Both the position numbers and the translations under genes were made by a program. A stretch of 64,000 nucleotides of DNA, taken from Cliona cf. orientalis. Taxonomy: Eukaryota > Porifera > Demospongiae > Clionaida > Clionaidae. Shown in pieces: positions 1-64,000 of this stretch. Positions within the stretch are counted from its first letter, which is position 1. Each line of letters begins with the position of its first letter. Where the stretch lies: contig OZ005705.1 of the NCBI GenBank assembly GCA_963930775.1, forward strand, positions 3,472,001-3,536,000, written 5' to 3'. The notes under the pieces are model-generated. The model saw only the letters and a program-made list of their open reading frames with translations. It was not told the DNA's origin and made no database searches.

Positions 1-400
1 TCAACAGCTGATTGGATTGAACACGTGTAAGATCATGAATTAACGCATAGCACATAATAGCACGCGCGCTTGAGCAAAAGGGGTGTGGTCACGCATAATC
101 ATTATTGATTGCGTATTCTTTTTCCTGCGATTCTTTTGATTGCGATTTATATGAAAACTCGTGATTTGCGATCAAAAAATCTCACGTTCAAAACCCGACC
201 TACGGTAACTTGTAATGAGTGCCCTCACCTTGGTTCCTGGTTGCTCAAAAATGGCTTGTAGTAGTTGCATATCCATAGTAGCTAGTATTGATATCAGGAA
301 GGTATTTATGACATGATTGCCATAGTGCATTTGCAATTATGTTACTGTTGTTATCATTGATCTGTGACATAGCAATATTTTATAATAGTCCTTGATTTAG
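1..400. other. IFT88 intron, upstream part
   Basis: Non-coding. Bases about 90-212 are AT-rich with several attgcg units and end in ACCCGACCTACGGTA, the same terminus as the MITE at 44032-44242. I read this as a degraded copy. Nothing else is recognised before the acceptor at 400. Confidence 0.5.
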
Positions 401-503
401 GTACTCTTCAATCTTGGCTATGCGTATCATGCAGCAAAGAACTACCAGGGAGCTTATAATACTTATGATCTTATTGTCAAGAAAAAGATGTTCAGCACCG
501 GAG
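401..503 (+). CDS. IFT88: IFT88 exon (first in window)
   Basis: Internal coding exon of the intraflagellar transport protein IFT88, a TPR protein of IFT complex B that works in cilium and flagellum assembly. It starts in phase 0 after an acceptor ending tttag and reads VLFNLGYAYHAAKNYQGAY, then ends in VKKKMFSTG. This matches the conserved IFT88 block (VLFNL, then IVKNKMF in vertebrates, from memory). It ends one base into a Gly codon before a gtaatt donor. The next exon supplies the last two bases of that codon, which confirms the join across 15.8 kb. Earlier exons must lie upstream of the window. The identification rests on the whole chain of eight exons, not on this piece alone. Confidence 0.9.
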
Positions 504-733
504 GTAATTAGAGCACTAATCCAAACAACAAGATAAGATTCCCCTGTACATAGAATCTCGTAAAGAAATTTAATGTGGGAAATTTAATGTGATTTTGGTT
601 GAATTAAATCTGTTATTTGTGAATGTGATTATCCCATACCACACTGCCGATGATCTTACAGTAGTGCCTCTTACAAGTACCTATAATTTATATTTTCACT
701 GCCTGGGTGCGTACCATGTGCCAAATTTAATTT

Positions 734-2435
734 TAGTTACAAGTATAAAAATTGAAGGATGAAGGGATGGCAGTGCCAAAAAGCACACTTTCAAGATTTG
801 TAGGGATAACTTATCACATCCACTATACATCCCTACGCTTGCTTTTCTTGATAATATCATGCATCAGTTGATCAATGTTGACCCCGATAGCAGATGTGAG
901 GAATCCCCTGTTATAGGGTATCTCTAATTATATATATATACAACGAAAATATTTTTCAGAGCAACAATTTTCTTATATAGTCCGTGTCATTACATGAGGG
1001 CATGGATACGCGTCTTGGAAGCACCCAGTTGCTATGAACGCGCGGCGCGGGCAGAGAAAAAGTTCGCACTACAAGGCTCAGGATTGGTCAGAACTGTAGG
1101 GCCGTGTGCACAAAGAAGAGTGGCCTTAATGCCTCGGGCAATAGCTACAGCTAGAGACGCATTTTGTCGATCGAACGATAGGTGGGAAAGCGCCGCGCGT
1201 TTCGATAGGCCGGCTTGCTGAGCAGGCGCTGGCGCTAGCCACAGAGCCTCGAGCGAAGCGAGAGACAAGATCTGTTCTTTATCATACCTGTCAGTAGTCC
1301 GGTAACAACGTTACAGCAGAGCGCCATTGCACACTTAGTTGGAGGGGTGTGGCCTCTGCAACCGCTTCCATCTGCGCATGCGCACGGTACCAATGGGCTA
1401 TGTTTGTGAGCATGTACTATTATTAAATACATGATCATGCATGCTAGCTACATTATCCCATGATTGTGACATTAAACATACTTGTTATTATATTATAGTC
1501 TATGCTTTTATGCATGCGATACGCACGTACTGAACAACGCTGCTGTCGCGTTTGCTACAAAACTCAGAGAGGTAACCAAGACTGTGCTCACCGTGGACTC
1601 ATTTATATAAAGTCACAGTGGAAAAGAGGAAAAGGACTGTGCTGGGGTACAGTACAATGGAATGGACCTCGGCACATTTAGTCTGGGCACGGCATCGAGT
1701 CCAAGTACTATTAGGCGAGCGTGTATACGTCCAACCCTTGGACCCATATACACGTACTGAGGAAATCGAGCGTGAGCTACAACTAATCAGGTCACCACTT
1801 ATTCTCTAGCAATTGCGATTCCGCCTGGATGACAGGACTAAACGTAACCGGGGGAAAAGGAAGTTTCACGAGTATGAGCGTGGGTATGATATTCTCAAGG
1901 CGAGATTGCATCAACTCGACTGTGAGTTTGAAGAAATGCAAGAATCCAAGCAGACACTCGAGCATGAAATACTAGAATACAAGCTACTCAAGTGTGGGTT
2001 TAAAGAATCCAAGAGGAAACCCGAGCGTGAAATACATTGACATATAAATCTTTTTCACCCGCCAGTCATAATATATGAATCGTCACCGTGCATGTTTGAA
2101 TGGAAGTTGCACAACCTCAAGGATAAATTTGAGCAAAAGTTGCAAGAGCTCAATTGTCGGCAACAAGAAATTCTTTTGAAAGCCGCATGTTTAGACAGTT
2201 TGCTTATTCAGTATGTTAAATATTGCAATGCTTTGATCTTCTGTACTTTACGCATGTGGGAGAAATCCATGTATTGATTATCAGATTATTGTTCCAGCAT
2301 GCACCCCATAGCTACTCAAAAAGCAAGTGTACGGATGTATAGTGGATGTGATAAATTATCCCTACAAATTTGTTCGTATACTTTTTGGTACTGCCATCCA
2401 TATACTCAATTTTATTTTTTTGGTATTTGTAACTG
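734..2435. mobile_element. TIR element with about 95-bp inverted repeats
   Basis: The left end (734-850) and right end (2320-2435) are inverted copies of each other. Both carry AATTGAAGGATG-like or AATTGAG termini, a GGATGGCAGT(G/A)CCAAAAAG block, TTTGTAGGGATAA and ATCACATCCACTATACATCC. The same ends occur at 3745/5185, 28884/29425 and 54330/54655, which defines a family. The interior is 1.5 kb. Most of it is unrecognised, but it contains a broken plus-strand coiled-coil coding segment (1618-2277). No DDE transposase is visible, so this copy is either non-autonomous or carries a gene I do not recognise. Confidence 0.75.
1618..2277 (+). pseudogene. Broken coiled-coil ORF inside TIR element
   Basis: Three short plus-strand reading frames follow one another (1618-1809, 1813-2040, 2092-2277), the first two separated by a single stop codon. 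Together they look like one highly charged helical protein: TRTEEIERELQLIRS, then RLDDRTKRNRGKRKFHEYER with CEFEEMQESKQTLEHEILEY, then FEWKLHNLKDKFEQKLQELN. The Glu/Lys/Leu pattern has heptad character and no Pro or Gly inside the helices. No catalytic motif is seen and I do not recognise the family. It could be the remains of an element-encoded protein or a captured host exon; two stops break it. Confidence 0.4.
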
Positions 2436-2520
2436 TCCTTTTTTATTGCCCTTAGGGTAATTATTCATGATTGTCATTAATTAAACACTAATTAAGTTAC
2501 ACACTAAGTAGTTACACACT

Positions 2521-3720
2521 AATTACACACTAAGTAGAAAAAAAAGCATATTTATTAAATAATTAAATAAATAAATAATTAAATAATATAATTCCGGGGG
2601 GGGGGGTTTGGGAGTACTTGGGGGGACAATTTTTACATGGGCACGCAGAATGGGTCGAATTTAAACTAGAGATTTGACCAGACAGATTTTTGATTCACAC
2701 CTTAAATACAATTGAAGTTACGGCCCTTTAAAGTTTTCCCATATGTTTGTATAGGGAAACCATGCGTTTGCAATGTTTTCTGCCCACGAGCTACGTGAAA
2801 AACGGGGAATACCCATGGTGTGCATTATTTAGAAACTTTCTCACAATTGGAGTATAGGTTGTTTGCTTGCTTTGTGTACGTGGCTCTACTATGCATCCTA
2901 GGTGTATTATATGTGGTTTTCTGGACAATTTTTTGTGCTTAGTGTGCACGCTAGCTTGAAAAAAAAAAAAAATAATTAATGTTTGAGACTCTGGGAAGCT
3001 ATATATTCATGTTTACATATAAGCACGCAGAATGGATCGCACCTGGAAAGTTGATGGAACATAATTTTGATTCATACCTTAGAATTAAAGTTACGAGTTT
3101 CCCCATATGTTTGTATAGGGAAGCCATGCATTTGCAATGTTTTCCGCCCATGCACTACATGAGGGGCGTGGCTATGTGCGCACTGTAACGTGACGACCTT
3201 TACCCGCTTTGATCAAAATTGAAGTTTAGGCTGTCTGCTTGCATTGCATGGATCTTTTATGCATCCATGGCAGCTCAACTCTGTGGTGGTTTCTGGACTG
3301 TTTTTTTCTGCTTAGTGTGTCCGCTTCTTGTAGAAAAAAAAGATTTCTGCAATAAATGTTTGGGGGAATTGGGAGCACTTGGGGAGATAATTTTTATACG
3401 GGCTCGCAGAATGGATTGAAATAACGAGATTTGATGACAGTTTTGATTCACGCCTTAGAATTAAAGTTACGGCACTTTGAAGTTTCTCCATATGTTTGTA
3501 TAGGGAAGCTATGCATTTGCAATGTTTTCCGCCCACATGCTACGTGAGGGGTGGGGCCACACACGCACATAAATGTGACGACCTTTACCCAATTTGGTCA
3601 AAATTGGGAGTACAGGCTGCCTCCTTGCATTGTGTGGCTCTACTATGCATCCAGATAGACTATGTGGTGGTTTCCGGACATTTTTTTGTCTGCTAAGTGT
3701 GTGGCCCCCTTGAAAAACAA
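2521..3720 (-). repeat. Three head-to-tail copies of a MITE
   Basis: Copies at about 2521-2960, 2961-3335 and 3336-3720. Each has ACACACTAAGTAG followed by an A-run at one end, a run of CTTAGTGTGT at the other, and the shared core CCCATATGTTTGTATAGGGA followed by GCAATGTTTTCCGCCCA. Inverted relative to these are the copies at 13230-13655, 29432-30610 and 35585-42490. No coding capacity. The short ORFs here arise because each copy reads through in the same frame. Confidence 0.8.
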
Positions 3721-3959
3721 AGACGAGCTGCTTATTGCATTGTAGTATAAAACTTGAAGGATGAAGTAGGGATGGCAGTGCTAAACAATACACGAACAAG
3801 ATTTGTAGGGATAACGTATCATATCCATTGTACATCCCTACGCTTCATAATTAAATATCATACACTTCTGATGCAGTATGCAAGGCATTGCTATATATTT
3901 TGATATAAATCTATAATGCCCTCTCATAAATATTTTCATCCTCTCCCTAGTCCTAATCC

Positions 3960-4130
3960 CTGTACTCAACACACTTGTCCAGTGTTGGTTGGTCCCTTTT
4001 GCTTGGACCACTTCTTTTCAGTCATCATTTTTTGTGTCTGCCTGTCAGCTTTGGAACAGCCTTCCTAATCATGTGATATCTCGTGCTTCACCTTCAGTTT
4101 TATTTAAGTCATCCTTGTTGCAATTGCCTT
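3960..4130 (+). pseudogene. LINE reverse transcriptase C-terminal fragment
   Basis: One plus-strand frame reads SSFFVSACQLWNSLPNHVIS, then SPSVLFKSSLLQLP. This is the usual end of non-LTR retrotransposon ORF2 proteins, where a basic segment is followed by xxWNSLP and then a short helix. It is 5'-truncated, as most LINE copies are. The family cannot be named from so short a piece. Confidence 0.6.
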
Positions 4131-4296
4131 CCTTTATCAATTAATTACATTTATTCCTTTATTTTCGCTTTTAATCCCATGCTCTGTTTATGTTCTTTCT
4201 ACGTTCACTTTTTTTTTTTTTTGTGGTCAGCCTTTATTATTAGCATTCAGTTGCTATCTGGCTGTTCCTTGCTTTGTTGCAAAGAAGTCATAGAGA

Positions 4297-5052
4297 AATT
4301 ACACACTAAGGAAAAAAAAAGATTTCTTTGCAGTAAATAATGTTTGGAGGGATTGGGAGCACTTGGGGAGATAATTTTTATGTGGGCACGCAGAATGGGT
4401 CGAAACACGAAATTTGACATGAGAAAATTATGATTGACGCCTTAGAATTAAAGTTACGGCCCTTTGAAGTATCCCCATATGTTTGTATAGGAAGCCATGC
4501 ATTTGCAATGTTTGCCCATAAAAAAAATTACAGGCGCACGGGGTACGTTGATGACCCTTTACTGAATATTGTGTACGTGGCTATTTGGATGCCTGCTTGC
4601 ATTGTATGGCTCTACTATGCATCCAGCTCGATTGTGTGTTGGTTTTCGGACCATTTTTTTCTGCTTAGTGTGTGGTCTCCTTGAAAAATTACACACTAAA
4701 TAGAAAAAAAAAAGATTTCCATTATTGGGACTCTGGTGGTTGGGACCATAAGTTTTGTATGGGCACGCAGAATGGCTCAAATTGCGAACTTTGATCGAGA
4801 GATTTTTTGATTCACGCCCTAGAATTAAAATTATGATTCTTTGAAGTTTGTATAGGAAGCCATTCACTTGCAGTGTTGGCCAAAAAAATTTTACGGGCGC
4901 GCAGGGTACATTGACGACCCTTTACCGAACATTGTGCATATTGCTATTTGGGTGCCTGCTTGCATTGTATAGCTCTACTATGCATCCAGCTTGACTGTGT
5001 GGTGGTTTTCGGACCATTTTTTTTCTGCTTAGTGTGTGGTCCCCTTGAAAAA
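4297..5052 (-). repeat. Two tandem MITE copies
   Basis: Units 4297-4686 and 4687-5052 belong to the ACACACTAAG family seen at 2521-3720 and lie in the same orientation. They carry the CATATGTTTGTATAGGAAGC core and end in CTTAGTGTGTGGTC, then CCTTGAAAAA. The second unit lacks part of the core. Confidence 0.75.
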
Positions 5053-5559
5053 AAATCCATGGGTACTCAGTATCGATTGTCCATTCCTGCATGTGCCCCA
5101 TATTTGTGTAAGCACAGCTACTCAAACAGTAAGCATACGGATGTATAATGGATGTGATACATTATCCCTACAAATCTTGTGTATTAAATTTTGTCTGGAC
5201 ATAGCTACATGTACCTATCCAACCGTGCTCCCATAATTTAGCTAATATTATGGGGAAGCAGTTACCACTGTTTCTGCATGTTAGTGTGATCCTATCCATT
5301 GAGTCAGGCAGCTATACATGTGGGATGAATTTCATGAATCGTGCTGGGAAATGGCCACCAGTTTCATTGTACTGCAGCTGGTTAGTTAATATTTCTGCAC
5401 CCCATATTATAACGTATTTCAAAATTATACGAGCATAGGAATTACAACTTCCAGTAGTATATATCCAGGATTTAACGGAGGACGAGGTACCATCATTACT
5501 AATTTAGTTATATGTATGTGAGGAGGTGACTTAACTGAACGTGCATCGGTGGGATTGAT

Positions 5560-5890
5560 TCTTGAATAGCTGCAGGTAACCAGTGTCTAGATTGACCCAG
5601 CTGTGGATGAAGCCACGCCCCTCGTTATCTCAATCGGCACACGCATCACTGACATCAGTCACATGACTTCACCATTATGAGCATGCGCATTATATGACAA
5701 AATGGCGAATCAGACACCCACTCGCAAAACGCGCTATGCACACCCACAATTAAATCACTGTCCTGATAAAGCAAGCCACAGACGTGCATGCGCGATTTAT
5801 ACTCAAACCAAGGTGAACGGTCAAGGCAATCTTGAGTTAGCGCTAGAAAACAGAAGAAATAAGATTGACAAATGGCTGTTATTGTACTAT
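5560..5890 (+). repeat. Dispersed repeat, GAGCATGCGCATTATATGAC family
   Basis: Contains GAGCATGCGCATTATATGAC, then AAAATGGCG and TCAGACAC, later CTCAA with GGTGA, and a CTTGAGTTAGC block. The same ordered blocks occur at about 31030-31250, 43040-43250 and 55200-55440. No protein family recognised; the 63- and 80-codon ORFs here overlap on opposite strands and are not supported by the other copies. Confidence 0.65.
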
Positions 5891-5984
5891 TAAACACAGC
5901 TTGTTCTCAATGTTTCCATGGATGTGTGGGGGCTTGATAGATAGATATTTTGACATAGAGTCATGAATATGAATTTAGATTTAA

Positions 5985-6555
5985 GGTTATGGGATAGTAT
6001 TCAATGCGCAATTTATAAATGATCACGCATGGACACAATTCACGTATATGTTTTGATGCGGTTTAGTCGGAAACACGAACGAACTATCAACCATTTCCAG
6101 ATGTAAACGAAGTCCAAATTTCTGCGTCAAGTTTTGAAGACCAGAGACTCGAATGAACTGACTTGGCTGTCGTTCACAATAATATTCCATCGATTGGAGC
6201 AGGGCCAAGTATAGCATTTTTTCGAAAATTAGAAGATGGTGAATCATCAGACAAGGTTTTGTCCTAGAGGGCCGCCATCAAGCGAGTCACATAGCAGCTG
6301 ATCAGTAACTTTTTATGTTCACTTTCTTACATACTGGCTGTTTGCCTTGGCAAAAATGGATGCAGAAAATAGCAGTACTTCCTGCGCTTGCAGACGGACA
6401 GTGGCAGGTTTGCTTTCCGTTTTTGTGGTCCATGGGGCAGGCATCAGGAGAGCTACTTACCTGTGCCTTGACTGTGCAAAGAACATGGAAAAAATGCAAT
6501 ATAACTGTCTCATTTATTATTCATGTGAACTTGGACCATGCGTGGACAGAACATC
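5985..6555 (+). mobile_element. piggyBac-type MITE, TTAA-flanked
   Basis: Starts GGTTATGGGATAGTATTC directly after TTAA (5981-5984) and shares its full sequence with the better copy at 14055-14714. The 3' end has lost the inverted terminus but still meets TTAA at about 6556-6559. Non-coding: ORFs at 6302-6569 on both strands are shared with the other copies only in part. Confidence 0.7.
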
Positions 6556-6573
6556 TTAAGCTACTCTGAGTTA

Positions 6574-6796
6574 TACCGTAAAGCGACATTTTACTGCGCG
6601 AGTTTTATTTATGCGTATTATGCAAGTCAAGCGGCGGCCGCATAAATTTGTATCCGCATAAATATTATCGCGCCATACGTTTGTAATGCATGCAACGTTT
6701 AAACGCAAAAATAAAAATCACGTAAATTTTTCAAGAGGCCAGTTTTGACCGATTCACATAATTTTTTCACGCGCAGAAAAATGTACCTTTACGGTA
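6574..6796. mobile_element. MITE with TACCGTAAAG ends
   Basis: A 223-bp palindromic-ended element: TACCGTAAAGCGACATTTTA at the left and CCTTTACGGTA at the right. Both ends lie at a TA, as for Tc1/mariner-like MITEs. The interior contains GCATAAAT repeats. No coding content. Confidence 0.75.
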
Positions 6797-6831
6797 AGCA
6801 ATTTTATAATGTATTATATGCATGCATATAT

Positions 6832-7291
6832 TACCGTTTTTCTCGCTATTAAGCGCATGCGCTTATATCTCCACCGGAAGAAAACCTGCGCTTAATAACG
6901 AAGTGCGCCTAACAGCGAGATGCGCCTAACAAAAAATAGCTACATCAAGAACGCATGCGCGTTCGCGGTATCATTTAAGGGGCGTGGCCAATCGATCGAT
7001 CGCACGATTGTTCACGTTGCTACATTCTGCCCAGGTCGAAATGGCGTTCATTACTGGAAGAACCTGAGAATCGACAGTAGCCATCGCAATTTCGACTAAC
7101 TTGAAAAGGTTGGAGCCCTTGGGCAAGCTAGCAAGCGTGCAGATATCGAGGTCAATGGTCACATAATATCAGTATGCGCTTATATGCGAAATGCGCCTAA
7201 TAACGAGTGCATAGGCCAACAAAATAGCATGCGCTTAATAACGAATATGCGCTTATAAGCGAAATGCATCTAATAACGAGAAAATACGGTA
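6832..7291. mobile_element. MITE with TTCTCG / AAGCGCATGCGC ends
   Basis: A 460-bp element bounded by TACCG(T/)TTTTCTCG and its inverse CGAGAAAATACGGTA at TA dinucleotides. Subterminal units GCGCATGCGCTTAT, CTAATAACGA and CTAACAGCGA are repeated several times on each side. The unrelated stretch 6970-7150 in the middle may be a further insert. Similar AAGCGCATGCGCTTAA units occur in the MITE at 55506-55874. Confidence 0.7.
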
Positions 7292-7299
7292 TATGGCAT

Positions 7300-7790
7300 A
7301 TCCGGGCCATCCCTACTTATAGTCTACCAACTCTATGATCGCTCAGAGGAAGTTGGACATGATCACGTGTGCAATAATTTAAGTCACGATAAAGCCTTGA
7401 ACTGATTATGGGGGGGGGGGGGGGGGGCTCCCGGGTTGTACGGGTCAATTGAACTTTGAACTCCGATATTTTAACACAAGAACAAAGCATCCTGTAGCTC
7501 TGGTGTTTTGGTGATAACAGCTTTGAACTTTCGCCCAGATCAATCGTCATGGCGATCGAGCGGCTTGCCTTACAGTGTCGGTCACACCCACTTAATTGCT
7601 CCTGGCGCAATCTGAAAACATAACTGAGTAGCGGCGGTCAGCAGCTAACCACAAACCGGACGTAGAGCGTAGTAGCCTAGTGCTATGCACAAAATACAGG
7701 AAGAAAATGGCTTTGACGCCATTTGGCGTCAGTCGTCTATAACGTACATTGCGTATATGACGCCAATTGGCGTCCATCGCCCATAATCGG
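7300..7790. repeat. Dispersed repeat shared with 59840-60370
   Basis: Blocks TTGAACTTTGAACTCC, TGGCGATCGA, CACACCCACTTAATT and AGCTAACCACAAAC recur in order at 59840-60370. The copy contains a 17-18 base G-run at about 7410-7427. No coding content is recognised. Bases 7791-8061 hold nothing recognisable. Confidence 0.6.
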
Positions 7791-8061
7791 TTAAGACAGT
7801 TTTAAATGTGAAAGCAAGTTGAAATCCATGAGAAAAGAAGATCCAGCGCCATATCCCACCCGTCGATCCCTCACACTTCTTGCAAATCGCGAAACTCGTT
7901 CCTCAGAATGGCTGCACCAAAACAAGCTTTGTTGATTGCAGTTCGCTTCTTTTGTTGTTATATAATATTAGACCTACACGATTCATCTCCGTTTCAGCTT
8001 CAGATTTGGCCATGGTTCACAAACGCAACCATTTTAGCTAGCAGCTACACTCATAAATGAC

Positions 8062-8270
8062 ATTTAACCTTAGTCGTCGTTAACTATAAATCACCATACG
8101 CTAGTATTATATGGTTGTAGGTTTGGTGGGATGGTGTGCGCAATTTCCTCGGATGCCTGTGGCCGCAACACGCCGATATCCGCACCTTCCGACTTGCTAA
8201 TTTCCCTCATATGGACAGGTGCGAGGGGGTATGGTCAGGTGGGATGCCACGCCCACTGACACATCGGCCC
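8062..8270 (-). repeat. Split direct repeat B2
   Basis: About 209 bp nearly identical to 8560-8768, running from TTTAACCTTAGTCGT to ACTGACACATC(G/A)GCCC. It is the 3'-most repeat of the retrotransposon. The 88 bp between B2 and A2 (8271-8358) match neither repeat. Confidence 0.85.
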
Positions 8271-8358
8271 GTCATCCGAGTTATATGCACACGCCATGTC
8301 AACACTGAGAGGCTCAGTGGAGAAAATGAAAATAAAAAGAAAAGAGGGTGGATTGGGT

Positions 8359-8562
8359 GGGATCAACAACTTTTTGTTGCACAGATATACCGTGTTGGAG
8401 TGGCTTTTGACAGAGCAACTGATCCTTTCTATCCCAGACCCACCGTTTTTATACCTATAGATTCTTGTATCCTCCCACGCTGGTACGCGCGTGCCATTAA
8501 TCGGGCGGTGCGTAATCCCCTCCTTCATGTTAACTGCGTTTAACTTTCAGTTAAACTTCATT
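8359..8562 (-). repeat. Split direct repeat A2
   Basis: Matches 15723-15952 from GATCAA(C/A)AACTTTTTGTTG to TTCAGTTAAACTTCA. It lacks a block of about 30 bp (around GTGCATGCGTACGC) present in A1, so the two copies have diverged by an indel. Confidence 0.85.
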
Positions 8563-8768
8563 TAACCTTAGTCGTTGTTATCTATAAATCACCATACGCT
8601 AGTATTCTATGGTTGTAGGTTTGGTGGGATGGCGTGCGCAATTTCCTCGGATGCCTGTGGCCGCAACATGCTGATATCCGCACCTTCCGACTTGCTAATT
8701 TCCCTCATATGGACAGGTGCGAGGGGGTATGGTCAGGTGGGATGCCCTGCCCACTGACACATCAGCCC
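8560..8768 (-). repeat. Split direct repeat B1
   Basis: Direct repeat of 8062-8270, with only a few substitutions. It lies immediately downstream (in element orientation) of the recombinase gene and abuts A2, as the split-repeat model requires. Confidence 0.85.
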
Positions 8769-8871
8769 AAGAAGTCCCTGACTTCCCCCCAAGCACAATT
8801 CCATATTAAACCGAAACTATAATAATGAACTTAAAACAACACATCTATAATATTATGTACATAACTAACAT

Positions 8872-9810
8872 TCAGTTCAAAGATAGAGTCTGAGATAGGG
8901 TTGCTAATCTTTCTCTTGGAATTCGTACATACAACAAATACGCTGCACTTTCCCATCTTCCCAGTGTCCTGATCGTTGAGTCCTCTATTCCCCTTGCAGC
9001 AGCTGTGGACGCAGCTCCAATTCTGAAACTGTGCCCTGAGTATTTTGTTGCGTCTATTCCAGCTTGTGTTAAAATAGTTTTAACTTATGACACAAATAAC
9101 TCCCTTGTAAGTGGTCTCCCATCTTTCATCCTAAAGAATGGCCCTGGTTGTCCTCATCGTGCTGCCAGATAAGCAGTTAAGGCTGCCACTGGACACAGGT
9201 CGTTATCAGTTTTTCCCACATAAATTGAGATACCATTCCTAAAAGGGTCAGTTTTGGATGCCTTAATAGTGATTTGAGCGATTGTTGGCACATCCATTCT
9301 GTCTACTGTCACATCTCCAAAACTCAAATGGGCTGCTGGATTGTAGCTAGTTGCTGTTGGGACGACTATCTCCCCCGAGCGCAAGAAGCCAAAGAAACAA
9401 GTGCAACATGCAGCCCACAGCATAATATTATCAAAGTTTGACCTCTCCCTTTCCAATACAACTCTCATTTTCCTTAAAATAGATGGGATCATTGGTAGCC
9501 TAACTCTCACATTTTCCTGTCCCTTTTTTGCTTGATCTAGCTTTACCCCCTGAGTACATACTCCAATTTTGGCAAAGATTGTACAAATGGATCTCCAGAA
9601 CCTGACATAATTTGCATATGCCTTAATGCAGATAAGTATGATTTAATAGTTGTATGCTTCAGCCCTTGGTCAGCTATAGATGCTGCAAATTTACACAGCG
9701 TGTCCTCCACAACTGGTAAGGGATCATAATTACTCTGAGTACAAAAATGAATATACTTAGTTTTTCCAGATTTGTAGGTCTTTTAGGTGGACGGAGCCAG
9801 TGATTGAGTC
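8872..9810 (-). pseudogene. Tyrosine recombinase (integrase) of the DIRS-like element
   Basis: Catalytic core of a phage-integrase-type YR that would join the circular cDNA to the genome. In order: N-terminal helices with TIKSYLSALRHMQ, the first catalytic Arg in CFFGFLRSGEIV, a Lys-bearing beta turn in IKASKTDPFRNG, then box II with GHSFRIGAASTAAARG, the GRWES motif and the nucleophile in AAYLLYVR. So Arg, His-x-x-Arg, Trp and Tyr are all present. The frame is broken: a TGA follows LTAYLAAR at about 9154, and another frame change lies near 9095 before the HSFR part. The stop after ATLSQTLSLN at 8872-8874 is the natural end. The residues survive but the protein cannot be made as it stands. 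Confidence 0.85.
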
Positions 9811-11580
9811 AGATAATATTCGACCATTTGATCCAACCTGCTACTGCCCATCCTTGGAGAGTCAGCAGACCTTCCACTACTTTGGATGGAAGAGGAGTTA
9901 ATTGGTGCTGGCAAGGCTGAAGGAATTAGCTGCAAGAAAACAGGAAGTTCATTACGGGACAATGCCTCTGCTGGCTGGTTGTTTATCCCTGGAATGTGCT
10001 TTGCAACAATAGAAAAATCATGCCTTGCTTCCAAGAAGAAGAGACATCGTAACATGTGGGCCATACACCTTTCTTTACAATACCCAGAAGATAATACTGA
10101 TACAACTGCCATGTTATCACAGTTGAATTGAATTCTTTGTTCCCTCCGTCCAGCACCCCATACTGCTGCTGCCACAATTGGCAGTAGTTCCTTTGCTGCA
10201 ATGCATGCATCCTTCAAACCAGGGTAGTCCTCCCACCTCAGTTGGAACCACTTATTTTCCAGATAGGCCCCACACCCCCACGAGCCAGATGCATCACTCC
10301 ACACTTGCCTAACTTCCTGTTGTACTTTAATCATGGACATTCCATTCCATTGGTGAAGGAATGTCTTCCACCATTCCAAATCTGCCCTAAACTCTGCATT
10401 GAGCCGAACATGGTGGTAGCTCTTTTTTGCATGGCTTGTTGCCGTAAACATCGCTCGCAGGAAACGCCTTCGTGGTCTAACCACTTGACATGCATGGTAC
10501 AGATGTCCAACAAGGGATTGTACCTCTACCTTTTTCTCTGACCGTCTCCCATACCAGGCATCCACTATTTGAGATATGGTATCTATTTTCCTGGCTGGCA
10601 AATGCAGTATCATCTCTCTTGTGTCAATTTCAATTCCTAGAATCTCCAGTTACATGCATGGTTGGTCCATCCAATTTTTCAGGTGCAACTGGAGTACCTA
10701 CTTCCTCGCACACCTTTATGGCTGCGCCCATGCCATCAGCGCATTCTTTGGTTCCCGGCCTTCCCACTATCACAAAATCGTCCAGATAGTGGTCGACAAA
10801 TTCTACCCCTCGTTCCCTGATTATCCACTGCAGTGCATCTGCAACTGCATTAAATACTTTAGGGGCTGACCGTAAGCCAAAAGACAATGTTGCATCTCAT
10901 AATTGGTCCTCCCAGAGCATGCCTAACAAGTGCCGGTCATCTGGATGCACTGGTACAATTCTGAAGGCAGATTGTATATCCAGCTTCCTGAGGAGAGCTC
11001 CTTTCCCTCCACACTTTATCACATTCTCCACAATGTCATCGACTGTTATGTACTTTAATGAGCACATAGGCCTGTCTATGCCGTCGTTCACACTCTCTGC
11101 TTCTGGGGACGACAGGTCGACTATCAATCTCCATTTGCCAGGTTGGCTCTTAGGGATTACTCCAAATGGGCTTATTTGTATGTTCCCACCAAAGGACTGT
11201 GGATTGAATGGGCCCAATATTCGGCCAAGCTCCAATTCCTTCGATAGATATTGTTCCACCACTGATGGATTATCTTGTGCTGACCGCAGGTTTCTTTTGG
11301 AAGGAGTGCATCTGTTGCTCCTATCATATCCAATTCTGAATCCTTTCCGTATCCCTTGAAGAAGCCATCTCACAAATTCTCTATCTGGATGCTTTTCCAG
11401 TGCTCTCTCTCACTGTGCTTCTCTTAAAGGAGTCGTAATTGACCCTAACCGTCTATCTACTATTCTTGCTGTATAAGGGATGCACTTCTCCATCTGTAGC
11501 AAGTCATTCAAATAGTTGTATCTAGTATTTGCACCTGGCTGTCTATTTCTGTGCTCCGTATTAGCCTCCTCCATCATCTG
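9783..11580 (-). pseudogene. Reverse transcriptase-RNase H of the DIRS-like element
   Basis: The RT begins near 11560 with LLQMEKCIPYTARIVDRRLG and continues with GIRKGFRIGYDRSN and SAQDNPSVVEQYLSKE. Conserved blocks: WRLIVDLSSPE, KLDIQSAFRIVPVHPDDR (motif A), SFGLRSAPKVFNAVADAL (motif B) and FVDHYLDDFVIVG (YLDD catalytic pair). An in-frame TGA sits at 10897-10899 between DQL and DATLSFG. A frameshift near 10640 separates RT from RNase H. The RNase H part has VWSDASGSWGCGAYL, AAKELLPIVAA and FNCDNMAVV. The usual NxxADALSR reads NQPAEALSR, an Asp to Glu change at a catalytic position. Confidence 0.88.
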
Positions 11581-13229
11581 CCATTCTGCTTCAAATAATT
11601 CATATTGTATACCTGCAATCGTAGTCATTAATATTATTATTCTCCGATAATAATTATTAATTACCTTTAAGAACATTTCAGCAGTAATATGAATAATATG
11701 TTAATCAACAACTTTGCTCAGCTAGATGCTCTCCTATGCGGCTTGTGTCCAATTCCAATTCCTATAATATACTTAGTTATTCTTTTTTCTGGGTTGAACT
11801 TTGAGGGGGTGTCGGCCCCGATGCCCCGCCTCCTGGTTCCATATGTATCTTATTTCTAAAGGAGGGGTTTCCAGCTTTCCCACTTTTTCAGCCTTTTTGC
11901 TGGCACTGGACCACAGGGTGATCTCCACATTCTGAACGGTGGTGTCGGAATCTACAATTATCTCCATACTGGCATTGGCGTCCACTATTGTAATCCCACC
12001 AGGGTTTTAAGGATCGGCGCTTCACCTCCTCACTCTTGGGGGCATCCCAGAACCGTTTCATCTTGCAGCCGGTTGCACTATGACCCGTATTACCACAGAG
12101 TGAGCAAATGGCCATTATCTTTGCCCGGCCTGTAAAGATCTTGTTGTATAAGTGTGGATCAATTTCACTCTACTTCCTATTGCCAGTAGTAGCAGCTTTA
12201 TCACGATATGCTTCATAGTATGTCTGCCAAGCAGGATCTTCAAACTCAATCTGGGCCCTCATTATTGTGATCATATAGGCCATCATGTCTCCAATAATTT
12301 CTGGGTGTCTTTTCGCCAGAACTGCCACATAGACCCCAAAGCATCGCAGCCATGTACTGATGTCTTCAATTTGTCTGTTTTTTGCTCTGGCTACTTTGAA
12401 ACCTGGGCCAAGGATGTAGTTCTGGGTTTCTTGCTCTTGCTTTATGCTTTCCAATGGGACCACTGTATGTAATTCACTTAAGGTACCATTAAATTGCGTG
12501 GGCGTGAGGTGGGGGATATGACACCTAAACCACATCAAAGTCATTAGTGAGGTGCATGTTGTGTAACCACGCCCTTTTAATTGCACAGGTCTCAGGGGTG
12601 TGGCTGCTACAGCCGGAAGTGTTCATTTAATATCCTCCATGGACCGGAAGCCGAGCCGGAAGGGAGGGGCCAGACCACGCCCAAAACAGCACCACCCTGT
12701 GCCTCAAGGACCACCATTCTCAATCAAGTGCCGACTGGCCACCGGATGTCCACCGGAAGCCCACAATCAATCCCAATTAAAACACACAGCTTCCTCAAGG
12801 CCAAAACACACACAAACACACTTGGAGGCCGTTCTGCCACACCGCCCACACAAGAGCTCACCTCATTTCCTGTGTGGGCGGAGTAACAACACGTCATCGC
12901 AACCACATCTGCTTCAAACCATCGTCAGCTTCCGTCCAGCCGTACGGTCCCCTCGATCGCACCGGCGTACAGTGCCTCATTAACAGACATAGCCTCACCT
13001 TTGACCTCCTGCCACGCCCCCAAAGCCTCCTTGCGGGGTTCAAAGGTCACCACCGCTTCCGGGACACGCCCACCTATCGCTGAGGCCAAGTCCCAGGCGC
13101 CAATATCCAAGCACTGGCCCGTGAAGCCACGCCCAATCGGAAGCAATAAAACCTGCATTAACGCACACGCACACACTCCACACAGTGCCAGGAACACGCC
13201 CACATGCTTAATTAGGCCTAATAAGGCTT

Positions 13230-13655
13230 TTTTTTTTTTTTTCAAGGCGACCAGAACACTAAGCAGAAAAAAAATTGTTCGAAAACCGCCATATAGTTGA
13301 GCTGGATGCATAGTAGAGCCATACAATGCAAGCAGGCAGCCTATACATCAATTTTGATCAAAGTGGGTAATGGTCGTCACGTTAATGTGCGCGCGTGGCC
13401 CCGCCCCTCATGTAGCGCGTGGGCGGAAAACATTGCAAATGCATGGCTTCCTATACAAACATATGGGGTAACTTCAAAGGGCCGTAACTTTAATTCTAAG
13501 GCGTGAATCAAAATTCCCCAGGATCAAATCTCTAGTTTCGACCCATTCTGCGTGCCCATGTAAAAATTATCCCCCCAAGTGCTCCCAAATCCCCCATGAA
13601 TTAGATTATTTATTTAAATTTGCTTTTTTTTTCTACTTAGTGTATAATTTTTTTT
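13230..13655 (+). mobile_element. MITE of the ACACACTAAG family inside gag
   Basis: Bounded by a T-run then AACACTAAGCAG with an A-run on the left, and TTTTTTCTACTTAGTGTATAA on the right. The core carries CCATATAGTT, GGGCGGAAAACATTGCAAAT and CAAACATATGGGG. It lies opposite in orientation to the copies at 2521-5052. Non-coding. Confidence 0.8.
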
Positions 13656-14054
13656 TTAAGTCGTTGCGGTTAATAGTTAAGAAAGAATGCTTTGATCTTG
13701 CTTTGAAGTGGGCAATTACTGGTGTTTTCTTCAGGGGCCACTTCCGGTCGCTAATTACACGCGCATAATCATCCCTGGCCGATTCTAGACACGCCCACCT
13801 TCGACCCAAAGCACTCGTATGGCCTCTTCGGCCACGCCCCTTCACGATTCGCTAATTGAATTAGCCAATCCTGACGCTCACGCCCACGCACTTTAATGCT
13901 ACCTTAAGTCAATAAATTCCCACTGTAGCATTCGGTCGTGCAACTTCTTCGGGATGGTTGGTAACCCATCCCCTATCCATACTTTTCTCTGCTTAGTTAT
14001 GTCTGGCAAGGATAAGAGGCTTGCAAGGGGACCTGCTGATCCACTGGCTGTTAA

Positions 14055-14714
14055 GGTTATGGGATAGTATTTAATACGCAATTTATAAATGATTGCGCAC
14101 GGACGCAATTCACGTATGTTTCAATGCAGTTTTGTCAGAAACGAGAATGAATGTCGACCATTTCCAGATGTAAATAAAAGTCCAAATTTCTGCGTCAACT
14201 TTTGAAGACCAGAGACTCGAACGAACTGATTTCGCTGTCATTCACGATAGTCCATCGATCGGAGCAGGGCCAAGTATAGCGCTTTTTCAAAAACTCTAAG
14301 ATGGTGAGTCGCCAGACAAGATTTTGTCCTGGAGGGCCGCCATTAAGCGAGTGACATGGTAGCTGAGCAGTAAGTTTTTATGTTTGCTTTCTGTTCGTAT
14401 AATTCGACAGAGTTCAAACGCTATACCTGGCCCTGTAGAGACTCGCAAGCTATCGTTTCGTTTGTATTTCATTACATAGAAGCTGTTTACCTTGGCAAAA
14501 ACTGACGCAGAAAATTGCAAAACTTACCCGCGCTTGCAGACAGACAGTGGCAGGTTTGCTTTTCGTTTTTGTGGACCATGGGGCAGGCAGCAGGAGAGCT
14601 ACTTACCTGTGCCTTGAATGTGTAAAGAACGTGGACAAAAACTGGAATATAACTGTCCCATTTATTATTCATATGAACTTTGTCCATGCGTGGGTGGAAC
14701 ACTATCCCGTAACC
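14055..14714 (+). mobile_element. piggyBac-type MITE inside gag, TTAA duplication
   Basis: A 660-bp element with GGTTATGGGATAGT at the left and ACTATCCCGTAACC at the right, flanked on both sides by TTAA (14051-14054, 14715-14718). Removing it and one TTAA restores a continuous Gag frame (GDGL on one side, TASGSAGPLASL on the other). This proves insertion after the retrotransposon arrived. TTAA duplications are the hallmark of piggyBac-type transposition. No transposase is encoded. Confidence 0.88.
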
Positions 14715-15133
14715 TTAAGCCATCTCCTGCTGCTAAGGTTGGTGCCACCGTCACTGCCGGTGACCCCCCTGCTGGAGCTGTCAATGGGGGAAGAGGTGGC
14801 AGCAATCCACTTGATGGTATCACTCCCAGTGCCACTGCAATGTGTGAATGATTGCACAATGAATTGACTGGACTCACACAAGCACCATAGCTTGATTAAC
14901 TTTTCAATTGGGCTACCAGATCCCCTGCAGTGTCCGTCCCTAGGGACACCTCAGTCTAGTACCACTCCTCAGTGTGGAAGAATCCAACACCTAACAAGTT
15001 CCCTTGCACTTCTTGTGCTAGGCCACCTGGGACCCCACTTGGCTGGGAACTAGACTTATTGCAAGTTGCCACACAGCCTGAGACCTTCCCACGATACTTT
15101 GGCCTACTAGCAAAGAGGCTTCGTTTCTTAGTA

Positions 15134-15344
15134 TACCGTATAGCGAGAAATTTTCGAGGGAGAAAACTTTCGTGGATCGGTAGGAAAGGAGCATTTCACG
15201 GAGAAAACTTTCGCGGAACGTTAAAACTGGTCATATAATGGGTGTGGCATGCCTAGAATTTCGTGGAGAAAACTTTCGCGGATGGCTGAAAAATCGCGAA
15301 ATTCGTGAAAGTTTTCTCCCTCGAAAATTTCCCGCTATGCGGTA
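15134..15344. mobile_element. MITE with TACCGTATAGCG ends
   Basis: A 211-bp element whose arms are inverted copies: TACCGTATAGCGAGAAATTT then CGAGGGAGAAAACTTTCG at the left, and the inverse ending CCGCTATGCGGTA at the right, at TA dinucleotides. The same termini bound 17998-22763. Non-coding. Confidence 0.82.
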
Positions 15345-16314
15345 TGACATTGTGGCCATTCCCTCGAATAGCCCCAAAAATCGCACATAGGTACTACCAT
15401 ATTCATAATATTATGCAGATAGAATATCTTTTAATACCTGCGCCAGCCCCCGATGTCATTGGTGCGCTCGTCACAGGTGGGGTTTCGGCTGTCGGTAGCA
15501 TTGTCCCAGGGATCGCTCTACCAGGTGGTGCCAAGCCGCCCTCATTCCTTGTCTGAGCTCCCAGTCTTCTCATTACTCTCTCCACTGCCGCCTCCAGCTC
15601 TGGGTCTGAGATAGTGGTGGTTTCGCCGCCAAGGGCCTCGCCGTGCCCCGTCGGGAGCTCCGTATCGGATGCGTTGTCCTCACTCATGCTGTTGTCAATT
15701 CACAAAGATATCCAAGAGATCTGATCAAAAACTTTTTGTTGCACAGATATACCGTGTTGGAGTGGCTTTTGACAGAGCAACTAATCCTTTTTATCCCAGA
15801 CCCACCGTTTTTATACCTAGATTCTTGTATCCTCCCACGCCGGTACACGCGTGCCATTAATCGGGCGGTGTGCATGCGTACGCACTACACACACCAGCCT
15901 GTAAATCCCCTCCTCCATGTTAACTGCGTTTAACTTTCAGTTAAACTTCATTGTTTTGCAGCATATGTGCATACCAAGGTCATATGATTAGAGCGCGTCA
16001 TGTCCAACCTCCTCTAATGATAGTTGAATGCTATCTATATGGCTAGTGCACCTATTTCAATCTTCCGTGCCTTTTCCCCTCTCTTATTTACACGCATAAT
16101 CTGCATGCATTCATTTTTGGACTGTGCTTCCTGTTTTAGTTTAGTTGTGCAACCAGCTGAGGAAGACCTTTGTGGTCAAAATATACTGGAAATTGATGTT
16201 TCATTGATGCTACAATAAAGTTAATGAATATTATCAGTATTAAATCTACCTAGCAATGCGCATATACAACATGATGTACAATGATAATTTTAATGAGCTC
16301 AATCTTTCCCATAG

Positions 16315-16539
16315 GTCGTCTACGTGTTAACATGGGAAATATCTGTGTTGAGCAAGGCAAGTATGCCAAAGCTATTAAGATGTATCGCATGGCTTTGGAT
16401 CAAATACCTGATGTGCACAAAGGAGTGAGATTCAGGATACTACAGAATATAGGAACCGTTTTTGTGAAAATGGGTCAGTACGCTGATGCTATCACATCAT
16501 TTGAGCATATTATGGAAGAGAAAGCAGACTTTAAAACTG
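16315..16539 (+). CDS. IFT88: IFT88 exon (second in window)
   Basis: The exon opens with gt, completing the Gly codon left by the exon at 401-503. It reads RLRVNMGNICVEQGKYAKAI, then KMYRMALDQIPDVHKG, then a second repeat containing ILQNIGTVFVKMGQYADAI and SFEHIME. These are two TPR helical repeats of the IFT88 central array. The YRMALDQ and QNIG signatures are characteristic of this protein rather than of TPR proteins in general. The acceptor is catag and the donor gtaatt; the exon ends one base into a codon. The ORF opens a little upstream at 16281, but the splice site and the phase both place the exon start at 16315. Confidence 0.95.
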
Positions 16540-16731
16540 GTAATTGTTTAAAATACCAATAATATCTCCGGTGCCCTTCCTTTTGCTATTGCACACATTA
16601 CATTGAAATAATCTGTCATATTTGGTTATAGTGTGGCCTTGTAGAAAGTTAGATGTTGGTAGTGCTGCCAGTATAATTATATACTACCTCTCTCATCATT
16701 GCTACCATATCCATGGTATAACATAAAATAT

Positions 16732-17449
16732 ACCGTATTTATTTCAAAGAAGTCACACCCCGAATAGTAGCTGCACATGTAGCTCCACGAAAGAAATAGT
16801 ATCAGCACGCATGTGCAAATGCAATTAAGTGGGCATGGCCATGATCACAAGCCATAAATGATTATTAGATCTTACTTGTAACAAATACAGTGATCTGATT
16901 GGTTAGACTGCATGTAGTGTCTATCCTTCATAAATTACCTTGTAAGCCCCATAAAAAACCTTGTAAGCTCCATAAAAAACCTGGTATATTTTGTTTGCCT
17001 ATGGCTAGTTTGTTGCTAGGCAATTGTTTATATACAAAGCTTTTGGGCATTGTTGCTAGGATCTAAAGTAGTTAGACACTGTTTAGTCGGATTCTATGTC
17101 ATTTAATTAGAAGACCTCAGGACTCAGTAGAACCCTCGCTTCACTCGGGATTCTACACAAAGCCCTTCTGTCTTCTAAATCTCATAGAAACCTCCTAAAC
17201 AGTGTCTAACTATTATTTAGTTCAAGGTAAAAATATGGCAGAAAACGTCCTTGACTTGGTTCTGTTGCTTATTTATCAATCACCTATCTCGAACATTCGA
17301 AAATCAGTCATGAAAAATGAGTCTATTGTGTCAATATCACCAAGAGGTGTCGACCGCTCCAAAATTAATAAAAGCCGCCCTCGATTAGTAGCTGCACTCA
17401 AGCAAAGCTGAAGCCGCAGCTAGTATTCGAATAAATATGCACGGTATGT
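16732..17449. mobile_element. MITE with ATACCGTATTTATT ends
   Basis: Left end ATACCGTATTTATTTCAAAG with CCCGAATAGTAGCTGCA. Right end is the inverse, with CGATTAGTAGCTGCA, then CGAATAAATATGCACGGTAT. Inside lies a hairpin at 17068-17217 whose arms are TAGTTAGACACTGTTTAG and CTAAACAGTGTCTAACTA. That hairpin is probably a second, nested foldback element. The 69-codon ORF at 17202-17411 spans the boundary and is not a gene. Confidence 0.65.
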
Positions 17450-17997
17450 GTACCATATGGCATAGTATGCTTGATACTTGTATGCTTACAGAGCCGTAGC
17501 TAGTACGGGATTGGGGGAGGGGGACGGGAGCCCAGGCCACAAGGATTAGACTATTATTTTTTGGTATTCATAACTCTGGATAAAAATCAGGCAATTACAT
17601 ATTGTATTGTAACACTTAACCATACCTTCAGTAGGTGTATAGTTGTAATGGTGCATGTGGTAAAAGGTCGTCAATATAGTGCGTATACAGTCTTCATTTG
17701 ATGCCTCAATTGCAGAGATGAAGTTGATGGAGTCTGAAACCAATTTTCAACCTTGATAGTGATAAATCTGGATGCTTTAATCACAGAGACAAACTCACAG
17801 TTCAGTTGTGAAACGTGTATAAATGCGCACTCTCAAGACTAAGTATGCATGTACCATGTGCATGCTGTATGTAGCGCTATACCTTGTATTAGCCCAGAAA
17901 AGTTGCCGAGTTACAATGGCGGCACTTGTAACGTGGAACTTAATTTTCAAGTATTCTCTGTATGTGTATAAATCCACCTATACTTGAGCAAAGTTCA
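17450..17997. other. Intronic DNA, nothing recognised
   Basis: AT-rich intron of IFT88. Short ORFs on the minus strand (17546-17743, 17795-17977) show no domain, no neighbouring exons and no repeat copies. I see no feature here. Confidence 0.5.
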
Positions 17998-18054
17998 TAC
18001 CGTATAGCGGGTAAAGTTGGCGAGCATTTAATTTGTTGAATCACTCCCTTAAAG

Positions 18055-18455
18055 CAAGAGTAAATAATAAGGAGGGGAAGAGAGTGTCGAACGCGCTATA
18101 TACCCCGTGTAATATGTTTTCGGCAAGTAACATGTCTTGCAACCGTGCGCACGTGGCTATAGCCCAAGGTGCTAAACACTTGATTTTTCTTAGAACTGAG
18201 AAGAATATAAGCGTTTTTTGAGTTTTATGCTAGATTCTTCATAAACGCTTGTTTTATATTGTGATCTGCTCGTGCTTTCGGTCGAAATCGCGCTCGTATT
18301 AGCTTGCATTCGAGGCCACGCCCACAACTTACCATTTGAATCAAGCGCTCTGATTGGTCAATTTTTGAACTCCTGGCGCATGACTTTCCGAAAACATCTT
18401 GTACGGAGTATATAGCGCGTTCGATACTCTCTTCCCCTCCTTATTATTTACTCTT
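18055..18455. mobile_element. Foldback element with about 78-bp arms
   Basis: Arms 18055-18133 and 18379-18455 are inverted copies, with AAGAGTAAATAATAAGGAGG and GGAAGAGAGT on the left, then CGAACGCGCTATATAC. The loop of about 245 bp has CCACGCCCAC and no coding content. The two arms differ at only a few places, so the element is fairly young. Confidence 0.8.
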
Positions 18456-18539
18456 GTTTAAAGATATTGGCGAATTTTAAATTTGACGACTTGACAAATT
18501 GTGAGCGCAAGCGCATCGCGCGCATGACGTGATAATTAA

Positions 18540-19426
18540 ACAAGGGGTGGTCACTACCATAGGTCGCGTGTTACCATTTGTGACCGCGATCAAGATGAGA
18601 TCAAACGATCAAATGGGTCTCCAGGGGAGAATCAAACGATCAAGGCACCTTGCGATTGTCGATCAAGACTAGTCTCGCAAGCCACACCCTTCGTAGGGGT
18701 GGGGTCTGGAGGAGGAACTGGCTAGCTAGGCTAGGCTACCGCAAACTTGATAGATCTAATGCGCATGCACATTTCAGCCCCACCCTCACGTATAAATAAC
18801 TGTTCCGACCGCGGACCGCAGGTATTCTTAGCGCTAGCGGGTGATTCTGTAGCCTCGTACCCCCGTACGAGACTAGTGATTCTACACTGTACCAATACAA
18901 GTGTGATCGCAGCGTCAGCCATGGAGAGAGTCGCCGTCATCCTCCTCTCTAGATGACCAAGGGTGGCAGAATGCTTGTCTCTTGTCTTGATGAGGACGAG
19001 TACTGCATTAGAATCATGGATGTTTCCATGCTCTCTTCGAAGAAACACTGGTTTCACTGGTTGTAAAAACTTGTAGCCTTGGTAAAACTTTATTCCAACA
19101 ACGTTAGCTGTGAAGGAGCAATGAAGGCGGCATTTAATCTCTGCCATGGTTGCGATGCAGTAGCACATGTGTACGTACTTGTATGCCTATATAGTATACC
19201 GGTATATGATTTACGTACTATTGCAGCGCAGACCTAGCGATTGTATATCGAGTGGGCGGGGCCTGGGTGGAGCGCTGACCGTTCAACCGCTGATCGAGAC
19301 AAAAATCAAGAAATCAAGCTGCGTTTGTCAAGAGAATCAAGCGATCAAAGCCGTTTTTGCAGATCAAAACATCTTGATCGCGGTCACAAATGGCAACACG
19401 TGACCTATGGTAGTGACCACCCCTTG
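18540..19426 (-). mobile_element. TTAA-flanked element carrying a HIRAN gene
   Basis: Ends are inverted copies over about 60 bp: ACAAGGGGTGGTCACTACCA then TAGGTCGCGTGTTACCATTT on the left, and the inverse ending ACCACCCCTTG on the right. TTAA lies at both outer edges (18536-18539, 19427-19430), suggesting piggyBac-like insertion. Subterminal GATCAA units recur near both ends. The only gene is the HIRAN-like ORF; no transposase is present, so it would need one from elsewhere. Confidence 0.75.
18731..19147 (-). CDS. HIRAN-domain-like protein
   Basis: A 138-residue intact ORF if the second Met (MAEIKCRL) is the start; an upstream Met at 19168 gives 145 residues. The N-terminal half fits a HIRAN domain: TANVVGIKFYQG, then VKPVFLRREHGNIHDSNAVL and LGHLERRMTATLSMADAAI. 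This corresponds to the family pattern VVG, RREPxNxxDxNAV, hGYL. HIRAN domains bind DNA ends (as in HLTF) and are often fused to helicases or nucleases; here the domain stands alone. The C-terminal 60 residues are unrecognised. It sits alone between 60-bp inverted repeats, so it is cargo of a mobile element or a captured gene. Assignment is by motif only, without a profile search. Confidence 0.55.
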   Translation of the reverse strand: MAEIKCRLHCSFTANVVGIKFYQGYKFLQPVKPVFLRREHGNIHDSNAVLVLIKTRDKHSATLGHLERRMTATLSMADAAITLVLVQCRITSLVRGYEATESPASAKNTCGPRSEQLFIREGGAEMCMRIRSIKFAVA

Positions 19427-19855
19427 TTAAACAAGTGACGTAATGCACGAATTAGCTGCTGGCCGGCCGGCCACTCCATTCGCCGAGCCAGCTAGCAGCT
19501 GTCAAAAATGGAGATGTGTCAGATTGAGAGTTGTGTTCGACGCACATGTTGATGATGAAGGTAGCGTCGGATGTTTAACCTGAAAGAACTAGCAGCGACA
19601 TTGATTCCTGACAAACGATTCCGTTTTATACTAAAGGCCCGTTTACACACAGCGTTTAACTCGGATTGGGATCTGGATTAATTTAATCCGGATACGTGTG
19701 GACGCACTTAACTCAGACTGGAATCCGGATTACGTAACCCACCTCAGGATGTGGGTTGAACCTGGATTGAATCCAGATTAGGCGCCAAGCGCGTGCGTGT
19801 AAACAGCTGACTCGGATCATAAGTGGATTAAGATAGTTGTGACAGTGCTACTACC

Positions 19856-20847
19856 ATGAGTTCAACCACTGTGTCAACCTCAACAAGCTCCCGTGGCTCC
19901 CTGTGGTCTGATGAGGAAGTGAGAGCCCTGATAGCTATCTGGGGAGAGGCAAATGTGCAGGAAGAGCTGGATGGTGCTGTTAGAAATAAAGTAGTTTACC
20001 AGGACATCTCCAGGAAATTGCAAGAGCAAGGGTACAATCGAGAGTGGGAGCAGTGTAAAACAAAAATAAAAAATTTAAAAAAGGAATACAGACAAGTGAA
20101 AGACCACAATGGAGAGACAGGGAGAGGCAGAAAGACATGCAAATTCTTTAAAGAGTTAGATAGTATCCTAGGCCATAGACCACCTTCTGTTCCAGCAGCA
20201 CTTCTCGACACGGGAACTAGTAGTAGCACAGTGGAAGACAGCACTGAGGAAACACAAATAACTGGTAAGTAATGTACATTTTAGTTTTAATGTCTCACAT
20301 TTACTGAGATTATCCACAGAGGGAGATGATGTTCAAGCCGAGTCACCTATAGATAGTGCTCTGATTCCAGAGTCTGAAGGACCACCCAGCAAGAAGCGAC
20401 CTGGGGAACAAGCATGTATGTTATAGTGGAAATTTTAATATAATTTTGATGTCCCCCACCCACACCAATCCCCCCCCCCAACACACACACAAAATGATAC
20501 ATACTACTCTCTCTTTACTCCCACCCTCTCTCGATGTACACACATCAATTTCAGCTGTAAGCGTGCCTAGCAAGAAGGCAAAAATTGAGAAGAAGACCAG
20601 AGCTGAAAAGGGACTGGAGAGAGCCATGGATACATTTCCAAAGTATCAAATGGAAGCAGAGGAGCGGCATGCAAAGCAGGAGGAAGAAAGGTGGCAGAAG
20701 GAGATGGAATTTGAGGAAAAACGAAGGCTCGAAAACCAGGAGCATGAGCTCAGAATGATGGAGCTATTGGGACGCATGTTCCACGGCAGCAACCAGACCT
20801 ACGGTAGATCATACGAGTTTGATGACACATATAATCCCCGATACTAA
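19856..20847 (+). CDS. Harbinger SANT/Myb-like accessory protein, 3 exons
   Basis: Exons 19856-20264, 20320-20415 and 20555-20847 join in phase through GT-AG introns to give about 265 residues ending TYNPRY. Residues 15-100 form a trihelix-type Myb/SANT domain: LWSDEEVRALIAIWGEA, then VVYQDISRKLQEQGYNREWE and CKTKIKNLKKEYRQVKDHNG. Helix 1 Trp and the Trp of REWEQC are typical. A Lys-rich segment (PSKKAKIEKKTRAEKG) and a long Glu/Arg-rich coiled coil follow. In characterised Harbinger elements this protein imports the transposase into the nucleus and binds the subterminal repeats. All three exons are open, so it may still be made. Confidence 0.88.
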
Positions 20848-20966
20848 CAGAAAGAACCCCATAAACATTTATAATGTATTAACCAAGCACGTGTATGTAT
20901 AACATTATTATGATAGCAGCAGCTGCTGATATTCTAGTATACATGTACATTTAGCTACGGTATAGT

Positions 20967-22263
20967 CTACTGGCTAAAGTGGGCCATAAAGGCGTTTCGA
21001 GTGTCTGTTGCACTTTGTACAGGATTACTGGTGCTATTGCAACTTGAAGTGCTCTCAAACTCCTGGCTGTCCACTCCATTCAACCAATCGTCATCAAATG
21101 CATCACCATGTACTTCACATATGTTATGCAATACACAACATGCAGCCACCAGTTCAGACACATCCCTCACATCAATATCTAATCTTTTCAGCAAGCATCT
21201 CCACCTTCCCTTCAGTCGACCGTAACTGTGCTCCACCACTACTCGAGCCCTACTTAGACGATAATTAAATACTTTTTGTTCACAAGATAGTCGTCCATTA
21301 TCAGGGAAAGCTTTCATTAGCCATTTTAGTAGCGGATACGCTGGATCACCAATGAGGACCAATGGAATATCTTTGCCAGAGATTGATTCCTTCAGATCAG
21401 GAAATAGAGTGCTACTCTGCCCTCTGTGGTACAGACTAGAATTTGAAAATACACGTGCGTCATGCACTCGACCCGGCCACCCAACATATAATATTATGTC
21501 AATAAATCGACCGGCATGATCAACAGTCCCTTGAAGGATGATGGAATGCCACCCCTTTCTGTTATAATAATCTGCAGGGCATTCTTGGGGGGAAATTATT
21601 GGAATATGAGTCCCATCCACAGCTCCAACACACTGGGGAAAACCGAGTTCCGTTTTAAAAGCTTCAACATTCTCTTGTAGAGCCGCACCTACAGGTATCT
21701 TGACGTACTTCGGTAGAAGACACTCAACAATAGCAGTACACACTTCCTTTGTCACTATACAGACAGCCGACTTGGACACACCGAAGAGATGCCCAATCGC
21801 TCTATAGTCAGAACCAGTGGATAAAAACCACAAAGTTATGGCCACTCGCCGTTCTGTTGAAATTGCCTTCCTCATAATAGTATCACTCTTGGTAATAGAC
21901 GAACGCAGTTGGTCACAGAGATACGCAAAGGTATGTATCTTTTGACATACGGAAGTTTTGCAGCCAGTCTTGGGGAGTAAAACAGCTCACTATATGCTCC
22001 CACCAATGTGAGCTCCTTTCTTTACACCACACACTCCTTATAGTTGCTCCATGTCCATGCAGACCAAATGAAAGCCCTGCCAACATCATCACGAACACTA
22101 AGCGCTGCCGAGCCTGCCACTTGGCAAAAGCTCGGTATCGTTTCATACGCTGTCTCCTTCTCCACCTCATTCGCTCAACCTCTCGCCGCCTCCTCGCTAC
22201 AAAACAGGCCCTCACAGCAGCAACAACGGCAACCTTATCCATCACACCAACTCGTTTACACAA
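20967..22263 (-). pseudogene. Harbinger DDE transposase (one frameshift)
   Basis: DDE_Tnp_4-type nuclease. The C-terminal 302 residues (21875-20967) are open. The three catalytic acids are visible in VGAVDGTHIPII, LVLIGDPAYPLLKW and VVVEHSYGRLKGRWRCL. An HTH segment lies at VAITLWFLSTGSDYRAIGHL and FGVSKSAVCIV. The N-terminal part is in another frame at 22263-21913 (MSKDTYLC after an Arg-rich region). It is separated by a shift near 21920 that looks like a small insertion of about 4 bp before FAYLCDQL-like sequence. If translation starts at the Met at 21875 the core domain is intact, but the family normally has the N-terminal extension. Confidence 0.85.
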
Positions 22264-22763
22264 ACTACAAGTGGTTACTAGGCAATCCGCACACCAGTGC
22301 GCATGCTCACAACCTACAGTTGCAGTCTTATACCCCGATCTTACCTTTTGACCTTGTCTTGCTTCAAGGGAGCTCTTCGCTTTCGTCTTCCTCGCTTCTT
22401 TGCCTTCTTATTCCAAATACAGAGCACCATAGCATGGTACAGGTCAAGGGTTAATCCACTTTGTAATCCACTTACGCGTTTACACACAATGTGGTTTCGT
22501 GGTCGCGCTAGGTATGCGTGTGGACAGCTTTAATCCGGATTCCAATCTAGATCAAACTAATCCAGATTAGTATGTGTAAACGGGGCTTAAGGTTGCGAGC
22601 AATCAATCTAATTTTGCTGAATTCGCACTGCTCTCGTTCACATACGCATGCGCACACGTAGTCATTACGTCATAAAAATACGGTTATTTAAATATTGGCG
22701 AGTTTTAATTTGGTGATTTTCTTCAAAATTCGCCAAATTGCCAAAGTTTCCCGCTATATGGTA

Positions 22764-23400
22764 CGTATCTCAAAAGAGCTCTGTCGAGATCCTGAATTTA
22801 TGGCATAGGTTACCTCATAATTACATCATAATTACCTAATAACAGCAGAAAAGAAAATCGCTAAGTACTGGGGATATAATGAAAAACAAACTACATCCCT
22901 CGTCCCTCAAGAAAAGTATTCACGGCGCCTATTGTACGTACGCTGCCATTATCGACCTCAGGTAGGTTGACAAACTGCGCATGCTCCGTATGTAATAGTT
23001 ATTGACCAACTCCCGAGGTTTGTATGCAGTATAGAAGCACAGATCCCGAGGGCAAAGCCCGAGGGATGAGTGCTTCTATACTGCATACAAAGCGAGGGAT
23101 TGGTCAATAACTATTTTCTAGCCCATTGTTTCCATGGATACAATAAACATGTTTTTAGCCCCCAAGAACTGTATGAATGTTTGCCCTGGCCCTCAGGAAC
23201 TGTATAATAGTAAACATATGGACATGAGCCCTACAAGGAGGGACTGTATCACATATACAGTACCTTGTATACCTTAGTAACCACATAGCAACGGGCTAGA
23301 AACACATGTATTGGGGCATGCGAATTGAGCTGGTTGACCGGATATATGACCTAGCTTCACCTGCCATATTATGTGCTCAACTAAATAGGGAAATCCCCCC
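22764..23400. repeat. Inverted repeat within intronic DNA
   Basis: At about 22997-23113 two 43-bp arms pair: GTTATTGACCAA then TTTGTATGCAGTATAGAAGC on the left, and GCTTCTATACTGCATACAAA then TTGGTCAATAAC on the right. The loop holds two CCCGAGGG units. This is probably a foldback MITE. No coding content in the rest. Confidence 0.65.
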
Positions 23401-23814
23401 CAGGAGGCGAGCTCGCTAAAGAAAGCGAACTGAGAGAATCACCATATATATCATCAATATAGTCCACAATCCCTTTTATGCTAGGTTCGAATTCTGGGTC
23501 CCAATACCCTGTAACATTTTGAAGCAGTCTTCACCCCAATTTCATCATAGGTTTCATCATCATTACACAGCTAAAGGAAACATCATGAACCTTTGCTTTC
23601 CAAATAATACACACCAGATGTACAATGGCTCAGTATGCAGTACAGCTGAGAGCCAGCTATAGTAGATAGTAGTGTAGCTAGGTATTGTAATACAGCATAG
23701 GGTATTTACTCAAGGTGAAGGTGGCAAAATTCAGTGATAATGATTATCAGAGTGCCTTAGAATTGCCTTTAAATTTAAGAGTCAAAATTTCCAAAATCCC
23801 TGCCTAAGTAGCCC

Positions 23815-24560
23815 CTATCAATCATGGCTAATTGTGGTATTTGACAGATACCTGTCAAGATCTGGTAAGATTCATATCAAGATTCCTGCCTAGATAGCCC
23901 CTGTCAATCATGGCTAATCGTGGTATCCAGTCTTGACTGATACCTGTCAAGATCTGGTAAGATTCACCATGAATCTTGCCAGATCTTGACAGGTATAATG
24001 CAGTGGCGTGTGCTCAGGGGGCTCGAGCACCCCCCTCTGCTCTTGGCCTAGTCATGCCTTATTCACATAATCAATAGAACAGCCTCATCCAGCACCCCCT
24101 TGGCTACCCCAAACTATCATCTACTACAAAAAAAACAGCTTAGAAGAGTTAGAAACTTATCTTATCCCAAGATTTGACCGAAAACCTTGAGCTAGCTCGC
24201 TAGCTACATTCAGAACGCGTTCTCTTTGACAATTTGAACTTCGACCTTGACGGTTAATAAGTAGGCGTGGCTTAAATTTTTGCGCGCACGCTTCGCACGT
24301 ACTTCAGCACCCCGGCCCTTACCTAAAATCCTGGCTACGCCCCTGTAATGTATCTGGATACCACAATTAGCAGAGGCTATCTAGGCAGGAATCTTGATGT
24401 GAATCTTGCCAGATCTTGATAGGTATCTGTCAAGACTGGATACCACGATTAGCCATGATTGCCTAAATAGCCCCTATCAATCTTGGCTAATTGTGGTATC
24501 CGGTCTTGACAGATACCTGTCAAGATCTGGCAAGGTTCACATCAAGATTATTACCAGAAG
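23815..24560. repeat. Palindromic array around AAGATCTGG(T/C)AAGATTC
   Basis: Units of about 110 bp at 23815-23890, 23880-24000 and 24350-24545 repeat ATAGCCCCTATCAATC, TGGCTAATCGTGGTATCC, GATACCTGTCAAGATCTGG and AAGATTCA in both orientations. The array is interrupted by the MITE at 24001-24345. Related AAGATCTTG words continue to about 24700. Non-coding. Confidence 0.7.
24001..24345. mobile_element. hAT-type MITE
   Basis: A 345-bp element starting CAGTGGCGTGTGCTCAGGGG and ending GGCTACGCCCCTG, so the ends are imperfect inverts of CAGTGGCG / CAGGGGCG. TAATG lies at both edges. Related copies with the GCTCGAGCACCCCC block are at 45615-45670 and 58725-59045. The AGCACCCC-rich ends make them easy to spot. 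No coding content. Bases 24700-25200 hold nothing recognised. Confidence 0.7.
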
Positions 24561-25200
24561 TAGCTCACAATTTCTTGTAAGCTGTACTTGCAAGATGTTG
24601 GCAAGAACAGAGTAAGAAATATGGCAAGATTCAGTCAAGACAGTATCTTGCCAAGATAGATGCCTTGTCAATCCATGTCGGATATTGACAAGATCTTGCT
24701 AAGTACTTTTAATAGAGAGGAGTCAAAATTTCCAAAATTTTCTGGAGGAGCATGCTTATGTGGGCTGTGGGCTAATGCCTACAGCATAATTGCAACCATA
24801 TTCTGGGATACACTCCCTGTGTGACTCCCCTTTGAGAAAGGCTGTGTAATGGCCTGATGTACATGAAGCTATAGCTAGCTAGCCTCCACAAACTTGCAGA
24901 ACATATTGATCGCTCCACAGGGACTGGTGAGTAATTCAGTGTGATAATTATCAGCACTAGCTACACTTGACTAGCTAGAATCAAGCATCCAATCCTGAGC
25001 ATTTACTGTTTATCCACTGGCAAATCTTGTGCAAGATGTGGCCAGGTCTGCATGCATGGTTCAAAAGTTAATTTGATACAAAGCTGTAAATGCCTAGAGC
25101 TTCCACCTTTGTTTGGTGCATACGTGTAAATGCGGTTTAATTCAGTTCAGTTTAAACTGGTTTGGTACTTGTAAATGGGGCTATTGCTCAATCACATACA

Positions 25201-27950
25201 CAGGGGCGGCACAGAAGTTATAAAAGTGATACGGCACAAGTTCATGTGTAATTGCAAGTACTAGAATATACAATCGACACACATAGAAAATTATATTATT
25301 ATTATACTACTTCTGTTGTGGTTTTCCAAATACTCGTATACGTTCACTGTTAGATAAAATAAACTCGTTCATTGCTTCTTTTATATCAATTTTTCTGTCT
25401 TGATGGATGTCAATCATCATTAAATGATTAAGCCTTTCTTGCTTCATTGTTGTGCGAAGGTACGTTTTTACATGTCTTAGTGAAGAGAATGATCGTTCTG
25501 CTGTCGCAGAGGTAGCCGGCATGACTAATAGCAACTGCAAAAGCCTAGATGTCTGTGGAAAAATGCTCTTATATAAGACGATCTTCTCCTTAAATTCCTT
25601 GTATGCAAAAGATTTTTCACAGTAGACATTCTTCACCATTTTCAGTTCCGTTAATAGGTCCGATTCTACCAAATCTTCCTTGAAATGCTCGACTATTACT
25701 CCGACATCTCTGGTAGAAACGCTCTTCCCAATGGCAGCATTCTCCAAAACATTTTCTACCTTGGCATAGAAGGTAAAAGAAGATGACTCTAATCGGCGCT
25801 CAATTTCCCCAATAAGTGTGTCAAGGACTTCAAAATAGTACCTATGATACATATCTTCTGGTGTTGCATCAAAATGTTGTACTACTGGCTTCATCAATGC
25901 ACTTTGGTGCTCTCCTCCTGCGTGGAAGCACTGGTTCTTCACAGTCAAACTCATCAGCCTTAGCTAGCAATTCTTCCCAAATCTTGTCGAAATGGCTGTC
26001 ACTTCTCTGCTCTCTAAGGCTGGCAAGAGTAACAGCAGCAAGCCTTTTGGCCTCCATAGCACACATAGTCTTCTTTTGAAGAGCTTTGCTTAGTGTGTCT
26101 GTGATGCTAAACAACTTTTCTCCAATCACTACTCCAAACAGGAAGGAAAAGTTTTCCATGGTAACCATAATCCCTCTGGCCTGGGAAGTAGCTTCTGAAT
26201 TTCCCCTGTATTCTTCAATTATCTCTTCCAAGACCGAATGGATCACTGAATAATTCAAAATAACAGACCTTAGTGATTCAGCTCGCACTGTCCAGCGAGT
26301 AGGACACAGTGGCCTTATTCCCATAGTTTCAGGTGACAGGTCTGCTTTTAGCTTCAATAGCATGGCTTTCTTTTTTGCACTGTACTTAAACACTTTAGCC
26401 ATCTCAAGAACAGTGTCAAATGTGTCAGCCATGACCTTTACAGAACGAGAAGTGTCCTGTACAGCAAGATTGAGGGAATGTCCCATACAATGAACATAGA
26501 GAGCTCTTGGTTCCTCCTGCTGGATTCGTGCTGCAACACCAGAACGTCGACCAGACATGTTGCTAGCACCATCGTAGCACTGACCACGGCAACGTTCCAA
26601 AGGAAGAGAAAGGCGGACCAAGACATCCTTGATAAGTTGTGTCAAATTACCAGCATCCGTTCTGTCAGTAGCGTAGAGGCCTATACAGTCTTCAAAGACT
26701 TCAAATGTGTGTGGGCACACATATCTTATGCATACTGTGAGCTGTGGATAAAGAGCAGTGCATTGAAACCACAATGATAATTAGATTTGTAATAGCCATG
26801 TACCTGTTCAATCAGGGAAATATCCACTGTCTCATCAGCACTCACACAAAACCACATGCTAGTGCAAATATCCTTTAGTATAGATATCTGTATCTGAAGA
26901 GCCATGATTCTCAGTATCTCATTTTGTACTTCATGTGAAGTATAAGATCTCCTTTGTTGTAGCCATTTTTTCAGCCCATCAGAATCAGCTCCCCGAAGCT
27001 TCATGAGTTGATAAAAATTTCCCCTCTCTTCCTGGTGACCACGTAATGGTAGTGCCTGTCGAGCTAGATACTCAATTGAGGTAAAAATCTTGCGTAGACA
27101 AGTCCTTGCCTCAACTTGTTCTGCTGCCAATCGCCTTTGAAGTTGAAGATCAATACCAATTCCTCTCTCACGATGCTCCCATTTCAATATGGCTTCCCTG
27201 TGGCAACTACTTTTGCGGTGAAGCTCGAATGCTCTTGTTGCGTCTTTCCAGTTATTAAAACCAGAAGTGATGAAGGCAGACTCCTGATTCTTGGACAAGG
27301 TCAGTTGGTGCAAAACATACACATTTCGACATATAAAACAGTACGCTCTGTTATTCTTAGTTTCCCAGTGAAGCCAGTCAGACCAAAGCTTGTTATCAAA
27401 CCAACTGGGTTTAAAAGAGCGATATTCAGGCTTCTTCTGGCCAAATTGCCTCTTGGGGAAGACTCCAGAGCGTGGTTGATGTGGCTTGTCCAACAGTTGA
27501 ATCTCCATTTCTTCATCACTACGCCCGGTAGTTGAGCTACCTGAGGCACCACTAGGTTGATCGGCAATCTCCAATACGGATGTGTGGTCAATTTCAACCT
27601 CAGGCGGGGGAGTATCAGCGATGTCATCGTCTGATAATCGGAATTCAGAGTCGCTGGAAACGTTATCATTTTCAACTGTAGTACTTGTTCTAGCACAAAA
27701 TGCTTCTTTTAGCGATTGCTGACGACAATTCGACATGTCCTACTTCTGTCACATGGCACCTAGCTAGGTCGCGCTCAATGTAGCGAGCAGGTATACTAAT
27801 GCGCATGCTCAACATCTAGTTGCCACACCTACTCAATAAAGTGGGTGGGGTCCAGCTCATCACAGAGGCAAAAAGTGGTCCTGCGTTGCGCACAGCTCCT
27901 GAAAGTGGTTCGGCGTTTGCCGGACCAGCCGGACCGTCTATGCCGCCCTT
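25201..27950 (-). mobile_element. hAT transposon, ZMYM1-like
   Basis: Ends CAGGGGCGGCACAGA (25201) and, inverted, AGGGCGGCATAGAC (27949) form short hAT-type TIRs. Flanking octamers cacataca and tgcataca agree at six of eight positions, a worn 8-bp duplication typical of hAT. A single minus-strand transposase gene occupies most of the interior. Confidence 0.8.
25307..27736 (-). pseudogene. hAT transposase with TTF zinc finger (one frameshift)
   Basis: Exon 1 (27736-26804) starts MSNCRQQSLKEA and has an acidic N-terminus. A TTF/ZMYM-like zinc finger follows: SFKPSWFDNKLWSDWLHWET, AYCFICRNVY, then FNNWKDATRAFELHRKSSCH. Next is the DUF4371 part with the first acid in WFCVSADETVDIS. A 62-bp GT-AG intron (26742-26803) joins SLIEQ to LTVCIRYV. 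Exon 2 carries the second acid in CYDGASNMSGRRSGV, TRWTVRAESL, and the C-terminal dimerisation block ATSATAERSFSSLRHVKTYL with the catalytic Glu. A frameshift near 25875-25880 splits exon 2; otherwise it is open over about 730 residues, so decay is recent. Host ZMYM1 genes share this fold, but the TIRs mark it as a transposon. Confidence 0.88.
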
Positions 27951-28369
27951 GCATACAGTATATTAAACAAAGTATGAAATACTTGTATTTAGTTTGTGGT
28001 TTATCAACCTTAGAGAAATATGATTGATGGTCAGAATGAATGGTAGAAGTAGAGCTCTGTTGGGCACATACCTCTCGCGAACATTGTGCACGATCTGTAC
28101 AGAGATAACAATACTGAAATTTGGAAACTTAAAATTGTGTGCATGGTCAAAGTATAGGTCAGAGTTCAAATGAAATATTGGCAAACATGATTTATGTTAG
28201 CCCAACAGTGCATGCATCAAGCATACTAACTAGAGCCATGTAGAGCTACTGAGATACCATCTCTACACTCTTCAGCCATTGACCTCCACACACGAGTCCA
28301 CTCGACGGAGCCATGTGTCAGTTTTCGTCAAGCTGATAGCCAGGTATGAGTCAAACCTTATAATACAAG

Positions 28370-28879
28370 TACCGTACCCTCACGAAAGAGGGCACACTAT
28401 GGAATATGGCCTCCCCCCCCCACCCACTTTGGGCTCAATTTCCTAGTGTTTACTCGAGTATGTGCCCATGTGTTGAAAACGCAGCTCAAATGGCTGGTTT
28501 ATGAGTCCTGAACTTCGAATAGTCTATGAAAGATCGATAGGTAACGTGCTAAACAGCCGTAAAACTAAGCCTAGCTATGTTTCAGTACAAATAAACTATC
28601 GTACACGGCTAGCGATCGTAGTCATGCCCACTAAATACAGCTGCACACAATGACATATGGTGAAGTATCGCGGCCGCCCATTGGTAACCATGCTTGAATA
28701 CGGCTGAAATCTATAGTCGCCGCAGGTACTACTCAAATTATGAAGCTAGCGTGGGTAACTTACCTTGGCGCACTTTCGCGCATAAACACGATACTGATAC
28801 CTCAAATATCGGCCCACCCCCCAATCTTGGCCCAATGTAAGGTGCACCGCCCATGGGCCCTCTTCGCGAGGGTACGGTA
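28370..28879. mobile_element. MITE with TACCGTACCCTC ends
   Basis: A 510-bp element from TACCGTACCCTCACGAAAGA to the inverse of TACCGTACCCTCGCGAAGAG, at TA on both sides. A second partial copy in inverted orientation lies at 32690-33025. The interior has TCTATCGATC-like and GCGGCCGC words. Non-coding. Bases 27951-28369 hold nothing recognised. Confidence 0.78.
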
Positions 28880-28883
28880 TAAG

Positions 28884-29425
28884 AATAAAATTGAAGGATG
28901 AAGAAGGGATGGCAAGATTTGTAGGGATAAGAAATATTCACAACCACTATACATCCCGACGCTTGCTTTTCTCGATTACCGTATTTCTTCTAAAAATTCA
29001 ACATGAAAATAATATTGCTTTAGCTTTGCCGAATTTTTTGTCAACATTCTGTCGCGTGTGCATTCTATTCCTGTTTATAGCAATACGCATGACGACCTTT
29101 GCCGAAAATTAGCGACTATTTTTAATCATTTGGTAAAAGTGCCGAATAATTAGAAGGGCCGAATTTATACGGTATTACGGACCTATTGATGTTGATTTGC
29201 TCAAGACATGCTATCTTTGGAGTGTTCTTAACTTGCATGTGGAAGAAGTTCATATTCTCCCTGTCAGTCAACTTTTGTTACCGGTGTTTATATGATCCTC
29301 ATGCTACTCAAAAAGGATGTATAGTGGTTGTGATTATCTCTTATATCCCTACAAATCTTGTTTGTATATACTTTTTGCCATTGCCATCCCTACTTCATCC
29401 TTCAATTTTTTGTTTATTTTTTATA
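28884..29425. mobile_element. TIR element, short copy of the 734-2435 family
   Basis: Left AAAATTGAAGGATGAAGAAG and GATTTGTAGGGATAAG; right the inverse ending CATCCCTACTTCATCC then TTCAATTTTT. Between them a further MITE-like piece runs from ACCGTATTTCTTCTAAAAAT (28979) to AGAAGGGCCGAATTTATACG (29172). No gene. Confidence 0.7.
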
Positions 29426-29431
29426 CTTGTT

Positions 29432-30610
29432 CAAGCTAGCGTGCACACTAAGCACTAGGCAGAAAAAATTGTCCAGAAAACCACATAATACACCTAGGAT
29501 GCATAGTAGAGCCACACATGTAAAGCAAGCAAACAACCTATACTCCAATTGTGAGAAAGTTTCTAAATAACGCACACCACGGGTATTCCCCGTTTTTCAC
29601 GTACCGCGTGGGCGGAAAACATTGCAAACGCATGGCTTCCCTATACAAACATATGGGAAAACTTTAAAGGGCCGTAACTTCAATTGTATATAAGGTGAAT
29701 CTGTCTGGTCAAATCTCTAGTTTCGACCCATTGTGCGTGAAATTGTCCCACCAAGTACTCCCAAACCCCCCATGAATTAGATTATTTAATTATTTATTAT
29801 TTACTTTTTTCAAGCTAGCGTGCACACTAAACAGAAAAAAATTGTCCAGAAAACCACATAATACACCTAGGATGCACAGTAGAGCCATATATACAAAGCA
29901 AGGAAACAACCTATACTCCAATTTTGAGGAAGTTTCTAAATAATGCACACCACGGGTATTCCCCGTTTTTCACGTAGCCCGTGGGCGGAAAACATTGCAA
30001 ACGTATGGCTTCCCTATACAAACATATGGGAAAACTTTAAAGGGCCGTAACTTCAATTAATTGTATATAAGGTGTGAATCAAAAATCTGTCTGGTCAAAT
30101 CTCTAGTTTCGACCCATTGTGCGTGAAATTGTCCCACCAAGTACTCCCAAACCCCCCATGAATTAGATTATTTAATTATTTATTATTTAATTAAATATAC
30201 TTTTTTCAAGCTAGCGTGCACACTAAACAGAAAAAAATTGTCCAGAAAACCACATAATACACCTAGGATGCACAGTAGAGCCATACAAAGCAAGGAAACA
30301 ACCTATACTCCAATTTTGAGGAAGTTTCTAAATAATGCACACCACGGGTATTCCCCGTTTTTTCACGTAGCCCGTGGGCGGAAAACATTGCAAACGTATG
30401 GCTTCCCTATACAAACATATGGGAAAACTTTAAAAGGCTGTAACTTTTAATTCTAAGGCATGAATCGATCAAACTTCGCCTGCGTCAAATGTCTAGTTTT
30501 GACCCATTCTGCATGCCCATGTAAAAATTATCCCCCCAAGTGCTCCCAAACCCTTCATGAATTAGATTATTTATTGAAATATGATTTTTTTTCTACTTAG
30601 TGTGTAATCT
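29432..30610 (+). repeat. Three head-to-tail copies of the ACACACTAAG MITE
   Basis: Units 29432-29810, 29811-30206 and 30207-30610. Each starts CAAGCTAGCGTGCACACTAA then CAGAAAAAA(A)TTGTCCAG, and carries TATTCCCCGTTTTTCACGTA, GTGGGCGGAAAACATTGCAA and TATACAAACATATGGG. Units 2 and 3 are nearly identical, and unit 3 alone has the CTACTTAGTGTGTAA terminus. The array is in the opposite orientation to 2521-3720. Confidence 0.82.
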
Positions 30611-30611
30611 G

Positions 30612-31450
30612 CTCTTTTTTTATTGCAACTACAGTAGATGGAAGGTGAGTTCGCCTGTGCGTGCAAAAGTAGTAGCCATGCCCCTTGTTAACTCGATAAA
30701 GCGCATAGATGTCAAAGAAGGCTGTTTCAGGCGGCCAAGTAGCTATGAGACTATAGTAGCTATCATTTATTTTTATCGACTATCTTTTTCACTACTGAGC
30801 TGGCTGTTACGCCGACTGCTGAGGGCCGTGCCGCGCCCATACATTGAGGCCTCGAGTCTCCATATCCCAGCACAGCACTAGCGCTAGCCTCTAGCTAGGT
30901 TCACTACATGTATATCCCGCTCGCACTGGCCTAGCTAGCAAGCCAGGCGCTTAGCTATGGCTAAGCTATAGGCTTGGCTAGCTAGCAGCGGTGGCACGCA
31001 CCGCTGACTACAGTCGCATGGCAACACTTCATGAGCATGCGCATTATATGACAAAATGGCGTATCAGACACACCCTTTTCGTTAAAGTGCCGTACACACC
31101 CACCAGCGTAACTGTAGAGATAACGCAAAACTAGCTTGTCATGGACCTGCGCGCTACAAAATGGAGTGGATTTCTAAGGTGAGCGATCAAGGCAGTCTCG
31201 AGTTAGCTCTGATAATGAAAAAGAAAGAAAAAATGACAAATTGCTATTTTTTTGAACATCTGGTTCTGGCATGTACAATTGCTTTGATGAATGATCTTGG
31301 TCTTGTTAGATAGACAATTTGCTGGAGATTCTGATTTTGACGCTTAGAAATTTCATAAAGTTACCTGTTTTGAGATATTTGGGTATTTGTAATGTATTAT
31401 GTATATGGAGTGTCCAGGCCATCCCTACTTATAGTCCACCGATTCTATGA
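30612..31450 (+). repeat. Dispersed repeat, GAGCATGCGCATTATATGAC family
   Basis: Longer copy of the family at 5560-5890, with ATGAGCATGCGCATTATATG at about 31031 and a tail TGTTTTGAGATATTTGGGT, TTGTAATGTATTA, GCCATCCCTACTTATAGTC. Copies at 43000-44330 and 54740-55990 share the same order of blocks. The 93-codon ORF at 30600 is not conserved between copies. Confidence 0.68.
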
Positions 31451-31604
31451 TTATGATATTACAATATGATAGCTTTCATGATGGTGCCAGAGCATTTTTT
31501 ATTTACCGAAACGCAAGCAAGCGTTTGGCAACCGTTGAGCAGCTCAAAGAGCGGGAACAAAACAGATATATATATACCGGCAATGATCGTCGAAAGATTC
31601 TAAA

Positions 31605-31835
31605 TATATCTATTTGAATAAACGAAGATTCTTTTCGGACAACTTAGCTGTCGAAACGTCGGCAAGTTTTACCGAACAGTTAAGTTGTCCGAAAAAAATC
31701 TTCGTTTATCCATACTCAAAACTTCTTGCTGGCTGGGTGAGGAGGATGACTAGAGCATCTAGTCGAAACGTCGGCAAGTTTTACCGAACAGTTAAGTTGT
31801 CCGAAAAGAATCTTCGTTTATTCATGCAGAGCAAC
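31605..31835. repeat. Triple inverted and direct repeat around GTCGAAACGTCGGCAAG
   Basis: AATAAACGAAGATTCTTTTC with GGACAACTTA (31616) is inverted at 31680-31712, and a direct copy of the latter plus its upstream TCGAAACGTCGGCAAGTTTT recurs at 31762-31822. A hairpin CTAGA-GCA-TCTAG precedes the second GTCGAAACG. The arrangement could fold as a long stem. Function unknown. Confidence 0.6.
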
Positions 31836-32169
31836 TGAGAACGATGTCACTTTATATCTATTTGGCTGCTAGCTATCTGCTAATTGAAATGTGAAGCCCT
31901 ATGGGACCAAAGAATGTAAGAAAGCTAAATCACAACCAAGTGTAGGTACATGTAGTAGCAGTTTATATCTTCCTAGGTCTGGGCAGAGAGAGGATGGCTT
32001 TTTGGAAATCCTGACTGAAATCATAGGGACCCCTACAACTAAGCCCACGCAGGCTCACGTACATGTAGTTGTGCTCAGCATCAGAAAACACATAGCCTGC
32101 ATGCACTATGTACTGAGTGGGCACTGTCGATAGATGTGGCTACGGTAGCCAGCAAATGGCACTATTAAA

Positions 32170-32330
32170 TTTGTTACATTTGTGGACCGTGTCCCTTGAT
32201 TTGAAACATATACTGAAGCCAATTTTCCACCAAGTTTAATATTCGTGCTTCACTCATGTGTCTCAATCTTGATTTTTTGTGCTCACAACAACTACGCCGT
32301 GCACATGGGGTGAATGATGTATAATTGTCA
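32170..32330. repeat. Dispersed repeat ending GCACATG-GGGTAA
   Basis: Shares GACC(G/A)TGTCCCT(T/C)GATTTGAA with 61770-61940 and the trailing TGCACATG(T/G)GG block with 53430-53640 and 59090-59285. In the other copies the blocks TAGATGCC, TCTCGGGATATGGT or similar and ACAGATTGCTT lie between. Copies are diverged, so this is an old family. No coding content. Confidence 0.5.
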
Positions 32331-32434
32331 GCCATATGCACCATAATATACGTATAATTCGCTGCTGAGTACCATGAATACCATAAAATTTATACAGCAT
32401 GATTTTATGTACATCATTTATGTAATTACTCTAG

Positions 32435-32553
32435 CATTGAACTTGTTAGTGTGCTACTATGCTGTAAGTGATTCAGAAAGGATGAAGAAATGCTTCCATC
32501 GCATGCTACAGATAAGCATTGATATTGATGAAGATCGATACTACCCTACCGTG
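32435..32553 (+). CDS. IFT88: IFT88 exon (third in window)
   Basis: This exon starts with two bases that complete an Ala codon carried from the previous exon, then reads LNLLVCYYAVSDSERMKKCF and IDIDEDRYYPTV before a gtaagt donor. It corresponds to the vertebrate segment NLTICYFAIGDREKMKKAF ... EIDEDKY. The length from the first full codon is 39 codons, leaving phase 0. The open frame runs upstream to a Met at 32374, but that stretch is intron; the ctag acceptor and the phase decide the start. Confidence 0.94.
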
Positions 32554-32689
32554 GTAAGTGTCACCTAATAGCAGCTACTTATTATGAATGTATGAATATA
32601 ATATTGTTAGGGTGATAAAACACCATGCTGGCTTCATAATTTGAATAGTAGCAGCGTCTACTATTGATTTCAGCCTTATTCAAGCACGG

Positions 32690-33025
32690 TTACCGATCCA
32701 GAGCAAGGGCGGCCGCAATACTTCACCGTGTGTCGTTGAGGGCAGCTGTATTAAGTGGGCGTGGCTACGATCTCTAGCCGTATACGATCGTTGATTTGTG
32801 CTGAAACGTGGCGTAAAGCTAGCTAAGCTTAGTTTTACGGCTGTTTAGCACATTATTTATTGATCTTACATAGGCTATTCGAAGTTCAGTCCTCATAAAC
32901 TAGCGATTTGAGCTGGCAGCTACACATGGGCGCATATTCGAGTAAACACTAGACCTTAGCAGGAAACTGAGCCCAAAGTGGGGGGGGTGGGCCGACATTC
33001 CGTAGTGGGCCCTCTTTCGCGCTCA
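32690..33025. repeat. Partial inverted copy of the 28370-28879 MITE
   Basis: Starting at GGCGGCCGC, the blocks ATACTTCACC, GTAAAACTA inverted as TAGTTTTACGGCTGTTTAGC, CATAGGCTATTCGAAGTTCA, CGAGTAAACACTA and GGGCCCTCTTTCGC match 28380-28690 in reverse. The second terminus is missing. The rest of this intron (33026-33962) shows no recognisable feature. Confidence 0.65.
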
Positions 33026-33962
33026 TATATCCCACCCTTTTTCATGATGGCATGCTCCCGATGATAATTGCTGACCATAAATGTGGCGCTTATCCCGAAT
33101 CCTTTTCATGATAGCATGCTCTTACAAACAGCTTGAATGCTGGCTGAGCAACTGCCAAGGCAGTAGTTTATTTGGCAGAGTATTTCAGTATCTCCATTAA
33201 GTAATGTAGTTAATCAAATACGAAATAAGATCCAATTTAACGTAGGAAATTAGCATTTTATAAACTCTCATAACGTGTATATATGGAGTGATTGACGATC
33301 TTCACCAGAAAAGCGCATTTTTTCCACACGTTCTATTAGAGTAATCATGGAAAGGGAGCCCAGCACAGTTGGTTAGTACAAGCATCAAGTATGTGTGTAT
33401 GTGTGTTCCACGGAGTACATATATTGTATTTATGCTTCCAAGTGTTGACTGGCCTCATCCCTATGCAGGCCTTATAGCTTTTGAGGGGGGAGAGGAGAGA
33501 ATTAAGGCCTGGTATCCACTGCATGCGCTTGCACTACTTTTTCCGTATACTTTACCATAAAAGTATCTATACACTAATTCCTACCATGTGTTGACAAGTG
33601 AAATGGTCCATATGTCTAAAGAATACTGAATGTCCTGACCTTTGTACTGGTGATTGTGCTAAACACGTGCCCACACTGTTCAGAGACCTTTATTGATCGA
33701 TGGATGTCACTCAAACTACATGTACCTCAAAATTTCGCTTGAAACTTGGACTGTCTAACCCAGCCATTTCTAGGTATATTGACCACAATGAATTAAGGTC
33801 AAAGGGCAAGTATACTAGGAAGTATCCGTATGTAATTGGATTATTCAAAATCTCAGTGCATGCGCATACAGTGGATACCAGGCCTTCTTTATTAGCTTGC
33901 TTTCTATTAGCATAAACACGGTAATTAAGTAAGTATTATAACCATGCAAACCATGTCTGCAG

Positions 33963-34223
33963 GAGGACGATTCTCACCATCGTGTATTGCTGGAAGCAAT
34001 AAAAAACGATACTTTAAGAAAATTGGAGAAGGAAAAGAAAGAGACTGCTGACAAAACTATTCTGACAGCTGCCAAGCTCATAGCTCCTGTCATTGAAGCC
34101 ACTTTTGCCGTGGGCTTTGACTGGTGTATTGAACAAGTGAAAGAGTCCCAGTATTCTGAACTATCAAATGAACTAGAGGTCACCAAAGGATTGACATTTC
34201 TAAAAGAAAAGGATATTCCCAAG
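33963..34223 (+). CDS. IFT88: IFT88 exon (fourth in window)
   Basis: An 87-codon, phase 0-0 exon. It begins EDDSHHRVLLEAIKND, passes through a Lys/Glu-rich helix, and carries the strongly conserved block AAKLIAPVIEATFAVGFDWC, followed by VKESQYSELSNELEVTKGLT. In the IFT88 family this is the segment that joins the N-terminal and C-terminal TPR blocks. The acceptor is gcag and the donor is gttagt, a less common but valid GT donor. This is the single most diagnostic exon in the window. Confidence 0.96.
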
Positions 34224-35584
34224 GTTAGTGGTGATACATACATGACTAGCTGATGTATGCATATGCTCTGAGGAATGTCAGTTCAGGTTTTGGGATAGTA
34301 TTCTGCAAATAATTCGTGGAGAAAAACAACCCTTTTATAAAGACGGGCTTCACCCAGAGAATACACAGCTAATTAGCTCTTCTGGAGTGCCTCCTATGTA
34401 GAGCCCTGGTTACCATGGTGAAGTAATATGACAGGAGTTTAGTAGCGCGGGCACCTGCGCCACCACATCGATCACATGGGCAGACCTGATTATAAGCCTG
34501 AGAACGTGCTAGACCATGAAGAACTTCTATTTACATAGGTGTAGCAACCGGGGGGTGGGAGCTGTACCCCCCCCCCCCCAATATACATTCTAGAAAGAGG
34601 GGCGAGCCCCCCTTTGTTCTCCAGCCCAGTATTGTTGCAACTCAGATTTCTAAACACTCACCAGTCCTGATGCTGCCATATCTATTCCACTCGACTTGCA
34701 GTTCATTTTTTCACTGAGAAGCTTGTGATGGCAGCCTCGATTGTGCAAAATGGGTGTGGTTTGACCTAAAGTGGGCATGGTTGTAAATTTTTCGCTCACA
34801 CTTCACGCGCAATTGGATATTCAGCCCCCCTCCAACCTTCATTATCTTCCAACGCCTATGATTTAGGGAGCAAACCTCAAAAACCTAGTAAGTTTATTGT
34901 TGCATGCCATGGTAGCAGCTTCTCTGAGCCTGGGAACGAGGCTACTCACTGCGCTGACTGTTTATATGCCGAGATCTAGAGCTCACCTATGCGGAGTGCA
35001 GCTGCATGGTACAGTAACGATGACCTAGTGAGGGGTGTGGCTACGACTCACGTGCGAACAACTTTGGCTTGTCATCTTGGATACATGTATAGGTTATATA
35101 CAGGGGTGCAGGTCTCTATGCTATTTACACAACCGAGGCCTGAAGCTGTGTAAATTGTGTAGAGACTGAACCGAGGTATATAACTGATTTGTACCATGGG
35201 CTATGTGGCCCTGATGACGCATCCTCATAGTAGCAACGACAGCACTGGCTATAAAAGTCAGTTAAAGCTAAAGTCAGACAAAGGCAGCTAACAAGACACC
35301 TTGCACATAATTGCATTTATATGGTCAATAGTATTGTAGTCTTTCACCACTTATCACGATGCAGGGGAAATATTAGAAGTATACCATCTGCATCTCATTT
35401 TTGGTGGGATGCATCCACACTGAAGCTGCACAGTACCACTCAACAGTTGCCACTTGTGTTTCATAAGCAGTTTTCTGATATTGTTGGCTAAGATTTCTCA
35501 GACCACACCAAGCCATCCATAATTTAAATTATGTTTTCTTATTATACATGAATGCATGGAGTATCTGTCCATAATTTTTTTTTC
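34224..35584. other. Intronic DNA with a probable degraded hAT MITE
   Basis: Around 34540-34860 the sequence GAGGGGCGAGCCCCCCTTTG and a later AGCCCCCCTCCAACCTT resemble the AGCACCCC-rich MITE ends of 24001-24345. TSDs could not be fixed. A 16-base C-run lies near 34568-34580. An inverted relative of 42935-43020 sits at 34865-34965 (GAGCCTGGGAACGAGG). Nothing coding. Confidence 0.4.
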
Positions 35585-36172
35585 AAGCAAGCCTACACAC
35601 ATAAGCAGAAAAAAAAATTGTCCGGAAACCACCATATAAATTTGGATGCACAGTAGAACCATACAATACAAGAAGGCAGCCTCAACTTCAATTTTGTCAA
35701 AAGTTGGTAAAGATCGTCACGTTTTTGTGAGTGCGAAGCCCCGCCCCTCACGTAGCGCATGGGTGGAAAACATTGCAAATGCATGGCTTCTCTATACAAA
35801 CATATGGGGAAACTTCAAAGGGCCGTAACTTTAATTCTAAGGTGTGAATCAAAATTTCGCTTCTAGATATGACCCATTCTGCATGCTCATATCAATAATT
35901 GGTCGTGAATGTTTTCCCAGAGTCTCAAACATTACTTTACATTTCTACTTAGTGTGTAATAAGGAGACCACACACTAAGCAGAAAAAAAAAAAAATTGTC
36001 CAAAAACCACCACATAGCTGGATGCATAGTAGAGCCATACAATGTAAGCAGGCAGCCAATACATCAATTTTGACCAAAGTGCGTAATGGACGTGACATTG
36101 ATGTGCGCATGTGGCCCCGCCCCTCACGTAGCGCGTGGGCAGAAAACATTGCAAATGCATGGCTTCCTATAC
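35585..36172 (+). repeat. ACACACTAAG MITE copies, second one split by the P element
   Basis: First unit 35585-35965, ending TTCTACTTAGTGTGTAAT. Second unit starts at about 35966 and is cut at 36172 by the P-type transposon, resuming at 42306. The join is inside the conserved TTCC-TATACAAACAT block, so the interruption point is exact. Confidence 0.85.
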
Positions 36173-36289
36173 CATAGATAATAGAGCGGGGAGGAGGGAT
36201 TGGAAATGCCACGTAGTTACGTTACTGAATCCGCGACACGGTCACGTGATCAGAAGCGGTCCGTCCGTATACTGTGTACTGTACACATC

Positions 36290-37302
36290 ATGGCGAGCGG
36301 TTTGGTTAGGGGTTGTCTTTCTTCCGTTCTTACAGATTCTACGTTCAGCGGTCGCTCACAACGACAAATAAAATGTCTGCTCTCTGAAGGAAATAACATC
36401 GATACCTATGATGAATTTGCTCAGAAACTTATGGATGTTCTAGAGCGGGTATACGCCAGTGCTTCAAGCACCTGTACTGGGAAGATAACACTAAAAGAGC
36501 GGCTGTGGAGGCAGTTTCATGCCGTACGACTCACAAAACTGTGAAATTTGGACAAGTTTCTTGGCTACTTTGAATCTAACCTCGATCCATTAGTACAACA
36601 GTATGTGAACCAGGAAGTACAATTAAATCCCACTGTGGCTCTTACCCTACTTTATCTACAAAGGTAACATCTATGACAAGCGAAGAGGAAAACATTGTGC
36701 GCTATGCATCTGGTTATGTTCCATATTCTTTAATGAAGAGATACAAGAAACACGTGACAGAAAAGTCAGTGTCTTTTGTGGAATGTTTGAGTAGCATGGC
36801 TGTCAATGGAGAGGAGGAATCCCTTTTGGAATATACTAATGAGTGGGTGAGCAGGGTGAATAGAGGAGGCTTGTTTGAGGTGAACGACACAACATTTGCA
36901 TTATTTCAAGAGATAGAGCTCTGCGTTCGAGATCAACTTACCTCAGTACTCGCTTCTTGCACTACACAACCAGATCAAAACGATAAACTTATCAAAGCAG
37001 CACAGGAGGATATCGATGTGCAGCTCTATTGGTCGCTGTTGTCAATTGATCTTGATACTTCAACTCTTTCCGATGAACTTTTAGAAGACATAGAACTTTG
37101 GCTCAGTATACGTGGATTTTCGATTGCTGGACAATGGATGGAAGTGTATAAACACAAGAAGTCAAAGACAACGAAGAAGACCAAGTCACTGCGCAAGACA
37201 TTAAAAAGGCAGGGTGAGAGTAGCACATCAAAGAAGATGAAAGAAATATCACTGAAAAAGACACTCGAGGAAAGTAGAAGTCAATCTGATAACAATCATT
37301 GA
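36290..37302 (+). pseudogene. Companion protein of the P-type element
   Basis: Starts near the left TIR with MASGLVRGCLSSVLTDST and runs in one frame to a TGA after RLTKL (36542-36544), then on as NLDKFLGYFESNLDPLVQQY. A one-base shift near 36663 leads into the second open stretch: MTSEEENIVRYASGYVPYSL, FVECLSSMAVNGEEESLLEY, NRGGLFEVNDTTFALFQEIE, LWLSIRGFSIAGQWMEVYKH, then a Lys/Arg-rich tail. Without the two lesions it would be about 340 residues. From memory, similar uncharacterised proteins occur in cnidarian and sponge genomes, and the RYASGYVPYSL segment faintly recalls the C-terminal segment of some transposases. Function unknown; a DNA-binding or transposition-accessory role is inferred from position and the basic tail. 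Confidence 0.6.
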
Positions 37303-37697
37303 TAACATTACACTTGCAATGCAAGTAATAATAATTATTATTATTATCATCTTGTTATGCCATTAGTGTTAACTCTTGCTCAACCTTTTACGTTTTGGAA
37401 GAGGGTTATCATCCAGGTGCAATGGCTCAGATTTTCTCTTCCCACTACAGTTACCTCTGAGAGATTCAAGGGCAGCTGAACCTTGTACTCATAAACTCAG
37501 TGTTATCAACAAATTCTTTGACTGATGGGTTGTCATTTCTGCCCCCCTTGTAACGCTGCTTTTCAAAACAAGCTTCAAGTGGGTCCTGACACAATTTCTC
37601 ACTTAGCAAAAACTGAACACCTGATACCGCAAAAGTAGAGTTATCACTTTAACAAATGAGAGTACTGCATAAATAATATATGCAGATCATAAATTTA

Positions 37698-38103
37698 CAG
37701 TGTTCTCGCTAAAGCGCGGTTGAGCGGCGCCCCGCCGCGCTATAGAACGCGATAAGGGGTGGGGCTCTAATGTCATGATCCTGCATACAAGCAATAGCAA
37801 TAGTACTGGAGTACATAGAGCATTTGCTAGACAGTGCTATGTGTGCAGTACAAGTACACAACCACAAATACCTAGCTGTACTAACCACGAGTAGTGGGCT
37901 TGCACAGGCTTGTGTAAACTAGCTGCCAACTACACATGAGCTGCTTGCTACTGCTGTGTATATAGCCAAGCTGCAGACAGTATGATTTTAACTACATCTA
38001 TATACTTGATTTGTAATAATAGTTAAAGGTAAGAATCTTAGTATACACCCCCCCCCCCCCCCCCCCCCCCCCGCTCTATAAAAAAGTTCTGGGTAGAACA
38101 CTG
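37698..38103. mobile_element. MITE inside a P-transposase intron
   Basis: Ends CAGTGTTCTCGC and, inverted, CAGTGTTCTACCC. AATTTA is present at both edges (37692-37697, 38104-38109). It contains a GCGCCCCGCCGCGC patch and an uninterrupted run of 25 C (38048-38072). About 700 bp away, at 38812-38838, is a run of 27 G. Non-coding. Confidence 0.72.
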
Positions 38104-40771
38104 AATTTAATAGTATCATAATAATTGACTAGTCATACCTGTTACCCTCAGTCCTTCCAGAGTTTCCCGTGATAATTGCATCATTTGCTTCTGACCTGGT
38201 GTGAACCCTTGTCGTCCTTTCACACTCTCATTTCAGCGATCCAAGTAACCCAGGAAGTCATCTTTTAGCCACTATAGTGTTGTGTGTAATAATACTCCAT
38301 ACTGAGATTCATATGATATGATGTATGTTCACGAACCTTTAACCTGGGATCATCCGGACTTCTGTAGGGTCTTAAATCTGGTTTTCGTTGCTGCACACAA
38401 GCTGATGTGCAGCGTACATTGAGGCAATCGAAGAATTTATTAAACATGCGTACAAAGGTCTCTGTTTCCTTCGTCTCTTCTAAGCCATAGAAATCTAGGC
38501 CATTTGCCACAGAGGTACTTAGTACCTTTGAGAAATAGAATAAATTAACAAGTAATAAATTAACAAGTGTATCTTCATAATAATATTATTATTGTTACCT
38601 GAGCCGCCAAATTGACTTTCATTCTTGAATATGAGTTCAAGTGCAGGTGCTCCTTTTTCAACTTGGGAATTAAACGGAGGCCAGAACCAAAGCGACTTTT
38701 GTCGTACAAGGAAGTAAGATGAGTCCAGCTGATATGCTTTCCATCCTTCTGTACATCATTGCATACAAAATAATTAGTCAGTTATCATAGGCAGACTGAG
38801 GAGTTTTTTTTGGGGGGGGGGGGGGGGGGGGGGGGGGGAGATGGGGATGGGATGGGCGGCACTACATATAGAATTTCTTCAACCTTCCTCTATGTTTGGA
38901 ATTAAGTTAACATATTTCAGGCTGGTTGGGCGGAGGTGTGCCCCTGTTACCACACCTAGATTATCATTCATGCTGTACCTACGTCACTAACCCAGAGAGC
39001 TCTTGAGTGACTGTGGCCAAAAGAATTCGACCAACAATTCCGAGTTGTCTTGATGAGATGTGGCACATCTGACATGAAGTAAATTTCTCTGCCGTCTGGA
39101 CTGTATGGGTTTCTGGTTTTGTAAGTAACCGTTCCTGTTTGTTTTGACGTGCTGTGCATCTTAAAGAATTTTTCTGTTGGGAGATGCTCCATCACATGTA
39201 ATAACCATCACGTTAAAGCCACTCTCCTCCAAATTTCTCACACCATCCCACACGAGTGGAAATAACTCCTCACCTGTGGCTCCTTTTGTGGGGAAATGGG
39301 CATAGGGAAACTCAAGTCCCGAGAAAATTCCCCTGACCATGAACACCAGCATATGTGAAGCAACCTTGTCAGCTGTGTCATTGCTTTCACCTTTGCACTG
39401 TCGTTCAAAGTCATCAAGCGTGTTAGACACGTCACCTAAATCAGTAAAACCAAGTAACGAGCAGGAGTGTTTAAGTCTTCTCGAATTTTCATCTCATCAA
39501 AGCTGAGAACCACATACTTATCCTTCTTATCTTTAATGTTTGCTTCTTCAATAAGCTGTGCATTCACTGTGGTATGGAAACCTACATCTCCTTTATTCCA
39601 GTGGGAGTAATCGAATAATGTTCTTTCAGATGGTAAAGTAAGAACACCGGTACTCCTCAATGCATGGTAGGCACCTGTTGACTTGAACTTCAGATGCAGG
39701 CACCACTTTATGAGTGCAAAATGCCAGCGAATTTGTCGGTGATCTTTCGTCTGCATTGCTTCAAGCTGAGATTCCCAAAATATGCGTCGGAATGAATCAT
39801 CTGAATGCTGATCTCTGACTTTATTGGTCATCTCATTCATTATGGACTGTAGATCATGATGCATACCTTCGTCCAATTGAACTCCATCTTTCTCTGTCAA
39901 CTTGTCCAATATTCCTTTCAGCCGTATCCGAACGAACTTTCAGCTTGCGGTAGCGCTGTTGTCTTTGAGGGGGTTCAGATACCTTAGGTTGGTAAGACTA
40001 GTAGATGCAGTATTTCTGCGTGGTGAGGTATTGATCTTCTTCTTCCAGCGATGAAATGATTTTCTGAGCATTTCTCTGTATTGGACACACTTTGCACACT
40101 TGGTATCATTGGTGAGAATTCCACAAGATTTATGCCTAACAGTCTGGGTGTATAAATCACCATTTAATTGGACTAGCACAGCTGAGTCAATAGTAGCTAC
40201 AACCTCTTTATTAATGGAAGTGAGTTTCCCCTTCTTTGATATCACCATTTCTACGAATTTCTTGTCTGGATGGCCAGGGCACACCCGGCAGCTATCAAGC
40301 TTGGCTACTAACACTTTGAGCGATTCATTATTGAGCTGATGTGGGACATCCGATAAAGGGGCACATTTGGTGCTGTTCACTTGGTGCCCATGAACAAGTG
40401 CCGTCCAAGATAAATCTTCGCTGATGGTGAGGCTGTGTGTTACAACACATGCTGCAGAATCAGACTCAATCTGGGGAAACTTAAGCTTGCATAAATGCAA
40501 GGACTCGGAGCTGATATTACTGATCCACTGACTCGGTGGTTGCAAGGAACTTGTGAGAGTTTCGATAGTAGTTATTGTGGTGTTGGGACTATTCTCCTGT
40601 AATAAATTAAAGCAGGTGATATGCATGGTTGATTTAATCTTTATTTATATACCTGCTGTCTAGCTTGGGGTTGTTGCTGGGGTTGGGGCTGGGTCTGGGT
40701 ACATGGAATCTGAATCTTGGGAGGTCGACCAGGTGGTCTCTTCTTTAGATGCTGTGTTTTTCGCTCATAAT

Positions 40772-41721
40772 CAGTCTACACTAAGGTGACCGGAAGTCCA
40801 TACATTTTATCGGAGAATGGAATTTTGTACTACGTATATGGGGGTTAATGATATGCAAGCCGCGCACGTGGCGGTAAAAATTATGGCTACATTATTCAGC
40901 TTGTAACTTTTGTTGTGAACAAGCTATGGCCTTGTCCAAGGTGACATTGAAGAGAGCACAAAAAGCGCTTTCTAACAGTATCAAGATCATCAAGAAGTGT
41001 AGTCTTTACTAGTGTCAATGGCGGCCACGATGGTCAACCCGCGCCTGGCTAGGACAGACTTTGAATTTTGTGCGAATCAGTAATTGGCAGGCTGTACCTC
41101 TAGGCCCTGGTTTACAAATAGGTAAGTATCAGAACTGTCTTTAAGTACAATCTGGAGAGTACTGGACTTACCTGGTGAACACCAAGCACACTTTAAAGGA
41201 ACAAATAATTCATGACTTTAGATAGATCTCCATTCAGAGTACAACATAGCTAAGCTATCAAACACAAGTCAGGCTAAACTTTAGTACTAGTACTAGCTAC
41301 AGTCCAAGCGAAAACTCTTCGTATCAAATAGATTCTTCGTAGTGAGCCGTCTTGTCTGCTGACTATGGACAAAGTGCTGTCTGGAATGAACTTTGAATTT
41401 TGTGCACTTCAGTAATGGACATCCTAGAATGAAAACAAGGGTAGATTTATAATCCATACTATATCCTTAACCTGCAGCAGTGGCATGGAATCGATACGGT
41501 GTAAATTGTCTGAGAATGAAGCCTTGGAAATCTGGAAAAAATTCACTGAACAGCCTGGCTTCTATGTGTAGCACTGGGGCCTGCGCCCTTTGTCTATAGA
41601 AGTATATGGGGAGTAGCCTGCATGAGGTAACCACATCTACAATGTGTGACACATGGTGCGCCAGCTATGAATATTTTACAACTTCCTTTTTCTGATAAAT
41701 CAGGCACCTTAGTGTAGACTG
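40772..41721. mobile_element. 950-bp TIR element inserted in a transposase exon
   Basis: Ends CAGTCTACACTAAGGTG on both sides (inverted), flanked by the direct duplication TAAT (40768-40771, 41722-41725). The open frame of the P transposase continues exactly across the gap when the element and one TAAT are removed (SRRVKNYERKT). Inside, a block of about 35 bp around CTTTGAATTTTGTGC occurs twice (near 41068 and 41388). No recognisable protein. Confidence 0.85.
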
Positions 41722-42305
41722 TAATTCTTCACTCTACGAGACAATGAGAACTTTCTTCCCATATTTGCTGCTTGCAGTTGCACACTAGATAAGGTTGGAG
41801 TGAAGTTGGGATCATCACTGGGTAATACAAATCCATCACACTCAAGCTAAAAGTACACAAAATGTGACCCAACATCAATAATATGATAGGATATTATCAA
41901 AATTTTTTATTGTTGAATTTCAGAATTAACAGCTGCATTGCATTGGTTGTATTAATAACATAGCAGAAATGTATTTAGTAAACCAATGTTACTTACTAGA
42001 GTCAGGAAAAGTACACAAAGAATTATTGCTTACCGGATTTAGAGAGGTTGTGCCAGAAAGTATGCAGAAACGAAAGCTCTCAAAAATTTTCTCCCGTCAA
42101 ATAGCTGTTGTGGCAGTTGCAGACCTGTGTGCACAGAACAGCGGCGCAGAACCTAGTAATCGCCTTGCCGGTGTCATTTCAGCACTCGCAGATTCATAGT
42201 ACCGCCAAAATGGTTGTGGGCGTGTCCGTGTCGCGGATTCAGTAACGGAAGTGCATATCCGTGCACGCGCGTTTCCAATCCCTCCTCCCCCCTCTATTAT
42301 CTATG

Positions 42306-42490
42306 CTATACAAACATGGGGTAACTTCAAAGGGCTGTAACTTTAATTTTAAGATGTGAATCAAAATTCCCCGCCGTCAAATCTCTAGTTTTGACCCACT
42401 CTGTAAAAAGTATTTCCCCAAGTGCTCCCAAACCCCCCAAAATATTAATTAAGTATTTAAGTTCCTTTTTTTTTCTTCTTAGTATGTAAT
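42306..42490 (+). repeat. Second half of the split MITE
   Basis: Starts CTATACAAACATGGGG, continuing the MITE cut at 36172, and ends TTCTTCTTAGTATGTAATTT. Bases 42491-42999 have two overlapping plus-strand ORFs (42538-42819, 42690-42947) with no domain; I regard them as chance. Confidence 0.8.
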
Positions 42491-42999
42491 TTGGAAGGAG
42501 CTTTTGGAGGTAGTTTCTGGACAGTGCATTATTTTACGTGTTCATGTTCCGTTTAGATGGATCTTCAGATCTAAAAGACGGATACAAGAAGAATGCCTTC
42601 TATATTGCATTTGATGCCATTTTTATGTCATATATTCATGATAGCAGCAGCAATTTTTTTTTACCCTTGTCCGGTAATGACATGCACCATTGTCCGCTTT
42701 CTACCTCCAGAATCAGCAATACTTGCACCATGCACAATTGGAGGTGGGTGGAGGCACAGGTAGTAGACTACTTGCTGCATATTTGCAATCTAGTGCTGAT
42801 CGTTTTGTTGGTGATATAGCGCAATCTGTTCGAAATATGCCAACTTCACTCTATCATGATGACGAGCACATAGCAGTTGTAGCCACACCCCTCATTAGTT
42901 CGTCACCTTACTGTGGCCCCTCTGCTCTAGAACAGTCAGCTCAGTGACTATCCTCGTTCCCAGGCCCAGAGAAACTACTACCAGCAATTAACTTGCTGG

Positions 43000-44330
43000 C
43001 TTCTAAGATTTGCTCCCTAAACAGAAGTTTTTCACGGCCTAGCGCCTACTATCAGCTATGTGCATTATGACAAATTGCCGAATCAGGCACTGAACACACC
43101 CATGATTGAATCGCTGTCCTGATAACACTAAACTAGCGTGCCACAGACGTGCGCTACATAGTGGAGCTGATTATACTCAAATCAAGGTGAGTGGTCCAGG
43201 GAGACTTGAGTTAGCCCTGGAAAATAGAAAATGCATTTTTTTACAAAGTTAAAAACAGATGGTTCAGGCATACCTAAACATTTCCATGGATGTTTTGGGG
43301 CTTGCTAGATAGATATTCTGGTATAGATTATGAATATGAAAGTTAAGTTTAAGTTGCTCTCAGTTATTAATGTTTTTGTAATGTATTATATATATGTGAC
43401 CGTCCATGAGAAAACCATGCATAATGCGCTGAAAAAATTTTTTTAGTTAAGGCCACCATTACCAACTACAACCTTTGAACTATGGCTCCAGCAAATTTGA
43501 AGTCTCTAGCCTGTGTAGTCATGGAAATATGAGCAAAAATATACCCGGATCGCCCGTACTAAAGTTTTGCAAAAAATTGCAATGAACATTCCTACGTACA
43601 TTGCGCGCCTAAGTCCGTATACTCGCCGTTTATGATAAATACGTGGCCCCGCCCACCAAGTCAATGAGCTAGCTGGCTGCCAAAACGCTCCAACGAGAGC
43701 AGCAGCCAACGTTTTGATGGAAAAGAACAAGAAGACAAGCGTTTTAAAGATCGTTAGTACACAGAATCGAAGAAAGAAGTGGCTGGAGACTTTTTTCTGT
43801 GCAGCTGCCGTGCTTGTCTACCTGCAACTATGGCAACGGCTCTGTATCATGGACGATCAATGTTAGCTACACGGCCGACTTCTTCGAGCAATAACTCGGC
43901 AAGTATAGCATTCTAGAAGCTACGATGCAGATTTTTGTGTAGAGGAATGATTCCTCTATCGATCTATACCAGAAAGTGAAAATCGATAGTTATCACCATG
44001 GGTAACTATTTTGGCCTGTATCTGAGATTGATACCGTAGGACGGGTTTTAATTGCGTAGTTTAATAATTGCGTTCTAGTTAAGTCAGGTCAAATTGCGAA
44101 TCCAATAATTGCAATGGACGACCCTGTACCGTACTGTAGTATACGTGCACGTTTATGTTTGCGAATCTATTAATTGCGAAACGTAGAAAAACTCGCAATT
44201 CGCAATTAATAGATACTTGCAATTAAAACCCGACCTACGGTATCCAGCGCATTATGCATGGTTTTCTTGTGGATGGTCACATATGGTATATCCTGGCTAT
44301 CCCTACTTATAGTCTACCAACTCTAATTCA
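43000..44330 (+). repeat. Dispersed repeat split by a TIR element
   Basis: Left part (43040-43390) has the AGCGCCTAC..TATGTGCATTATGAC, CGTGCGCTACATAGTGGAG and CTTGAGTTAGCC blocks of the 5560-5890 family, ending at TTTGTAATGTATTATA. The right part resumes at about 44283 with TATATCCTGGCTATCCCTAC and TTATAGTCTACCAACTCT. The interruption is the element at 43395-44282. Confidence 0.68.
43395..44282. mobile_element. TIR element with a nested MITE
   Basis: Ends TGTGACCGTCCATGAGAAAA then CCATGCATAATGCGCTG, inverted at 44243-44282 with a few changes. It contains a 208-bp MITE at 44032-44242 bounded by TACCGTAGGACGGGTTTTAA and AAAACCCGACCTACGGTA at TA. A minus-strand ORF at 43506-43730 has no recognised domain. 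Confidence 0.75.
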
Positions 44331-44524
44331 ATGCCTGCAGTATTTAGTATTGCACTTTGAGTTCCCTTGAGCAACTTTTATTGCACTGTGGGTTTTCTTG
44401 AGCTATTTATATTGCATTGTGGCTTACCTGATGGTACTCATACTGTACTGCTTGTCTCTAGGAAGTGCATTATGGTGTATACTACTTAGCAATAACATAG
44501 TAATGGGATATAATTTCATGCGTA

Positions 44525-44670
44525 TTCCATGTGTGAAATATACTTTCATACATGTTTCATGCATGCAAGCAGCTTCCATGCATGAAACATGCATGAATGT
44601 TAAAGCATGCATGAAACGTGCATGAAAGTAGCTTTCGTGCATGAAATTTGCTGAAATATGCATGTTTCAG
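44525..44670. repeat. GCATGCATGAAAC short-unit repeat
   Basis: Many copies of CATGCATGAAA and its inverse TTTCATGCATG, spaced 10-30 bp, giving a strongly self-complementary stretch. The ORFs here on both strands merely read the repeat. Origin unclear: it may be a minisatellite born from a palindromic 10-mer. Confidence 0.75.
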
Positions 44671-44781
44671 GGGCTCCATTTCGAGTAAGGGGGTATTAGT
44701 GTAGATCATTGATTGCATTTGCATGGTAGCATTGTGGCACATGTACAATTGTGCAAATTCCTGTTTGAGCATGTGACTTAA

Positions 44782-45365
44782 GGTTATGGGATAGTGTTCC
44801 GCCCACGCATGGTCAACGTTCACATGAAGAATAAATGATACAGTTACATTCCAGTTTTTGTCCAAGTTCTTTGCACAGTCAAAGCACAGGTAAGTAGCTC
44901 TCCTGATGCCTGCCCCATGGACCGACAAGCAAACCTGCCACTGTCCATCTGCAAGCGCGGGTAAGTATTGTAATTTTCTGCGTCAATGTTGCCAAGGTAA
45001 ACAGCCTGTATGTAATGACATACATAGCTAGGATTTCATCTAGCGACAAAAATTTGGGGTGAAAGTACGATAAATGAGTGGGCGTATTTAGCACGCCAAG
45101 TTCTTGGGACGTATTTATAGGAGAATTTCTTTAATTCCTCCAGATGGTTTTGGGTAATTTTTGATCAAAAACAAAATTAATGCTAGTGGTTTCATTTGGT
45201 GACTTTTTGTGATATCTTAATGCTTAATTTAAATTCTTAGGGGGGGAGCTTCCCCCCTGTCCCCCCTCCCACTGGATGAAACCCCGAGTCTCTACAGGGC
45301 CAAGTATGGTGTTTAAACTCTTGTTGAACAGAAAGCGAACATAAAAACTTACTGCTCAGCTTTGG
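44782..45365 (-). mobile_element. Truncated piggyBac-type MITE, interrupted
   Basis: Begins GGTTATGGGATAGTGTTC after TTAA (44778-44781) and runs inverted relative to 14055-14714, ending abruptly at about 45365. A 255-bp insert at about 45030-45284 carries ends AGGATTTCATCTAG and, inverted, GGTTTCATCCAG. A relative of that insert is at 49318-49395. No gene. Confidence 0.7.
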
Positions 45366-45599
45366 AAACTACGCCCACGTTTGTTGACCATATCCACCAT
45401 TTTGCCCATTATTATAGCTGTGCAATATTAAGAATCGCTCATACGCTCCACTCTTCACCACTCAAAAACCATGAAAACGTTCAGGTGAGCAGCTACTAAT
45501 GAACTAGCTAGCGATTTTGAAGCGTTAGTATACATTTTTCTATAGTATACATTTTCTAGTAAAATGCTAGTGACATCTATTTATGTAAACTAAGGCAAG

Positions 45600-45995
45600 T
45601 TAGCACTAATTACTATTGAGCCTAAGTGGGGTGCTCGAGCACCCTGAGCACCCCCCCTGGATACACCACTGGTTATGTTTGCAGCATTACTATTGTTGGT
45701 GTCAAGTAAACTTTGTGGATTTGGTCTAGTGCCTGCGTAGTAGAGTTTAACCAACAGCATTCCTTTCACCAAGCGACCATTACTTACTACTAGTACTAGC
45801 TACACTCCTCCCACTTTTGCCAATTTGGCGATTAGATAATTGCCAGAAGCCACTGGACGATTGCCATTGGCGATTTTGGCGACAGTCTGGGGAACCACTG
45901 CTACAGTACAGTGTAATTGAAACGTAGTACCATAGGATTGGGAGGTTAAATTTATGCGATTTCTAGTTAAAAGTATTATGCGATTTTTATATGTG
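45600..45995. other. Intronic DNA with hAT-MITE fragment
   Basis: At 45620-45672 a fragment GGGGTGCTCGAGCACCCTGA and TACACCACTGGT matches the end of the 24001-24345 family, inverted. Nothing else recognised. Confidence 0.5.
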
Positions 45996-46055
45996 CGATA
46001 ATACCATGAGCCAGACCCCACCCTCGAGGGTGGGGTCTGGCTCATGGTATTATCG
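45996..46055. repeat. Perfect 60-bp palindrome
   Basis: Two 30-base arms (45996-46025 and 46026-46055) are exact reverse complements with no spacer, meeting at CTCGAG. The left arm reads CGATAATACCATGAGCCAGA followed by CCCCACCCTC. Just after it, at 46055, GAGGGTGGGATCTGG repeats part of an arm once more. This would extrude as a cruciform, or it could be a template-switch or assembly product. Bases 46056-46763 have a degraded MITE-like stretch (GGGGTGTGTCCAGGATTTAA at 46411) and no gene. Confidence 0.92.
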
Positions 46056-46763
46056 AGGGTGGGATCTGGGCATGTGACTACCTGGTCTAGTAGAGGAAAG
46101 AGCTATCAGCCCTTAATAGAGGTGATTAACGTTAAAAATATTCACCAGGAGTCCTAAAGTATCGTCAGCATACTTCTCTCTGACTCAAACTGTTGTATTA
46201 TTTGGCCAAATAGACTGAGCACTTACTAGCTTACTAGCAGATTGATCACGCGCGCATGCAATATGAACACGTGTACGTGGCACGCACCTCAGCCGGCCAG
46301 GCGCCCTATTGCGCAATGTATGTAATGCGCATGTTTATTTTGTCATTTTTAATTTCGATGAAATTCGCATAGTCACAGAACATACCAATCCTACGGTATC
46401 CATATCAGGGGTGTGTCCAGGATTTAAAGAAGGGATGTGCTGAGCCAGTCATGTGTGCGAGGTGCATGTGCAAACTTTTTAGCCACATCCTAAACCTTTG
46501 ACCACACCCGCATTTTTGAAGATAGCTTGATGACAAAAAAGGCTGTTTTGGCTAGTAGTGATGAGAAAGCAGCGAGTTGTAGATGACCGTAAGTTCATTG
46601 TTGGTCTTAGCTACCAGTTGTTGAGTATCAGTAATAATAGTTGTCACTCATCTACTGAGTTGGCTTTTGTGCCAGACCTTAAGCGGGTGCTTGATCCCCG
46701 CCCCCCTGCTGGACTAATAATGTTAATTACCTAATCCACCATATTACATCAACTCACTTACAG

Positions 46764-46850
46764 GCAATTGAAACATTTGTTAGCTGTACGAAGAAAGAGA
46801 GTAAAATGGCAGGTGCTGCTGCTACCAATCTTTCGTTTATCTTCTATCTG
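46764..46850 (+). CDS. IFT88: IFT88 exon (fifth in window)
   Basis: A 29-codon phase 0-0 exon reading AIETFVSCTKKESKMAGAAA, then TNLSFIFYL, between an acag acceptor and a gtaaca donor. It aligns with AVEILKVLEKKDSRVKSAAATNLS of vertebrate IFT88. It is separated from the previous exon by 12.5 kb that contains the P-type transposon, and from the next exon by an intron of only 59 bp. Confidence 0.92.
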
Positions 46851-46909
46851 GTAACAATTATCCACAGCTATTTCTACTATATATTGTTATAATCATTCAT
46901 TGCCTGTAG

Positions 46910-46979
46910 GAAAATGAAAGTCTTCAAGCAGTCAAGCATGCTGATATTGCTATTGCATTGGATAGATACAGCGCTTATG
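46910..46979 (+). CDS. IFT88: IFT88 exon (sixth in window)
   Basis: Short 70-bp exon reading ENESLQAVKHADIAIALDRY and SAY. It matches the vertebrate block QASSYADIAVNSDRYNPAA. The acceptor is gtag and the donor gtaatt. It leaves a single g, which joins ct of the exon at 57633 to make the Ala codon of ALVNKG. The phase match across the 10.7 kb intron supports both exons. Confidence 0.92.
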
Positions 46980-48046
46980 GTAATTAAATATCGTAACTAG
47001 GGCTCTTTGGGGCATGTACCCCCACACACACTGCATGGTAGCTGCCATTCTAGTGCTCTAGGTTTAGTAACCTGTAACCTGTATATTTACGACTTGATAC
47101 AATTACATGTATTAAGTTGAATCCATTTATGTGCAATATCATGAGAGCACAAAGTATTCCTAGGCATGGCTGAACCAAAGCACGATTTCATTGCCTTTAT
47201 AAAGTGAAAAACTATGTTCTTAACATCATGATAGCACTATGCACCTGCTATGGTGTAAACTTGCCAAGACTTGTTATTCTTATATGAAGACAACTGATTG
47301 CTTTACCTATTGCAGATAAGGTAGGTTATGAACTAGATTTGGTATGTGTAATGGAGCCACAGATTCCCAGCCCTGGCCAGCCAATCTGGCCCTGAGAACA
47401 CTAAACGGTCCAATTAGAGCTGAATAGCTGTTGTGTGAACATGCTGTACATAAATAGCTAGGGCCGTTGCACCACTATTTAAGCTGCTTCCATATTGTGC
47501 AATAAGAGTAGAACATAATATTCTCCCGAAATCGTACAACTTGTAACAGTGCATTTCAGTGGAATCAGGCCACATAAAATCTACCAAAAATGGTGGACTG
47601 ATATGTTGGTGGAAACAATCATATAGTAATAATATTATTTAGAGGACAAAAGTATTCCAGGATTGCCAGATGTCAGTAGAATCATCTGAAGTAGACTTAT
47701 TATGGTCAACAAGGTGACTATAAGGAGTAACTTATCTGATGTAATTTGACTGATGTTGGTATATGTAGCAACATGCCACACCTGGTTGATTTATTCCTGC
47801 TTATTCCATTGGTGATCATGATGTTGGTAGACACAGTAACATGCCATACCCGGTATCTAGTTGATTTACTTCTACCAGTGTTGATAGATGTACTAACATT
47901 TATATATCTGATTCTGCCAATGCTGCAATACTAACAGGATTTTGATAGAATGCTGGTCTATATCTTTAGCCTCCAATTTTGGAATTCACTGCATGTATAC
48001 TGTTCCAAACAACTTACAGCATCATGTAGTGACCAAGTAACATAAC
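46980..48046. other. Intronic DNA, nothing recognised
   Basis: First kilobase of IFT88 intron 6. The ORF at 47746-47934 has no domain. I see TGATGTTGGTA-type short direct repeats at 47750-47890 and nothing else. Confidence 0.5.
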
Positions 48047-48841
48047 TACCATAAATTATGTGGAAATTTCAAGGGGTCCAATTTTCGTGGATAACCAGCT
48101 TTCCATGAAAACTAGACCTGTGAAATAGGAATGATTGTTATAAAAGTGTTACTCAACTATCGTAGCAGATAGCTATCATCATAGTACAAAGAACATTTCA
48201 ACCCAGATGCCTTTGTCAGCTGTTCTGGCGAGAGCTGGAAACACAACAAAACACTAGTAGTAGAAAATCGGGTGTGTGTATAATAGGGTAGGGTGTGTGG
48301 TGAAAATTGAAAACAGAGCATATGGGGCCTAGTGGACATAAGAAAGGAGCACAAGTCTCTACTGTAGAATAATTTGTATAACTGAATAATAAATAAACAA
48401 TTGAGAGGGAAGAAGAAAGGTAAGATATGCAGGATCTGGCTGACTCATGGCTTCTGCATGAGGGGGAGCAAAACTGGGTTCAGTTGTAGACCACAGATTT
48501 GTGCTCCTTTCTCATATCTTGTTCATACACTAGGCCCCATGCTCTCTGTTTTCAATTTTTCACCACACCCCCTATCCTGATATATGCAATTTTTCTACAA
48601 CTATTATTTTGTTGTGTTTCCGGCTCTTACCAGAAGAACTGACGAAGGCCTCCGGATAGAAACATTTTTTGTGTTATGATGATGACTATCTGCTACGAAA
48701 GTTGAGCAACTCTTTTATAGCCTTTACACAAGAATGATTGTATGGTGTATAGTGGGCATGATTGTATGCATCCCCAAAATTTAAATTGCTAAAGGTCATC
48801 CACGAAACTTGGATCCCACAAAATTTTCCTGCGCTATGGTA
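48047..48841. mobile_element. MITE with a foldback element nested inside
   Basis: The outer element has ends TACCATAAATTATGTGGAAA then GGTCCAATTTTCGTGGATA, inverted on the right as ATCCACGAAACTTGGATCCC and CTGCGCTATGGTA, at TA. Inside it, 48140-48719 is a 580-bp foldback whose arms of about 210 bp are inverted copies (ACTCAACT.TCGTAGCAGATA, CAGCTGTTCTGGCGAGAGCT on the left). Non-coding. Confidence 0.75.
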
Positions 48842-49359
48842 GTATGGTGTGCTCCAAAGATTATGATGCATGCTGTTAAGCTTCATATGGCCATCCAACC
48901 CTAACACCTGGGATCCTCACCATTTACTGCCCACATGGAGTATGCTGTTGTGGTTACGGTGCACAATCACAGCCCAGATTTTTCACCCTGAATGAGTGGA
49001 TACGTGTAGATAAAAACATAATCAGGGACTTGCTTGGAAGAATGCAGTATGCTCTAAATTGTCTCAATGCCACGAAGTTGATGATGCAATAGAGTTAATT
49101 CTTCGTCAGACCTAATAGTATTACAGCTGAATGTATTTAGGTTTCTAGTTCTGCCAATGTAGTATACAAACAGCTACAATGATAATTGTTGTCCACTGCC
49201 ATTCTGGACTTCCCCTTATGTTTCGGAGAACATGATCAGAAAGACTTATCATTAGGGACCTTTTCAGTTTAAAATCCAGTTCAAATATCAGTCCAGAGTC
49301 CAGCTTTACCCAAACCAGGGTTTCGTCTAGAGACAAAAACTTTGGGTGGAAGCATGATA
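48842..49359. other. Intronic DNA, nothing firm
   Basis: Only a partial copy of the TTTCGTCTAG-ended insert of 45030-45284 (at about 49318-49395) is seen. A weak GAAAAGGTCCC-type MITE end may be present at 49250. No coding content. Confidence 0.4.
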
Positions 49360-50880
49360 TATTATGAGTTGGCATTGTATGCACGCCAAGTTCTTAAGCG
49401 TAGGGGGCACCAGCCAATTAACTTCATAACTCCAGTCAGTAGTAAAAGTATCCGCTGCCTCAGTACCCAGGCACCAAAACTATTAAGCTGTGTATTTGTT
49501 GATGAAGCAAATCTTTCTATTGAGTGTGGACCCCACAAGCCTTTAAGCATATGAAAAACACTGGGGTTGATCTGCTGATCAACTATGTAACTAGCATAAT
49601 CTGCAAGTTTGTTCTTGGTCTGAGGTATCTATTCCATCCGCAGTTTAATACAGTGCTGTAGGCATATTGGAGTATAGACATGGCACCTTTCTGAAGATGG
49701 GGCTTCATACTCTCAACCTGCACAATGCGCACAACATTTTGATTAACAGTAAACCATTTCACCGTATGGCCTTGCAGCTTCTGGGCAAGAGATTGTAAAC
49801 CCACAAATACTGCCTTCAGCTAATGCCAAATTGAACTCATAGATAGTAACCTCATAAAGAGTCCAATGCCCACGCAAAATATTTGGACTAATTTTGACTA
49901 CATATCCACCATAGCCTGAAGAACTAGCATCTTGAATTGGACCATTCAATTTCAAAGAAGTAACACTATAGATTGAAGCCTAGAAATCTTTTCACTGGGC
50001 ACATACAAAGATTCAACACACATTTTGGTATTTTCAAAATGAAACCTGCCTCCCCTAGAGCAGATATAATCGTATCTTTTGCAGCAACACACTCTGCCTC
50101 TGTTCTGGCCTCACAAATGCCATCTTCGATATAGACAGTGCAACGTAGCCCGTGCTTTGCCATCTCTTAGCTAGTGGGTGCAGCAGTTTGGTAAAAACAT
50201 AACAGGCCGAGCCAGACTGAAAGGCAACACTTTAAAGGTGAACCACTTGGTATTGGAACCTTATGTAGCCCCACGAAAGTCCCAAGTAGGGCTAGCAATC
50301 TTCTCACAATAGTACCTACAGGGTACATGTCACAGAGTATCAAGGTGATATTATAGACTCCATCCATACCCAACACGTGCCCTTCCATTATTATTATGTG
50401 GCAGGCTGCCCACAATGGGCAGATTTCTAGAAACACCCATGTTCCCACAAAGAAAGCAAGGACCCAATTGGGACAGACTGGGCTGACTAGCACCTTGAGA
50501 GGGAGTATTGTTTGTGCTAGCACTAGGGGCCGTTTCATGGAACATCTATAATATTATTATAACATCTAATATCTATAATATCCTCTTCATATTCTTCTAT
50601 CGTGGCCCACCCATGCTCACTCCCGTCTGCTATTCTTATAAGATGTTGATTTTCATTAATAAGTTTCTCACCTCCCTCAACCACAGAGGGTGTTTCTTGG
50701 AGAGCTGCCTTGCCTGAATCCAGCTTGAACTTCACCACTTCATTCAAAATGAATTGCACCTCATGGCTCTTGAAGGTTGGCACCTTCTCCAGCTTCATAT
50801 GCTTCACTAAGCGCTCCTGCTTCCTCTCCTGCGTTAGCTCCTTCTTTATGGACGTCATTCACTCATTCATTGGATAGCTG
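49360..50880 (-). pseudogene. Remnant of a second YR-type (Ngaro-like) retroelement
   Basis: Read right to left. Gag-like start MTSIKKELTQERKQERLVKH with FILNEVVKFKLDSGKAALQE, RIADGSEHGWATIEEYEED, then a worn zinc knuckle GPCFLCGNMG. A long gap follows with frame breaks, then an RT piece GLRCTVYIEDGICEARTEAE and ILKIPKCVLNL..VKRFLGF. The RNase H piece is DASSSGYGGYVVKISP, GHTVKWFTVNQNVVRIVQVE, and the following segment is LKGLWGPHSIERFAS. This domain order and wording belong to YR retrotransposons distinct from the DIRS-like copy at 8062-15952. No recombinase or terminal repeats were found here. It is heavily broken: most of RT is missing. Confidence 0.65.
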
Positions 50881-50941
50881 CCAGAAGTGCCTCGTTTGAA
50901 GTAGATCCCGTAGCCATAATCAGCATCACTGTTGCATAGTG

Positions 50942-51970
50942 CTAGTGAACCGGAGCAAACTGAAACACAGAGAATACTGTGGCAGAAACGACCTTTGCTG
51001 GACAGCAACAAGAAGAACTGTTGCGAGAGTGACTATCTCTGGCTGCTTTTAATACCTGCAAACCAGCCCTGGCCAGTCTAGAGCAGCAAATGTTCCCCGT
51101 CAATATGACATTCTCCAAGAATGCAATTACTATGGTTAGCTTCTTGCTGCGTCCCACCTAGCAGTGCACGAGTGTGCGCATGCGCACACACACCAGGTAC
51201 ATTAATTTGCTTTACTTTAAATGATAGAAAATATACTGGTCATGATGGTTTCACTGCTCTCCCTACCCTACCAGGTATCTTAAAGACTTTGATGTGGTTG
51301 TCTGCCTCTAGGCCGTGATAGGTAGCTGGGAACCCAAGGCTCAGTCATACTCATAATTTCACCATTGATAGCACTGATGAAGGACCAAGTCCAATCTTTC
51401 AGAATGTGGGGTGTTTCTGTGGCATATGTGGCGTAGAATGTGAGGACACAAGAGCGGGGGTATCTTGGAAGGGAAGTATCAACTTGTGTTCACAAGTCCT
51501 GAACAACTGATTGTCCATAAAAGATTTCGTTGTATGTGTCATAGTGAACATTATCAATTGATAAGGCACATTGTATCGAAAGTGATAAATCACCAAGTAT
51601 AACTACAGAACTATGCATGAACACAACTATTATCATAATGAACATCTAGGGGAGAAGAATTCAGAAGGGAGTTCTCACGCCTGGGGGAGAAGTACTTTGC
51701 CTGATGGTGTACACATTCTTGCTATGACTGACTTAAGAGTGTCTTGGTGAGATGCACACAAATGTAGCTTATGAAGCCTGTTGTATATCTGCTTGTGCGG
51801 GGGATTTCACCTTCATTGACATTTACTCATAAGCTAATTAGTACTAACTCTAACCTGCTTAGCAGAGTATCCAGTGTAGAGAACCAAACCAAGCATCTTT
51901 TACTCATCTTACGATTTCGGTGCTTGCACGTCAGTCAAATGCACATTGCTCTTGTACTTCTTCATCAGAA
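50942..51970. other. Intronic DNA, unassigned
   Basis: A minus-strand ORF at 51157-50942 (MGRSKKLTIVIAFLENVILT) may be the 5' flank of the retroelement remnant just downstream, but it has no recognised domain. Nothing else seen. Confidence 0.3.
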
Positions 51971-51976
51971 GATGAA

Positions 51977-53064
51977 CTAAGTTAGGTGCATGCGGGCTGC
52001 TTCATCAACAATAGTATCCCAGCTGAAATCTTGGAGTGGTTTGGCATCTCTGAACCTCTGAACAGAATTCATTCTGTTGGAACGTAGTTTTTTCCTAAAA
52101 ATCTGACCAACTGCTAAAATGACATGCTTTTGTGTCTGCTTATCCTTCATACACTCAATTGCAGCAGACACACTACTTCCATGAGCAAGACGTTTTCCAA
52201 ACCACTTGCTTATGAGATGGTGTGAGAGCAATTGTCTTGGACCTATTGTGATCTATAATAATATTATATTTTTTACCGGGTCCTCAAATCATGCTATACA
52301 CTGTTAGTAGCTATATTATGTAATAATCCATAATTATATGAGTTATCATTTACACTAATTAGCTACCTAAACTCCAGGAGACTGTGAAGGATCGAACTGG
52401 GCGTTTTGAAGTGGATTGTTCTTCAGCTGTGGATGGCCGAATTCCTTTTCTATTCTGCAGTGACCTGGATGGAGTAGCTTTTGAATTGTTATCGTGATTT
52501 CCTGGCAATGGCATCTTGGGCTTTTTTTCCAACTGCAGCATCCAACTTACCCAAAATCTAATCCCTTCTTTCAGCAAAACTCTTTATTGACATGAAACAC
52601 TTCATGTGCACACACCCAAGGGACTCTTTACCTCTTAATGCAGATGCCACACTCTAAAACTCTTGCTCCAGCTTATCAAGACGGCGCTGCCACATCATGT
52701 GCACATAACTTAAACTGGAAGCGTCCACTTGATACAGATAGATATTCCACACATTACGTTACATATTATGTTATATTGATTGCCAGTACATCTAATATCA
52801 AGTAGTGAGACCATAAAGGATGTATAATTGTGCACCTAAATCAAAACTAGAGCACATACATGTACCTCACGCGCTGCATCTGCATCCTGCAGTGCATCTA
52901 TCTGCACAGAGATGAGAGCGGTGCAGTGTTTCCGCTACTATACTTAAAAAGGGGCGCCCCGCCCTGTTTGTGAGTGGCTGGTTTGCAATAATGCTGACAG
53001 CTGCAACAGTGGTTTGCAGTATGGTAGTAGCTCCCAAGTGTTGTGGGTATCTTTGGCTTCCCAC
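51977..53064 (-). pseudogene. Fragments of an unidentified transposon-type protein
   Basis: Three collinear minus-strand pieces. 53064-52867 begins MGSQRYPQHLGATTILQT, and another frame there gives CQHYCKPATHKQGGAP. 52577-52359 has KATPSRSLQNRKGIRPSTAE and KRPVRSFTVSWSLGS. 52231-51977 has IECMKDKQTQKHVILAVGQI and QRFRDAKPLQDFSWDTIVDE. The last segment, with a FSWDxxxxE motif after a basic helix, resembles from memory the upstream part of an unnamed repeated protein family in cnidarians and sponges. The pieces are separated by frame breaks. I cannot name the family. Confidence 0.4.
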
Positions 53065-53429
53065 AATCAGCTCAGAGACACACTACTAGTGGTTGAAATG
53101 TGGTTGTACTAGTGTACACAGCACATGCACACATAGTAGACTGTGCATACACAGTGACTATCCAAGTGCACATTGCATAAGCCTGTGAAGCTAATCATTC
53201 CCTCTTCATGGCCAATATAATATCCCATAGTAATCAATGATAGTAATGTTAATACTCAACCACCCTGTTTGAATTCAGTCCTAGAGGAAACACTGCGGTG
53301 GTACTATAGTATTTTGCTTGGGCTTATGGACAACCTTTACCTGCATGTGTACTCTGCTAGGTTATGCGCATGAGCAGAAAGCGCAAGGGAATGCGGTTAA
53401 TAGGTGTGACCAATAAAAACAATTTTGTG

Positions 53430-53640
53430 ACGTTCATGGGCCGATTCAAAGCATAATGGAGCAAGTTTCTTGACGATTTTGACGGTTTCATTGTGCTTTC
53501 GAGTCGCTCAGATGCCTAGATCTCGGGATATGGTAATTTTATGCTGACATAAAAACAAACGGACAGATAGATGGACAGAACCGATTGCTTTATCCCTTGC
53601 TGCACATGTGTGCACAGTGTAATTACGTGTTTCACTTATA
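53430..53640. repeat. Dispersed repeat, best copy
   Basis: Blocks CGATTCAAAGCATAATGGAG, GAGTCGCTCAGATGCCTAGA, TCTCGGGATATGGTAATTTT, GACAGAACCGATTGCTTTAT and GCTGCACATGTGTGCACA, then GTGTAATTA. Less complete copies lie at 32170-32330, 59090-59285 and 61770-61940. No coding content in 53065-54329. Confidence 0.6.
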
Positions 53641-54329
53641 GCTACACTTAAAGACCACATCTACAGTTCTGGCTGAGAGTGCACTGTACTATTACTGTTG
53701 TACTCAGGCCCCTGTACAATACATTGGATAGTGTAGATGTATTGAGTGACAGGCGATTCCATCCAACAACATTATGGTGTGCCATAATGCCATAATATGG
53801 CGGGTATTTGGCGGGGTTGCTCATTTCATGAAAGGTGCTCTCATTTCGTGACAATGAAGCTAAGGGTTAAAGGTGTGGTGCAGCAAACAGGGCATTCTAT
53901 GTTGATGAGGTTTTTGCAATTGTTGCTTTCTGCATGCAAGACTCGCTAAATACAACATGATTTTGGGGTGTGGTGTGCAAGATTGTTGACTCCACTCTGT
54001 AATTTCATTCACAATTGGGGAAATAGAAAATACCCTAATCGCCCAAGGAAATAAAAGAAAAAAATTGGGAATATGGTAATGATAAATACCCAGGACACTA
54101 AGTATAAGTAGTTTGAGACCAAGTCCACGGTCTCTCTATGCATTTTTAGAGACCCGAAGGCCCGAGGCTGTAGCATCCCAAGCAAAACAAGGATGCTACT
54201 AAGGGCTTGGCATCTTCCTTTGCCCTTGGCAGCCCAGTAGTATAGTTACAATACCTCTCAAGAGGTCTTTAAATGAAATAGTAGACCTCAAACTGACCAA
54301 TCAGGCGACAGTATTTGTTACAAGCATAT

Positions 54330-54655
54330 ACAAGTATGAAAACAATTGAATAAAATTGAAGGATGAAATGGGGATGGCAGGGCCAAAATGTACACAAACA
54401 AGATTTGTAGGGATAACCACATCCACTATACATCCCTACGCTTGCTTGATTTTCTCGATTATTATGCACTTAACTTGTTTGTTAAGCGCTCTTGACTTAC
54501 ATGTGGGAGACACTACTGGTTGTTTTTGCACCCCTCAAAATGCAAGCATAGGGGATATAATATAGTGGATGTGATTATCCTTATATATCATGTAATTTTT
54601 GGCCCTGCCATACCTACTTCATCCTTCAATTTTATTCAATTGTTTTCATACTTGT
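54330..54655. mobile_element. Short TIR element of the 734-2435 family
   Basis: About 325 bp, nearly all inverted repeat: ACAAGTATGAAAACAATTGA then AATTGAAGGATGAAATGGGG on the left, and CATACCTACTTCATCCTTCA then TCAATTGTTTTCATACTTGT on the right. This internally deleted copy defines the outer boundary of the family best. Confidence 0.82.
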
Positions 54656-54739
54656 TTCTGTTCTTTTTTTATTGCTCTCAGTGTAATTCATCAATGCATG
54701 GGTTGCTCATTCAACTGTCAATGGTCCAGTGTAATTAAG

Positions 54740-55990
54740 CAGAAGATGGGAGATGCCGAAGCTCGCGTGTACGTGCAAAATTTGTAGCCACGCCCCTTAT
54801 TAACTTGCATTCCTATGATGAAGCAGGCTGACAAAGAAGGCTGCTTTAGGTGGCCCAAGTAGCGATGACACTCTTCCATTTAGGGAGAAAACCAAGTTCT
54901 AATTAAGTGTTATTGTTGGCAGTATAGCTACCATAATTCTATGATATCAGTGTTGGTTACCGCTCCTTGAGCCTTGCATCTTCATATTTATCATTGATCT
55001 AGCGGAGCAATAGCACTGCACACACTAGCAAGTAGCTCACCTATGCCTAGTGCCTTACCGCTCCTTGAGCTTTGCATCTTCATATCCATGATCGATCCAG
55101 TGGAGCATTAGTGCTGCACGCGCTAGCAAGGGCAGTAGGTAGTAGCTTGCCTATATCTATGCCCAGTGCCTACGCCAGGGCCAGGGCACTATCACATGAG
55201 TTCACCATCACAATACATTCTGAGCATGCGCATTATATCACAGAATGGTGTATCAGACACACCCAATTGTCAATGCACTGTACACACCCACTATTACGTA
55301 ACTGTCAAAATAACACAAAATTAGTATACCACTGCACTGCACGCTACAAAATGTAATGCATTTATACTCAAACTAAGATCAGAGGTGGAGGCAGTCTTGA
55401 GCTGGCACAAGAAACTAGAAAGAAAGATTGACAAATGGCTATTTTTTAACATCTGGTTCTGGCATGTACAATTGTTTTGATGAATGATCTTGGTCTCAAT
55501 AGATACCGTAGAAACTGGTTGTTAAGCGCTGCTCGCTGTTAAGCACATACTTTTTTATTAAGCGCATAGTTTTGTGCGAGCTTTACCACTCTTTGTTAGG
55601 CACACATGCCCAGCAAACCACCGGAACGACGAGCGATCGGTTACACGAGCCCAGAAAGAAGGCTAGAAGTAGGCTGGAGAAGAAAACGTCGAGAATTACG
55701 CTCTCTGGTCGCTCCTTGGCCATCGCTGTAGGCCTTTCTACCCTCGACACGTTCTTATGCCCCACCTACCGTGTTTTAGCACTTTTAATTAAGCGCATGC
55801 TTCCTGTTAAGCGCATATTTTCTTGCTGCCGCGTGTTACAAGCGCATGCGCTTAACAACCAGTTTCTACAGTAGATAATTTGCTGGAGATTCTGACGTTG
55901 ACACCCACACAATTACCTGTTTTGAGATATTTGGGTGTTTGTAATGTATTACATAATATAATTATTGGAGTGTCCGTACCATCCCTACTT
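54740..55990 (+). repeat. Dispersed repeat, GAGCATGCGCATTATATGAC family, with nested MITE
   Basis: Contains TGAGCATGCGCATTATATCA at about 55220, a CTTGAGCTGGC block and the TGTTTTGAGATATTTGGGTG then TTTGTAATGTATTAC tail, ending ACCATCCCTACTTCTAAA. Interrupted by the MITE at 55506-55874. A pair of 80-bp direct repeats (CGCTCCTTGAGC(C/T)TTGCATCT) lies at 54961 and 55060. Confidence 0.65.
55506..55874. mobile_element. MITE with ACCGTAGAAACTGG ends
   Basis: A 369-bp element: ACCGTAGAAACTGGTTGTTA then AGCGC on the left, and GCGCTTAACAACCAGTTTCT then ACAGT on the right, with AGAT at both edges. Subterminal TTAAGCGCATA units are repeated. The ORFs 55572-55874 and 55583-55765 overlap it antisense to each other and are not genes. 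Confidence 0.82.
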
Positions 55991-55999
55991 CTAAAGGAT

Positions 56000-56760
56000 G
56001 TTCCATTCTAAGAATCCTGGATGCTGAAGGTGTACAGGATCAGAAGCAGATTTATGGATTGCAGTCACCTAATCTCAGATCAAACAAGTCACTACTCCCT
56101 AGCAGGTAATATCATCTCCTTCTCAAACTCTGCGACGGATCTGGGGATTGTGCAGAAGTGATCTGCTATGGTCTGAACAATACAAAAAAAAATCAACCAA
56201 AGCATATAACTCACTACATTTGATAAGGCAAACACTATCGTCATCTGCATCAGTCAGCCTCAAGAAAATGTTACACTTATCCCTAGTACGTTCACACCTA
56301 ACTCACTGTTGTCAATTATGGAGACCTCGCTTTCTTTAAAGATGTAGCTAATTTAGAACGTATTCACAGAAGAGCAACCAAATACATACTCAGTGACTTT
56401 GCTACTAATTACAAGGATAGACTGATTGCTTTGAACCTTTAACCACTCATGTTCTGCTTTGATCTGCAAGACCTAGCTCATGTTACAGATACATTACCTT
56501 CGTATCATCTGGAACTCGTGCAACAGCTCTAAGATCTATAACTACAATCAAACATCAACTACCAGACACTTTTACTTCAATAGAGTTGTAAAACTATGGA
56601 ACAAAATACCTAGCAGTATTCTTAATCTATCATTAATCTAGGAACTCTTAAAGCACATCTTCAACAGCATATATGGTCCATATTTATTGCCCAGATCGAG
56701 TCTATACTTACCAACTAATTTGTTCATGTTCTAACTGTACTTTTTAAGTGATGCCATTCC
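56000..56760 (+). pseudogene. LINE ORF2 C-terminal fragment
   Basis: One frame reads NIISFSNSATDLGIVQK, LLWSEQYKKKSTKAYNSLHL, SASVSLKKMLHLSLVRSHLT and HCCQLWRPRFL; then after a shift of frame LERIHRRATKYILSDFATNY, FDLQDLAHVTDTLP and KLWNKIPSS-like TMEQNT. This is the thumb and post-RT portion of a non-LTR retrotransposon polymerase (DLGI, KAYxSLxLIRR, L..Q.WRP, RATKYI). Several stops and frame changes are present, and the 5' part is absent. Confidence 0.72.
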
Positions 56761-56937
56761 TACCACCATATTTTACTTTTGTTTGTAGCTATCATGCAGC
56801 TGATCCTTAGGTGGAATCGGTCTGTCAGTGACTGTTAATTGTCAATCACATACACCCATTACAGTGTAATTCATCTCCACCAATATTTACAGTTACTGAA
56901 GAGTTGTATAATTATAATAATATAATAATAATAATAA

Positions 56938-57329
56938 GGCCAGACCAAATTAATTTGTTGTTGCTCGGATTTTCTGATCAAAAAATTGGGTCAAGCAATC
57001 GAAAAAAGAAAAAAATAATTAATTAAATGGGAATGACAGAAAAGCCATAATTGAATTTAAAAAGGCTAGGAATTTTATTCCATATGAAAGTTTAGTGAGC
57101 AAGAAATCGCGTGATAGAAGATACAAGACTGGCTAATATATAAGCAAGCACTTGCCATTAGTGTCCATGGAATCAACTTGTCTATTTTCAGCTGCATGTG
57201 GTAAGGTCGAAGTTCTACAATGTTTGGTAAGCCATCGACACTGAACATGCCGCATTTAATTTGTTTTTCAAATATGGAAAAAAGTGGACTGGGTGAATCC
57301 GTGCAACAACAAATTAATTTGGTCTGGCC
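56938..57329. mobile_element. MITE with 27-bp inverted repeats
   Basis: Exact inverted ends GGCCAGACCAAATTAATTTG then TTGTTGC. The flanks are TAATAATAA-type microsatellite on both sides, so the true duplication cannot be read. The minus-strand ORF at 57075-57422 runs out of the element and is not conserved. Confidence 0.85.
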
Positions 57330-57632
57330 TAATAATAATAATTTACTATTATAATAATGCTGCACACTGAATAGTAGATGCATGTATTGGTGTGTTACGC
57401 TGTTACTATCTATGGTACACATCTATGCTGCCTTAGTTTATTGTATTAGGTGCATGCACCCTCTTATCCTTATAACCTTTCTATGTGGAAGGATTTGTCC
57501 AATAGGTACAGATGGGTTTTGCTTGAAGTAAATACCTTGCAATTGCATTTGCATAGCGAAGTAATGTATTTAGCCTTTGGGGTGGTTGCTGTATCTCTTG
57601 TACTGAAAATATCTCCACTGTTTCCTTCCTAG

Positions 57633-57897
57633 CTCTAGTAAATAAAGGTTGCTGCGCCTATTCTCAAGGTGATTATGAAAAAGCCAAGGATCATTTTCAA
57701 GAATCACTGAGTGTTGAAGCAACTTGCACAGAGGCCCTATTCAACCTTGGGCTGGTGCATAAGAAACTTGGAGGCTACCAAGAAGCACTGGAGTGTTATA
57801 CTAAGTTACATTCCATCTTCAAGAATTCAGCTCAAGTCATATATCATCTTGCTGATCTATTTGACAAACTTGATGATTTTGATCAGTCAACAGGATG
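57633..57897 (+). CDS. IFT88: IFT88 exon (seventh in window)
   Basis: Reads ALVNKGCCAYSQGDYEKAKD, then FQESLSVEATCTEALFNLGL, then the next repeat with GGYQEALECYTKLH and SAQVIYHLADLF. These are three TPR-like helix pairs typical of the IFT88 C-terminal array (vertebrate ALTNKGN, NGDYEKAAEFY, CTEALYNIGL). The acceptor is ctag; the exon ends two bases into the Trp codon that is finished by the next exon (tg + g), before a gtaagt donor. Confidence 0.96.
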
Positions 57898-58244
57898 GTA
57901 AGTGGTCTGATGATACACAATCAGAAATTCCTATGGGATAATTTAGCCAACTTTAATGTTTCTTGCTATATGATACGCTGGTTCATTAATTGCACTTAAT
58001 CAGCAGCCACATAAAGTCCAAGTAATAATAACGCATAGCCACAACCACTGCAGTATGAACATGCACTATACTTGACATGACAACTGGAATGGTCTAGATT
58101 ACTATGCTTCATGTAAATGTTGGCGGATTGTTGGATGTTGCATGTGTATTTTACACTTTGGGGTGTATTGCCTTACCATAGCACACCGTAATGCCCATGC
58201 AGATTGTACTATATGTACTTTTGTTTGCCGTATCCTTGTATCAG

Positions 58245-58525
58245 GTTTCTTCAGTTGATATCTCTGGTACCAACTGACCCCAGAGTACTACAACGTGTTG
58301 GAGAGATGTATGATAGTGATGATGACCGATCACAGGCATTTCAATATCATTATGAATCCTTTCGATACTCCCCTACCAATATTGATGTAATTTCCTGGCT
58401 TGGTGCCTACTACATGGAGTCTCGCTTTGCTGATAAAGCTACCTACTACTTTGAAAGAGCAGCTCTTATTCAACCTTCCCAAATCAATTGGCAACTAATG
58501 GTAGCGAGCTGTCACAGAAAATCCG
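58245..58525 (+). CDS. IFT88: IFT88 exon (eighth in window)
   Basis: Begins with g, completing the Trp codon, then FLQLISLVPTDPRVLQRVGE. It continues through DDRSQAFQYHYESFRYSPTN, VISWLGAYYMESRFADKA and SLIQPTQ-like ALIQPSQINWQLMVASC. It matches IFT88 almost block for block (TDPQVLSKLGE, KSQAFQYYYESYRYFP, WLGAYY, YFERA). It ends in phase 1 at a gttagt donor after HRKSG. The following family segment (NYQKALDTY in vertebrates) was not found in the remaining 5.5 kb, so the next intron probably runs past the window. Confidence 0.96.
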
Positions 58526-59837
58526 GTTAGTACACTATAATTATAAAATATAAGATTGCCGGGTGAAGTAGGGATGGCTGTTCGAAAGAGATTGCTGTGT
58601 GGGGAACAATATTTGACACTACCTCACAACGACCAAATTAAGATCTATGCAAATGGTGGGCGCGTAAGCATCCTGCAGTGCACCTGCAGCAGTATGCGTG
58701 TGCTTGTCGAAGCACATAGGCAGTGGCATGTGCAGCGGGGGTGCTCAGGATGTTCGAGCACCCCCTCCGTTCTGGCACAATGTCCAGCTCAGTGACAACT
58801 ATTGTTACTGGAATTAATAGCCAAGATCAAGAATAAACTTACTGGCCTCTAAAATTTGCTTCCTACAACGGCAGTTTCTCATCACTGCCTGGCTGAAAAC
58901 AGCCTTCTTTGTCAATCAACTACCTTCAAGATTGCATTAATGAGGAACATAGTCAATATTTCGGGGGCAATGCTAAAAATCTTGTGAGCGTGCCTTGCAT
59001 GTAACTGGCTTAACACCTCCCTCCTTCAAATCCTGGGCAGGCCACTAATGGGGAGTGCAGTTGCATGGCCAACAAAACATAGTGTTTACGATGCTCAAGG
59101 GCCTATCCAAATGATTCAGAGAATAGCGAAGCATGTTTTTCAACAGATTCGTTATGCTTAATTATGAATCACTCGTGTGCCTAGTTCCCAAGATGTGGTG
59201 ATTTTCGTGCCAACTATGTCAAATGATTTACGACAGACAAAACAGATTGCTTGCTGCACATGTGCACACGGGGTAATTAATGTACGTACCATGTACCTTA
59301 ATATATAACATGTGTTTTTATAGTTTCGTCATATCTGCTATTTTTTTCCACTTGCGCCATGGTGCTTTCTTCTTAGATACAAGGCTATCATACTATGCCC
59401 TCTACTGAGGATTATCCTCTAATATTTTGTTCCCTTCAAAATTTATTTTAATAATTAGCCCTCAGCAGTTGTTTCTTAAAGGCGCAACTAGAGAGTAAGG
59501 TATAAAAAATGGAAGGAATGTTCATGCAAGAATAGCCGAACGAGATAACGTGGTGATAGCCTAAAAGAAAATAGAAAGACTAAGCTTTTCTGTAAATAGA
59601 AGCATTCAGATATCCGACAGAACTTAACAAATCATGTACGTTCAAGCAAGTTTTGCCCAAAGACAGTCTCATCTACAGACCAATCCAACAACAGATATCA
59701 TCAAAGGAAATGCATGCACCTGAATGCATGCATATTCAATAAATGGACATCAATAGCAAGGACAATACCAGCAACAGCCACAAAAGTCAAATAGAGGAGA
59801 AGGCCCCACCCCAAAGGAAGGGCGCACCTCAAGACAG
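58526..59837. repeat. Intronic DNA with hAT MITE and dispersed repeat
   Basis: 58725-59045 is a MITE copy with GGCAGTGGCATGTGCAGCGG, GTTCGAGCACCCCC and an end AATCCTGGGCAGGCCACTAA, related to 24001-24345. 59090-59285 is a copy of the 53430-53640 repeat. A GAAGTAGGGATGGC terminus lies at 58565. No IFT88 exon could be recognised here. Confidence 0.55.
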
Positions 59838-59839
59838 CC

Positions 59840-60370
59840 AATTATGGGTGAGGTTTATGGGGTTAATTGACTTTTGAACTCCAAAATTTATTATGCATGA
59901 AAGAAGCGTCTATTGACAAGTTTATTGTAGCTAAGTGATAGGCCTTATAATTAGCTACCTATTAAGGCTTTGTTAACAACTACCTACATAAGTTGCTAGT
60001 AGCCACACGTTCCATTAGTTGGTAATAAACATCGGGCCTTAACGTTGTAGTAGCGTCAAAAAGCTTAAAAGCTTACTTACCTCCTTCATGGCTGCTGTGT
60101 TAACCTCAACCGTTCATGTTCGACATTAATTTCACAAAGCGACCACTTGTAGGTAGTCACCATCCACTGCTCTAGACCCAGCGCTGTGGCTGTCGCTCTG
60201 TTGGTTCAACGATAAGAGCCTCAAACTTTCACCCGGTTTGATTGTAATGGCGATCGACCTGCATGTCTAGCAGTCACAGTCACACCCACTTAATTACTAT
60301 CTGCGCCTCCCTAAGTCATAACTCACTAGCAGCGATCAGCGGCTAACCACAAACCTAATAATCAACTACA
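59840..60370. repeat. Dispersed repeat shared with 7300-7790
   Basis: TTGACTTTTGAACTCC, ATGGCGATCGAC, GTCACACCCACTTAATTA and GGCTAACCACAAACCT follow in the same order as at 7440-7660. Without the G-run of the first copy. Non-coding. Bases 60371-61769 contain nothing I can identify. Confidence 0.6.
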
Positions 60371-61769
60371 CCATGCACAATTAAAATTCACATGTGAATA
60401 TTCCTAGATGTAACATTATAAAGGTGAAACCCAATGTAAAATGTATATAAATTATGCAACCAGAGTTGTTTCTATATTATAGGGAAATAAAGGTGTATAT
60501 GCTGCATATACATGTACTAATCAAGGCGCGAACATCTATGATTTTCCAAGTAATCCCGCAACACTTAGAGGTCTAGAGTGTGCCATTCAATCTTTCCTCT
60601 CTTCAAAAAAATCCTGCAACTTCATACCAACCACAATTAATGCCATAAACGAAGTCGATATCTGAGATCAAATTTAGATGAAAAGGAATAAATAACTAAC
60701 AGACTCTTACGAACAGGTTACTGACGAGTCTTACCACATACTAGTATTGATTCAGTCCAATTTAACCCAAGATGCCAGATCCTATAACAAACAGTAATTA
60801 CATAATTCTGTGATGATGCCCAAAGACTCAGACAAATACTGAAAAGACACTTGAAATAATCCAACAGAATCAACTAGAGCCCTGTAGAGCACATACCCTG
60901 TACACACATTGCGCAGTCTGTAAATCTACTTTTGTGTGCATGGTTATAATATTATTAATTTTTATGAATTTAAGAATAGTGGAAATGCTGCTTAGTCCCG
61001 GTGATATCAGCTGCTAGTCTGGTTGCCAGGGAAGGGGCGAGTGCCCAGACTAGTCAGCCACAAAGAAGTAAGCTCTCTGCACCAGACCTATAGACTATGA
61101 ATTTCTACTCTCTGTTTATTTTGTTGTAATTTGGAGCTTGCTCAGGCTCGCCCCGAATACACAAGAAACCGAAAGTGCTTTATATTTGTTTGTATGTGAT
61201 CTTGCATAGCAATAACTCAATACGCATGCTCAGATACCATGTGGTAGACCACTTACCTTGACTGGTAAAGGTCGTCATTAGTACAATTGAAAAGTTTGAA
61301 TCATGGCAGTGCAGTGTGGCTTGAGCTCAAGAGTGATAATAATCTGTATTGTGGAGCGTGCTATTGGGTAACTTTTGACCAGAGTTTATTGTTTGTCTTG
61401 ACTTGTAGCCATGGTAGTAGCAATCGTTCACAATTGGCATGATATTCAGTGGTACGGTAGTAGAGTACAGCTGATGTCATCAGTGAAGGCGCACCGGCCT
61501 GACGATATCATCTTCCTAGGAATTATTATGGCTATCTTACATTCTGATTTGGTTCCATAGGGCTTCAAATTTTGCTAGCAGCCAAACAGTATACGTACGC
61601 TATAGATGTCACGAGCAATATTTAGAACATTTCGACTACCTCTACCAGTTCATTTATTTAGCCAATTAATTGTGCACATGAGCAGTATATGCATGCATTA
61701 CGCATGCATAGAGTAAGCACTGTCAATAGGCATGTCTACGGTGGCCAACAAAACAGCACTATTTGTGAC

Positions 61770-61940
61770 ACTCATGGCCAGACCATGTCCCTCGATTTGA
61801 AGCACGCGAAAGCCAGCTGAATTCAACCAATTCGTTGTGCCTGTGAGTCGCTTAGATGCCTACGTCTTGAGAATGGTGAGTTTTGTGCTCACTACAACGA
61901 CAAGACTGATTATTTGTGCATGTATGGGGTAAATATTGAG
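61770..61940. repeat. Dispersed repeat copy
   Basis: Carries GACCATGTCCCTCGATTTGA, GTGAGTCGCTTAGATGCCTA and GACTGATTATTTGTGCATGT, matching 32190-32330 and 53490-53625 in order. Non-coding. Confidence 0.55.
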
Positions 61941-62169
61941 CCGTATTTTCCCAGTAACAGCCCTTCCCTAGAACACAAGCTAGTCTGCCGAGCATAAGTA
62001 AACCTGTGATCAATCCACACAATTATAGAATACACAATTAGACTTGAAGCTAAAACGGTGAGTGAACGTACAGTAGTTCGATGAGTCTAGCTGTGTCTAG
62101 ATAGCCCGCTAGCGGGAATTCTAATTAGCACCCATAGCAACGGGCTCCGTGTACGGCAGCTGTACAGAC

Positions 62170-63247
62170 TAGGTACGTACAGTCTGATCTGCACGAAGGG
62201 GTCACGTTTTCCATACACTTTCTTATTTGTACAGGAAGTACGTTGTTTACTTTGGTTGCCAGGCGCATGCGCCTAGGGCTAGCGTATTGCGCGAGCGCCA
62301 ACGTATGCGCATTCATGATAATATATTGCGCACTCGTTGTATAAACGTGATTGTATACGGTTGCACGCGCTTTTACGATTAATATTAGCGCCACCGCCAA
62401 AAAGGTCAGCGGGCCAGGCAGGGGTCAAGGGAGCCAAGTGCACCATATTACAAAAATCAGGATTTGATACCAAAAAATCTCTTACAAATAGAAACAATCA
62501 AGATCCAGCTATAACATATGTTAAACTACTGGTTGTAATGTATCTACACTGGTGTTTTTGAAAGATTGGCTGCTTATCTTCACCATGTTCAAAAATTCTG
62601 AAAATGCTCCAGACACAAAAATCTCCAAATGTGTTGTACAAAATAGACCATCACTCGAAAACTGTAGTGAATTGGAATACGGGGTTGGTTCCACTGTAGA
62701 GTGTTAGGACAGAATCTTAAGACCATCCATTTAATCCAGCCATCAGCGTTGGGTAGGCTCTGACTGGGGGCCTTGAGTATAGTGGAAATTTTCGGTTTTA
62801 TGCACCTCACAGATCCCAACTAGGGCCAACCTGTATCTCTTGAAGAAAGTATGTTGTAGATATTATGGTATTGAAGACCTGTACCAAGTTTTAGGTCCAT
62901 CGCAGGCGTGCAAGTATATGTTCAAAAATTCTGAAATATGTTGAAATGAGGATCCCTGCAGATAGTGGCAGCAGCAGGAGAGCTGTTTTACACAGCCTAC
63001 CTCAGAACAACTCTTGAAACGACTGCGTGTAGCTCATAATATAGTTGTTTCAACCAGTGCTTGGCTCAAAACCCTTCGCACCGACGTTGCTGACACGTAC
63101 CGTCGACTCGAGTTGACCGCCTGTTCTGTCAGCCATGTTGGAATTCGCCCATACAAAATCCCCATAGTGTAAATTAGCTTCCGGGTGCGTGATTCACTTC
63201 CGCGCGAATAAGAAATTTGACCCCTTCGTGCAGACTGGTAGGTCAAA
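62170..63247. mobile_element. Possible TIR element, CTGCACGAAGGGGTCA ends
   Basis: CTGCACGAAGGGGTCACG at 62190 is inverted at 63218-63235 (TTTGACCCCTTCGTGCAG). Both lie next to AGTCTG words. The inner kilobase has no domain; ORFs at 62125-62400, 62279-62497, 62337-62561 and 63034-63246 overlap one another on both strands. The ends are short, so this is only a candidate. Confidence 0.4.
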
Positions 63248-63409
63248 GTGAAGGCTTACTTCACCTTTGTAACTTACGATTAGTCTCCGTAGACAAAGGC
63301 AATTGTTAGTAGAAAGGTTCTTTCATGAATTTGACAAAAATTCAACTTTGGTATTTTTTGGCCTGAGCTACTAAGAACGCGCATTGGGCTCTTCCATTTA
63401 ATAGGCATA

Positions 63410-63975
63410 CACCCCCCCCCCCCCCCCCATTGAGGAGTGATAATTACATCCTGAGGGGGCTTTTTTTGTTAGTTTCTTGAGGGTCCTTTTGGCAATTTAA
63501 TTGGTTCTTATGGGCCTCTTTTGGCGATTTTAATTAATCTTGTGGGGTATTTTCTACCAAAGAGCAGATTCCGGAGGGGTCAAGCAACCACTTATTAATT
63601 TCCAGAGGGTATTTCAGATAAAGTTAATTGATCTTAGGGGGTTCAGCTGTCCAAATTAATTATTCTTAGGGGGCAAAACAAGTTAATTAGTTCCTGGGGG
63701 GTCATTTCATAATTTGCTCCTCAATAGGGGGTGTTTGCTTATAAAATGGAAAAGCCCATTGCATGAATTGCGCGTATATCCCTTACGGAGGTTTTTCTCA
63801 AATCCAGTCACAGTTATTATGATTTCCATGTATGTGGTATATACTTGAGTACTCACCCATGCATGCAAGTAGGTGGAAAGGGAGAGGATTATTAGGGTTT
63901 CATATAATATAGGATTTTTTGTTAGGGGGCCAGGGAAATTAACTATATGTGTCGGTACCCCCCCCCCCCCCTTCC
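63410..63975. repeat. Diverged TTAATT-TTAGGGGG tandem repeat between C-runs
   Basis: From about 63443 to 63725 a unit of 30-40 bp recurs: AATTAATT(G/A)(A/T)TCTTAGGGGG followed by TCAxxTxxCAxA. Units are seen near 63495, 63530, 63570, 63595, 63630, 63660 and 63700, too diverged for an exact count. C-runs of about 18 and 20 bases flank it at 63411-63428 and 63949-63971. No gene. Confidence 0.6.
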
Positions 63976-64000
63976 CAGGAAATTGCATCTTAGGCCTATT

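Follow-up and report, generated by a model that had tools for sequence, protein, structure and literature searches.

The P element of Drosophila is 2.9 kb long, contains four ORFs that are spliced to yield a transposase and a 66-kDa variant, encodes a THAP domain and generates an 8-bp target-site duplication (TSD), according to the available excerpt of PMC7776569; in the same excerpt, the P elements described encode a transposase gene together with forms derived from it by splicing or deletion. The roles of the DDE and D(2)H residues of P transposase are covered in PMC8230255 (available excerpt). Here, we describe an element from the sponge Cliona cf. orientalis, which is unlike Drosophila P in each of the features of the first source and which we interpret as a degenerate copy of a two-gene P-superfamily DNA transposon. 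A 13/24 gap at its ends is a new observation; searches of the open-licence part of PMC, judged by titles and abstract openings, turned up no report of a P element with two genes.

Within the window, i.e. the whole analysed stretch of 64,000 nucleotides of contig OZ005705.1, the element occupies positions 36173-42305 (6,133 bp) and represents one bounded insertion carrying both genes. Repeat scans delimited it by 34-bp terminal inverted repeats (TIRs) at 36173-36206 (plus strand, starting with CATAG) and 42272-42305 (minus strand), which mismatch at only one of the 34 positions. Further inverted-repeat scans returned identical ends, and allowing up to 9 substitutions revealed no additional TIR copy in the window. 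Inside the TIRs lies a second inverted repeat (36217-36246 and 42221-42250, 93% identity) comprising an exact 22-mer at 36220-36241 (plus strand) and 42226-42247 (minus strand). This 22-bp repeat is perfect between the ends, whereas the longest word common to both in 2000 shuffles measured 13 bp, and it is found upstream of both genes. Its distance from the TIR is unequal, with 13 bp at the left and 24 bp at the right end. TIRs accompanied by internal inverted repeats agree with membership in the P superfamily.

The TSD measures 6 bp and not 8: CTATAC flanks the element at 36167-36172 and 42306-42311, and a single CTATAC is present in nine of nine paralogous empty sites within the window, all relating to this one insertion (eight sites were resolved in one comparison and all nine in another). 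With 8 bp, either the flanks would not match or the ends would be unequal, but 6 bp gives an exact fit; a 2-bp change at one junction may have altered the apparent length. The value thus departs from the 8 bp of P and Pdre2 and the 7 bp of Galileo. We nevertheless keep the element in the P superfamily, because the transposase rather than TSD length defines the superfamily and because its known members already differ in this respect.

The gene on the minus strand encodes a transposase of the P superfamily. It is broken and extends over several exons at 37369-42177, both outer limits being putative. As query we used a read-through composite over several exons of about 890 residues. Pfam searches with this composite detected the N-terminal part of the RNase H domain (39170-39588, minus strand; PF21787, E = 2e-22) and a GTP-binding insertion domain spread over several exons (38409-39060, minus strand; PF21788, E = 1.3e-18), both above cut-off; the C-terminal part of RNase H (37511-37597, minus strand; PF21789, E = 6.7e-4) fell short of the curated threshold. 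When the pieces were searched separately, one RNase H piece scored above cut-off (2.2e-15) and the rest below. The solved structure of Drosophila P transposase (6p5a) is hit at E = 2e-17, and the catalytic residues fall into register: FDEM pairs with FDEM and CDGASPNRK with SDLGTGNQK of P, which places the first two catalytic Asp, QDPLE pairs with QDIVE including the catalytic Glu, and SDVPH pairs with SDTPH; for the segment that includes the first Asp, the independent E is just 0.059. The alignment thereby recovers the DDE triad and the D(2)H motif of the superfamily, and the P-type RNase H is likewise combined with a GTP-binding insertion.

The gene had been predicted to be a THAP9/P-like transposase. 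Its placement in the P superfamily is borne out by Pfam and 6p5a, but the likeness to THAP9 holds for the catalytic core only, as the N-terminal C2CH THAP finger of THAP-bearing P transposases was not detected. No THAP model was reported at E up to 10, in a search whose HMMER filters drop most matches above 0.1 and whose query has a broken N-terminal exon, leaving some residual chance for a degraded finger there. An exon piece at 40653-40771 (minus strand) without domain match contains RPPGRPPK, a motif that we take to be AT-hook-like. A transposase exon is split by a nested 950-bp MITE (40772-41721; TIR CAGTCTACACTAAGGTG, 4-bp TSD TAAT), the flanks of which form a single open frame when joined with one TSD copy. 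A probable second MITE is located in a transposase intron at 37698-38103, with AATTTA common to both flanks; it is weak in the inverted-repeat scan, where 12 of 200 shuffles equalled its score. The window contains several other transposons. In a Harbinger at about 19.7-22.5 kb, a Myb gene on the plus strand and a transposase on the minus strand face each other.

The second gene, hereafter the companion, is located on the plus strand. Its first exon (36290-36616) opens with an ATG located 118 bp from the end of the element and has one in-frame TGA at 36542-36544; disabling lesions are found in both genes of the element. A predicted 47-bp GT-AG intron (36617-36663) keeps the frame, as do seven other GT-AG pairs, and leads to a second exon (36664-37302) supported by ORF statistics and codon usage. 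The spliced companion comprises 321 codons, one in-frame stop counted among them, and not the roughly 340 residues first proposed; the proposed basic, Lys-rich tail was confirmed, as the final 59 residues include 17 K/R and 6 D/E. A stop-free run at least as long as the open exon at 36673-37302 (209 codons) occurred in none of 500 shuffles of the exon's own region and in two of 500 when the whole element was shuffled, the longest of which (240) equals the real stop-to-stop run. In addition, codon usage of the main exon in the claimed frame reached 0.158, compared with a maximum of 0.105 for the best frames of 500 random window segments, using a codon table trained on other ORFs in the window. 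The companion is a spliced coding gene, the 47-bp intron being the probable junction between its exons.

Profile search and structure prediction, suggested in the original prediction as sources of support, did not provide it. Searches of the companion against Pfam, PHROGs and NCBIfam gave nothing significant, and no DNA-binding or transposon family in these profile libraries was matched; neither a Myb/SANT nor a YqaJ domain, as known from the two-gene transposons Harbinger and ISL2EU, was reported in the domain search. The PDB yielded one match at E = 0.91. No match to viral contigs was obtained, either with the companion's own exon or with an alignment that took in three coral-like sequences, and there was no significant match to prokaryotic genome contigs or, by tblastn, to plasmids; these collections cover viruses, plasmids and prokaryotes and say little about animals. 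The same limit applies to the transposase and the element's ends, for which the viral and genome contigs gave a single hit with a 19-base pattern (L001), probably by chance. The structure predicted for the companion exon is nearly all helix, with a mean pLDDT of 52.8 marking a poor model. Relatives of the companion are presumably present in cnidarian and sponge genomes. Because the libraries searched offered no significant match, any function of the companion is deduced from its position and its basic tail.

As predicted, both genes converge within one pair of 34-bp TIRs, which follows from the TIRs, the empty sites and the stop codons. The companion ends at 37302, and the transposase approaches tail to tail from the opposite strand with a putative stop either at 37369-37371, past a frame break, or at 37466-37468 in the Pfam-matched frame, leaving 66 or 163 bp between the 3' ends. 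It is plausible from this layout that each terminus acts as a promoter. A bacterial promoter scan was dismissed as irrelevant to a eukaryote.

The original prediction itself named a chance composite as one outcome that would speak against it, i.e. an unrelated transposon remnant inserted beside the P element, and with several other transposons in the window and one clear and one probable MITE nested in the element, such an event would not be out of place. However, the flanks of the companion show nothing resembling TIRs or a TSD: the best inverted score was 6, equalled in all 500 shuffles, and the best direct score was 7, equalled in 406 of 500, whereas the same inverted-repeat scan detected the whole element and the 950-bp MITE with none of 200 shuffles reaching either score. 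Foreign ends would also find little free room: about 48 bp to the left of the companion and between 66 and 163 bp to its right. In the absence of flanking repeats we reject a nested insertion of the companion, and we regard a chance composite in general as very unlikely. Alternatively, the companion could be a passenger gained by this copy or subfamily, without a part in transposition. A single copy was seen and the companion resembles no DNA-binding or transposon family; moreover, one stop in 321 codons means fewer lesions per length than in the transposase. The compact layout, with the start 118 bp from one end and the finish near the transposase 3' end, and the lack of an insertion scar argue against it, and we consider this origin unlikely.

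The tail-to-tail layout and the missing signature of a nested insertion are also the reasons why the companion is likely to be a gene of the family rather than of one copy. The bounded insertion, the P homology of the transposase, the P-like ends and the coding companion all favour this reading; the single copy, the 6-bp TSD, the absent THAP domain and the companion's lack of matches and poor model weigh against it. On balance, and from this single copy, it is reasonably probable that the companion is integral to the whole transposon family, whichever role it has. It might, for example, be an element-encoded repressor, a separate-gene counterpart of the 66-kDa protein and KP of Drosophila P. 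P elements do encode repressors (PMC7776569), and the 22-bp repeat upstream of both genes would allow one binder to control both. Yet the described P repressors derive from the transposase gene or from its deletion forms, whereas pieces of the companion had no tblastn match to the transposase region at E up to 1. We rate this function as rather unlikely, in a probability that overlaps with that of the integral gene.

As an integral second gene, the companion would be read from the left end toward the transposase, which is read from the right end and has the RNase H core of P together with the GTP-binding insertion. The transposase of a functional copy would mobilise the element by cut-and-paste, acting on asymmetric ends that are each built of the 34-bp TIR, a 13- or 24-bp gap and the 22-bp repeat. 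For a transposase without a recognisable THAP finger, the companion may act as a helper, for instance in end recognition or complex assembly; we infer this to be its most likely role, followed by that of a regulator. More tentatively, and with a probability somewhat short of even, a P lineage perhaps widespread in early-branching animals could form a two-protein system, in which a THAP-less transposase with asymmetric 13/24 ends is joined by a convergent partner from a helical protein family with a basic tail, so far undescribed, for end recognition, assembly or control. If true, the unequal-spacing rule of P, which resembles the 12/23 rule of V(D)J recombination, would extend past the Drosophila lineage with its THAP domain. 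With a second unrelated gene between shared ends, the P superfamily would join the two-protein transposons, and one could ask how a P-type transposase that lacks a THAP finger recognises the termini of its element.

Two genes per element are shared with PIF/Harbinger and ISL2EU, which, however, use another transposase superfamily and whose second genes are of the Myb/SANT or YqaJ type (PMC4482050, available excerpt), unlike the companion with no known domain; a partner role for the companion on the Harbinger model is an analogy. Zebrafish Pdre2 / THAP9 is likewise a member of the P superfamily with termini starting CATA and subterminal inverted repeats, but has a 13-bp TIR, 12-bp subterminal repeats and an 8-bp TSD, and the excerpted source mentions no second gene (PMC10983969). 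Galileo also belongs to the P superfamily with a TSD other than 8 bp (7 bp) and differs in its very long TIRs, again without mention of a second gene in the excerpt (PMC3573991). Drosophila P shares the transposase core (6p5a, E = 2e-17) with its GTP-binding insertion, and its TIRs (31 bp) are likewise accompanied by unequally spaced internal sites. The 9/21 spacing of P is counted to the transposase binding site (PMC7776569), whereas the 13/24 spacing reported here is counted to an internal repeat that is only a candidate binding site. The unequal end spacing can be compared in a concrete, testable way with P and with V(D)J recombination.

The element, a P-superfamily transposon copy, extends from 36173 to 42305 and is bounded, as the original prediction had it, by a single pair of 34-bp terminal inverted repeats (TIRs), which start with CATAG and differ at one base between the ends. 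Its host site is a dispersed repeat, of which all other copies in the window (9/9) are uninterrupted. Each of these nine empty sites holds a single CTATAC while the element has CTATAC on both sides, and the target site duplication (TSD) of the insertion is therefore 6 bp. The target repeat that supplied the empty sites is about 400 bp long, partly tandem, and found at 2600–5050, 13244–13650, 29444–30608 and 35595–35856.

Inside each TIR lies a perfect 22-bp inverted repeat (left, 36220–36241; right, 42226–42247); the longest word common to both ends in 2000 shuffles of their inner 105 bp was 13. Transcription of the Drosophila P element begins at its 5′ end. In our element, TIR and internal repeat are separated by 13 bp (36207–36219) at the end of the plus-strand second gene, hereafter the companion, and by 24 bp (42248–42271) at the transposase end. 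These values are near both the P spacing of 9 bp at the left (5′) and 21 bp at the right (3′) end and the 12/23 spacing of V(D)J signals, with which PMC7776569 compares P, although for P the distance is taken to a transposase binding site of 10 bp and for our element to an inverted repeat. The short gap marks the 5′ end in P, whereas here the long gap is at the transposase end.

The predicted P-like transposase on the minus strand was recovered. Individual pieces matched the TNP-like RNase H model of Pfam (one at 2.2e-15), and an 890-residue read-through composite matched PF21787 (2e-22) and PF21788 (1.3e-18), with a PF21789 match (6.7e-4) that stays under the cut-off of that model; the three follow one another as expected. 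Against the solved P transposase 6p5a, the composite aligned at 2e-17 as two stretches; for the first, which contains the first catalytic Asp, the independent E-value is only 0.059. Compared with 6p5a, the DDE triad and the D(2)H motif, with roles in P as described in PMC8230255, are kept. The THAP9 likeness was not borne out by a THAP finger: no THAP model was reported on the composite at E-values up to 10, though the N-terminal exon holds a stop and a ruined finger could have escaped the search. This transposase copy is dead. Its minus-strand reading meets stops near 42.10 and 38.23 kb and frame breaks near 39.96, 39.9, 39.45, 39.17 and 37.49 kb; in addition, the exon after the one with the first stop is split by a 950-bp MITE (40772–41721; TIR CAGTCTACACTAAGGTG, TSD TAAT). 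Pfam matches extend as far as 37511, and an in-frame stop follows at 37466–37468; beyond the last frame break the reading continues to a stop at 37369–37371. We prefer the latter as the true stop because the residues before it resemble what we take to be the tails of relatives.

The companion runs on the plus strand from an ATG at 36290 to 36616 (exon 1) and, after a 47-bp GT–AG intron that keeps the frame, to a stop at 37302 (exon 2). The splice choice is our preference among eight frame-keeping GT–AG pairs. It totals 321 codons including one in-frame TGA, so that the gene stands but not its predicted length of about 340 residues. A run of 209 open codons was reached in 0/500 shuffles of the companion's own region and 2/500 of the whole element, where the longest run (240 codons) equaled the real stop-to-stop run; a chance origin is unlikely. 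Scored with codon usage from 11 other open stretches in the window (2240 codons, companion left out), the main exon reached 0.158 in its claimed frame versus a maximum of 0.105 for the best frame of 500 random 627-nt segments, and in exon 1 the claimed frame likewise ranked top (0.084). A different frame of the main exon also scores 0.101, and for one training transposase stretch the score of its own frame was only 0.059, which falls short of the 95% point (0.072) of random segments. The basic tail is present, with 17 Lys/Arg and 6 Asp/Glu in the last 59 residues. Searches against Pfam, PDB, PHROGs, NCBIfam, viral contigs, prokaryote genomes and plasmids gave no significant match, and a low-confidence structure model of exon 2 is almost wholly helical. 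Similar proteins are presumably frequent, and unnamed, in corals and sponges.

Both genes converge inside the one TIR pair, as predicted, with their stops 66 bp apart (inferred transposase stop) or 163 bp apart (other stop). The companion ATG lies 118 bp from its element end, and candidate ATGs at the transposase end lie at 50, 109 and 129 bp. Could the companion be a nested transposon? Room for its ends would be tight (about 48 bp left, 66 to 163 bp right), and neither inverted nor direct flanking repeats exceeded chance, the best scores being reached by 500/500 and 406/500 shuffles, respectively. The same inverted-repeat scan finds the element TIRs and the 950-bp MITE (0/200 shuffles each) and, less clearly, a probable nested MITE at 37698–38103 (12/200). 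Nested insertion of the companion is therefore unlikely. Lesions occur in both genes, fewer of them in the companion. Together, we take the tail-to-tail layout, the lack of flanking repeats and the lesions in both genes, all from one copy in one 64-kb window, as good evidence that the companion was already inside the transposon at the time of its insertion, and as weaker evidence that it belongs to the transposon family at large.

One bounded insertion contains two coding genes, of which one encodes a P-type transposase, and its ends are asymmetric in a P-like manner. As in P, the transposase would bind both the TIR and the internal repeat; in P, the THAP finger binds internal sites adjoining the TIRs (PMC7776569). 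Because no THAP finger is visible here, the companion might, with less confidence, assist the transposase. A serious rival is that the companion acts as a repressor, since the internal repeat lies upstream of both genes and would let a single binder control both promoters. That it is a passenger ranks third.

The window contains introns as well as Harbinger, hAT and P-type transposons, contents that indicate a eukaryotic source. The Harbinger element (about 19715–22548) is likewise a convergent two-gene transposon of the same layout, in which a Myb/SANT open frame (19856–20272, plus) faces an open DDE_Tnp_4 transposase (20967–21875, minus). A hAT-like transposase remnant at 25307–27736 matches Dimer_Tnp_hAT, with DUF4371 under its cut-off. 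Open frames at 9783–12586 appear reverse-transcriptase/DIRS-like by eye, and three of them had no Pfam match at 1e-3. A HIRAN-domain open frame lies at 18731–19168. Within the P-type element, a run of 25 C (38048–38072) falls in the probable MITE and a run of 27 G at 38812–38838.

Assigned by its transposase sequence to the P superfamily, the element departs from it in two tested features, the THAP domain not found and the 6-bp TSD, compared with 8 bp given for P (PMC7776569) and zebrafish Pdre2 (PMC10983969) and 7 bp for Galileo (PMC3573991). No two-gene P element appeared in the open-licence literature among the matches listed. The observation of two genes is confirmed and its interpretation partly supported, resting on one dead copy. 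In the predicted Harbinger parallel, the companion carries neither the Myb/SANT domain of the Harbinger second gene nor the YqaJ domain of ISL2EU, but the layout is like that of these two-gene transposons as PMC4482050 describes them.
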